This document shows positions 1 to 33,985 of a stretch of 33,985 nt of DNA, piece by piece (positions within the stretch are counted from its first letter, which is position 1; every line of letters begins with the position of its first letter). Under the pieces are notes generated by a model. That model made no database searches, was not told where the DNA came from, and saw only the letters and a program-made list of their open reading frames with translations. The position numbers were made by a program, and so were the translations under genes. The DNA is from a virus: the IMG/VR virus record IMGVR_UViG_3300048883_000043, positions 1 through 33,985 of that record. One strand, 5' to 3'.

Positions 1-925
1 CCTGATAGATGGCGTGCATAGAAACATCCACCAAAGCGACCGTAGGTACCATCTGGGTGGAGAACTTCTTGAACGAAACGGTAACGCTATTCACGTAACC
101 ATCTACCATGAAGTTCTCAGAGAACACCACACGAATGGGATTGGGTATCAAGAATGCAGAGTTCTGGACGTTAGCATCCATCAACTTCGACACATCTTCA
201 CCCCCGCCGCCCGCCAAGTCTATAACACTGTTCTCTTCATCAACAGCATCCTCCTCTGTAATAGCCCCGGAGAGGACCATGCGGTCATATCTTTCCTGTG
301 CATACTGGATGGCCTCTGGGCTAATACTCTGGCCGGTGATCCTGTCCAGAATGGCAATGTCTGCCAGCACCCCCAGTTCCTGTGCGGCCTCATCTGATCC
401 CGCTTTATTCTTTGCGGAGAACTCATCAAGACGGGAGGCAAATCCTTCAAGTTCCCTCTGGCTGTTAAGTACATCGCCCTTCTGTACCTCAACCTCACGA
501 TTGAACAGCATCTGCCAAGAGAAGGACATATCACCAATGCCGGGCTGTAGCAACTGGCTGGGAGATTGGTTGATCCACAACTGCGTATCTGTACGGGCTA
601 CCACTGACCTACTTAGTTCAGACGGGTTGAACTGGAAGTCCAACTTAGTACCAAGGTCATGGTGTAGAGCGTCAGTAGCGTTATTCAGGCGGTTACCATC
701 CGGCCCTAACTCAAACACCTCAGCAAGCAGACGCATATATCCACGTTGAATCAATCCGTCTGTGGGAATCGGTGCGGTGCCCTTACCTAGAAACTTGAAC
801 GGAGGATTACTGAAAGTGGCCTCACCAATCTGATCTGGTGTGGTGTACCCTGTTGACTGCACCGTATTGGCCATGGGGTGGAAGTTGACCACGGGGAGAC
901 TTGATGCCCCCGACCTACCATTCAT
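1..925 (-). CDS. Baseplate/tail hub protein of the CIS tube type, partial (C-terminus beyond window)
   Basis: An open frame of 308 codons runs from an ATG at 923-925 off the left edge without a stop. The start overlaps the TAA of the upstream tape-measure gene (TAATG). The middle reads LDFQFNPSELSRS, and near the cut the protein has IRVVFSENFMVDGYV followed by VSFKKFSTQMVPTVALVDVS. An N-terminal 'FxFNP' stretch and a later strand set ending in a Pro plus 'aLVdV' motif are typical of contractile-injection-system tube-initiator or LysM-type baseplate proteins (CIS_tube family), which join the tail tube to the hub. Residues about 150-260 are helical and acidic and look like an insert. A LysM domain, if present, would lie beyond the window. 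Position directly after the tape measure fits a baseplate role. The family is inferred from motifs; the tail location is well supported. Confidence 0.6.
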   Translation of the reverse strand, partial: MNGRSGASSLPVVNFHPMANTVQSTGYTTPDQIGEATFSNPPFKFLGKGTAPIPTDGLIQRGYMRLLAEVFELGPDGNRLNNATDALHHDLGTKLDFQFNPSELSRSVVARTDTQLWINQSPSQLLQPGIGDMSFSWQMLFNREVEVQKGDVLNSQRELEGFASRLDEFSAKNKAGSDEAAQELGVLADIAILDRITGQSISPEAIQYAQERYDRMVLSGAITEEDAVDEENSVIDLAGGGGEDVSKLMDANVQNSAFLIPNPIRVVFSENFMVDGYVNSVTVSFKKFSTQMVPTVALVDVSMHAIYQ

Positions 926-3054
926 TACGATCTCCTCAGGGTGTCTACAGCGGTAGAGTTTTCAATCAATCTGATTATCTGATTAGCGAGGGTCTGGGCG
1001 TCAGCAGCAGAAGAGCCAGTTCCTGTTAGGTGTATCGTGGGAGAAATGGTGATGACAGAGCCCCCAGACTCACCGTCTCCCGTCATCAGGTTCGCTGACG
1101 GGTGAGAAGCACGCATGGCTGTTTGGGTGTCTGGAACAGACAAGCCGTGGGGATAGATCATGGCGTCAGAACGTGGTGCCGTAGTGCTACTGGCACTAGC
1201 CCTATGGCCTGAAGTGCCGAACTTGGTACCGACCGGTGCCTTGGCACCAATGCGGGCTACATGCCATGGCTCACCCTCAGCCACACGTAGCCCGAAGCGT
1301 GAAGCATTTGCACCTATCCATGTCCACGCTGACCGTGGTCCCAGATCAGCGGCCATACCCAACTGGTGTAGGGAATGTCCCGGGGGAGCGGCGTAACCCT
1401 TAGCACGACCAGCGGCGTTGAGACTGTACGTCTTTCCGTTATACACCCTATTACCATTGGGGTCCTCGTCGTGTCTATCCAAGAACAGTGCCTTCTGGTC
1501 TGCCTCAGTTCGGACCCCACTTGTCAGACTTAGTACATGGCCCTCCTTCTCCGCCGCCGTGGCCATTGCTCGTAGGTTTCCTGAGAACCCTGCTTCCATG
1601 CCGGGCTGTATCACGTCATCGGGGTCTCCTGACATCGCTGTCAGCAGGCCACCAACGGCCATCAAACCCATACCTATCGGGGCACCGACGCCAGTGGCGG
1701 TGGTGGCCATACCTAGGGCGGTTGCACCCGCCCCAATCCCCAGCAATGTAGGTCCCAGTACCGAGGCTGCCTGACCCGCACCACGCAGCCAAGGATTGTT
1801 TGTAGCACTTATCTTGGCACCGACTAAGGTACTAAAGCGATCCTCAATGGCCGAAGCCACCCTGATCAGTGCCTGAGTGTTGTGCTCCATACGGTCGTAG
1901 TTGTCAACCTGACGATTATAGAACCGCTCCTCCCGTCGGGTCTCTTCAACCCGTGTACGCTCAAACTCAGTGGCGTATCCCTCCTCTACACCCATTCGTT
2001 GGCGGTGCTCCCGTTTAGCCGGATCGTACATACCTTCACCGCCCTTACTGCGGTACTCCAGATTCTGCTGGGCGTACTGAAGTACCATGTTCTGCATGTC
2101 CTCTGGCAGGCCAGAGCGGCTCAGGTTTGCCCTAGTCATGGACCCGGGCTGGAAGGCTCCCTGTACCATCCGCTGACTGGTCAGGCCCATGCGTTGGACG
2201 GTGTTTCTGATCACGTCCATCGGATCGTTAGCCTTACCACCCGGGCCGTACAAACCCATTCCTGTCATAATCGTCATAAGGTTGGAGGACCCGGGTGCTG
2301 CCAGAGCACCGATCATGGCGTTGGCGGCTCCCGTTGAGTAGCCAAACCCAGAGGACACCCTCATGCCTTGAACCCCCTGAGCCATCTGGGTGGCGTTGAG
2401 TCCGGTGGTTGCTTGCAACGCCAGCATCGACTCAACTCCACCGTTCCCCAATAGCAGTGGGTCCGACCGAGGACCCGTCAGGGGAGCACGATACTTATTC
2501 TGGTACTGCAACTGTGTGCCACCATACATCTGACGATAGAGCATACCTGTACGGTCAGCAGTTAGCATGTAGGGTGCTGCCCCTTGAGACCGTGCCCCAG
2601 CCCAGTTAATACCAGCAGTCATCTGCTGCATAACGGCTTGACCTACAGCACCCCACGCAGTCCTTCCTCCGAAAGCATTCTTCTCGCCAGTTTGGCCAGT
2701 GGCTCCAGCAAGCATGTTAGTGAACTTGCCCCATGTTCCGCTGGACAGGGGAGCGGTGGTGGTTTTAATACCACCGGCAGTGGTACTGCTACCAACATCG
2801 TGAACTGGTGCGCTGCCCGACCCGGAGGCCGAGGACTGGGCCACTCCCTGCAACGAAATCTGAGCGTCACGACCACGGTCTATCATCTTGCCTAGTTCAG
2901 CGTTTACCTCTCGCAAAGACTTGGCAAGGCTGCCGAACGATGAGTCCATCTTCTTGATGGCCTGTATGTCAGTCTTGAACCTACCCTTGAACGTAGCAAA
3001 GGCCGCCATACTCTGATCTTCGGATTCAGATATCTTTTCCTCGTCTTTAGGCAT
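925..3054 (-). CDS. Tape-measure-like tail protein with M15 (VanY/DacA-type) peptidase domain
   Basis: 709 aa. The ATG follows GGAG at six bases. The N-terminal 70 residues are charged and helical, with Gly/Ala/Ser-rich sequence after that. A long hydrophobic stretch lies at about residues 440-490, as in tape-measure proteins, which line the tail tube and may cross the membrane during DNA entry. Residues about 500-605 form a peptidase M15 domain: SLHQLGMAAD gives probable zinc ligands H563 and D570, and GEPWHV gives catalytic E595 and ligand H598. M15 enzymes cut D-Ala or L-Ala/D-Glu bonds in cell-wall peptides, so the domain probably opens the wall locally during infection. The gene sits directly after the tail chaperone frames and before a baseplate gene, the usual tape-measure place. 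At 709 aa it is short for a myovirus tape measure, so it could instead be a tail lysin with another tape measure elsewhere. Confidence 0.72.
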   Translation of the reverse strand: MPKDEEKISESEDQSMAAFATFKGRFKTDIQAIKKMDSSFGSLAKSLREVNAELGKMIDRGRDAQISLQGVAQSSASGSGSAPVHDVGSSTTAGGIKTTTAPLSSGTWGKFTNMLAGATGQTGEKNAFGGRTAWGAVGQAVMQQMTAGINWAGARSQGAAPYMLTADRTGMLYRQMYGGTQLQYQNKYRAPLTGPRSDPLLLGNGGVESMLALQATTGLNATQMAQGVQGMRVSSGFGYSTGAANAMIGALAAPGSSNLMTIMTGMGLYGPGGKANDPMDVIRNTVQRMGLTSQRMVQGAFQPGSMTRANLSRSGLPEDMQNMVLQYAQQNLEYRSKGGEGMYDPAKREHRQRMGVEEGYATEFERTRVEETRREERFYNRQVDNYDRMEHNTQALIRVASAIEDRFSTLVGAKISATNNPWLRGAGQAASVLGPTLLGIGAGATALGMATTATGVGAPIGMGLMAVGGLLTAMSGDPDDVIQPGMEAGFSGNLRAMATAAEKEGHVLSLTSGVRTEADQKALFLDRHDEDPNGNRVYNGKTYSLNAAGRAKGYAAPPGHSLHQLGMAADLGPRSAWTWIGANASRFGLRVAEGEPWHVARIGAKAPVGTKFGTSGHRASASSTTAPRSDAMIYPHGLSVPDTQTAMRASHPSANLMTGDGESGGSVITISPTIHLTGTGSSAADAQTLANQIIRLIENSTAVDTLRRS

Positions 3055-3068
3055 GGTTCACTCCAGAA

Positions 3069-3269
3069 CTAACTACGCCACTTTGCCATGGCGGCCCAGA
3101 ACGAACGCTGTCGTACAGACATCCTACGGATGTCCGAGAGCGTGTATCCGGGGTAACCTTGGGCAATAGCATCGTAGTTCCAATAAACGTGAGTCAAGTT
3201 AACCGAGTAAAAGGGACACCCAGTCAAGTACCATAGTGATGTCTTCACTACAGTAGGCGCACGGGGCAT
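3069..3269 (-). CDS. Second frame of the tail chaperone (frameshift extension or separately started 66-aa protein)
   Basis: This 66-codon frame overlaps the last 71 bases of the 267-aa chaperone in the +1 (equally -2) frame and runs on to 15 bases before the tape-measure start. Beyond the upstream stop it encodes a segment rich in Trp and Tyr, then LSDIRRMSVRQRSFWAAM. Helical 'L..I..M..R.R..W' endings are typical of the longer product of tail assembly chaperone pairs, which are usually made by programmed frameshifting just before the tape-measure gene. Two expression routes are possible. One is a slip inside the overlap, where CCCTTTT occurs six bases before the TAA. The other is separate initiation at the ATG at 3267-3269, which is preceded by GGAGGAGGTGA, a strong Shine-Dalgarno-like run. 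A TGA lies directly before that ATG, so any fusion must arise downstream of it. Confidence 0.6.
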   Translation of the reverse strand: MPRAPTVVKTSLWYLTGCPFYSVNLTHVYWNYDAIAQGYPGYTLSDIRRMSVRQRSFWAAMAKWRS

Positions 3270-4002
3270 TCACCTCCTCCAGTCTCGGGCCGGGCTGGTC
3301 ATCCAGCACGGCTCGGACAATGGTCTTGCGGTCTGCTAGGGATAGACCCTTTGACCATGCCCTACGTACCTGAATGGACCGATCATCATCCCATACGACA
3401 CTCTGCGTGACGATCTCCGTGTTCTGTACCGCAGTAGTGTCTCCCGCAGAGGCCACGGCCTTGGCGTCCTTGCCTGTCAGGTACTTAATGCTTACCACGG
3501 AACCATCCTTTAGGGTTATTTCCCTAGTAGAACGGGCGTCTCCCTTTGGCTCTTCTATCTCAAAGTCCGTGTCCAAGTTGACCTTGACCTCGTTGGATTC
3601 CTTACAACTAGGACATATCAAACTGAAGTCCCTGATATTTCCGTAGGTTGCACGGATGATCCCAAGGAACAGGAGATCCCTATCACCAATAATAAGGTTG
3701 TCCAACACAGATGGATCTGACGAAACTCGGATATTACCGATAGACGTGACCGAACGCCTCAGAAGCGCCGAGGTATATTCAGCGTAGGAAATGTCGTCCT
3801 TAGTTGCGATTCGGTCCAATGCTTCCTCGTCTTCTCCAGTCATCTCCACTACTGTTGCCACGCTCTGCCACTCGCCTGTCTCCGGGTCCACAAGACCCCG
3901 CATTAGGTTTACTGTTGTTGGAGCAGCCTTACCCACCTCTGGGGGTGGGTCTTGTATGGCTTCGTTAAATGATGCTGCGTCTTCTGCAAGGTTCATACTC
4001 AT
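3199..4002 (-). CDS. Tail assembly chaperone / T4 gp26-like baseplate hub protein with C4 zinc ribbon
   Basis: 267 aa, starting at an ATG with AGGAGA five bases upstream. A second in-frame Met is two codons later. The middle reads LDNLIIGDRDLLFLGIIRATYG, followed by CPSC (C130, C133), and near the C-terminus CAYC (C248, C251), so four cysteines could bind one zinc ion. A 'Dr.LL..iR..tYG...CP.C' layout recalls the T4 gp26/gp51 type of baseplate-assembly protein. Its place between the tube and tape-measure genes, with an overlapping second frame at its end, is that of a tail assembly chaperone. The two readings are compatible, because gp26-like proteins fill the chaperone slot in some myoviruses. 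Molecular function beyond tail assembly is not shown by the sequence. Confidence 0.65.
   Translation of the reverse strand: MSMNLAEDAASFNEAIQDPPPEVGKAAPTTVNLMRGLVDPETGEWQSVATVVEMTGEDEEALDRIATKDDISYAEYTSALLRRSVTSIGNIRVSSDPSVLDNLIIGDRDLLFLGIIRATYGNIRDFSLICPSCKESNEVKVNLDTDFEIEEPKGDARSTREITLKDGSVVSIKYLTGKDAKAVASAGDTTAVQNTEIVTQSVVWDDDRSIQVRRAWSKGLSLADRKTIVRAVLDDQPGPRLEEVNAPCAYCSEDITMVLDWVSLLLG
3209..3215 (-). other. Possible ribosomal slip site in the chaperone gene
   Basis: On the coding strand the run CCCTTTT lies in frame as TCC CTT TTA CTC GGT TAA, six bases before the stop of the 267-aa frame. A shift of +1 (or -2) here would read on as TTT TAC TCG GTT into the second frame. The run is homopolymeric but does not form a canonical X XXY YYZ heptamer in the zero frame, so the exact slip is uncertain. 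The GGAGGAGG about 55 bases upstream is too far away to act as an RF2-style stimulator. Confidence 0.3.
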
Positions 4003-4038
4003 TAGAGTCTCCTAGTATCCTAGTTATGCTGGGTTAGT

Positions 4039-4674
4039 TTAGGGCAGGGTCGTAATATCTGACCCCCATCTGATTTCAAAGCCCTCATGGTGCAACTGCA
4101 ACTGCTGGATCAGGATGCCGTTGTCACCAGCGTTGAGATCACTGATGGAGAACGACCCGGGCCAAGCGTTGTAGAGCACCACCTGCAAGCGCCTAGGCAG
4201 AATCACTGTGGTGTTGGCACTCGGGTCCACGTCGTACTGGTAGTTGTTGTCGCTGGAGGTAACCGGATGGTCAAACACTGTAACCGCTACAGTGCAGCGA
4301 TAATCCGATACGTCCGTGCCCTTATCCGAACCGTCACCGTTACCCTTAGATCCGAGTACAGAGAGTCCTCCCTGCCAAGCATGGATGAACTGTTGCCACT
4401 TGTACAACTGGTCCTGATTGGCGAACACACCTCGTGCCAGCGACACCGGAGCAAAGTCCGACTGTCCTACCATCTTATGCGGGTGGGTGTTCATCCCACC
4501 TTCCCTGTACGGGATGACCTCGTTGGTGACGGCTATACCTGACATCTGGGCAAAGCCCAGATTGGAAAGACCATCAGCCATTGTGTTCAACTCGGTGTCT
4601 TGAGGATAGATAGCCACCTTGAACTTAAAGTTCCTAAGGGGGTCAGTCCTCAGTGTTTGTGCGGATACTGTCAT
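4039..4674 (-). CDS. Tail tube protein (gp19-like)
   Basis: 211 aa. The N-terminus reads DPLRNFKFKVAIY, and later residues include FAQMSGIAVTNEVIPYREGG and the HPHKMVGQSDFAPVSLARGV stretch. This is the standard T4-like tail tube signature: an N-terminal 'F.f.v' strand, the 'f..vsGl....e...yreGg' loop and the 'lkrGv' strand. The protein would stack as hexamers inside the sheath and form the channel for DNA. Its place immediately after the sheath gene is the classic sheath-tube pair of contractile tails. The ATG lies 14 bases past the sheath stop. Confidence 0.9.
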   Translation of the reverse strand: MTVSAQTLRTDPLRNFKFKVAIYPQDTELNTMADGLSNLGFAQMSGIAVTNEVIPYREGGMNTHPHKMVGQSDFAPVSLARGVFANQDQLYKWQQFIHAWQGGLSVLGSKGNGDGSDKGTDVSDYRCTVAVTVFDHPVTSSDNNYQYDVDPSANTTVILPRRLQVVLYNAWPGSFSISDLNAGDNGILIQQLQLHHEGFEIRWGSDITTLP

Positions 4675-4688
4675 TTACTTAGTCCTTC

Positions 4689-6593
4689 CTAAAGGGTGTC
4701 GACTGCGTTGGAGCCGCCAGTCCACTGACTGACATTGATTATCACGAACTCAGCGGGGTACTGTAGAGCCAGCCCCACCTCAACGTGTATTTCACCGTTA
4801 GCAACGGTGCTATCTGTGTTGTTGGTCCCATCGCAGGTAACGTAGAACGCCAAATCGCTGGTACCTCCCTTGAGCCCGCCCTTGCCCCATAGGCCACGGA
4901 GTTCATTGGTAACTACCTGAGTAATTCGCTCCCTCAGATTAGAGTCGTTGGGCTCAAAGACCGCAAACTTGGTGATCTCCTTCATCCGAGCCTTCACGAA
5001 GTTCAAGGTCCTACGAATAGGAATGTATCGTGCAGGAGAGGTTGGTGCCAGAGTGCGAGTACCATTCAGGATGGCCCCGGTTCCCGGGACCAAGCGGATG
5101 GGGTTGATCCCCGCAGAGTACAGGGTACCTTCCTCGGCCTCGGTGTAGGTTGCAACCAGACCAAAGACGTTGGCCAAGTCGTAGTTAAACCCTGCGGGTG
5201 CCTGAGCCACAGACTTGAGCCTCTCTGCCTTAGCGTAGATAGCCATAACAGCACCACCTACCGCTGAGGTGCGTAGAGATGCAGGGCCCGTCTTAGTCGG
5301 GTCCGCTGCGGTCACTGCTGGGTAGTAGACTGCGCCATAACCGCTGTTAGAGTATGGAGACACTACGGTCACCGCTGCTGCGGCAGTGGTGGCGGTGGGG
5401 TCGGGGTCGATAATAACGAACCCGGTACCACGAGTTGAAGCATACGCCAGAGCGCTGTTCACCTCGGAAGAGGACGACACCCCCGGAAGATTGATCAGCA
5501 GGTCGCCAGTCACCTGATCCAAGTAAGCCAAGGCGGTGGTGTAGTCACTTGCAATCACCGCAGTCCCATCTGAGCCTCCCACCAAGGAGTACGTACCGGA
5601 AGTAACCGACGTGTTTGCAGCCTTGGTTGGGGTAGCCACGTTGGACACCCTGACGTAATCCGAATAGTTGTTCAAGAGGGTGAGCACGTAGCGATTGTGG
5701 GTGGCGTCAAGGGACACCTCAGTCCAACGCTCCTTCTCTCCACCATCCAACTTGATAACCATATCGAAGGTACCATAGGAGGTTGTCGATGCTGCCTCAA
5801 GACCAGCAGTGATATCAGCGGTTAGACCATCAGCCCAAGCGCCCTCGTTCTCAGCGGTCAGGAGGAAGTGGTTAGCAGCAACTCCAGCGGTGGCACCTTG
5901 TACATTGCCAGTGGCCTTCTCAGACTGCCCGCCTGTGGCTCCACCAGTCAAGGTGAAGGTAACGGCGGTAGCGAACGAGGTATTGAACTGCTCGCCAGAA
6001 GCATGGTTGTTGGTGACCTGTGAGGACACTGTGATGTACTGAGAGCCAGACACAGCGTCATTAATCTTTATTGTGGCCGAAGTGTCACCAGTGGCGTTGG
6101 CAAATGTCAGACCAACGTAGGTTTCCTTGGTCACACCCTTGTACTTAATGACGATGTCCAAGATACCAGTACCACCACCAGTAGCAGATGTGTCGTTATT
6201 TTCGTTCTTGGTGGCTTCAATGGTGATGTTGTCTCCATCGACACCAGCCAACTTAGACGTGGCAGTAAACAAGTTCTTGTTGGTGTCATGGACCAGCGCA
6301 AGGGTTGAATCAGTATTTGCCGCAGTGCTGGTGGTAAGCGTACGAACAACGTAACACTCAGTGCCTCCGTTGGCAAAGAACTGGTAAAGAGTATGCCCCA
6401 GTTCGTACAATGGATTGATGTCACCGAACGTAGCGGTGAAGGTTCCCCATGACTGAATCAGTATGGGCTTACCTATGGGACCTCTCGTGGACTTTCCCAC
6501 GAAAGAAGCGGTGGTGCGACCGGGACGATTGGTAACGACTGGCTTTAAAGCCGACTCGTTAACGTACACACCGGGTCGGGTATACGATGCCAT
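4689..6593 (-). CDS. Tail sheath protein
   Basis: 634 aa. It opens with the hallmark RPGVYVNE, followed by TTASFVGKSTRGPIGKP, FGDINPLYELG and FFANGGTECYVVRTL. The C-terminal part carries YIPIRRTLNFVKARM and FVIINVSQW, matching the conserved core of phage tail sheaths. This is the contracting outer layer of the tail. Between about residues 100 and 345 lies a Thr/Ser/Gly-rich beta region absent from minimal sheaths, probably one or two extra surface domains. A clear AAGGAG lies before the ATG. The gene proves the contractile tail type. Confidence 0.95.
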   Translation of the reverse strand: MASYTRPGVYVNESALKPVVTNRPGRTTASFVGKSTRGPIGKPILIQSWGTFTATFGDINPLYELGHTLYQFFANGGTECYVVRTLTTSTAANTDSTLALVHDTNKNLFTATSKLAGVDGDNITIEATKNENNDTSATGGGTGILDIVIKYKGVTKETYVGLTFANATGDTSATIKINDAVSGSQYITVSSQVTNNHASGEQFNTSFATAVTFTLTGGATGGQSEKATGNVQGATAGVAANHFLLTAENEGAWADGLTADITAGLEAASTTSYGTFDMVIKLDGGEKERWTEVSLDATHNRYVLTLLNNYSDYVRVSNVATPTKAANTSVTSGTYSLVGGSDGTAVIASDYTTALAYLDQVTGDLLINLPGVSSSSEVNSALAYASTRGTGFVIIDPDPTATTAAAAVTVVSPYSNSGYGAVYYPAVTAADPTKTGPASLRTSAVGGAVMAIYAKAERLKSVAQAPAGFNYDLANVFGLVATYTEAEEGTLYSAGINPIRLVPGTGAILNGTRTLAPTSPARYIPIRRTLNFVKARMKEITKFAVFEPNDSNLRERITQVVTNELRGLWGKGGLKGGTSDLAFYVTCDGTNNTDSTVANGEIHVEVGLALQYPAEFVIINVSQWTGGSNAVDTL

Positions 6594-6627
6594 TATGACT
6601 TCTCCTTAATACAGTGGGTTACGGGTT

Positions 6628-7365
6628 TCACGCTAGAACATCCAGCGTGATTTTATCCTTAAAGGTTGTGCTACCTGCTGCGTACCCATCTTCGGTACGA
6701 GCAACCTGATAGAGCCCGACTAGATTGGTGGCTGGGATCTCTGATGTCACAGATAGAGTATATACCTTACGGAATATCCTCTTCTTAAATCCTGCTTCCT
6801 CATCCAGCATATCTGCACCCCGCCAATCCAGCAGGTCCATGTGCCTATCAGTTGAATCGGCACCTACGGACAAGTACCCCTGTCGAAACGGGGCTATCTT
6901 GGTCAGTATGTGTGCTTGCAAGTACCGGTCGTGGATGACCGACCGGGTGAAAGTGGTGACCTGATAGAGCAGGTCTACTGGAACATGCTCCATGGCACTC
7001 ACGAAGGGTGAGGACGAGGAGCCTGAAAAACCAGTTAGAGTGGTTACATCATCGGTGGTATCCGGCCAGTAAGTAAACGACTTTGAGGAACCTGCGGTAG
7101 CATAGTGGCCATCAGCCTGCCCCGTCGGGGCTGTGCCTCGGAAGGCATAGATCCTCTGCTCAGAGTGCTGCCTGTTAGTAGCATGGTTGATGTCCAGTAG
7201 TTCAATTGTTATGAACGGATACTTCTTCTCGGTTTCTCCCTCTGGATAACGAAAGAACACTTGAACATCACGAGTGGCGTCTCTATCGTCAGACAACTGG
7301 ATGCCACTGAACTTAACCTTGAGGGCCTGATCCTCTGCCAGTAGGAACCCGGTGCGGTCAGTCAT
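6628..7365 (-). CDS. Neck/tail-completion protein (possible tail terminator)
   Basis: 245 aa when started at the ATG at 7363-7365. A GTG 15 bases earlier is also open, but the ATG has GGGTGAGG at suitable distance and overlaps the upstream stop by eight bases. The protein contains VQVFFRYPEGETEKKYPFITIEL near the N-terminus and YLQAHILTKIAPFRQGYLSV in the middle, a layout resembling mixed alpha/beta connector or terminator proteins that cap the tube. It is encoded immediately before the sheath, the usual place of tail terminator genes. No catalytic motif is visible. The role rests mainly on gene order. Confidence 0.5.
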   Translation of the reverse strand: MTDRTGFLLAEDQALKVKFSGIQLSDDRDATRDVQVFFRYPEGETEKKYPFITIELLDINHATNRQHSEQRIYAFRGTAPTGQADGHYATAGSSKSFTYWPDTTDDVTTLTGFSGSSSSPFVSAMEHVPVDLLYQVTTFTRSVIHDRYLQAHILTKIAPFRQGYLSVGADSTDRHMDLLDWRGADMLDEEAGFKKRIFRKVYTLSVTSEIPATNLVGLYQVARTEDGYAAGSTTFKDKITLDVLA

Positions 7366-7855
7366 CTGTGACAACCTCACCCATGAGTCGGTTCAGTTCC
7401 CGACTTATATCTTTGGACAGGGTCTTGGCTTCCTTGAGCAAGTTGCGCCTAAGAAAGGCCCTAGGGGGAATACTGTTAGCACCAAACTCCAAAGCCTTGG
7501 CCAGTGGCTGGTGACTACGGGGTACATCATACAGACCAAACTCAAACAAGTCGTCTGAGTCCTCCACCTGCCGTACGTCGTAGTACGGGGCTAGCGGAGC
7601 GTACTCCTTGTCCCTCTCCAACTTAGTACGTGACTTGTCCACATGAGTCTGTAGGGCCTTGTTAACGGCGATCTCCGTAAGGTCTGCCAACTGAAGGTAC
7701 AGTCTATTACCATGCGAAATCTGAGCGGGAATGCCTGAACTAAAGAAGCCTAGGTAGTCTTCGTCAGAGGAAGCGGTGGCGTCGTGAATCTTTGGCTCTG
7801 TGGCCATACGCTCTCCTAGCGTTCCTCTGGGCAGTTGAGAGATCCTAACGCTCAT
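7358..7855 (-). CDS. HK97 gp10-like neck / tail-completion protein
   Basis: 165 aa, ATG start. The C-terminal half has LAKALEFGANSIPPRAFLRRNLLKEA followed by a long helix. This 'vEfG....pPRpFlr.al' pattern is typical of HK97-gp10-like proteins that join head and tail. The central helix (about residues 52-85) is charged. The gene lies in the connector cluster between capsid and sheath and overlaps the start of the next gene. No clear Shine-Dalgarno precedes the ATG. Instead the short gap carries the TGGTGTA-type motif described separately. Confidence 0.6.
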   Translation of the reverse strand: MSVRISQLPRGTLGERMATEPKIHDATASSDEDYLGFFSSGIPAQISHGNRLYLQLADLTEIAVNKALQTHVDKSRTKLERDKEYAPLAPYYDVRQVEDSDDLFEFGLYDVPRSHQPLAKALEFGANSIPPRAFLRRNLLKEAKTLSKDISRELNRLMGEVVTDD

Positions 7856-7882
7856 TAGGATCTTGTTCTAATGATACACCAT

Positions 7883-8419
7883 TTAGGACGGGAGAGTTGC
7901 GGGCCATCCGTAGTCTACAAAGGCTAGAGCAGGCGGGCCGGGATCATTCACGAACTCCTGATCCAAATACTTCTCAATTCCCTCAAACACCACGAGGACA
8001 TTCTCCCTAGCACGTCCACGCACACGGTAGGTGGTAACAGAGTAGTACCTGCCATCATAAAAGAACATATCATTTAGGTGGTTACGGTACTCAGACACGT
8101 CACCAATACCTGCGTCGACCATATCCTTTACAGAAGTCGAACCACTGATAGTTTGTACGACATGCCGACCATCAGCGGTGGCAGTCTTGGTGTCCTCGGT
8201 CTCCTGAATCTGCAACACCGGAATGATTACTCCGGTCTTGTACCTCAGACCACCAGTCGCTAGAAGACCCTCGTCGTAAACGTCGTCGTAGAGGCTATCC
8301 GTGGAAGCGTTACTACCGAAAGGCTGAATCTCATACCACACGATGGTTTCACCGGTCTCTCGGTGGTACCTTCGATAGTTATCCGAGATATGGTCCAGTT
8401 CCCTACGAATGTTTACCAC
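7883..8419 (-). CDS. Head-tail connector protein (possible head-closure/stopper)
   Basis: 178 aa, starting with GTG inside TAGTG, where the stop of the upstream connector overlaps the start. The C-terminal portion is beta-rich with MFFYDGRYYSVTTYRVRGRARENVLVVFEGIEKY, a small-barrel look common in stopper proteins. The N-terminus is charged and helical. Order (capsid, fibre, adaptor, this gene, gp10-like, terminator, sheath) supports a head-closure role. There is no diagnostic motif, so the specific name is inferred from synteny only. Confidence 0.45.
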   Translation of the reverse strand: MVNIRRELDHISDNYRRYHRETGETIVWYEIQPFGSNASTDSLYDDVYDEGLLATGGLRYKTGVIIPVLQIQETEDTKTATADGRHVVQTISGSTSVKDMVDAGIGDVSEYRNHLNDMFFYDGRYYSVTTYRVRGRARENVLVVFEGIEKYLDQEFVNDPGPPALAFVDYGWPATLPS

Positions 8420-9216
8420 TACAGATACCTAACGCCAGATACGTACCCTTCAGGTGGATCACCGTCGATGAACACATCGGTGCGTAGTTCGTCCTGCTCC
8501 TCAGCAATCACGATCTCCCCGTCGTCAATCGGTGAGTAGATCCTCTCAATCGGGCCGTAGTCGCCCAACTCACGGGACTTCTGGACTGGTACCAGCCTGT
8601 TGGTGGTGCGAGAGGTGCGCCTCAGGTTGAAGACTTCAATACGGTCCAGACCTATGTTAAGGGCTCGGGCCTTCTTCTCGTACTCTGGGGTCCAGTACTG
8701 TAGCAACTGCTGGATCATACGAAAGCGCTGGCTGGCAGGGATGTGAACAGCCTCAGACGTAGTGATGTCAATGTCCCTGCTGTACTCCGTCATAAGTCCC
8801 CAGAGGGCCTCAATCATGGCGTCAATACCTATAACGTCCTTGACTACCGCCGACAACTGCTCCCTGTCCATGTCCAGCGTGTGCATGTGCTGGTTCAGGG
8901 CCAGTTTGGCGTAGAAGGTCAGGTCTGCGGGAAGTAACCACTCAAAGTGGTAGCCCTCTACAAGAAGCGTCGTACCAGCCGAAGGTGTCGTAGCCAAGCG
9001 TATGAGCCCATTACGGTCATCAACATCATACTGGCTACTAGTAAGTTCCGTGGTCGTACTACTGACATAAGTTGCTACCCATAGTTTAGTGGAGTCAATG
9101 TTAGGGTGCCCTAGGTCATAGGTTCTACCTACGGCAGCGAAGTCTAACTGGAAGAACCGTGGGAAGTCCCTAAGGTAGTTACGTGCGGTAGTTTCAACGT
9201 CGGTTAGAGCCGCCAT
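8419..9216 (-). CDS. Head-tail adaptor / neck protein
   Basis: 265 aa, ATG start 15 bases past a 48-aa gene. The N-terminus, with TTARNYLRDFPRFFQLDF followed by beta strands (LWVATYVSSTTTELTSSQY), gives way to a helical central part (ADLTFYAKLALNQHMHTL) and an acidic C-terminal tail. Helical proteins of this kind encoded shortly after the major capsid gene bind the portal from below. Function is assigned from position and composition and not from a recognised domain. Confidence 0.45.
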   Translation of the reverse strand: MAALTDVETTARNYLRDFPRFFQLDFAAVGRTYDLGHPNIDSTKLWVATYVSSTTTELTSSQYDVDDRNGLIRLATTPSAGTTLLVEGYHFEWLLPADLTFYAKLALNQHMHTLDMDREQLSAVVKDVIGIDAMIEALWGLMTEYSRDIDITTSEAVHIPASQRFRMIQQLLQYWTPEYEKKARALNIGLDRIEVFNLRRTSRTTNRLVPVQKSRELGDYGPIERIYSPIDDGEIVIAEEQDELRTDVFIDGDPPEGYVSGVRYL

Positions 9217-9231
9217 GTCTATATTGTACTA

Positions 9232-9378
9232 CTACTGGGCGGAGTCTGTTCCGGGTACTGAGTCCTGCCCCGGCTGGTTCACAGCAGGGAACACATCACT
9301 GATACGTGCAGGCATGTGCCGCCTAACCGCAATGATGTTGGTATAAGGCTCAGACGTTGGAGTGGGAAGGTCAGCCAT
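9232..9378 (-). CDS. 48-aa hypothetical protein
   Basis: A short frame starts at an ATG at 9376-9378, overlaps the stop of the collagen-like fibre gene by eight bases and has GGAGG nine bases upstream. It ends at a double TAG 15 bases before the next gene. The product begins MADLPTPTSEPYTN and contains VRRHMPARISDVFP, ending in a Pro/Gly/Asp-rich tail. It has no membrane segment and no family recognised. It is included because it fills the only gap in the connector cluster with good start signals. Confidence 0.6.
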   Translation of the reverse strand: MADLPTPTSEPYTNIIAVRRHMPARISDVFPAVNQPGQDSVPGTDSAQ

Positions 9379-10861
9379 TCTCAATGGCCTCCAACCGTTC
9401 AGTCAGTTCCTGAATGGCCTTGACGATGGGGGCCGTGAACTCCATGTAATTTAGATGTTTATTTCCAGTTTCGGGCTGGTCGTGTACCACTACTGGTGGA
9501 ATCCCCTGAATGTCGCAGACAGTCTCCACATCTTGAGCAACCAGTCCCCAATGAGTCTCGCCGGGAGCCTCTTTGTACTCAAAGGATAGTGGCTCCAGAG
9601 CGTTGATAAAGGCCAAGCCGGGGGATGTCCCAAAGGACTGCTTCAACGACCGATCCGAGGAGACGACGTGAGAGCCTGCGTACACAGCACCCGAGAAGTA
9701 TCCGGCAGCGTATTTAAACCAAGGAGAACCTATGATATAGGCCCCAGAGGCACTTGGGATGAGGTGTTGCGTGTACAACCCCCCTATCAGGGTTTGGGTA
9801 GTTGTCTTAGTGGTAGACACGTACTCAGAAGAGGTAGTACCAACGTAGTTAAAGGTGAAGGTGCTCCCCGACTGGGTAACCACCATTTCGGTACCACCGA
9901 TGAACGACACCAGACCGTCATTGCCGATGGCAGTCTGCGGGTTCGGACCACCAGCCGTGGTCTTAAAGGAGTAGGTAGTCCCTCCAGTTAGAGCGGTGGT
10001 CATAGTCGGGATTGCTCCGTCGGTGAAGTTCACCGTCCCCGTAACAGCCCCCGACAGCGTCAACGTCTGTGATGGATGGGTGTAGGAAGTCGACCCCCCA
10101 CCGGGACCACCGGGACCCGTGGGACCTGTGGGGCCTATGGGACCCATTGGGCCTGTGAGTCCTGTGGGCCCTATGAGTCCCGTGGTACCCTGTGTACCTT
10201 GGTTCCCCTGACCTCCTGTGGCCCCAGCGGCAGCGGCTGTGGAGGAATACTGACCTAGATTGGTCCATACAGCGGCAGCGGTCTTGATCCACACAATGGA
10301 CTGACCGTCAGCGGGTGTGATGCTGGAATCAATCCTGATCTCACCGATAGCGCCATCGGTGGACCCCGGCGCAGACGAGACCGCAGTTGGGTTGGCCTGC
10401 GGCATGACAAACACTCGCTTGTCTACGACAGAGGTGCCGTCAACGTCGGTGTCGCCTATGTTGTAGTACACCGCAGCCACCAGCATGTGCGTGGTGGAAT
10501 CGAAGTCAGGATAAAGAGCGTTTGATGCGCTCTCTCCACCATTGACCGTGGTGCCCTCAATGGCGGTGGCACTAAACACACCACCTGCCTTCTTTACCAG
10601 AATCAGAACAAACTTTGCGTTGCTACCTGATGAGGGTGCAGAGATACTAATAGAGGTGTCAGTAGACAGACTAAAGTACTCACCATTTAGATAACCAGTA
10701 ATGGCCCCAACAGATACTGTGTTGGCAGCCGTTCTGGCTACGGCTCCTCCGGTCAGAACACCTGACTTGCGGTAACCAAGGCTCTGGAAGTCGCCCTTGT
10801 CCGGTTCTGCCTGATCTGGTTCTATCCCGGTGTCCGGGCGATTGGGGACCGTAAAGGACAT
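9371..10861 (-). CDS. Collagen-like fibre with C-terminal S74 intramolecular chaperone domain
   Basis: 496 aa. Residues 1-200 are beta-rich. Residues about 212-256 hold Gly-X-Y repeats (GLIGPTGLTGPMGPIGPTG) expected to form a collagen-like triple helix. Beta structure follows, and from about 395 comes an S74 endosialidase-type chaperone: S402-D-R-S-L-K407 gives the Ser/Lys dyad, then FEYKEAPGETHWGLVAQDVE and a closing coiled coil. S74 domains trimerise fibres and cut themselves off. The gene lies between the capsid-region 102-aa gene and the neck genes, well away from the main fibre module, so it may be a head fibre or neck whisker and not a tail fibre. Fibre identity and autoprocessing are well supported; the site on the virion is inferred. 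Confidence 0.85.
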   Translation of the reverse strand: MSFTVPNRPDTGIEPDQAEPDKGDFQSLGYRKSGVLTGGAVARTAANTVSVGAITGYLNGEYFSLSTDTSISISAPSSGSNAKFVLILVKKAGGVFSATAIEGTTVNGGESASNALYPDFDSTTHMLVAAVYYNIGDTDVDGTSVVDKRVFVMPQANPTAVSSAPGSTDGAIGEIRIDSSITPADGQSIVWIKTAAAVWTNLGQYSSTAAAAGATGGQGNQGTQGTTGLIGPTGLTGPMGPIGPTGPTGPGGPGGGSTSYTHPSQTLTLSGAVTGTVNFTDGAIPTMTTALTGGTTYSFKTTAGGPNPQTAIGNDGLVSFIGGTEMVVTQSGSTFTFNYVGTTSSEYVSTTKTTTQTLIGGLYTQHLIPSASGAYIIGSPWFKYAAGYFSGAVYAGSHVVSSDRSLKQSFGTSPGLAFINALEPLSFEYKEAPGETHWGLVAQDVETVCDIQGIPPVVVHDQPETGNKHLNYMEFTAPIVKAIQELTERLEAIENG

Positions 10862-10864
10862 GCG

Positions 10865-11173
10865 CTACCTCAGAGTGTCGTAGATATTGCCGCTCGCAAG
10901 CAGGTAGTTATACAGATCCTGTGGTAGGTCATAGTGATCCCCGTCAACAAAGTCCCAAGGCTGGCCGTTGAAATACATTCTCCAAGTGCCCTTGATACGA
11001 CCACGCTTGGTTTCAGGAACGACAGTAATGGGTTCCTCAACCACCTCTGCCGTTGGCTCCTCAACTACTGGAGCCTTCTTCTTAGCGGGAGCCTTTTTAG
11101 CCACTGGCTTACTAGCCGGGGCTGGTGCTACTTCTACTTCTTCTACTTCTTCTACTTCAGTTTCTTCTGCCAT
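10865..11173 (-). CDS. 102-aa capsid-region protein with acidic/Lys-Ala N-terminal tail
   Basis: The first 33 residues are a Glu/Val-rich acidic run followed by an Ala/Lys/Pro segment (KKAPAKKKAP), giving a low-complexity, probably disordered arm. The C-terminal 45 residues form a compact unit: GTWRMYFNGQPWDFVDGDHY followed by LPQDLYNYLLASGNIYDTL. It is encoded between the major capsid and fibre genes, so a head-associated role such as decoration or anchoring is plausible. No family is recognised with certainty. The upstream CCCCTAACGGAAAG resembles the CCCCTAACGGAGG leader of the capsid gene. Confidence 0.7.
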   Translation of the reverse strand: MAEETEVEEVEEVEVAPAPASKPVAKKAPAKKKAPVVEEPTAEVVEEPITVVPETKRGRIKGTWRMYFNGQPWDFVDGDHYDLPQDLYNYLLASGNIYDTLR

Positions 11174-11211
11174 GTTGATCTATTCCTATTCTTTCCGTTA
11201 GGGGCTTATAG

Positions 11212-11274
11212 GCGGCGAGGGGGAGAGGCTCGTAGGCCTCTACCCCCCGCAACACCATATTACACCATCGCCGC
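11212..11274 (-). terminator. Large hairpin after the major capsid gene
   Basis: The inner stem pairs GGGGG plus AGAGGC (11219-11229) with GCCTCT plus CCCCC (11236-11247), with one unpaired base and a loop of about six. An outer arm pairs 11212-11218 (gcggcga) with 11268-11274 (tcgccgc). It lies eight bases past the capsid stop in transcription direction. No U-run follows, so it may be a partial terminator, an RNA-stabilising 3' structure or a processing site that lets capsid mRNA outnumber the downstream message. Confidence 0.5.
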
Positions 11275-11282
11275 TACCTAGA

Positions 11283-12377
11283 CTAGGCGATGGCACCACC
11301 AAGGGTGTTGATGATGACTCGTGATTCGCTGGTTATTACACCAAATCCCCAGATGGCGTACCATGCGAGGCCGTGCTCACGACCGAAGTCGATCACGCCA
11401 CCGTCGCGCAACTCCACCGGAAGAGCGATGGCCTGCCCGAAGGCATTGTCACCGATCATAATGGCGTTGTAGGCGAGGGCGTTTGGCTGGACACCGGCAG
11501 TACTGCCGTCGTCATCCAACCCAGTAATCGCTGCAAGCGGGGTTGTCAGACCCTGTGTGACCTGAGTGGTCTCAATGAAGACCACGTCGTACAGGCGACC
11601 GATTTCACCGAGCATGAAGTTGCCGGGAGCGGCGTACTTCGTGACCTCAATGAACTCGGGCCAGTCACGCAGTGAGCGGCTCTGCGACGGGTGAACGAAG
11701 CACACGTAGGTGTCACCCAGTCGCGGAATGTTCTCCGCAGCCAGTGTCTCAACCGCATCCTTGATGGTTGTGGGTGAGAGGTAGCCCGGAGCACCCACTG
11801 TACCAATGGTGCCGCCATCGTATGGTGAAACCGTGGTACGAGCGCCTGAAGCCTTCATCCGACCGAAGGTGATCGACGGAGCAACCGCCGCACCTCCACC
11901 GAACGGGACACCAGCCTTGTACAGGGTGTTACGTGCCTCAATATCCATCGACTGTGCCATGTGACGGCCAAGGAGACGGGACGACGACGCCATAACGTCA
12001 TCGAAAGAAGCGTTGAGGAGCAACTCAGTAACCGAGATAGCCTGACCACGTTCAGAGACCGTGATCTGGATCTGGCTAGCCGAGAGTGCTGTGGGCTCCA
12101 TACGGGTACCCTCAGTCAGTGTCGCACCAGTGCTCTGGTCGACTCCGAGGTTGGTGTAACGCATGAAGTTGACGGTGAGACCCGGCATAACGCCAAGTTC
12201 CGTCTTCTTGACAGCGAACTGCTCAAAGCGAAGTACAGGCATAGCCTGAAACAAGATTTCCTTGCTCCAGATAGTCTGTATCGCTGGGGTCAGCGCTGTG
12301 TCTGACGAGTAGCCGGTTAGCGACGACTGGTCAGCAGCCGTCGTAATCGAACCACCCGAAGGCGCAGGTAGGGCCAT
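11283..12377 (-). CDS. Major capsid protein, N4-gp56 type
   Basis: 364 aa. The pattern ALTPAIQTIWSKEILFQAMP, then GLTVNFMRYTNL, LTEGTRMEPTALSASQIQI and GQAISVTELLL, and towards the C-terminus YVCFVHPSQSRSLRDW and FIETTQV, is that of the N4-gp56 family of HK97-fold capsid proteins. These form the icosahedral shell. The ATG has GGAGG nine bases upstream, within CCCCTAACGGAGGAAC, a strong initiation region fitting high expression. It follows the scaffold gene and precedes a large hairpin. Confidence 0.9.
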   Translation of the reverse strand: MALPAPSGGSITTAADQSSLTGYSSDTALTPAIQTIWSKEILFQAMPVLRFEQFAVKKTELGVMPGLTVNFMRYTNLGVDQSTGATLTEGTRMEPTALSASQIQITVSERGQAISVTELLLNASFDDVMASSSRLLGRHMAQSMDIEARNTLYKAGVPFGGGAAVAPSITFGRMKASGARTTVSPYDGGTIGTVGAPGYLSPTTIKDAVETLAAENIPRLGDTYVCFVHPSQSRSLRDWPEFIEVTKYAAPGNFMLGEIGRLYDVVFIETTQVTQGLTTPLAAITGLDDDGSTAGVQPNALAYNAIMIGDNAFGQAIALPVELRDGGVIDFGREHGLAWYAIWGFGVITSESRVIINTLGGAIA

Positions 12378-12415
12378 TAGGTGTTCCTCCGTTAGGGGAC
12401 TATGGGGTTATGTTG

Positions 12416-13243
12416 TTAAAAGCGACCTTGTGAGGGTCGCGCCTTTAGGAGCCTGTCCCGCATTTGCATGTACTGTTCCATCGGCATATCGCGGATGTCC
12501 TCCGCTGTTAGTGTCTGCTGATCCATCTGAGTGTCCATTGGCCCGACAGGGGGAGCCGTTACCGGCGACCCCCTCAATCCACTCGTATGAGTGGACTGCT
12601 GGATTGACTCCAGTATAGCACTACTGCGTTCCTTAAGTACCGCAATAGAATTTTCGATCTCCTCTTCCGTGGTGCCGGAGATCAAATCACGGAGTTCGGG
12701 AATAATATATTCCCCCTCCTCGGTCATACGTCGCTGAAGGTAGACCTCCAGTTCACGGAAACTACGCTCCTTTTCAAGCATCGCATCCTGAGTGGCACGC
12801 TCCTCTTCGATCTTGGCGAGGCGTCCCTCCCATTCTGTTTCCACGACCTTGAGTTTCTCATCGAACTCAGTCTCACGCTTGGTGATGAGTTCCTTGGCGC
12901 TCAGTTCTTCATCTTCGCGCTTCCTGATAGCGTCAGACTCGGCCTTAGCCAGCCGTGCAGCCTCGGTCTTGGTCTCTTCACTCTCCGTAGAAAGAGTGGA
13001 CAACTGTTCCTCCAGAGCCTTGACCCTGTGATCTGAGTCTTCAAGACGCTTGTACATCTTGTCCTTCTCCTGAGTACGAATACGCTCTACGTCATCTTCA
13101 GAGAAGGTTCTGCTGGGAGAAGAATCCTCAGAACCGATGTCAAATGCTGCTTCGGTCATATCTGTCTTGTCGGATGCTTTCTCCACAGTTGGAGGTAGCA
13201 CTACTGCATCAGGCGTCTTACCGCCAGAGTTACTGTCTGCCAT
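12416..13243 (-). CDS. Capsid scaffolding protein
   Basis: 275 aa, very charged, mostly one long coiled coil at residues about 45-165 rich in Glu, Lys and Arg. A short helical C-terminal region follows (LTAEDIRDMPMEQYMQMRDRL) and ends in basic KARPSQGRF. A long coiled coil with a basic C-terminal end encoded directly between portal and major capsid genes is the normal architecture of a scaffold that guides procapsid assembly and binds the capsid protein by its C-terminus. No protease motif is seen. AAGGAAA precedes the ATG. Confidence 0.75.
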   Translation of the reverse strand: MADSNSGGKTPDAVVLPPTVEKASDKTDMTEAAFDIGSEDSSPSRTFSEDDVERIRTQEKDKMYKRLEDSDHRVKALEEQLSTLSTESEETKTEAARLAKAESDAIRKREDEELSAKELITKRETEFDEKLKVVETEWEGRLAKIEEERATQDAMLEKERSFRELEVYLQRRMTEEGEYIIPELRDLISGTTEEEIENSIAVLKERSSAILESIQQSTHTSGLRGSPVTAPPVGPMDTQMDQQTLTAEDIRDMPMEQYMQMRDRLLKARPSQGRF

Positions 13244-13298
13244 GGCTGTTTCCTTACCTAGTTTGGCTTATTTGGTCTTGATTAGTTAAACTTATTGG

Positions 13299-14972
13299 TT
13301 ATTCTTCTTCGGGAACACGACGCTGGGCGAACCTCGCACCGTATGCCCTTTGGATCAAGTTGTCTAACATACCTGCGTCTGCCCCTACAGCGGGGACCCC
13401 CGGAAGGATTCCCCCGCCCTCTGAGCCTGACTCAGAAGAGTCGTTACCAACAGGAGCGGCTCCCTCAGGTGGGAGCAGTCCGGTGGCGGCGAAGATGGCC
13501 TGCTGGACCTGTGCGTTGAACATTTCCAGCGATCCCTGATCCAGAGCGTCATCCATCTGTTCCTCAAAGACCTCAGACATCTTCTCATTCGGGAACTCTT
13601 CCCCGAGTAGTTTGAGAGCGCCACGCTTGGACTCAAGGCCAAGAGCCAACTTGGCCTGAACCTCATTGAGTGTGATAAGCACGTCTACTGGCAGCGGATC
13701 TGGCCAGTGGCAGGTGGTCTGGTAAGTGAGCGGGTCAGTGGGGTCCAGTTCAATAGCGTTGTCCTTCTCCGGCTGGCCTGAGACAGATGGATCGTATACC
13801 AGCAAATGGGGCTGGAATACGGCTGCCGTTCGTATCACGATCTCGTTTACCCTTTCAAGCCCCCTAGTAAAGTGTACCTTCTTCATACTATAACGGTTCA
13901 TCATTGGCTGATACTGAATAGCCAAAGCAACACCGCTGGTATTGGAAATGGGCTGGGTCTGTCCAAGTGCAGTTTCAGGCACACCGGTAAGTTCGTGCAT
14001 CGTGCGCTTAATCACAGAAATGAACTCAAGCGCACCTGCCATCTCCCCTCGGGATTCAAGGTTGAAGACGTTGCTATCCTTGGGCAACCCAGCCCAAACC
14101 TTCTTAGGACCTCTTTCCAACTGACTCGCCTTGGCTCCGGTGATGATGGTCACCGGGGCAGCGTGGTAGTTGATGATGTCCGACACCTCTGCCATCTTCT
14201 CGTTCAACTCTCGGTTGAGAGGAATGATGTCCCAGATGTCGCTTTGTCCCCAAGGAGATGAGGAGATTGTGGTGTTAGGAATGTGAACGATGGGTATGTG
14301 CCCGATAGCGTTGGGGTAGGTGTCCACCAACTCATCGTTGATGTACTGCTCCACTGTATCATCAGTGATTATTTCAGTGAAGGTGTACACCTGACGAGTG
14401 CCCTCTGAGGCTGTGCCCCAGAACCGGTACTTCAACTTGAACCGAAGAAGCCTAGTCCTGTCATGGGGATGGTACTCAGGGAAACAGTGGGCTGGGTTGA
14501 GGGGGAGAATGCGTATCTTACCCGCAATAGGAATCCCAATGGGGTCCACGTAGGGCTCCTCATAGGCCACCTTGACAAAGCAATCCCCTGTCACGGAGGC
14601 CAACTGGCCCATCTCCCATAGCACGTGTTCCTTGTTGTTGTGCTGTCCCCAAACCTTGTTTAGCAGGTGTGGAATGATAGCGTTGTTCTGTTCAGGGGTG
14701 CGGAACTGTACCCCCTTGCCAAAGCAGAAGTTAGTGATGTAGTCCGACATCGTGCGGACATAGTTCAAATAGAACTGGGACTCACCAAACTCTCGTCGGT
14801 ATGCCCAGTGATGCCCGAGGTACCACGCCCACGCTGCCGAATATCGGTTCAGACGTGGTCCGTGGACCTCAAACTCCTCATCGGCTAGTTCAACTAGGCC
14901 GAGGGGTGATATTGCAACGGTGAGATCACTGGCAGACGCCCGATAAGACGGGGACCAGAAATCAACAGCCAT
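13299..14972 (-). CDS. Portal protein (SPP1 gp6-like)
   Basis: 557 aa. The order of features fits SPP1-type portals: an N-terminal clip/wing region with YLNYVRTMSDYITNFCFGKG, a central domain with TGDCFVKVAYEEPYV, the strand set GHIPIVHIPN, then SDIWDIIPLNRELNEKMAEV, HELTGVPETALG and SNTSGVALAIQYQPMM. Twelve copies would form the DNA gateway at one capsid vertex and bind terminase. The C-terminal 60 residues are Gly/Pro-rich and probably flexible. It sits directly before the scaffold and capsid genes, as expected. Confidence 0.9.
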   Translation of the reverse strand: MAVDFWSPSYRASASDLTVAISPLGLVELADEEFEVHGPRLNRYSAAWAWYLGHHWAYRREFGESQFYLNYVRTMSDYITNFCFGKGVQFRTPEQNNAIIPHLLNKVWGQHNNKEHVLWEMGQLASVTGDCFVKVAYEEPYVDPIGIPIAGKIRILPLNPAHCFPEYHPHDRTRLLRFKLKYRFWGTASEGTRQVYTFTEIITDDTVEQYINDELVDTYPNAIGHIPIVHIPNTTISSSPWGQSDIWDIIPLNRELNEKMAEVSDIINYHAAPVTIITGAKASQLERGPKKVWAGLPKDSNVFNLESRGEMAGALEFISVIKRTMHELTGVPETALGQTQPISNTSGVALAIQYQPMMNRYSMKKVHFTRGLERVNEIVIRTAAVFQPHLLVYDPSVSGQPEKDNAIELDPTDPLTYQTTCHWPDPLPVDVLITLNEVQAKLALGLESKRGALKLLGEEFPNEKMSEVFEEQMDDALDQGSLEMFNAQVQQAIFAATGLLPPEGAAPVGNDSSESGSEGGGILPGVPAVGADAGMLDNLIQRAYGARFAQRRVPEEE

Positions 14973-14995
14973 AAATCACACCCTGTAACGTAAGT

Positions 14996-15030
14996 TAGTA
15001 GTAACTACTATACACCAGTTTATGACTGGT
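14996..15030 (-). promoter_or_regulatory. Palindrome plus hairpin between holin and portal genes
   Basis: Directly after the holin stop lies a six-base stem ACCAGT/ACTGGT (15014-15030, five-base loop). It is followed by the perfect interrupted palindrome TAGTAGT-A-ACTACTA (14996-15010), 24 bases before the portal ATG. Between them is a TGGTGTATAG copy of the recurring motif. The dyad could be an operator or part of a late promoter; the hairpin has no U-run. Confidence 0.3.
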
Positions 15031-15031
15031 T

Positions 15032-15238
15032 TCAGTCAACTAGCGAGGCGGTACCCTTGGTGCCAACCTTGGCAGCAAATGCACCCTTCAAAACCGACAG
15101 CGCTGCGGCTACACCGGCACTGAGAACCATCTTCCAGTTGTCGACGCCTAGGTCAAGAACGCTGTTGGTACCAACGGCACCAATAGCAGCCTGCCCAAAG
15201 GTGGCAGCGACTCGCTCAAGCAAGTCCTTATTGAACAT
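15032..15238 (-). CDS. Holin, r1t type
   Basis: 68 aa. A short helix with FNKDLLERVAATFGQAAIGA is followed by VDNWKMVLSAGVAAALSVLKGAFAAKVGTKGTASLVD. Phage r1t-type holins have the same build: an 'era..tf.Q' first helix, a 'dw...ls.a..Aal.sll' second helix and the ending 'g.kGTASLV'. Such proteins open the inner membrane at the end of infection and are common in actinobacteriophages. No endolysin gene is next to it. The ATG is about 80 bases past the metallophosphatase stop, with AAAGGA upstream. Confidence 0.85.
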   Translation of the reverse strand: MFNKDLLERVAATFGQAAIGAVGTNSVLDLGVDNWKMVLSAGVAAALSVLKGAFAAKVGTKGTASLVD

Positions 15239-15321
15239 AGATAATCCTTTGATTGGGGGATTTGGGAGTGGCCGTTAGGATATACTCCAGCCTAGCATAG
15301 TATACCCGATGTATGACCCTT

Positions 15322-16470
15322 CTATTGCGAATACGACTTTCCTCGGTACATGGCCCAGCCATTCCGTATGGTGACCATTTCCAAATTGAACTTCCCGTCT
15401 CCCGGTTCATACTGAACAACACATAGGCCCTGCTGCCAGTCTTCATAGCGCTTCAATGGCCTGCCATCCAGATCGGTGCCGCCCTTTGTAGATGGCACCG
15501 CACCATCAATACGAGCGAGACATCCCGGTGATGCGGCAACCACTGTGCGTGGACCATCGTAGTCCTCACGGGTCTGTTCCGCCCACTCTCTGCGGTGGAT
15601 ATGCCCATACAGGACGGACACCTTCTCCCTCTTCAGGTAAGCGTGGGCAGTACTCCCACCAGACCTGACCAGATCACCGTGGATCACCTTAATGTGCTCG
15701 TTGATCCACACACAGGAGGCTGGATAGCCAGCAAGGTACTCAATGTCAAAGTCATCCAGCCTGCACAGACTGGGAACACTCAGCACCGGCCAACTGTCGG
15801 GACGCGAACCAATCCGTATACCGAAGGCTGCGGCAGCGTTGTCCAACATGAAGTTGGTCAGCCTCTCCTCGTGGTTGCCAGCCAACCATGTGATCTCAGC
15901 ATGGGGAGCAGCGGCTCTCACCTGAGCGCAAATCTCCGTGGCCCTGTCAATAGAGGCCTGAGTTGTTTGCTGGAATGCAGGAGATAGGCGGTACTTTCCT
16001 AACTCTGGCAGGTCCAAGTTGTCCCCTACGAGTACCACCCTCTCGGGCTTAACATCCTTTAGGATACTGAGTGCCAAAGAGATGGCTACTTCATCGTGGG
16101 TAGGAGTGAGTTCCCCTTCCTTGTTCCTAAAGTAACCGATTTGCATATCAGGAAGAACAACACAGTTTCTCAGATCCGAGGCCTTCTTGGTGGTAGTGAC
16201 CTTGGGAAGTTTGACCGAGGGACCGGGTTGGATGACCGGCCACTCCGGGCCTGTTTCCCACGACGGAGAAATCTGAATACCAACCAGATCATGTATCTGA
16301 GCCTCACCGTCAGCATCTTTCGTTAGGGACTGATAAAGGGACACCTTCTTAATGTCCCCGATGGAATCAATATCAATATCGTGTCTATCTAGTAGCGCTG
16401 CCAACTTGCCTAGGGCCTGACGGGGAGGTGCTTGGTCCAACTTCTCAGATAACTTAGCCCTGTTACTCAT
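15322..16470 (-). CDS. Calcineurin-like metallophosphatase
   Basis: 382 aa from the ATG at 16468-16470, chosen over an upstream in-frame start because GGAGGAG lies just before it and it overlaps the HTH stop by only eight bases. Metal-binding motifs in order are PDMQIG (D108, with Gln where His is usual), VGDNLD (D150, N151), GNHEE (N199, H200), VIHGD (H264) and GHIHR (H290, H292). This is a complete metallophosphoesterase core of about residues 100-300. The N-terminal 95 residues are a separate helical region. Many actinophages carry such an enzyme next to a small HTH protein. The substrate is not predictable from sequence; nucleotide or DNA-end processing are options. Confidence 0.85.
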   Translation of the reverse strand: MSNRAKLSEKLDQAPPRQALGKLAALLDRHDIDIDSIGDIKKVSLYQSLTKDADGEAQIHDLVGIQISPSWETGPEWPVIQPGPSVKLPKVTTTKKASDLRNCVVLPDMQIGYFRNKEGELTPTHDEVAISLALSILKDVKPERVVLVGDNLDLPELGKYRLSPAFQQTTQASIDRATEICAQVRAAAPHAEITWLAGNHEERLTNFMLDNAAAAFGIRIGSRPDSWPVLSVPSLCRLDDFDIEYLAGYPASCVWINEHIKVIHGDLVRSGGSTAHAYLKREKVSVLYGHIHRREWAEQTREDYDGPRTVVAASPGCLARIDGAVPSTKGGTDLDGRPLKRYEDWQQGLCVVQYEPGDGKFNLEMVTIRNGWAMYRGKSYSQ

Positions 16471-16765
16471 TGTGCTCCTCCAAGAGGCACCCACATATGT
16501 TACGCAGATGTCTCTGAATAGTGGCTGAAGATACGGGGTAACCCTGACTAGTAAGTACGCTGGACAACCAAGCGGAGGAGTACACCTTCCTATGTCCATT
16601 ATTCTTGTCTGTGCGTACTTTGTCTAAAGCCCGGTCAAGTGCCTCAACCTCCTCTTGACTCAGGCTCTCTCTAACCCTTGCGAACAGGCACTGCTTAGGG
16701 TGAGGACTTCGTAAAGGCTTCTCCAAAGCGTCAACTAGTGTCACAGTGGGGGGATCGTCTGTCAC
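16463..16765 (-). CDS. Small HTH DNA-binding protein (actinophage type)
   Basis: 100 aa. The C-terminal half reads SSAWLSSVLTSQGYPVSSATIQRH, a helix-turn-helix-like unit, and ends with a CGC motif. Actinophage genomes often hold a small protein with a 'S.aWla.vLt..GypvS..ti.RH' core and terminal Cys pair, annotated as HTH binding protein. The N-terminal part holds HPKQCLFARV and a helical charged stretch. It is encoded just before the metallophosphatase and overlaps it. Roles could be regulation or small-terminase-like DNA recognition; neither can be chosen from sequence. Confidence 0.6.
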   Translation of the reverse strand: MTDDPPTVTLVDALEKPLRSPHPKQCLFARVRESLSQEEVEALDRALDKVRTDKNNGHRKVYSSAWLSSVLTSQGYPVSSATIQRHLRNICGCLLEEHNE

Positions 16766-16823
16766 GTCAGATGCTCCTTATCGTGTTACCTATGGTACAC
16801 CATCGCTCCCGCTTCAGGGAGCG
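16766..16823 (-). promoter_or_regulatory. Intergenic hairpin and TGGTGTA motif before the HTH gene
   Basis: Immediately after the stop of the DUF2746-like gene lies a seven-base GC-rich stem, cgctccc (16804-16810) with gggagcg (16817-16823), loop six. It is followed in transcription direction by ATGGTGTACCAT (16792-16803), itself a dyad ATGGT/ACCAT. This may be a terminator plus promoter or operator for the HTH-phosphatase-holin genes. There is no U-run after the stem. Confidence 0.35.
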
Positions 16824-16824
16824 T

Positions 16825-17106
16825 TCATTGCTTTGAAGCAGGCTTCCTTCGTGTTGCCTTCTTGCTGGGGGTCTTGCTGGGGGTCTTTGCTTCACCATGC
16901 CAGTCTAGGTGCTTGGTGAGGCTTTCGCCATTACTGTCCACAGACACCTTAACATCTGCGATGGACTTCACGAGACCTTTCAGACTGTTAGCCACAACAG
17001 CGTGGTCTCTATGGTTCTCGTCCCTAAAGCGTCGTAAGAACAAGCCTAGCACCCCGAAGGAGCCAGTGACCAGCGCTGCCACGACAATGCCCCACGCCTC
17101 AGTCAT
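16825..17106 (-). CDS. DUF2746-like small membrane protein (possible second holin)
   Basis: 93 aa from an ATG that overlaps the upstream TGA (TGATG); a TTG one codon earlier is less likely. An N-terminal membrane segment (about residues 5-24, WGIVVAALVTGSFGVLGLFL) is followed by RRFRDENHRDHAVVANSL, a helical region, and the ending HLDWHGE plus a Lys-rich tail. DUF2746-like actinophage proteins have this one-TM, 'EN.rDH' and 'dWH' layout and are often suggested as holins or lysis partners. Here it lies a few genes upstream of the r1t holin. Confidence 0.6.
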   Translation of the reverse strand: MTEAWGIVVAALVTGSFGVLGLFLRRFRDENHRDHAVVANSLKGLVKSIADVKVSVDSNGESLTKHLDWHGEAKTPSKTPSKKATRRKPASKQ

Positions 17107-18419
17107 CAATAACTGCCTGCGTCGAATAGGCTGAACTGGTCAGGGTGGACCACTGCCTTCTCCGGGCCGAGGGCATCCACCGTAGCGCGCTCCCTCTTCG
17201 TTGCCGATTTCGACTGGTACCGCTCTTCAGACCACTGACCGGCTTGTGCCTGACGAATAGACGGAAGACCACGCTCGGACATTGCCTGCCTCATAGAGTA
17301 GTCAATCATACTATGGATTCCGGTGATGCTGAGGGCATCTTCTACCGGGTTCTTGTCATCGGGAGGATTAGGACTCACCTTAGAGAGGTGTGCCATAGCC
17401 CCACTGCCACTATGTATGTCAGAAACCATGTAGTCCGGGTGCGAAGGTCTGAAACTGTTGACAAACGGTCCAGTCTTAGGCCCCATTCCCCCAGTGTCAC
17501 CACCCTTGGTAACAAACAACTCTTTTGGATCGGCTGCTTCTGGTCCTTCTGTATACTCTGCCCGACTAAGGGTAGCCGCTTTACGAATGTTCGCAGGATA
17601 CCCTACAGACCCAAGGTTTTCATCTTGGATAAAGGCGTCCGTCATCTCATGTGGGGCTGGGTTCTGAGGATCTCCGATAACCACGTCTGGGTTACGCCGC
17701 TCCATAGCAGACGCTCGCACACCCGCTCTTAGGTTGGGGAAGGATACCTCCCCACTCACTTCATCCTCCGCCCTAAACAGGACGTTCGGAGAAGTGACCC
17801 CCATCATGTTCAACATCGTGTTGTTAGTCACCCCTGACTCACTAGCAGCCTCACCAATGGCTGTGCCAACCTCTGACTGCGGATCATAGAAGTCAGAACC
17901 CACGGGGTGCGTTAAACCCTGCGTATCCGCACGGAAATAGGCCTGATCTATCTGGGAACCCAACGAACGAGTCATGCTCTTTATGTTTGCCCCGGTCTTA
18001 GCCATGACCTGAGATTGGATGCTGATCTGCTGCCGAAGAGGAATGTCTTCCCAACGACGTGGTTCACTCGCAGCCTGCGGGTCCTCAAACCCCGGAAGTT
18101 GCCGGTCCATGACACTGGGCACAGGTGCGCTAGCGTCCCCATGTAAGCCATGCTCAGGGTCTTGGACGGTCTTGGCTGGTAACTTCTTGTCCCACCCTTT
18201 CTCCCAGTAAATCTGTCGGATGGGCATGGAGGTGTTATACAGGTCTTGTGCTGTCTGAAACCTCTCGGGATTGTCTTTCTCCCACGCCCTGCGCGTTGCC
18301 GCAGAGCGACTCTTTGCCACATCAAACTCAGGAGACTTCTTAGACCGTGGAACGTCCTGACGAACAGTTAACTTATTGTCTGCCTTGAGTCTCTTTTGCC
18401 GTCTGTCGTCTGAAGGCAT
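17106..18419 (-). CDS. 437-aa protein of unknown function, possibly DUF7178-like
   Basis: A basic, Lys/Arg-rich N-terminus (residues 1-50) carries AATRRAWEKDNPERF and is followed by a hydrophilic middle part with NNTMLNMMGVTSPNVLF. Near residues 320-350 comes TGPFVNSFRPSHPDYMVSDI, then GIHSMIDYSMRQAMSERGL and QAGQWSEERY. The 'K...F..n..P.h...v.diH' region recalls DUF7178-type phage proteins; that match is from memory and weak. It lies between terminase and portal genes in the packaging block. No catalytic motif is clear. A structural or packaging accessory role is possible but unproven. Confidence 0.6.
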   Translation of the reverse strand: MPSDDRRQKRLKADNKLTVRQDVPRSKKSPEFDVAKSRSAATRRAWEKDNPERFQTAQDLYNTSMPIRQIYWEKGWDKKLPAKTVQDPEHGLHGDASAPVPSVMDRQLPGFEDPQAASEPRRWEDIPLRQQISIQSQVMAKTGANIKSMTRSLGSQIDQAYFRADTQGLTHPVGSDFYDPQSEVGTAIGEAASESGVTNNTMLNMMGVTSPNVLFRAEDEVSGEVSFPNLRAGVRASAMERRNPDVVIGDPQNPAPHEMTDAFIQDENLGSVGYPANIRKAATLSRAEYTEGPEAADPKELFVTKGGDTGGMGPKTGPFVNSFRPSHPDYMVSDIHSGSGAMAHLSKVSPNPPDDKNPVEDALSITGIHSMIDYSMRQAMSERGLPSIRQAQAGQWSEERYQSKSATKRERATVDALGPEKAVVHPDQFSLFDAGSY

Positions 18420-18451
18420 ACGAGTCTAGCCCGCTACTCTACGTAGGGGTA

Positions 18452-18871
18452 CTAGTCGTTAACGCGCGTGGCGTTGGGTCGATTCATGTGTGCGCCAGAG
18501 TTGAAGGAACGCTCAAACTGTGGCATACCATCTCCAGCCACGACACCCTGAACGAACTCTCCAAGCACAGACGGGGCCTCAATCCATGAAGCGGAGCCAA
18601 CATGGGCACGCTCCTGCATCGTGACTTCGGCTGGCTTGTAGAACATCGCTGGGTTGTTGTGGCTAGGGCGACCCGGGACCGACGAGGTGTCGACGTATGC
18701 GCCAATAGCGAAGTCGTTTGGAACATCGGTATCAGTCGCAACACCTTCCTCAAATCGGAGAGAACCACGCTGGCCGGGCATATCCGGGCCCATCGTGCGC
18801 TCAAAGACGTTGCCCGCAACCTCAGGAAAAAGTGGTGCTGGTGCAACTGTGGGGTTCATTACGTTCGCCAT
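18452..18871 (-). CDS. 139-aa hypothetical protein next to terminase
   Basis: The ATG follows GGAGGA, one of the strongest ribosome sites in the window, which suggests high expression. The product is Pro/Gly/Asn-rich with little predicted secondary structure, for example PGRPSHNNPAMFYKP and FNSGAHMNRPNATRVND, and has no membrane segment or catalytic motif. A strong start signal and extended composition would fit a virion protein. It has no recognised family. Confidence 0.65.
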   Translation of the reverse strand: MANVMNPTVAPAPLFPEVAGNVFERTMGPDMPGQRGSLRFEEGVATDTDVPNDFAIGAYVDTSSVPGRPSHNNPAMFYKPAEVTMQERAHVGSASWIEAPSVLGEFVQGVVAGDGMPQFERSFNSGAHMNRPNATRVND

Positions 18872-18917
18872 GAAATCCTCCGAGGATAACGGGTAGGTAC
18901 CTTGCTATATGATACCA

Positions 18918-20489
18918 CTAAACAAAGAACGGATTCTCTGCTACGGACACTGTAGGCATAATGTCGTGTACCGTAAGACAGCAAGCCATGGATAGGCTGT
19001 CTGGGTAGTCATCAAAGGCACCCCTCTCATCTGGGGCCTCAGCCAGCAGGTAGGGGCCACGATTGATCCGTTCAAGGTCAACCATCTGCTGGTTGAACTT
19101 CCTCCAGCGCTTAGTCCGTCTCGCCTTTGAATGACCCGGAATAACCAACTGCTTACGCTGTATTAACTCTGTGAGGTGTACCCATCTCTCATTCTGTGCT
19201 TTAGCATCTGAAGACAGGGCCAGCACCTCAATGTCGGGCAGCAGCAGGGCTAGTCTTTCTGACACGGCTCCTCCTACACCTTGGGCGTCAATACCTATAC
19301 GGAGAACGTCATAGTTACGCACGAAATCCACTATCTTGAAGTACTGGGACTCCCAATCCGTGTCATGCAGTTCCAGCCAATTCAGGACACGATGCTCAAA
19401 GAAACCCAATCCGTCAGGATGATCCCAGTCAACCCACACGGCTGTAGCCACTGTCGAATCGTTGGATCTGGCCACGTCGATCCCCATGACAATGGGGGTC
19501 CTCCACCATTCAGGCACCAGCGGCATGGAGGCGTCATATAGACTATCCAACCTCTCAGAGGTGACGAACATGCCCTTCTCAAGCATCCATTCATTGAGGT
19601 AGGACATGCGAAACTCGTCAGAGTCCTCCCCAATACGCACCTTCTCCTTGTTGATGAACTTGCCGTAGTTGACGTTGTACTTAGCCGCTACCTTCCAGTC
19701 ATACTCAAAGTGAGACGCTCTCTGGGCTTTACGTTTGTTTACGTCACGTCGCTTGTTATACTGGATCATCTTATAGAAATACGATTTGTTACGAGTAGCC
19801 GTACCCGTTAGTGTGATAGTCCCATTGTTGAATGCAAGCATGGGCTTGATAGACTTCGTGATCATAAACTCGTCGGCCCCCTGTGCCTCATCCACGACGG
19901 CGTAATGGTATGTCTTAGATTCGATCTTGGCCTTCGGGTTGCAGGTCTGCATACGACAAAGGGAGCCCGAGTTCTTCAGGGTCACAATTTTACCCTTACC
20001 ACGGGAACCTCCAGAAGCCGCCTTATCATCAATCTCAGGGTCCAGCAGGAAATCCAAGGCGTGATCGCTGGTCAACCGTGATACGATACGACTAAACACT
20101 GTGTCTGCCTGATCCTCAGTAGGCGCAAACACCCCTACCCAAAATCCCTTGCTAAACTTGGATAGCCAGAGGGGATACACCTTAGACAACTTGGGCAGGA
20201 TGACCATCATGGCTGCGATGATGTTGGACAGAACTTCAGATTTACCACTCTGTCTGGTGGCAATCAAGGTCAGTTCTTCACCATCTCCGATAACAACTGA
20301 TTCAATAAACCTGTAGGCAATCGGCACTTGGTAGGGGAAGAACTCAACGGCACAGAACTCTTCAGTGAATACCACCAACTTCTTCACCAGTTCACTTATG
20401 AACTCAGAGGACTCTTCGTCCAGTTCTATGTCGTCTAGTTCTACAGCAACGTCTTCCTCTAGGACCTGTTCCTCCAACTGTACAGACAC
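18918..20489 (-). CDS. terL: Terminase large subunit
   Basis: 523 aa, starting with GTG inside TAGTG. ATPase motifs are TRQSGKS (residues 78-84, Walker A), YAVVDEAQ (196-203, Walker B with D200/E201) and LTGTAT (227-232, coupling motif). The nuclease half has MGIDVARSNDST (D338), IGIDAQGVGG (D401) and FDDYPDSLSMA (acidic residues 493-497), the three acidic sites of the RNase H-like fold. The enzyme drives DNA into the capsid through the portal and cuts the concatemer. The N-terminal 45 residues are very acidic. No obvious small terminase is adjacent; the HTH protein downstream is one candidate. Confidence 0.95.
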   Translation of the reverse strand: MSVQLEEQVLEEDVAVELDDIELDEESSEFISELVKKLVVFTEEFCAVEFFPYQVPIAYRFIESVVIGDGEELTLIATRQSGKSEVLSNIIAAMMVILPKLSKVYPLWLSKFSKGFWVGVFAPTEDQADTVFSRIVSRLTSDHALDFLLDPEIDDKAASGGSRGKGKIVTLKNSGSLCRMQTCNPKAKIESKTYHYAVVDEAQGADEFMITKSIKPMLAFNNGTITLTGTATRNKSYFYKMIQYNKRRDVNKRKAQRASHFEYDWKVAAKYNVNYGKFINKEKVRIGEDSDEFRMSYLNEWMLEKGMFVTSERLDSLYDASMPLVPEWWRTPIVMGIDVARSNDSTVATAVWVDWDHPDGLGFFEHRVLNWLELHDTDWESQYFKIVDFVRNYDVLRIGIDAQGVGGAVSERLALLLPDIEVLALSSDAKAQNERWVHLTELIQRKQLVIPGHSKARRTKRWRKFNQQMVDLERINRGPYLLAEAPDERGAFDDYPDSLSMACCLTVHDIMPTVSVAENPFFV

Positions 20490-20722
20490 TACTTACGCTC
20501 CGCTAGTTCATCCCACATCATGGATAGATTGTCCAGACGAGTGGTAACCTCCACAGATCCGTGGCTGTGGTACCTCCACTGATCGAACGCTTGACCCAGA
20601 TGCATGATCTCTAGGTCCATCCAGTCCCTTAGATCAGGAGTATTCATGTTAGTTATTCTTGATGGCCGATCCAGAGAAGTAACGGCGTGTTCTTTAGAGT
20701 CTCCCCAGAACTTCAATCCCAT
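20489..20722 (-). CDS. 77-aa hypothetical protein
   Basis: The frame joins the membrane-protein gene upstream by a ten-base overlap and ends in TAGTG shared with the terminase start. The C-terminal 50 residues (NTPDLRDWMDLEIMHLGQAF onwards) are helical and acidic. An internal ATG at that point is an alternative start. No family is recognised. Its tight coupling to terminase suggests a packaging role, but nothing in the sequence shows one. Confidence 0.6.
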   Translation of the reverse strand: MGLKFWGDSKEHAVTSLDRPSRITNMNTPDLRDWMDLEIMHLGQAFDQWRYHSHGSVEVTTRLDNLSMMWDELAERK

Positions 20723-21126
20723 GCACCGATCTCCTTTGGTTTCTGAGGTAGTTTCCTACCCACTAGAGAATGTAGTAGCCCGTCTTCCTGTGTATAGTAC
20801 TTCGATGCCTTACATACACCTATCTGGAATGTACGATAAGGAACTATACACTGTATTCCACGACCAGACCTCCAAGGATAGTCTGTTTCACGCATGAATG
20901 ACCTCTGGAGACCTAAACGCTTCACGTCTGTCTGTCTGGTGAGCCAGTAAACGGGACCAATCCCCTGCACCATGTCCAGTGTGTCTCGTAGAACTAACCA
21001 CCAACTAACAACAACCCCAACCATCCCTACCCACAACCACCAACCATGGAGTAATGATAGTACCGGTAGCAGCAGCAGGCCGATAACTAGGGGACTATAT
21101 CCTAATAGTTTATTTGTAGTAGTCAT
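20713..21126 (-). CDS. Two-TM membrane protein of unknown function
   Basis: 137 aa. Residues about 9-27 (YSPLVIGLLLLPVLSLLHG) and 29-46 (WWLWVGMVGVVVSWWLVL) form two membrane helices with a short turn. A basic cytoplasmic-looking tail of about 90 residues follows, with RSGRGIQCIVPYRTFQIG. It overlaps a 26-aa membrane miniprotein upstream. It could be a lysis or superinfection-exclusion protein; there is no diagnostic motif. Confidence 0.6.
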   Translation of the reverse strand: MTTTNKLLGYSPLVIGLLLLPVLSLLHGWWLWVGMVGVVVSWWLVLRDTLDMVQGIGPVYWLTRQTDVKRLGLQRSFMRETDYPWRSGRGIQCIVPYRTFQIGVCKASKYYTQEDGLLHSLVGRKLPQKPKEIGAWD

Positions 21127-21190
21127 ACCATGTGAGCATCAAGATAACAGATAGTATAGCCATGGACCCCAACCATCCCCAGTAAAGCAT
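21110..21190 (-). CDS. 26-aa membrane miniprotein
   Basis: The ATG at 21188-21190 overlaps the upstream TAA (TAATG), the same coupling used throughout the window, and the stop lies 17 bases inside the next gene. The product is MLYWGWLGSMAILSV followed by ILMLTWYDYYK, a single hydrophobic helix flanked by aromatic residues. The ribosome site is weak, so translation probably depends on coupling. It fills the only gap in this gene run. Confidence 0.5.
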   Translation of the reverse strand: MLYWGWLGSMAILSVILMLTWYDYYK

Positions 21191-21429
21191 TATAGTTCAC
21201 TCTCTCTGTACTTAATCCAAGCGGCGGGCATGGTTTCTAGTTCCTCGGGCGTAGCCGCTCCAAACTCCTCGTATACCGACAGTTCAAGAGCATCAAGGTA
21301 GGGGCTCTTACCCCACGGACGTGCGTTGGTAGAGCGTGCAAATGGTGGGGGATCTGGCGGACTTTCATACTTGAAAGGAAAGTCAGAGGGGCGGGGGCTA
21401 ACAAACTGTGGTCCGTCTGGCTCAGGCAT
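21190..21429 (-). CDS. 79-aa hypothetical protein
   Basis: The start is coupled to the KTSC gene by TGATG. The first 40 residues are Pro-rich and extended (FVSPRPSDFPFKYESPPDPP). The rest contains SPYLDALELSVYEEFGAATP and a short acidic helix. There are no membrane segments and no recognised family. It may be a small adaptor or peptide-binding protein, which is conjecture. Confidence 0.55.
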   Translation of the reverse strand: MPEPDGPQFVSPRPSDFPFKYESPPDPPPFARSTNARPWGKSPYLDALELSVYEEFGAATPEELETMPAAWIKYRESEL

Positions 21430-21923
21430 CAGAATCCGTTAAAGAAGAGCCCCACCTCTTCGTCAGTCGCTCTGTGGTAACCGCTATGGTTGAGAGCATC
21501 GTTAATGAACTTACCCTTTGAGGTGCCGGGGGTGGAAAATATCTTGTAGGTACCATAGGGCACATTGGGATACACATACCGGTCGCCACGCTTTATGAAC
21601 TTAACACAGATAGAACCGGGACCATGGGGTTCACCCATGTTGTCAGGCACCCACCGGTAGGCTTCCACCCTTGTGCTGGCAGGAAACTGGGGCTCAAAGT
21701 ACCCAGAAGGGGCTTCCTCGCCACGTCCAAGCGCCTGTTGGATGTCCTCTTCCTGATCCTGTGTGAACGTGTAGGTGGTGCCACCAGATATCCCTGAGTT
21801 TAGCAGGTCTGCTTCTTCTTGAGCAGTAAGTAGTGTCTCTGGATTTAGATTACTCCAACCAGACCCCTTGTCTGGATATACTCCAAACTCATTGCCCGGG
21901 GCTCCAAAGTTACTCCTCGCCAT
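21429..21923 (-). CDS. KTSC-domain protein
   Basis: 164 aa. The C-terminal 70 residues read VEAYRWVPDN, ICVKFIKRGDRYVYPNVPYG, then TYKIFSTPGTSKGKFINDAL. A KTSC domain has this build: a strand with a Tyr, 'L.V.F..G..Y.Y..VP...y..f..A.SkGkf.N'. KTSC domains are small nucleic-acid-associated or RNA-polymerase-linked beta folds found in phage proteins of unsettled role. The N-terminal 80 residues are acidic and low in structure. It overlaps the 59-aa coiled-coil gene upstream by 14 bases. Confidence 0.65.
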   Translation of the reverse strand: MARSNFGAPGNEFGVYPDKGSGWSNLNPETLLTAQEEADLLNSGISGGTTYTFTQDQEEDIQQALGRGEEAPSGYFEPQFPASTRVEAYRWVPDNMGEPHGPGSICVKFIKRGDRYVYPNVPYGTYKIFSTPGTSKGKFINDALNHSGYHRATDEEVGLFFNGF

Positions 21924-22089
21924 CCTCCACTGCCTCCTCGGTTGCGCCCTCGGGTGCGTCCGCCAGAACGGCCCGAAGTTCAGTTACCATCGCTGCCAGC
22001 ACGACGTTCTCACCCTGCAAAGCGTTCAACCGGCTCTGAAGTTCGTTGATGACCGTCTGGGGGTTGAGTTGAATGTTGTCTGCGTTCAT
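21910..22089 (-). CDS. 59-aa acidic coiled-coil protein
   Basis: The ATG at 22087-22089 is preceded by AAAGG at eight bases. The product starts MNADNIQLNPQTVINELQSR and goes on with LNALQGENVVLAAMV, a leucine heptad pattern of about four turns, then an Ala/Glu-rich acidic tail. Small coiled coils of this form occur in phage genomes near structural genes and may oligomerise. Function is unknown. The overlap with the KTSC gene supports co-translation. Confidence 0.65.
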   Translation of the reverse strand: MNADNIQLNPQTVINELQSRLNALQGENVVLAAMVTELRAVLADAPEGATEEAVEDGEE

Positions 22090-22135
22090 GTAATACCCTT
22101 TCGTTGGAACGGTTTATATGACTATTAACAGTGTA

Positions 22136-22945
22136 TCAGGTGACCTCTAACTCATCAGCCAGTTCCCTCAACCTATCTGATACGGAGGGAGCGGTAACGA
22201 CAATAGTTTCAGATTCCTCGGTTTCCTTGGCAGCCGCTTCCTTCTCAGCAATCATCCGGGCGATAGCGTCCCAGTCGATGCCGGGGGCGGCAATATCAAC
22301 GCCGAGGTTCTCCAACTTGTAGTCAGAGATGTCCCATGCCATGTTTTCGGGGGCTACGGCTGGTCCGCCGTAGTAGGCATCCAACCATGCCCATGTGACA
22401 GCGGTCTTGTCGGTGACTACGAGGTTGTGGCGAACCCAATCGCCGCCATCCACCCGAGCACGGATGAAACCTTCATCGAAGTCGGCTTCGCACTCAAAGA
22501 GAACGGCATTGCCGCCAATCTTGAGTTGCCCGACCTTGATGGAATCCCCCCACTTTGGACCCTGACCCAGATGGTAGAAATACATACCGATAGGCATGAA
22601 GCCATCTTTGGTCTTGCCGAACCATGTGCGGAACGAGAAGCCGTCGGGGTTGGGCTGCCTGTTGCCATGTCCGTAGGATTGGCCTCTGGCGTTCTTGTAC
22701 CGCAGATCGGCAAATCCCAGTGTCTTTCCCGTACTGTGGGAGTTCCAGTTGCCAAGCGCCCTGACCATGTAGGACACCTTCACATGGCGGGAGGGAGGCA
22801 CCTCCTTGTAGAGGGCGCATCCATAATGGTTGCCCTCACGGAACATCAGTCGTAGCGAGTCGCCACTCACATAGGCGTTCTTGATGTCGCCCTTCCACGA
22901 GTCTTGCCATCCTTCTTTAAAGGTTTCATGTACTAAGACAGTCAT
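22136..22945 (-). CDS. Polysaccharide-lyase-14-like jelly-roll protein
   Basis: 269 aa from the ATG at 22943-22945, which has AAGGAG five bases upstream. A start 45 bases earlier would overlap the lipoprotein gene and lacks such a site. After HETFKEGWQDSWKGD come strands with VKVSYMVRALGNWNS, a Gly/Asn loop, DGFSFRTWF, MYFYHLG, an ECEADF strand and WAWLDAYYGGPAVAPENMAW. The final 'd..ygG....p...mawD...' pattern and the strand order fit a concanavalin-like jelly roll of the PL14/alginate-lyase-like type. Such folds bind or cut surface polysaccharide, so it may be a depolymerase or glycan-binding virion protein. Catalytic residues were not assigned. The C-terminal 60 residues are helical and acidic. 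Confidence 0.65.
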   Translation of the reverse strand: MTVLVHETFKEGWQDSWKGDIKNAYVSGDSLRLMFREGNHYGCALYKEVPPSRHVKVSYMVRALGNWNSHSTGKTLGFADLRYKNARGQSYGHGNRQPNPDGFSFRTWFGKTKDGFMPIGMYFYHLGQGPKWGDSIKVGQLKIGGNAVLFECEADFDEGFIRARVDGGDWVRHNLVVTDKTAVTWAWLDAYYGGPAVAPENMAWDISDYKLENLGVDIAAPGIDWDAIARMIAEKEAAAKETEESETIVVTAPSVSDRLRELADELEVT

Positions 22946-22973
22946 CACTTCTCCTTCTACCTCTATTCTACCA

Positions 22974-25900
22974 TTACTCAACCTCTTCAATCGTTAGTCG
23001 GTACCACCCGCTGTTTGTTTGGTTGTAGACGGAAGCCTGCACCACATAGTCGCCCACAGCCATGTCCGTGCGGACAATGCGGCTGTCCCACTGATCGCTT
23101 ACGTTGTCAATCACTGGAACGCCATTGGAGCAAGCCCCTCCGGTGTTGCAGTAGGTGATCGTCGGAGTTTCATCCACATCCACGGCACTACTGGGAGGGT
23201 TGACGCAAGTGTACCCGCAGTCGTTCCCACCATCGTCGTCCGTTTCAATGGCGTTGCCAACCGTGATCTCGCTTTCGTCTCCCGAATGGTCCCCCTCATC
23301 AGAGTCCGTGTCGTAATTTAGATAGATGTACGGGTCGGCAGCCTCGTTGGCTGTACCGAACTGGGCACGAGTTAGATTTGTTTCAGCGTCGATACGGACA
23401 CTGGTTATCTCGTCCAAAGAAAACTGAATCATGTCTCGGTCGTTACGGTGCTGGGATTGCACAATGCACCAATCCCCCATGCCTCTCCAGCCACCTTCAG
23501 CGCAGCCCTCTTCCGTGTTCACGGTCGCTGTTGTCGTAGACGCTGACGTGTAAGGATCACCAACGGTAGCCGTTGTTTCGTTGTCGTTCCATGTCCTCTG
23601 GGTGGAGCAACCACTCTGTGTCCCATCTATGAAGATGCAGGACACAAAGTCAGTTCCTGTACGAGCCACCACAGTGGTCGTATCAACATGGGTCGTCGTA
23701 ACCGTTGTAGCGGTCGTGGTGTCAAGGTGCCAGTGTCCGTCGTTGCTGTTGTGGGTCAGGATTCCCGACTCGGTGGCAGCGGTCGCCGTGCCCGTCTGGG
23801 CGGTGGATGTGGACGTGGAGATCGTTTCCTGCAATGCCACGGCAGCATTCGTCGTCGTGTAGGTCGGTACGTAGACCGGTGCCACGTACACCACCACGAT
23901 CTCTTCCTCTAGTACAAAGTCGGGAAGTTCCCCTTCGGCTACCTCTGCGCTTACTTCCCCCGATTCCACAGCCTCCGTAAAGCCCGTCCAGTTGACGAAT
24001 CCTTCGGGGACTTCCCCCCAGTCTTCGTAGTAGCCGGGGTTGTTGGCTTGGTCGTAGTCTTCCCACGTTTCGTAGCCGCCGGGGGCGTCCGCACAGGCCG
24101 AGGTGTCCCTACATCCTTCGTAGGGGTCCCAACTGGGCTCTGGCTCTTCCACTGGGGGTTCTTCCCACGGATCGCCCTCTGTCTCAGGGCTATCCTCCGG
24201 CTCAGGTTCTTCTTCCTCCGGTTCTGGCGCTGGGTCTTCTTCAGTTTCAGCAGGGCTCTCCGGTTCTTCCGGGGGCCATTCTTCCTCTTCTGGGTCTTCC
24301 TCATATGTTTCGGGATCTTCCTCTAGTTCAGGCTCCTCCCATCCTAGCCCTTCTTCATCCTCCTCCCACGGACCCTCCTCGCAATCGTCACACCACTCAG
24401 CATCTTCAGGCCAGAACTCCTCTTCCCAGTCATCCCATTCCTCCTCGGTGTCTAGCCAGAACTCCTCTTCCCACTCTTCTTCTTCCCACTCTTCCTCATC
24501 TACCTCTAAGAACTCCTCCTCCCACTCTTCCCACGTTGTGGGGAAGGGCTCTTCTTCTTCCCACTCTTCCTCCTCCCAGTACTCGTCAATCCCCATCTCT
24601 TCTACGAACTCAAAGACTTCCTCTAGTTCTATTTCTTCGTTGAAGAACTCTAGGAACTCCTCCTCCTCGGCCTCAAACCACTCCTCGTCATAAGCCACCT
24701 CTTCCCACTGTTCATCCTCCCAGTACTCAGCGTCCACGCTAAGTATGACCGCCACCAAATCGAAGTCATTGTCCGTCTCCAACGGTTCCCAGTCACCTAT
24801 TTCCTCAATCTCTTCGACATACGTTTCCCCGAGAACCTCATCCAAGCGATCCTCGGCTACGGCTTGGAAGTACTCGGCGTCAGAAGCGACCCATGCTTCG
24901 ATCTCCTCTTCCTCCTGCACCACCTCTGCCAGCACCTCGTCGTAGGTGATCTCTATTTGGACAGGCTGTATTACCGGTTCTGGGATAGGGCTATCTGGTG
25001 CATCCACCGTGGGGGTGGTTGTTTCCACACGGTAAACAGATACATCAATCCCAACCTCGGCTAGAACCTCTCCCTGCTCGTCCTGAATAAACAGTTCCAG
25101 AATCTCAGGCTCGTCGGTACTTACCTCCTCTGCGAACACCAGTTCGATCTGCTGCCCCTCATTCAGTTCCACTTCAACCACCAGAGCGTCGATGGCAATG
25201 GCAACCGTGGCTTCCTCAATCTCCGCAACCTCCACTGCCTCCTCGGAGAACGAGAGGAGGGACTGAGCCTCTTCTTCCACGGCGACTTCTTCCACCGGAG
25301 CCTCTACCACCGTGGCTTCAATCTGAACTGACTTCTCTTCGTTAAGAACCAGCAACGAGAACTTCTGAGTGGCTTCCTCGGGTGCCTCTTCAACTGCCTC
25401 CTCCGGGGTGGGAACGTCAATCTCTTCAACGTCGGCGGTGAACGCCTCCACGTCCGGTGGGAGGAACACCAGCACCGGGTCAGACGTTGAAGGCCCTGAG
25501 ATCAGATAGCGGTAGGTGGCACCGGGGATCTCATTGACAAAGCCTCCGTCGTAATACCCCAATCTTTGACCACTCTCCGTGACAATCTTGAGGCTCATTT
25601 GCTTGCTTCCAGAGGCGGCAACCGTAAGCAGGGTTCCTGATTTGGTCGTCCCTTCCTGTGGACAGAACCCACAAGTGAATGGACCACCACGGACACTCAT
25701 GGGGGTCAACTCCATAGTGCCCGTGCCACCAGACCACGCTGAGGCTTCCTCGGTGGGGTTCGTCGCTGCTAGGGCATACACCCAACCGTCCTCATCTACG
25801 TCTATCCATCGCTCTGAGGTGGGCCAGTTGCTGTCGTAAACGTAGATGCGGTATCCGGTCTGGACCTGCACCACCCGGTACGGCGTGAGAGCGTGTCCAC

Positions 25901-26630
25901 CGTGCTCGGAGTAGATGCCTAGAGTGAAACCGGTGTGGTTGTTACCAGCCTCAGACTCAGCGAAGTCATACAGCAGGACTTCAGCCAGTTGTTTGGGGGA
26001 CATCTCCAGATAGGCGGACGCCTCCTGCTGAACCTCCACAGCGAACTGAGTGACATACCAGTAGGCAATCTCGGACAGCAGCGCCGGGTCGGCCTGCACC
26101 AACTGGGCTACGGTGTCGGTCCCTTGGAATGACGCCAACGTCTTCAGGTCGCCTGCCAAGCGGAGGCTGAGAACGGCTAGGCCCTCGCAGAGCCCTCCAC
26201 GCATGGACCTATTGGCCTGCGAAATCAACTGGAGGATCACAGGGTAGGGAGTACACCTGTTGTCCGTCACCTCAGAACATACCTGATCGTCCCCATACAG
26301 GCGACGAGCCATGTTTACCGTCAGGTCAGCGGGGGCCTCGCCGCCACCGAAGTTCTCAAAGGAGAAGGAATCAACCTCTGGTGTGAACGAAAGAGCGTGC
26401 CCAACTGGGGTGGGCTCCGGGGTGGGGCTATCTATGGGGGTGGTAGGGGGTGGGGGTATGGTGGTGGTAGACGGGGTAGGGCTATCTGGGGCCGTCGTAG
26501 GGGGGGTAGTAGTGGTCTCAACCACTGCTGGGAAGAGCGTAGTAGTACTAACTTCTTCTGAAACCCCGCCGGAAGAACACCCTGCAAAGAGGAGTGCCCC
26601 GGCAGTGAGTACCGCCGAGAAACGCCTCAC
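22974..26630 (-). CDS. Very large secreted lipoprotein: papain-like Cys peptidase-type domain, acidic Glu/Trp tract, PPC-like C-terminus
   Basis: 1218 aa, GTG start overlapping the upstream TGA (GTGA). Residues 1-17 are a signal peptide ending in the lipobox LFAGC (Cys18). Residues 19-75 are a Thr/Pro linker like those of actinobacterial lipoproteins. Residues about 95-300 hold a papain-like pattern: GGLCEGLAV (Cys148), GGHALTPYRV (His246) and YVYDSNWP (Asp266, Asn268), the Cys/His/Asp order of C39-like and related peptidases. Residues about 400-560 are acidic beta/helical. Residues about 560-880 are extremely Glu/Asp/Trp-rich. Residues about 900-1050 are Thr-rich. The end, with DPYIYLNYD, DDDGG, DSRIV and GWYRLTIEE, resembles a bacterial pre-peptidase C-terminal domain. 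Catalysis is inferred from motif order only. It could also be a surface adhesin or exclusion protein. It is flanked by phage genes on the same strand. Confidence 0.75.
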   Translation of the reverse strand: MRRFSAVLTAGALLFAGCSSGGVSEEVSTTTLFPAVVETTTTPPTTAPDSPTPSTTTIPPPPTTPIDSPTPEPTPVGHALSFTPEVDSFSFENFGGGEAPADLTVNMARRLYGDDQVCSEVTDNRCTPYPVILQLISQANRSMRGGLCEGLAVLSLRLAGDLKTLASFQGTDTVAQLVQADPALLSEIAYWYVTQFAVEVQQEASAYLEMSPKQLAEVLLYDFAESEAGNNHTGFTLGIYSEHGGHALTPYRVVQVQTGYRIYVYDSNWPTSERWIDVDEDGWVYALAATNPTEEASAWSGGTGTMELTPMSVRGGPFTCGFCPQEGTTKSGTLLTVAASGSKQMSLKIVTESGQRLGYYDGGFVNEIPGATYRYLISGPSTSDPVLVFLPPDVEAFTADVEEIDVPTPEEAVEEAPEEATQKFSLLVLNEEKSVQIEATVVEAPVEEVAVEEEAQSLLSFSEEAVEVAEIEEATVAIAIDALVVEVELNEGQQIELVFAEEVSTDEPEILELFIQDEQGEVLAEVGIDVSVYRVETTTPTVDAPDSPIPEPVIQPVQIEITYDEVLAEVVQEEEEIEAWVASDAEYFQAVAEDRLDEVLGETYVEEIEEIGDWEPLETDNDFDLVAVILSVDAEYWEDEQWEEVAYDEEWFEAEEEEFLEFFNEEIELEEVFEFVEEMGIDEYWEEEEWEEEEPFPTTWEEWEEEFLEVDEEEWEEEEWEEEFWLDTEEEWDDWEEEFWPEDAEWCDDCEEGPWEEDEEGLGWEEPELEEDPETYEEDPEEEEWPPEEPESPAETEEDPAPEPEEEEPEPEDSPETEGDPWEEPPVEEPEPSWDPYEGCRDTSACADAPGGYETWEDYDQANNPGYYEDWGEVPEGFVNWTGFTEAVESGEVSAEVAEGELPDFVLEEEIVVVYVAPVYVPTYTTTNAAVALQETISTSTSTAQTGTATAATESGILTHNSNDGHWHLDTTTATTVTTTHVDTTTVVARTGTDFVSCIFIDGTQSGCSTQRTWNDNETTATVGDPYTSASTTTATVNTEEGCAEGGWRGMGDWCIVQSQHRNDRDMIQFSLDEITSVRIDAETNLTRAQFGTANEAADPYIYLNYDTDSDEGDHSGDESEITVGNAIETDDDGGNDCGYTCVNPPSSAVDVDETPTITYCNTGGACSNGVPVIDNVSDQWDSRIVRTDMAVGDYVVQASVYNQTNSGWYRLTIEEVE
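24350..24750 (-). repeat. Low-complexity Glu/Trp tract within the lipoprotein gene
   Basis: The coding strand is nearly all purine-rich GAA/GAG and TGG codons (CTTCC/CCTCC runs on the plus strand). It encodes blocks such as EEEWEEEEWEEEFW and WEEWEEEF with irregular spacing, plus a CDDC pair. The tract is not a perfect tandem array. Slippage-prone triplets could change its length between strains. Confidence 0.7.
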
Positions 26631-27055
26631 TGTCGTTGCTTACGCCTATTCTGATACCAGAATAGCAAGCCCAGTATTACTAGGATACCCATAGCCACTA
26701 GGATTGCCGTCAGAGAGCCACCGGGGGCGTCTGCGGGGCTCAGAGACCAGTTCTTGGCTCCCCCTCCCAGAAGGTCCCCCTCGGCCTTCAGATCGGCTAC
26801 AGCGGCCTCTAACTGGTCAACCTGATACTGGAGGGCAGCCTCATCCGAAGACGAGTCCCACAGGAAGCCGAAGGCCCCTGTGATAGCAGCCGGTAAGCCC
26901 AGCACATAGGCGATGTTGTCCTTGGCCTTCTCAAGCAAGGACTGTGTTGACTTTAACTGTTTACCTACTGATGCCTTGGGTGAGGAGCCGGGGAGGTCTT
27001 TGAGAACCTCGTCAATCTTTTGTTTAGCGCTTTGTAGGGATTCTTGGTGGCCCAT
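26627..27055 (-). CDS. 142-aa membrane protein preceding the lipoprotein
   Basis: Residues 1-47 are a charged helix. A hydrophobic stretch lies at 48-65 (IAYVLGLPAAITGAFGFL), a coiled-coil-like segment at 70-93, then a strong membrane helix at 113-134 (GSLTAILVAMGILVILGLLF) followed by a basic tail RRKQRQ. The stop shares GTGA with the lipoprotein start, so the two are translated together. The topology suggests an inner-membrane partner of the lipoprotein, or a holin-like or fibre-associated protein. No family is recognised. Confidence 0.65.
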   Translation of the reverse strand: MGHQESLQSAKQKIDEVLKDLPGSSPKASVGKQLKSTQSLLEKAKDNIAYVLGLPAAITGAFGFLWDSSSDEAALQYQVDQLEAAVADLKAEGDLLGGGAKNWSLSPADAPGGSLTAILVAMGILVILGLLFWYQNRRKQRQ

Positions 27056-27086
27056 CGGGCACCCCCTTCAAATGCTATGTAGGACC

Positions 27087-27590
27087 CTATTCTACCTCAA
27101 CCCATGAGGTCGTGTCTTCGTCCCAGTCGTATGACTTGCCGTCGTTGGGATACGGGGTAGGTGCTTCCCAGCGACCGCCGTCGGCGTCCCACACCCAAGA
27201 CGGGAACGGGCTAGGTGGCGTCACCCATGAGGTCGTCTCCTCATCCCAGAGGTAGCCATCGTTTGTGTTGGGGGTGGGCGGCTCCCACTCAAAGTCCTCA
27301 TTCAACACCCATGAGGCGTAAGGGTGTGGTGGAGAAAATCTGTCACCAACAGGGTCGTACACACAACCGGGACTTGCGTAGTTCTCTCGCAGCGGAGTTC
27401 CCCCATCGGGCAGCCGATGTGAGGGGTCCACATGAACACCATTGCTGGTGTTGAACGAAGTCTGAATCCAAGTGCCGCCGAACCCAAGATCGTCGGCTAG
27501 GAACTCCTGTCCACGGTGTTCGTTATCGTCGCCAACAACAAGCACTCTGATAACAATGTTGCTTTCATCGACTTCTGCGAAATGTGCCAT
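27087..27590 (-). CDS. Marine-phage MAHFAEVD-type protein with Trp-rich tandem repeat
   Basis: 167 aa from the ATG at 27588-27590, 13 bases past the upstream stop. An in-frame ATG 33 bases earlier would overlap it. The N-terminus MAHFAEVDESNIVIRVLVV, then LGFGGTWIQTSFNTSNGVH, NYASPGCVYD and FSPPHPYASWVLNEDFEW, is a family often found among cyanophage and other marine-phage structural genes. The C-terminal 75 residues hold two copies of a unit built as SWV...W.PPTPN.NDG..WDE.T.SWV, probably glycan- or fibre-contact modules. It lies at the end of the fibre module, so a distal fibre or accessory virion role is likely. Confidence 0.75.
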   Translation of the reverse strand: MAHFAEVDESNIVIRVLVVGDDNEHRGQEFLADDLGFGGTWIQTSFNTSNGVHVDPSHRLPDGGTPLRENYASPGCVYDPVGDRFSPPHPYASWVLNEDFEWEPPTPNTNDGYLWDEETTSWVTPPSPFPSWVWDADGGRWEAPTPYPNDGKSYDWDEDTTSWVEVE

Positions 27591-27603
27591 CAGAGCGCCA
27601 TCC

Positions 27604-28797
27604 TTAGTTCGGTATCCGAACAATAACTATGCCGCTGCCGCCGGTCATATTGCTGCCTATCTGAGAACCAGCGCCGCCGCCCGTATTCGCAGTCCCGTTT
27701 GTGCCTTCCGTCAGCGCCGCATACCTACTGCCGTTGCCACCGCCGCCATTCCCCAACGCCTGATACTCTGTTGTTCCGTGGAGGTTCCAGTTTGAGCCAC
27801 CACCGCCGCCACCGTATTCGTCGGTCGTTCCATCGAAGTAAGTGTTGTCTTGTCCGTCACCGCCAGACCCACCGTGCAAGTTGTTCAGGTTGGCCGAGCA
27901 GGAGCCACCTAGGGATGTAGAACCACCACCGCCGCCACCGCCTGCGAAGTTATAGTAATACCCGTTGCAACCGGTGTGACCCTGATAGCCGCCCTCGCCG
28001 TAACCGGACCTGCCGTTGCCGCCGCCATAGGCACCGAATCGGTATCCGCTTCCACCACCGCCGGAGCCACCATACGCTGAGCCGTGTCTCCCGCTACTGG
28101 AAGCGTTGGTACCCCCGCCTCCACCAGCGCTAGTCTGCCCCGTGAATGTGGTGGAACTACCACTGCCGGAACCAGTTCCCCCTGCACCGATGCCGATTGA
28201 GAATGTTCCCGTACCTGTGGTGAATCCAGTAACCACATTTACGCCACCGCCACCACCGGCACCGGGTGCCTCCCCTGAGCCGCTTGATGTGTTGATGGCC
28301 GATGAGCCACCGCCGCCTGCGACTATCATCACATCGGCAGCCGCACTAGCCGGGTTGGATACGATGGTGATTGAACCGCTACCGGTGAACTTGTACGACT
28401 TGTACCCGCTGTAAGACGTAACAGTCGCTCCAGACGATGTAACAATCATCACGTTGGTAGTCGTCAGGTTCGGAGCGTTACTTACCGCACCAGCACCCTT
28501 CTCGTTGATTGCCGATACCCGATAGTCGTATCGGGTATTGGCCGTCAACCCTGTATCGCTGTAAGTGGTGCCGGTTGAACTGGTGTCAGCCACCTCCGTT
28601 GACCAAGACCCACCACTATTGGTGCTTATTTCGATCTTGTAGCCAGAAATGATGCCACCACCCGTGTCGGATGGTGCCGACCAAGACAGGTTGATGTCTT
28701 CGTTAGAGTTTGACCCCGCTGACAGCGACAGGGTGCCCGGTGCGCCGGGAACCTTGATGCCGCCCTGACCGGCGACTACAGAGAGAAACATGGACAT
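27604..28797 (-). CDS. Tail fibre: fibronectin type III plus glycine-rich domain
   Basis: 397 aa. Residues about 16-110 form an FN3 domain (PGTLSLSAGSN, INLSWSAPSDTGG, GYKIEISTNSGG, YDYRVSAINEKGAGAVS). Residues 115-160 lead into a Gly-rich beta region to the end, with VMIVAGGGGS, GGGGGVNVVTGF and GSGIVIVRIPN. This 'mivAGGGg...GsGivivri' frame is that of glycine-rich phage tips, where polyGly sandwich loops carry receptor-binding variation. The gene follows an Mtd_N-type fibre gene, the same order as the second Gly-rich gene at 31705-32586. Confidence 0.8.
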   Translation of the reverse strand: MSMFLSVVAGQGGIKVPGAPGTLSLSAGSNSNEDINLSWSAPSDTGGGIISGYKIEISTNSGGSWSTEVADTSSTGTTYSDTGLTANTRYDYRVSAINEKGAGAVSNAPNLTTTNVMIVTSSGATVTSYSGYKSYKFTGSGSITIVSNPASAAADVMIVAGGGGSSAINTSSGSGEAPGAGGGGGVNVVTGFTTGTGTFSIGIGAGGTGSGSGSSTTFTGQTSAGGGGGTNASSSGRHGSAYGGSGGGGSGYRFGAYGGGNGRSGYGEGGYQGHTGCNGYYYNFAGGGGGGGSTSLGGSCSANLNNLHGGSGGDGQDNTYFDGTTDEYGGGGGGSNWNLHGTTEYQALGNGGGGNGSRYAALTEGTNGTANTGGGAGSQIGSNMTGGSGIVIVRIPN

Positions 28798-28801
28798 CGG
28801 G

Positions 28802-29716
28802 CTAACCGATGTTTCCGATTAGCGCCCATGTGTTAGTGCCGGTTTTGACAGCCGCAACAGTTGTATACCGGTCGCCGCAAGTCAACGTACCGTCCTTAGA
28901 AGAAAGTTCCGTGACCCCTGTACCGGCAACGAACGTGAGCGTTCCCGTACCGTACCGTTCGTAATAGATAGTCGTACCGACCGCAAAAGCCTGAGCGGAG
29001 TTCTGCGGCAAAGTAACCACCGCCGTACCCGTTGTCCGAACATACTTGTTCTCATCTCCGACAGCAGGAGCGATAGCATCGGCGTCTGTGGTGACATTCA
29101 GTTGGTTAGTGGTGGTGCCGGTCACCGTCAGGTTCCCGGAAACCGTCAGCCCGGTCAAGTTGCCAACAGAAGTGATAGCCGACTGGGCGGCACCGGTGAC
29201 GGTCGCTGCCGTGCCGGAAGCGTTACCGGTGACATTGCCAGTCAAAGGACCAGCGAAAGCAGTCGCCGTCAACGTCCCAGTACCAGCGTTGTAGGTGGCC
29301 CCGGCATCAGTCTTCGGGGCCAGATCACCGGTAGCCGACTCAAACAGGCCCACGAAACAAGTTGTATCGGTAGTATCAGCAACGGTAATGGCAGTGTGGG
29401 TCATCGTCGCCCACTGGAGCCCTGTGCTCTGGCCTGAGGCGGCAGTCAGTACCTGACCGTTAGAGCCCACCGTTAGTTTGGCTACAGTGTCGGCGGCTGT
29501 GGCAGCAATGATGTCGCCCTTGGCATCAACCACTGTATTGCTGATAGCAGTACTAGGCAGTGACGAGTAGCCTAGGGAGGTCCATGCGGTTGACCCATCA
29601 CCGATCTTGTATTTATCGGTATCAGTTTCGATAACCAACTCGCCAACGGCAAGGGTTGGGTTGGCCGAGGTCCACGCTGCTGCGGTACCTCGTCTTAGTT
29701 GAATCTGTACGGCCAT
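28802..29716 (-). CDS. Mtd_N-type tail fibre protein
   Basis: 304 aa. The first 55 residues, with MAVQIQLRRGTAAAWTSANP and ETDTDKYKIGDGSTAWTSLG, match the N-terminal domain of major tropism determinants and related fibres, which anchor trimers to the tail. The rest is Thr/Ala/Gly-rich beta repeat (GPLTGNVTGNASGTAATVTG, VTGTTTNQLNV), typical of fibre shafts, then a C-terminal strand set with FVAGTGVTELSS. About 48 of the first 55 residues match the paralogue at 32586-33407. The C-terminal halves differ, as is common for receptor-binding parts. Confidence 0.8.
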   Translation of the reverse strand: MAVQIQLRRGTAAAWTSANPTLAVGELVIETDTDKYKIGDGSTAWTSLGYSSLPSTAISNTVVDAKGDIIAATAADTVAKLTVGSNGQVLTAASGQSTGLQWATMTHTAITVADTTDTTCFVGLFESATGDLAPKTDAGATYNAGTGTLTATAFAGPLTGNVTGNASGTAATVTGAAQSAITSVGNLTGLTVSGNLTVTGTTTNQLNVTTDADAIAPAVGDENKYVRTTGTAVVTLPQNSAQAFAVGTTIYYERYGTGTLTFVAGTGVTELSSKDGTLTCGDRYTTVAAVKTGTNTWALIGNIG

Positions 29717-29725
29717 TATTTACTC

Positions 29726-30013
29726 CTATTCGGGCGGTGTGGGCCAGTCTGGTAACGTCGAAACCTTGTCGGACTGGGCCGGGTAGTCCCGAAGAGCCTG
29801 ACGGTAGGTAGCCCATTCGGCCACCTTCTCTGCGGTCAATGGCGTATCAGCGCCCTGCGTCCAGTCGGAGCCACGCAACTGGCCGTCACGCTGACTCCTA
29901 ACATGACGCAGGTCCAGATCGGCAGTCTCACCCCGTGCGGCCATCTCGTCCAGTTCGGACTGGCTGAGTTCTATGTACTCACCGTTCACAACCTTGTATC
30001 TTGGTTCTGCCAT
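29726..30013 (-). CDS. Tail-fibre assembly chaperone
   Basis: 95 aa. VRSQRDGQLRGSDWTQGAD followed by WATYRQALRDYPAQ and the final DWPTPP matches the phage tail assembly chaperone pattern 'R..RD.lL..sDWTq...w..YRqaLRd.p......WP..P'. Such proteins help fold or attach fibres and are encoded next to them. The start overlaps the upstream stop (TAATG). The related gene at 33417-33815 holds the same position before the other Mtd_N fibre. Confidence 0.85.
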   Translation of the reverse strand: MAEPRYKVVNGEYIELSQSELDEMAARGETADLDLRHVRSQRDGQLRGSDWTQGADTPLTAEKVAEWATYRQALRDYPAQSDKVSTLPDWPTPPE

Positions 30014-30552
30014 TATGCCGCTCCGTTGATTCCGTAGATTGTCAGGCTTGAATACTGAACAAAGTTGTCGGTACCCACAAACATATTGATTCGATCTATC
30101 GCCGCTGTGCTACTCCAAACACCTGCCGTTACTTTGATACCACCCTTATGTTCAGCGGCATCATTGTCGGGAGTTGAAGAAAGCAATAAGCATTGTTTCA
30201 TGTGAGTGGTGTTTGAGTAGTTGTAAATCCACATCTCAAAACTAGAAAACGTGTCTGCCAAACAACTAGCGGCGGCACACTCAATGTCATCAAACGAATC
30301 CACCCCATTCTGTTTGTAGCCAGTAGGAGTAACATTGCCGCCACCGCTGTAAATGTGAACTGTGTCGTAGTTGGTGCCGGTGTCGCCATTGAACCGTATT
30401 TCAGCGTTCGTTCTTGTAGTGGCAGCCTTGTCTGACCTGAGGCTTCCCATCAGATACAAATGATCGTAACTACTGGAAATACTCGTCACATCTATCATGG
30501 TCGCGCTACCTGCGCCCAACTCTGTGTGGTTTACCACATTCCAAACTGCCAT
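30013..30552 (-). CDS. Small beta-sandwich-like fibre protein, copy 4
   Basis: 179 aa. It holds SSYDHLYLMGSLRSDKA, EIRFNGDTGTNYDTVHIYSG, WIYNYSNTTHMKQCLLLSST and, at the end, YSSLTIYGINGA. This 'hL.l..s.R...iR.N.DtgtNY...i...G....lTlYGI' layout is shared with the two genes upstream and the partial gene at the right edge. The order of beta strands suggests a jelly roll. No catalytic residues are visible. The probable role is a fibre tip or carbohydrate-binding module. TAATG couplings join it on both sides. Confidence 0.7.
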   Translation of the reverse strand: MAVWNVVNHTELGAGSATMIDVTSISSSYDHLYLMGSLRSDKAATTRTNAEIRFNGDTGTNYDTVHIYSGGGNVTPTGYKQNGVDSFDDIECAAASCLADTFSSFEMWIYNYSNTTHMKQCLLLSSTPDNDAAEHKGGIKVTAGVWSSTAAIDRINMFVGTDNFVQYSSLTIYGINGAA

Positions 30553-31097
30553 TATGAACTCTTTATCCCGTAGAGGGTAATCGTAGACCCACGCACCGTG
30601 GGGTAAGGGTCCGTCGCTGTTTCCAGATCCATCTGTATTGTGATAGAGGTAACAGCCGCCGTGTTATCCCACACTTGTACCGTTCTGTCACAGTTCCCAT
30701 AAGTAGGAGGCGAGTTCAGAGGTGCAAACCAGTCTGAGGAAACTGTTGTGTTCTTGTTGGCGTTCAAGTAATCGTAGATAGTGATTCTTCCATACCCATA
30801 CTGTGCCGCTGCTCCATATTTCAGGCTTGGAGTGTAGTTCTCAAAGGAAAAGCATTTGGTATTTCCCACATAACTCTGACCGTAAAGATTGCCACCAGAG
30901 GCGTGTATGCGTCGCTCACTGTAGTTGGTGCCAGTGTCAGCGTTCAGAAGCATTTGCGTGTAGGTGGTTGAGTTTGTACGACCACCTCTCATAGAGACAA
31001 TCAACTCCAAGTGTTCATACCCTGCAATGGAACTGAATGTAGCCACCAGCGCATTTGCTTCTAGGTTGATCGTTTCGATTGCCTCAATGATTGCCAT
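30552..31097 (-). CDS. Small beta-sandwich-like fibre protein, copy 3
   Basis: 181 aa from the ATG at 31095-31097, which overlaps the upstream TAA (TAATG); a start 30 bases earlier would run into the neighbouring gene. It shares with its neighbours YEHLELIVSMRGGRTNST, LLNADTGTNYSERRIHASGG, ITIYDYLNANKNTTVSSDWF and TITLYGIKSS. It is a divergent paralogue from tandem duplication. Amino-acid similarity is clear in the N-terminal and C-terminal motifs, weaker in the middle, where binding loops would lie. Confidence 0.7.
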   Translation of the reverse strand: MAIIEAIETINLEANALVATFSSIAGYEHLELIVSMRGGRTNSTTYTQMLLNADTGTNYSERRIHASGGNLYGQSYVGNTKCFSFENYTPSLKYGAAAQYGYGRITIYDYLNANKNTTVSSDWFAPLNSPPTYGNCDRTVQVWDNTAAVTSITIQMDLETATDPYPTVRGSTITLYGIKSS

Positions 31098-31708
31098 TAG
31101 GCCACCATCCTTGGGAGAACGCCCCACAAATCGAAACGGCTATTGGCAATAAAGTTGTAAGTGCCACTAGTATCCGCATAGATCTGTATTTTGTTGATGG
31201 CTGCGGTTTCTGTCCACACAACCCCCGATCCCGTCACTGTTTGATATGAAGCATTAGATGTCGCATTGGCATGATGAGTGAAAACGTTTTTCCATTTACC
31301 AGAGTTGATGTCGGAAATACGAGTGGTGCTTCCACCAAACTCGGTAGCGCCGACACCAGTAGAAACAGCATCCCCTATGTAAGCACCTGTGTATCCCGCA
31401 TACCACTGTGCATGAGCGTCACCTGAACCGCTGTCGTAATACTTTTCGAACGGATAATTCGTAGAAGCATCATCATTGAAACGAGCCAAAATGTTGTATG
31501 CCGCTGAAGCACTCGGATAGTCATTATTGGCGTTGGTGATTATGACGAGATCCATGTATTGCGACCACTCGTTCGCACCAGTGGAGGAAGTCCAAGTAAC
31601 GCTGTTGGCGTCACCTGTCAGAACGTCTGTTTGTAAAGCGACCCATGCCTCCGAATCGGTGAGAACACCATCTACGATGTATGCGGGATCGGCGGTGTTT
31701 ATCGTCAT
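31097..31708 (-). CDS. Small beta-sandwich-like fibre protein, copy 2
   Basis: 203 aa, the longest of the family. QYMDLVIITNANNDYPSASA, ILARFNDDASTNYPFEKYYD and the closing SRFDLWGVLPR correspond to 'hL.l', 'R.N.D...NY' and 'S..tLyGi' in the other copies. Its start shares ATGA with the stop of the Gly-rich gene. It is more diverged than copies 3 and 4, so it may recognise another ligand. Receptor binding is inferred from module position. Confidence 0.65.
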   Translation of the reverse strand: MTINTADPAYIVDGVLTDSEAWVALQTDVLTGDANSVTWTSSTGANEWSQYMDLVIITNANNDYPSASAAYNILARFNDDASTNYPFEKYYDSGSGDAHAQWYAGYTGAYIGDAVSTGVGATEFGGSTTRISDINSGKWKNVFTHHANATSNASYQTVTGSGVVWTETAAINKIQIYADTSGTYNFIANSRFDLWGVLPRMVA

Positions 31709-32586
31709 ACTGTCACCTCGTATCGGATAATCACAATGCCCTCAGAGCCGCCGCCCGAAGGGTCGGAGGCAGACGCACCGCCGCCTCTGGCCCCGCCGCC
31801 GCCTGACCCCGTGTTGGGAACGGCGTCCTTGCCTTCGTTGCCGTCATTCGATCCATCGCCACCGATGCTAGAACCACCCGCACCCTTGATGCCGCCAGTA
31901 CCACCTCCTCCGCCGCCACCGCCACCGTAGGTGACAGTCGCAGCGGTGATACCCATTTGTGCCTGTCCGATGCCACCAGCACCGCCCGTGCCAGCCGATG
32001 CGCTTGTCCCAGCGGCACCGACACCGCCTTCGCCACCTCCACCACCACCGCCGTTGTTCGATCCCGTGCCACCACCAGCGCCACCTGCCGACCCACCGCC
32101 CGTAGCCGAACCGCCCGCACCTGCGCCCGCTCCACGGCTACCGCCACCGCCACCACCTGAAGCGCCAGCGCCACCCGCTACCGAGTGGTGGGCACCGTAA
32201 CCGCCACCAGCAGAAGTGGTACCCAACGCGACACTGGTGCCGCCTACGTTGCCGTCCACCCCTGAGGTCACCGCAGCACCGCCAGCATTTACGGTAACCG
32301 TGTAAGTGCCAGCGCTCACGGCATAACCCGTTCCCGTAGCGACTTCTCCCGCTCCGCCTCCACCACCAGCGTTGCCGCCGCCAGAACCACCCGCTCCGAC
32401 GATCAGCCAGTCCACATCAGCCGTACCAGCAGATACAACGAAGTCGCCTGAACCACGGAACGCATGAACACGGTACGTCGTACCAGAATCAACGTACTGC
32501 GTGATGATCCCACCAAACGCCGTAAAGACAGCACCGCCAGCACCGGCAGCGGCCATCAACCCGAACTTAGCGGAACCTACAGGCAT
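31705..32586 (-). CDS. Glycine-rich tail tip/adhesin
   Basis: 293 aa. The first 70 residues are beta (YRVHAFRGSGDFVVSAGTAD) and the rest is dominated by Gly/Ala runs (GGGGGGSRGAGAGAGG, YGGGGGGGGGTGG), ending GGSEGIVIIRYEV. The frame and final 'GivIiRy.v' match the Gly-rich fibre domain also seen at 27604-28797. PolyGly sandwich folds often form phage adhesin tips. The DNA is a long GGN run, so replication slippage could vary loop lengths. TAATG joins it to the Mtd_N gene upstream. Confidence 0.75.
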   Translation of the reverse strand: MPVGSAKFGLMAAAGAGGAVFTAFGGIITQYVDSGTTYRVHAFRGSGDFVVSAGTADVDWLIVGAGGSGGGNAGGGGGAGEVATGTGYAVSAGTYTVTVNAGGAAVTSGVDGNVGGTSVALGTTSAGGGYGAHHSVAGGAGASGGGGGGSRGAGAGAGGSATGGGSAGGAGGGTGSNNGGGGGGGEGGVGAAGTSASAGTGGAGGIGQAQMGITAATVTYGGGGGGGGGTGGIKGAGGSSIGGDGSNDGNEGKDAVPNTGSGGGGARGGGASASDPSGGGSEGIVIIRYEVTV

Positions 32587-33407
32587 TAGGAGAAGTCCTG
32601 TCCACTAACTGCTCCGTACCAGATCACTCCGGCGTCGATTGTTGTAAAGACGAGGATGTCTGTACGACTAGCAGTAGTTGTAAGGGTGGGGGCGGTTCCG
32701 CCAGCCCACTTCACCGTGTTGGGCCAAGTGGCCGTGCGTGAACCAGTCCCATCCTGATTGAGGAACAGGGTGAATGAACCCGAGGTTCCAGAAGCGGGTG
32801 GGGCCGAGAACGTGAACGTGCAGTTCGCCGTCAGGGTCACGTTGTGGACATTGCCATCGGTCAGAGAGATGGTGTCCGTTGATCCAGATGTCGCATTAGC
32901 AACACAGGTTTCACCAACGTCCTTGAGGACCGGGGCGCTGATGATCTGATCGGCGGCAACAATAGCCCCCGAAAGAGTCCCGCCAGCCTTGGGCAATGCT
33001 GCGGCAGCCGTGGTAGTCGTAGAGGTCAGGACCGCATCCCTTGTCGCAATGTCTACGCCGTCAAAGGTACTATTGGTTGTGATTGCTCCTGTCATAGCAC
33101 CACCTGCTTTAGGCAATGCTGCGGCAGCCGTGGTGGTTGTGGATGTTAATACACCATCCCTTGTGGCTACGTCTACACCATCAAATGTACTATTAGTCGT
33201 AATGGCCCCAGTCATGGCTCCACCAGTAAGTGGCAGTACGTTACTGGGCAGGGAGGAGTAGCCCAGCGAGGTCCACGCTGTCGTGCCGTCACCGATCTTA
33301 TACTTGTCGGTATCGGTTTCGATAGCGAACTCGCCCTGAGCCAACGTGGGGTTGTTGCTGGTCCAGTTGGCGGCGGTGTCTCGCCTTAACTGTATTTGTA
33401 CAGCCAT
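32586..33407 (-). CDS. Mtd_N-type tail fibre protein with 40-aa tandem repeat
   Basis: 273 aa. Residues 1-55 (MAVQIQLRRDTAANWTSNNP, ETDTDKYKIGDGTTAW) are the Mtd_N-like anchor. Residues 62-101 and 102-141 are near-identical 40-aa units starting GGAMTGAITTNSTFDGVD, a 'GGxMTGaI' shaft repeat common in fibres. The rest is a beta domain with VHNVTLTANCTFTFSAPPAS and a Trp/Gly-rich end, similar to trimeric fibre heads that bind cells. It is the paralogue of 28802-29716. Confidence 0.8.
   Translation of the reverse strand: MAVQIQLRRDTAANWTSNNPTLAQGEFAIETDTDKYKIGDGTTAWTSLGYSSLPSNVLPLTGGAMTGAITTNSTFDGVDVATRDGVLTSTTTTAAAALPKAGGAMTGAITTNSTFDGVDIATRDAVLTSTTTTAAAALPKAGGTLSGAIVAADQIISAPVLKDVGETCVANATSGSTDTISLTDGNVHNVTLTANCTFTFSAPPASGTSGSFTLFLNQDGTGSRTATWPNTVKWAGGTAPTLTTTASRTDILVFTTIDAGVIWYGAVSGQDFS
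32985..33224 (-). repeat. Two 120-bp tandem units in the fibre gene
   Basis: The two copies (32985-33104 and 33105-33224) encode 40-aa units differing at two positions and diverge mainly at third codon positions, e.g. gggcaatgct / aggcaatgct. The duplication is therefore older than the last strain splits but still alignable. Confidence 0.75.
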
Positions 33408-33416
33408 TGCTTACTC

Positions 33417-33815
33417 CTATTCGGTAGCGGCGTAAGCCGTGTCATATGCCGCTTGGGCTTCTTCGTCAGTGCCGCCACCGTCGATGGATGACTGTCGGGC
33501 AGCATCACCAGCGGTCACCTTGCGAGTGACTTTAGCGGTGGGCGGGTCTTCGGGCCACACAACCTCAGATACACGGCTGTATGTCTGAGGGATGGCTTTC
33601 AAAGAAGTCCTGTAAGTGCGCCACTCCTCAGCAGTGTGATCTCCAAGTGAGGCGTCACCGATCTGAGTCCAGTCGGAAGCCGACAACAAACCGTCACGCT
33701 GGCCTCTGACCATGTTCAGGTCCAGATCGTGCGCTTCCATGTCAGCGGTCCTCTGTGCGATCTCCGCTTCCGAGAGGTCTATATAAACCCCGTTCACAAC
33801 TTTCTGTAATGCCAT
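33417..33815 (-). CDS. Tail-fibre assembly chaperone, longer copy
   Basis: 132 aa. VRGQRDGLLSASDWTQIGDA, then WRTYRTSLKAIPQ and VVWPEDPP give the same chaperone pattern as 29726-30013. It has 38 extra C-terminal residues, Ala/Asp-rich and helical. N-terminal VVNGVYIDLSEAEI also matches VVNGEYIELSQSEL of the short copy. It lies ten bases before the Mtd_N fibre start and is likely specific to that fibre. Confidence 0.85.
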   Translation of the reverse strand: MALQKVVNGVYIDLSEAEIAQRTADMEAHDLDLNMVRGQRDGLLSASDWTQIGDASLGDHTAEEWRTYRTSLKAIPQTYSRVSEVVWPEDPPTAKVTRKVTAGDAARQSSIDGGGTDEEAQAAYDTAYAATE

Positions 33816-33817
33816 AA

Positions 33818-33985
33818 CTATGCTCCCGTGATTCCGTAGAGGGTGAACGAAGAATATTGAATCATTCCCGAGTTGGGTTCCGACACACCAATATCAGTGA
33901 TCGCTTCTAGGTCAGACCACAATCCCGCTGTCTGAGTCAGATACCATTGACTACCCGTTGTGGAGTTATTCTCCACCGCCGTCTC
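33818..33985 (-). CDS. Small beta-sandwich-like fibre protein, copy 1, partial (N-terminus beyond window)
   Basis: An open frame of 55 codons enters from the right edge and ends in TAG two bases before the chaperone start. The visible end, QTAGLWSDLEAITDIGVS then MIQYSSFTLYGITGA, matches the C-terminus of the gene at 30013-30552 (VWSSTAAIDRIN then YSSLTIYGINGA). It is therefore another member of the family, and like that copy it is directly followed by a chaperone and an Mtd_N fibre. Confidence 0.75.
   Translation of the reverse strand, partial: ETAVENNSTTGSQWYLTQTAGLWSDLEAITDIGVSEPNSGMIQYSSFTLYGITGA

Follow-up and report, generated by a model that had tools for sequence, protein, structure and literature searches.

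A tandem array of six-gene tail-fibre units with single-gene mosaicism in a viral genome fragment

Receptor-binding genes help to set the host range of phages, and their renewal in uncultured marine phages is largely uncharted. The distal tail-fibre locus of the T-even phages, with its gp38 adhesin, is reportedly altered by exchange inside one adhesin gene, as Tetart et al. are said to have described in 1998. The tail-fibre cassette analyzed here resembles that locus in having a Gly-rich, probable tip protein, whereas what is exchanged here is each entire gene of a triad (C, D and B) and not part of one adhesin gene. The predicted sandwich fold of one triad protein, B2, is also recognized in phage proteins of BFVD, a collection of predicted viral structures (for example, A0A6J7WWM7 and A0A6J5Q1Y0); to our knowledge, no triad has been described for these proteins.

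In the tailspike (TSP1-4) clusters of the Ackermannviridae, receptor-binding genes are exchanged by homologous recombination in their conserved 5' ends, and an origin by gene duplication has been proposed (PMC11414711). These clusters share with the cassette the grouping of several (here probable) receptor-binding genes, in which the 5' ends are conserved and the distal parts vary. However, they are anchored by gp10-like XD domains, with one gene per spike (PMC11414711), whereas the cassette is a six-gene operon with three lectin-like paralogues, none of its genes matched gp10-like XD domains in Pfam or PHROG, and its small genes appear to be exchanged whole, at their junctions. The host-recognition modules of Alteromonas phages, which are common to distantly related marine phages and have predicted lectin-like heads (PMC10579305), are similar to the cassette in combining a fibre with its cognate chaperone. 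In those modules, however, the lectin-like domains lie inside the fibre proteins, whereas C, D and B each form a gene of their own and are exchanged singly, in a unit that can be tandem. The cassette fibres carry an Mtd_N domain at the N-terminus, as does Mtd of Bordetella phage BPP-1 (PMC3567102); in Pfam they showed Mtd_N alone, with no other Mtd domain, and related records yielded no reverse transcriptase. Exchange and duplication of receptor-binding genes, and the sharing of modules, have already been described (PMC11414711, PMC10579305). No description of a small lectin-like gene triad with near-fixed order and one-by-one exchange was found in a literature search that covered subscription journals thinly.

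Anatomy of the array

The window, that is, the whole stretch of DNA analyzed, is a viral record of 33,985 bases and a genome fragment; all of the cassette genes, and the two genes that follow them, lie on its minus strand. Another contig, L002, is 99.9% identical to positions 28935-33985 of the window over 5,051 bp and continues for 1,487 bp beyond the right end, where it terminates inside C1. Judging from this identity, L002 and the window would represent one and the same phage. The combined order is C1-D1-B1-chaperone A, then mtdA-glyA-C2-D2-B2-chaperone B, then mtdB-glyB, a phrog_7759 gene and a gene of 142 aa that flanks the array. Because L002 supplies C1-D1-B1 in front of chaperone A, the repeat unit comprises six genes, not four: a fibre with Mtd_N, a Gly-rich protein, C, D, B and a tail-fibre chaperone. 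The same phase, with the chaperone last, was found in the single-unit phages L116, L158 and L166.

The first set begins outside the window with C1 (L002:2-565, truncated by the end of L002) and D1 (L002:565-1089). It continues with B1, of which the window holds only 33818..33985 up to its end and L002 the full gene (1089-1655), and is closed by chaperone A (33417..33815; Pfam PF16778 Phage_tail_APC, E = 1e-15; phrog_4912, tail fiber assembly). The second set opens with the fibre gene mtdA (32586..33407), which bears the Mtd_N anchor (PF18454, E = 4e-15), followed by glyA (31705..32586), a Gly-rich protein and probable fibre tip (PF21722 Gly_rich_2, E = 6e-8, above the cut-off; phrog_2295). Next come the beta-sandwich genes C2 (31097..31708), D2 (30552..31097) and B2 (30013..30552), the last two each overlapping the preceding gene by 1 nt. 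The start of D2 is most likely the ATG at 31097 rather than position 31127, judging from the family start in the alignment. Chaperone B, of a short type (29726..30013; PF16778, E = 3e-17), closes this set. In the terminal position stand a second Mtd_N fibre, mtdB (28802..29716; PF18454, E = 6e-14), and glyB (27604..28797), which has Fn3 (Pfam fn3, E = 3e-12) and Gly-rich parts (phrog_2295, E = 3e-20; Gly_rich_2 in Pfam below threshold only, E = 2e-4) and is followed by no sandwich triad. The array is closed in the window by the phrog_7759 protein (27087..27590; E = 3e-41), found in the same place in the related contig L006. Beside this variable locus the 142-aa flank gene (26627..27055), 92% identical in L003, L006, L079 and L081, serves as a backbone anchor.

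The order sandwich protein, chaperone, Mtd_N fibre and Gly-rich tip, which the earlier note had read at 33985-31705 and again at 30552-27604, is correct in both arrangement and coordinates; Pfam confirms the fibre and chaperone families, and two tandem adhesin-like sets are supported. The two further sandwich paralogues that it placed between the sets do exist, but they are C2 and D2, members of the second set itself.

Mtd_N, Gly_rich_2 and Phage_tail_APC are known families of tail genes, and the fibre gene and the Phage_tail_APC chaperone occur in one operon with the chaperone after the fibre, as in a tail-fibre operon. C, D and B of the window matched no family in Pfam or PHROG (for C1, D1 and B1, no Pfam match above the cut-off). 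Confident all-beta AlphaFold models were obtained for B2 (pLDDT 94.8) and C2 (pLDDT 89.2). Compared with the PDB (Foldseek, VIA-align), B2 falls loosely among the ConA-like sandwiches, with Z at most 7.5 and tied among several ConA-like families; its neighbors include galectins, legume lectins, ERGIC-53 and the C-terminal domain of GH32 enzymes, and this weak match may reflect just a common arrangement. By sequence, no credible relatives of B were found in the PDB. Among the predicted viral structures 122 matches to B2 reached E = 1e-3, several of them from proteins that carry the name Fn3, glycine-rich or Stf-repeat fibre; BFVD proteins such as the two mentioned above have TM-scores up to 0.88 at a sequence identity of about 13-29%. 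These fold matches support a fibre-tip role for the sandwich proteins, and the products of the cassette would bind receptors (glycans).

Single-gene mosaicism and the gene junctions

The comparison is based on 83 triads from 78 contigs, in the detection of which the order C-D-B was demanded. Eighty-five pairs of units had at least one of C, D and B at 75% identity or more; in 63 of them another of the three was below 55%, and in only 16 were all three high (unit pairs are not statistically independent). In the first set, C1 is 86% identical to its counterpart in L025 while D1 is only 46% identical to that of the same contig, and B1 is 88% identical to that of L139, whose C and D are only 42% and 49% identical to those of this set. 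The high-identity blocks stop near the gene boundaries. The first test of block ends was conditioned on gene-level identity, and it was rerun without that condition because the condition itself draws block ends toward gene boundaries. In the rerun, with blocks of 300 nt or longer and 85% identity or more, 27 of 32 informative ends fell in junction zones; a uniform null gives a share of 0.16 for left ends and 0.27 for right ends. The share weakened with looser filters, to 43/57 (0.75) at 80% identity and 76/141 (0.54) at 75%. Because the zones were defined after the first test had been seen, the block ends give descriptive support rather than a pre-planned result. Blocks reach into the conserved junctions in any case; the key point is that they end there instead of continuing into the neighboring gene.

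The junction DNA itself is conserved. When alleles less than 60% identical were compared, the match rate of four-fold degenerate sites was 0.29-0.31 within C, D and B, rising mostly to 0.5-0.76 over their first 10-20 and last 5-15 codons. The 3' end of the chaperone, a natural control, showed no such rise. One-base overlaps are exact in 77 of 83 C/D, 78 of 83 D/B and 59 of 63 Gly/C junctions. In a count made without requiring the order C-D-B, at 94 loci with strong sandwich genes, C was followed by D in 83/85 cases and D by B in 87/100, and, of 96 strong B genes, 80 had the chaperone next (a further 10 lay at contig ends). Taken together, this near-fixed order and the one-base overlaps suggest that C, D and B may act jointly.

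We consider it quite probable that the cassette is a modular tail-fibre operon in a tandem array, the result of an old expansion or acquisition, with alleles made mosaic by recombination at the junctions and with products that are exchangeable receptor-binding parts. In this explanation each unit would provide a fibre with a conserved Mtd_N anchor, a Gly-rich protein, three lectin-like paralogues (C, D and B) and a chaperone of fibre assembly, and the array would have arisen by old tandem expansion or by acquisition of an entire unit. Replacement would then have taken place one gene at a time, a C, D, B, chaperone or fibre gene giving way to the allele of another phage through recombination at the short conserved gene junctions, and the products would serve as exchangeable receptor-binding parts of the tail. 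The anatomy of the unit, its tandem copies, their non-sister relationship, the mosaicism of single genes, the block ends at junctions and the conservation of junction DNA, synonymous sites included, are all shown by the sequences; we infer the binding of receptors (glycans), the joint action of C, D and B, and homologous recombination as the mechanism. Phage recombinases able to work on short and diverged homologies have been described (PMC3945230).

Junction conservation is what recombination at common junctions predicts, and translation signals or translational coupling may contribute in part. A stronger version, in which the conservation reflects translation signals only and the swaps arise by illegitimate recombination, of which selection keeps the products with intact genes, seems to us unlikely, although it deserves more weight than any other alternative. 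The consistent 1-nt overlaps and conserved start regions fit it, and selection for intact frames would likewise leave breakpoints near gene boundaries. However, synonymous conservation extends 15-20 codons into C and D, further than a ribosome-binding site needs, and is absent from the chaperone 3' end.

Relationships and history of the copies

The two copies of each gene are clearly homologous. Identities are 41% for C1/C2, 40% for D1/D2, 40% for B1/B2 and 46% for the two chaperones (z = 29, 23, 37 and 28, respectively, versus shuffled sequence), and each C, D and B is nearer to its own counterpart than to the other sandwich types. As the earlier note had stated, the Mtd_N N-termini are about 87% identical and their distal parts differ: mtdA and mtdB share 87.3% identity over 55 aa (83% over 58 aa) and diverge beyond. 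This value was considered as a sign of duplication and rejected, as 47% of Mtd_N pairs across contigs reach at least this identity, which makes 87% the norm of the family. Between random alleles from different contigs the median identity is 43-45% for C, D or B; for the chaperone it is 62%. With copies about as similar as random alleles and Mtd_N at its family norm, neither measure therefore points to duplication in this lineage.

In the trees, from which the low-complexity Gly-rich proteins were left out, grouping the window copies as one clade was rejected for C (dlnL 99, AU p = 0.019), D (dlnL 103, p = 3e-5), B (dlnL 243, p = 4e-5) and the chaperone (dlnL 57, p = 5e-4). The closest relatives of the first-set genes each lie in another contig: L025 for C1 (86%), L111 for D1 (69%), L139 for B1 (87-88%) and L016 for chaperone A (83%). 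C2, D2 and B2 are all closest to L077 (56, 59 and 81%), whereas chaperone B is closest to L111. For most genes the best relative elsewhere is far more similar than the counterpart in the other unit, which stands at about 40-46%. The fibre mtdA is 93% identical to its relative in L003, and mtdB 95% to those in L085 and L081 over aa 1-166; the positions of mtdA and mtdB look orthologous among the window, L006 and L085. This last point would agree with an old duplication in which the copies split before the phages did and exchanged nothing afterwards. We regard such a history as quite improbable, as the genes within one unit have different histories, namely the discordant matches of C1 and D1 to L025, and of B1 on the one hand and C and D on the other to L139.

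The earlier note had taken the repeated cassette for a block duplication followed by divergence, expecting trees of concordant depth for each family. This simple form is unsupported: the copies are not sisters in any of the four trees, and their nearest relatives are found in different contigs, in line with the outcome (copies from different phage lineages) that the note itself had named as contrary to duplication. Identical gene order twice in tandem, and similar identities of the C, D, B and chaperone pairs (40-46%), would suit a duplication within the phage's own lineage with divergence alone. However, with four rejected clades, a copy identity at or below that of random alleles and an Mtd_N identity typical of the family, we give this origin very little credence. 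A repeated adhesin set within one genome need not mean duplication in that genome.

The likeliest history, as far as sequence comparison can tell, is an old tandem expansion, or the acquisition of a second unit, followed by replacement of alleles. Expansion is likely because relatives carry one, two or three triads, and because the Mtd positions look orthologous as described above. L006 and L008 have two triads, L014 has three and most other contigs one; in L006 the first triad is preceded by a Gly-rich gene and a fibre whose N-terminus differs, and a third triad is absent. The terminase of L003 is 96-97% identical to that of the window, yet this contig carries a single triad with C, D and B alleles only 32-45% identical to those of the window, and in L079 (terminase 89%) there is no triad upstream of the 142-aa flank gene. 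The present alleles appear to have been swapped in gene by gene after the expansion.

The contigs are metagenome assemblies, in which near-100% mosaic pairs could be chimeras of co-occurring strains; some near-identical pairs do differ in one gene near contig ends (for example, L134/L135 and L142/L147), and such pairs were not relied on. As an explanation of the mosaics in general, chimerism is nevertheless highly improbable: it would give near-identity, whereas most blocks are 75-97% identical and those at 80-97% are hard to explain in this way, many contigs show the same pattern, and the agreement between L002 and the window is 99.9%. Diversification by a retroelement, as in the Mtd of phage BPP-1, is suggested by the Mtd_N domain but is most improbable, as a search of six related and possibly incomplete records (38-100 kb) gave no reverse transcriptase (PF00078), and the variation consists of whole-gene alleles.

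Distribution and meaning of the cassette

The terminase of the window is 46% identical to that of the Streptomyces phages of the LuckySocke/BRock group, and the two share the same order of terminase, portal, capsid, sheath and tube. Among records with the sandwich cassette, a relative of the window terminase was found in only two of 10 and a detectable sheath domain in only one of nine tested. Several of these records are fragments, but L116 (93 kb), which has a long tape-measure gene, and L144 (81 kb) are long, so that unrelated backbones probably carry the cassette. The source is an uncultured phage, probably a marine one. No relatives of D or B were detected in a cellular genome collection of 84,980 species, which was searched for the host by way of prophages. 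In 50,697 phage records D2 had no match, whereas B1 weakly matched two unannotated records, both of one phage. The three beta-sandwich families, which have no Pfam or PHROG entry, are common in viral contigs.

As a tentative extension that we hold possible rather than probable, C, D and B may be obligate subunits, coupled in translation, of a single hetero-oligomeric lectin-like tip, and each of the three may be exchangeable independently by way of the conserved junctions. Phages with unrelated backbones would then draw on a common pool of alleles and build their receptor-binding heads combinatorially, and extra tandem units would be spare sets. If the explanation as a modular operon holds, a simple rule would apply to one operon of near-fixed gene order, in which one lectin-like gene is swapped at a time, at fixed junctions, and the combinatorial evolution of host range would become testable from metagenomes.

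Sandwich triads in other contigs

Two triads of the paralogous beta-sandwich genes C, D and B lie about 37 kb apart on a single contig of 93,140 bases (G004, comprising loci L116 and L128), and one of the two is interrupted by the contig ends. Between these triads, the B genes are 100% identical over the short part that they share, whereas C and D are 56% identical. In the near-identical contigs L142 and L147, C and D are 100% and 99% identical, respectively, but B is only 47% identical. Because the D region of L147 matches some of the sequence at the end of L142 on the B side, this mismatch possibly represents an assembly error. In another contig, L014 (2780-3364), a C-type sandwich directly follows a leader typical of the Gly-rich, probable fibre-tip protein (MTVGAAKFGLFAAAGAGG) and takes the place of the Gly-rich gene, a putative natural tip swap.

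Genes adjoining the array

The minus-strand flank gene at 26627-27055 encodes 142 amino acids with a hydrophobic C-terminal segment, and is 92% conserved among relatives whose arrays differ; the domain search gave a single, sub-threshold match, to Gram_pos_anchor. Between the array and the terminase, also on the minus strand, a 1,218-aa protein (22974-26630) carries a lipoprotein-like signal (LLFAGCSS) and extended Glu/Trp-rich stretches. It has no match in Pfam or PHROG, and its counterparts in loci L006 and L079 are 88-90% identical across long stretches. Metabolic-type genes adjoin or replace the array in L014 (a tryptophan halogenase, phrog_2928, at 10337-11791) and in L079 (a 2OG-Fe(II) oxygenase-like gene, 514-6313).

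Head-tail genes and the putative host

An additional minus-strand fibre gene (9371-10861), whose product combines collagen-like repeats with a Peptidase_S74 domain, was found outside the array, with capsid genes on one side and tail genes on the other. The terminase (18918-20489, minus strand) shows 46% identity to those of the Streptomyces phages LuckySocke and BRock, whose head-tail gene order is the same as that of the window. This identity and the shared gene order hint at an actinobacterial host for the phage.
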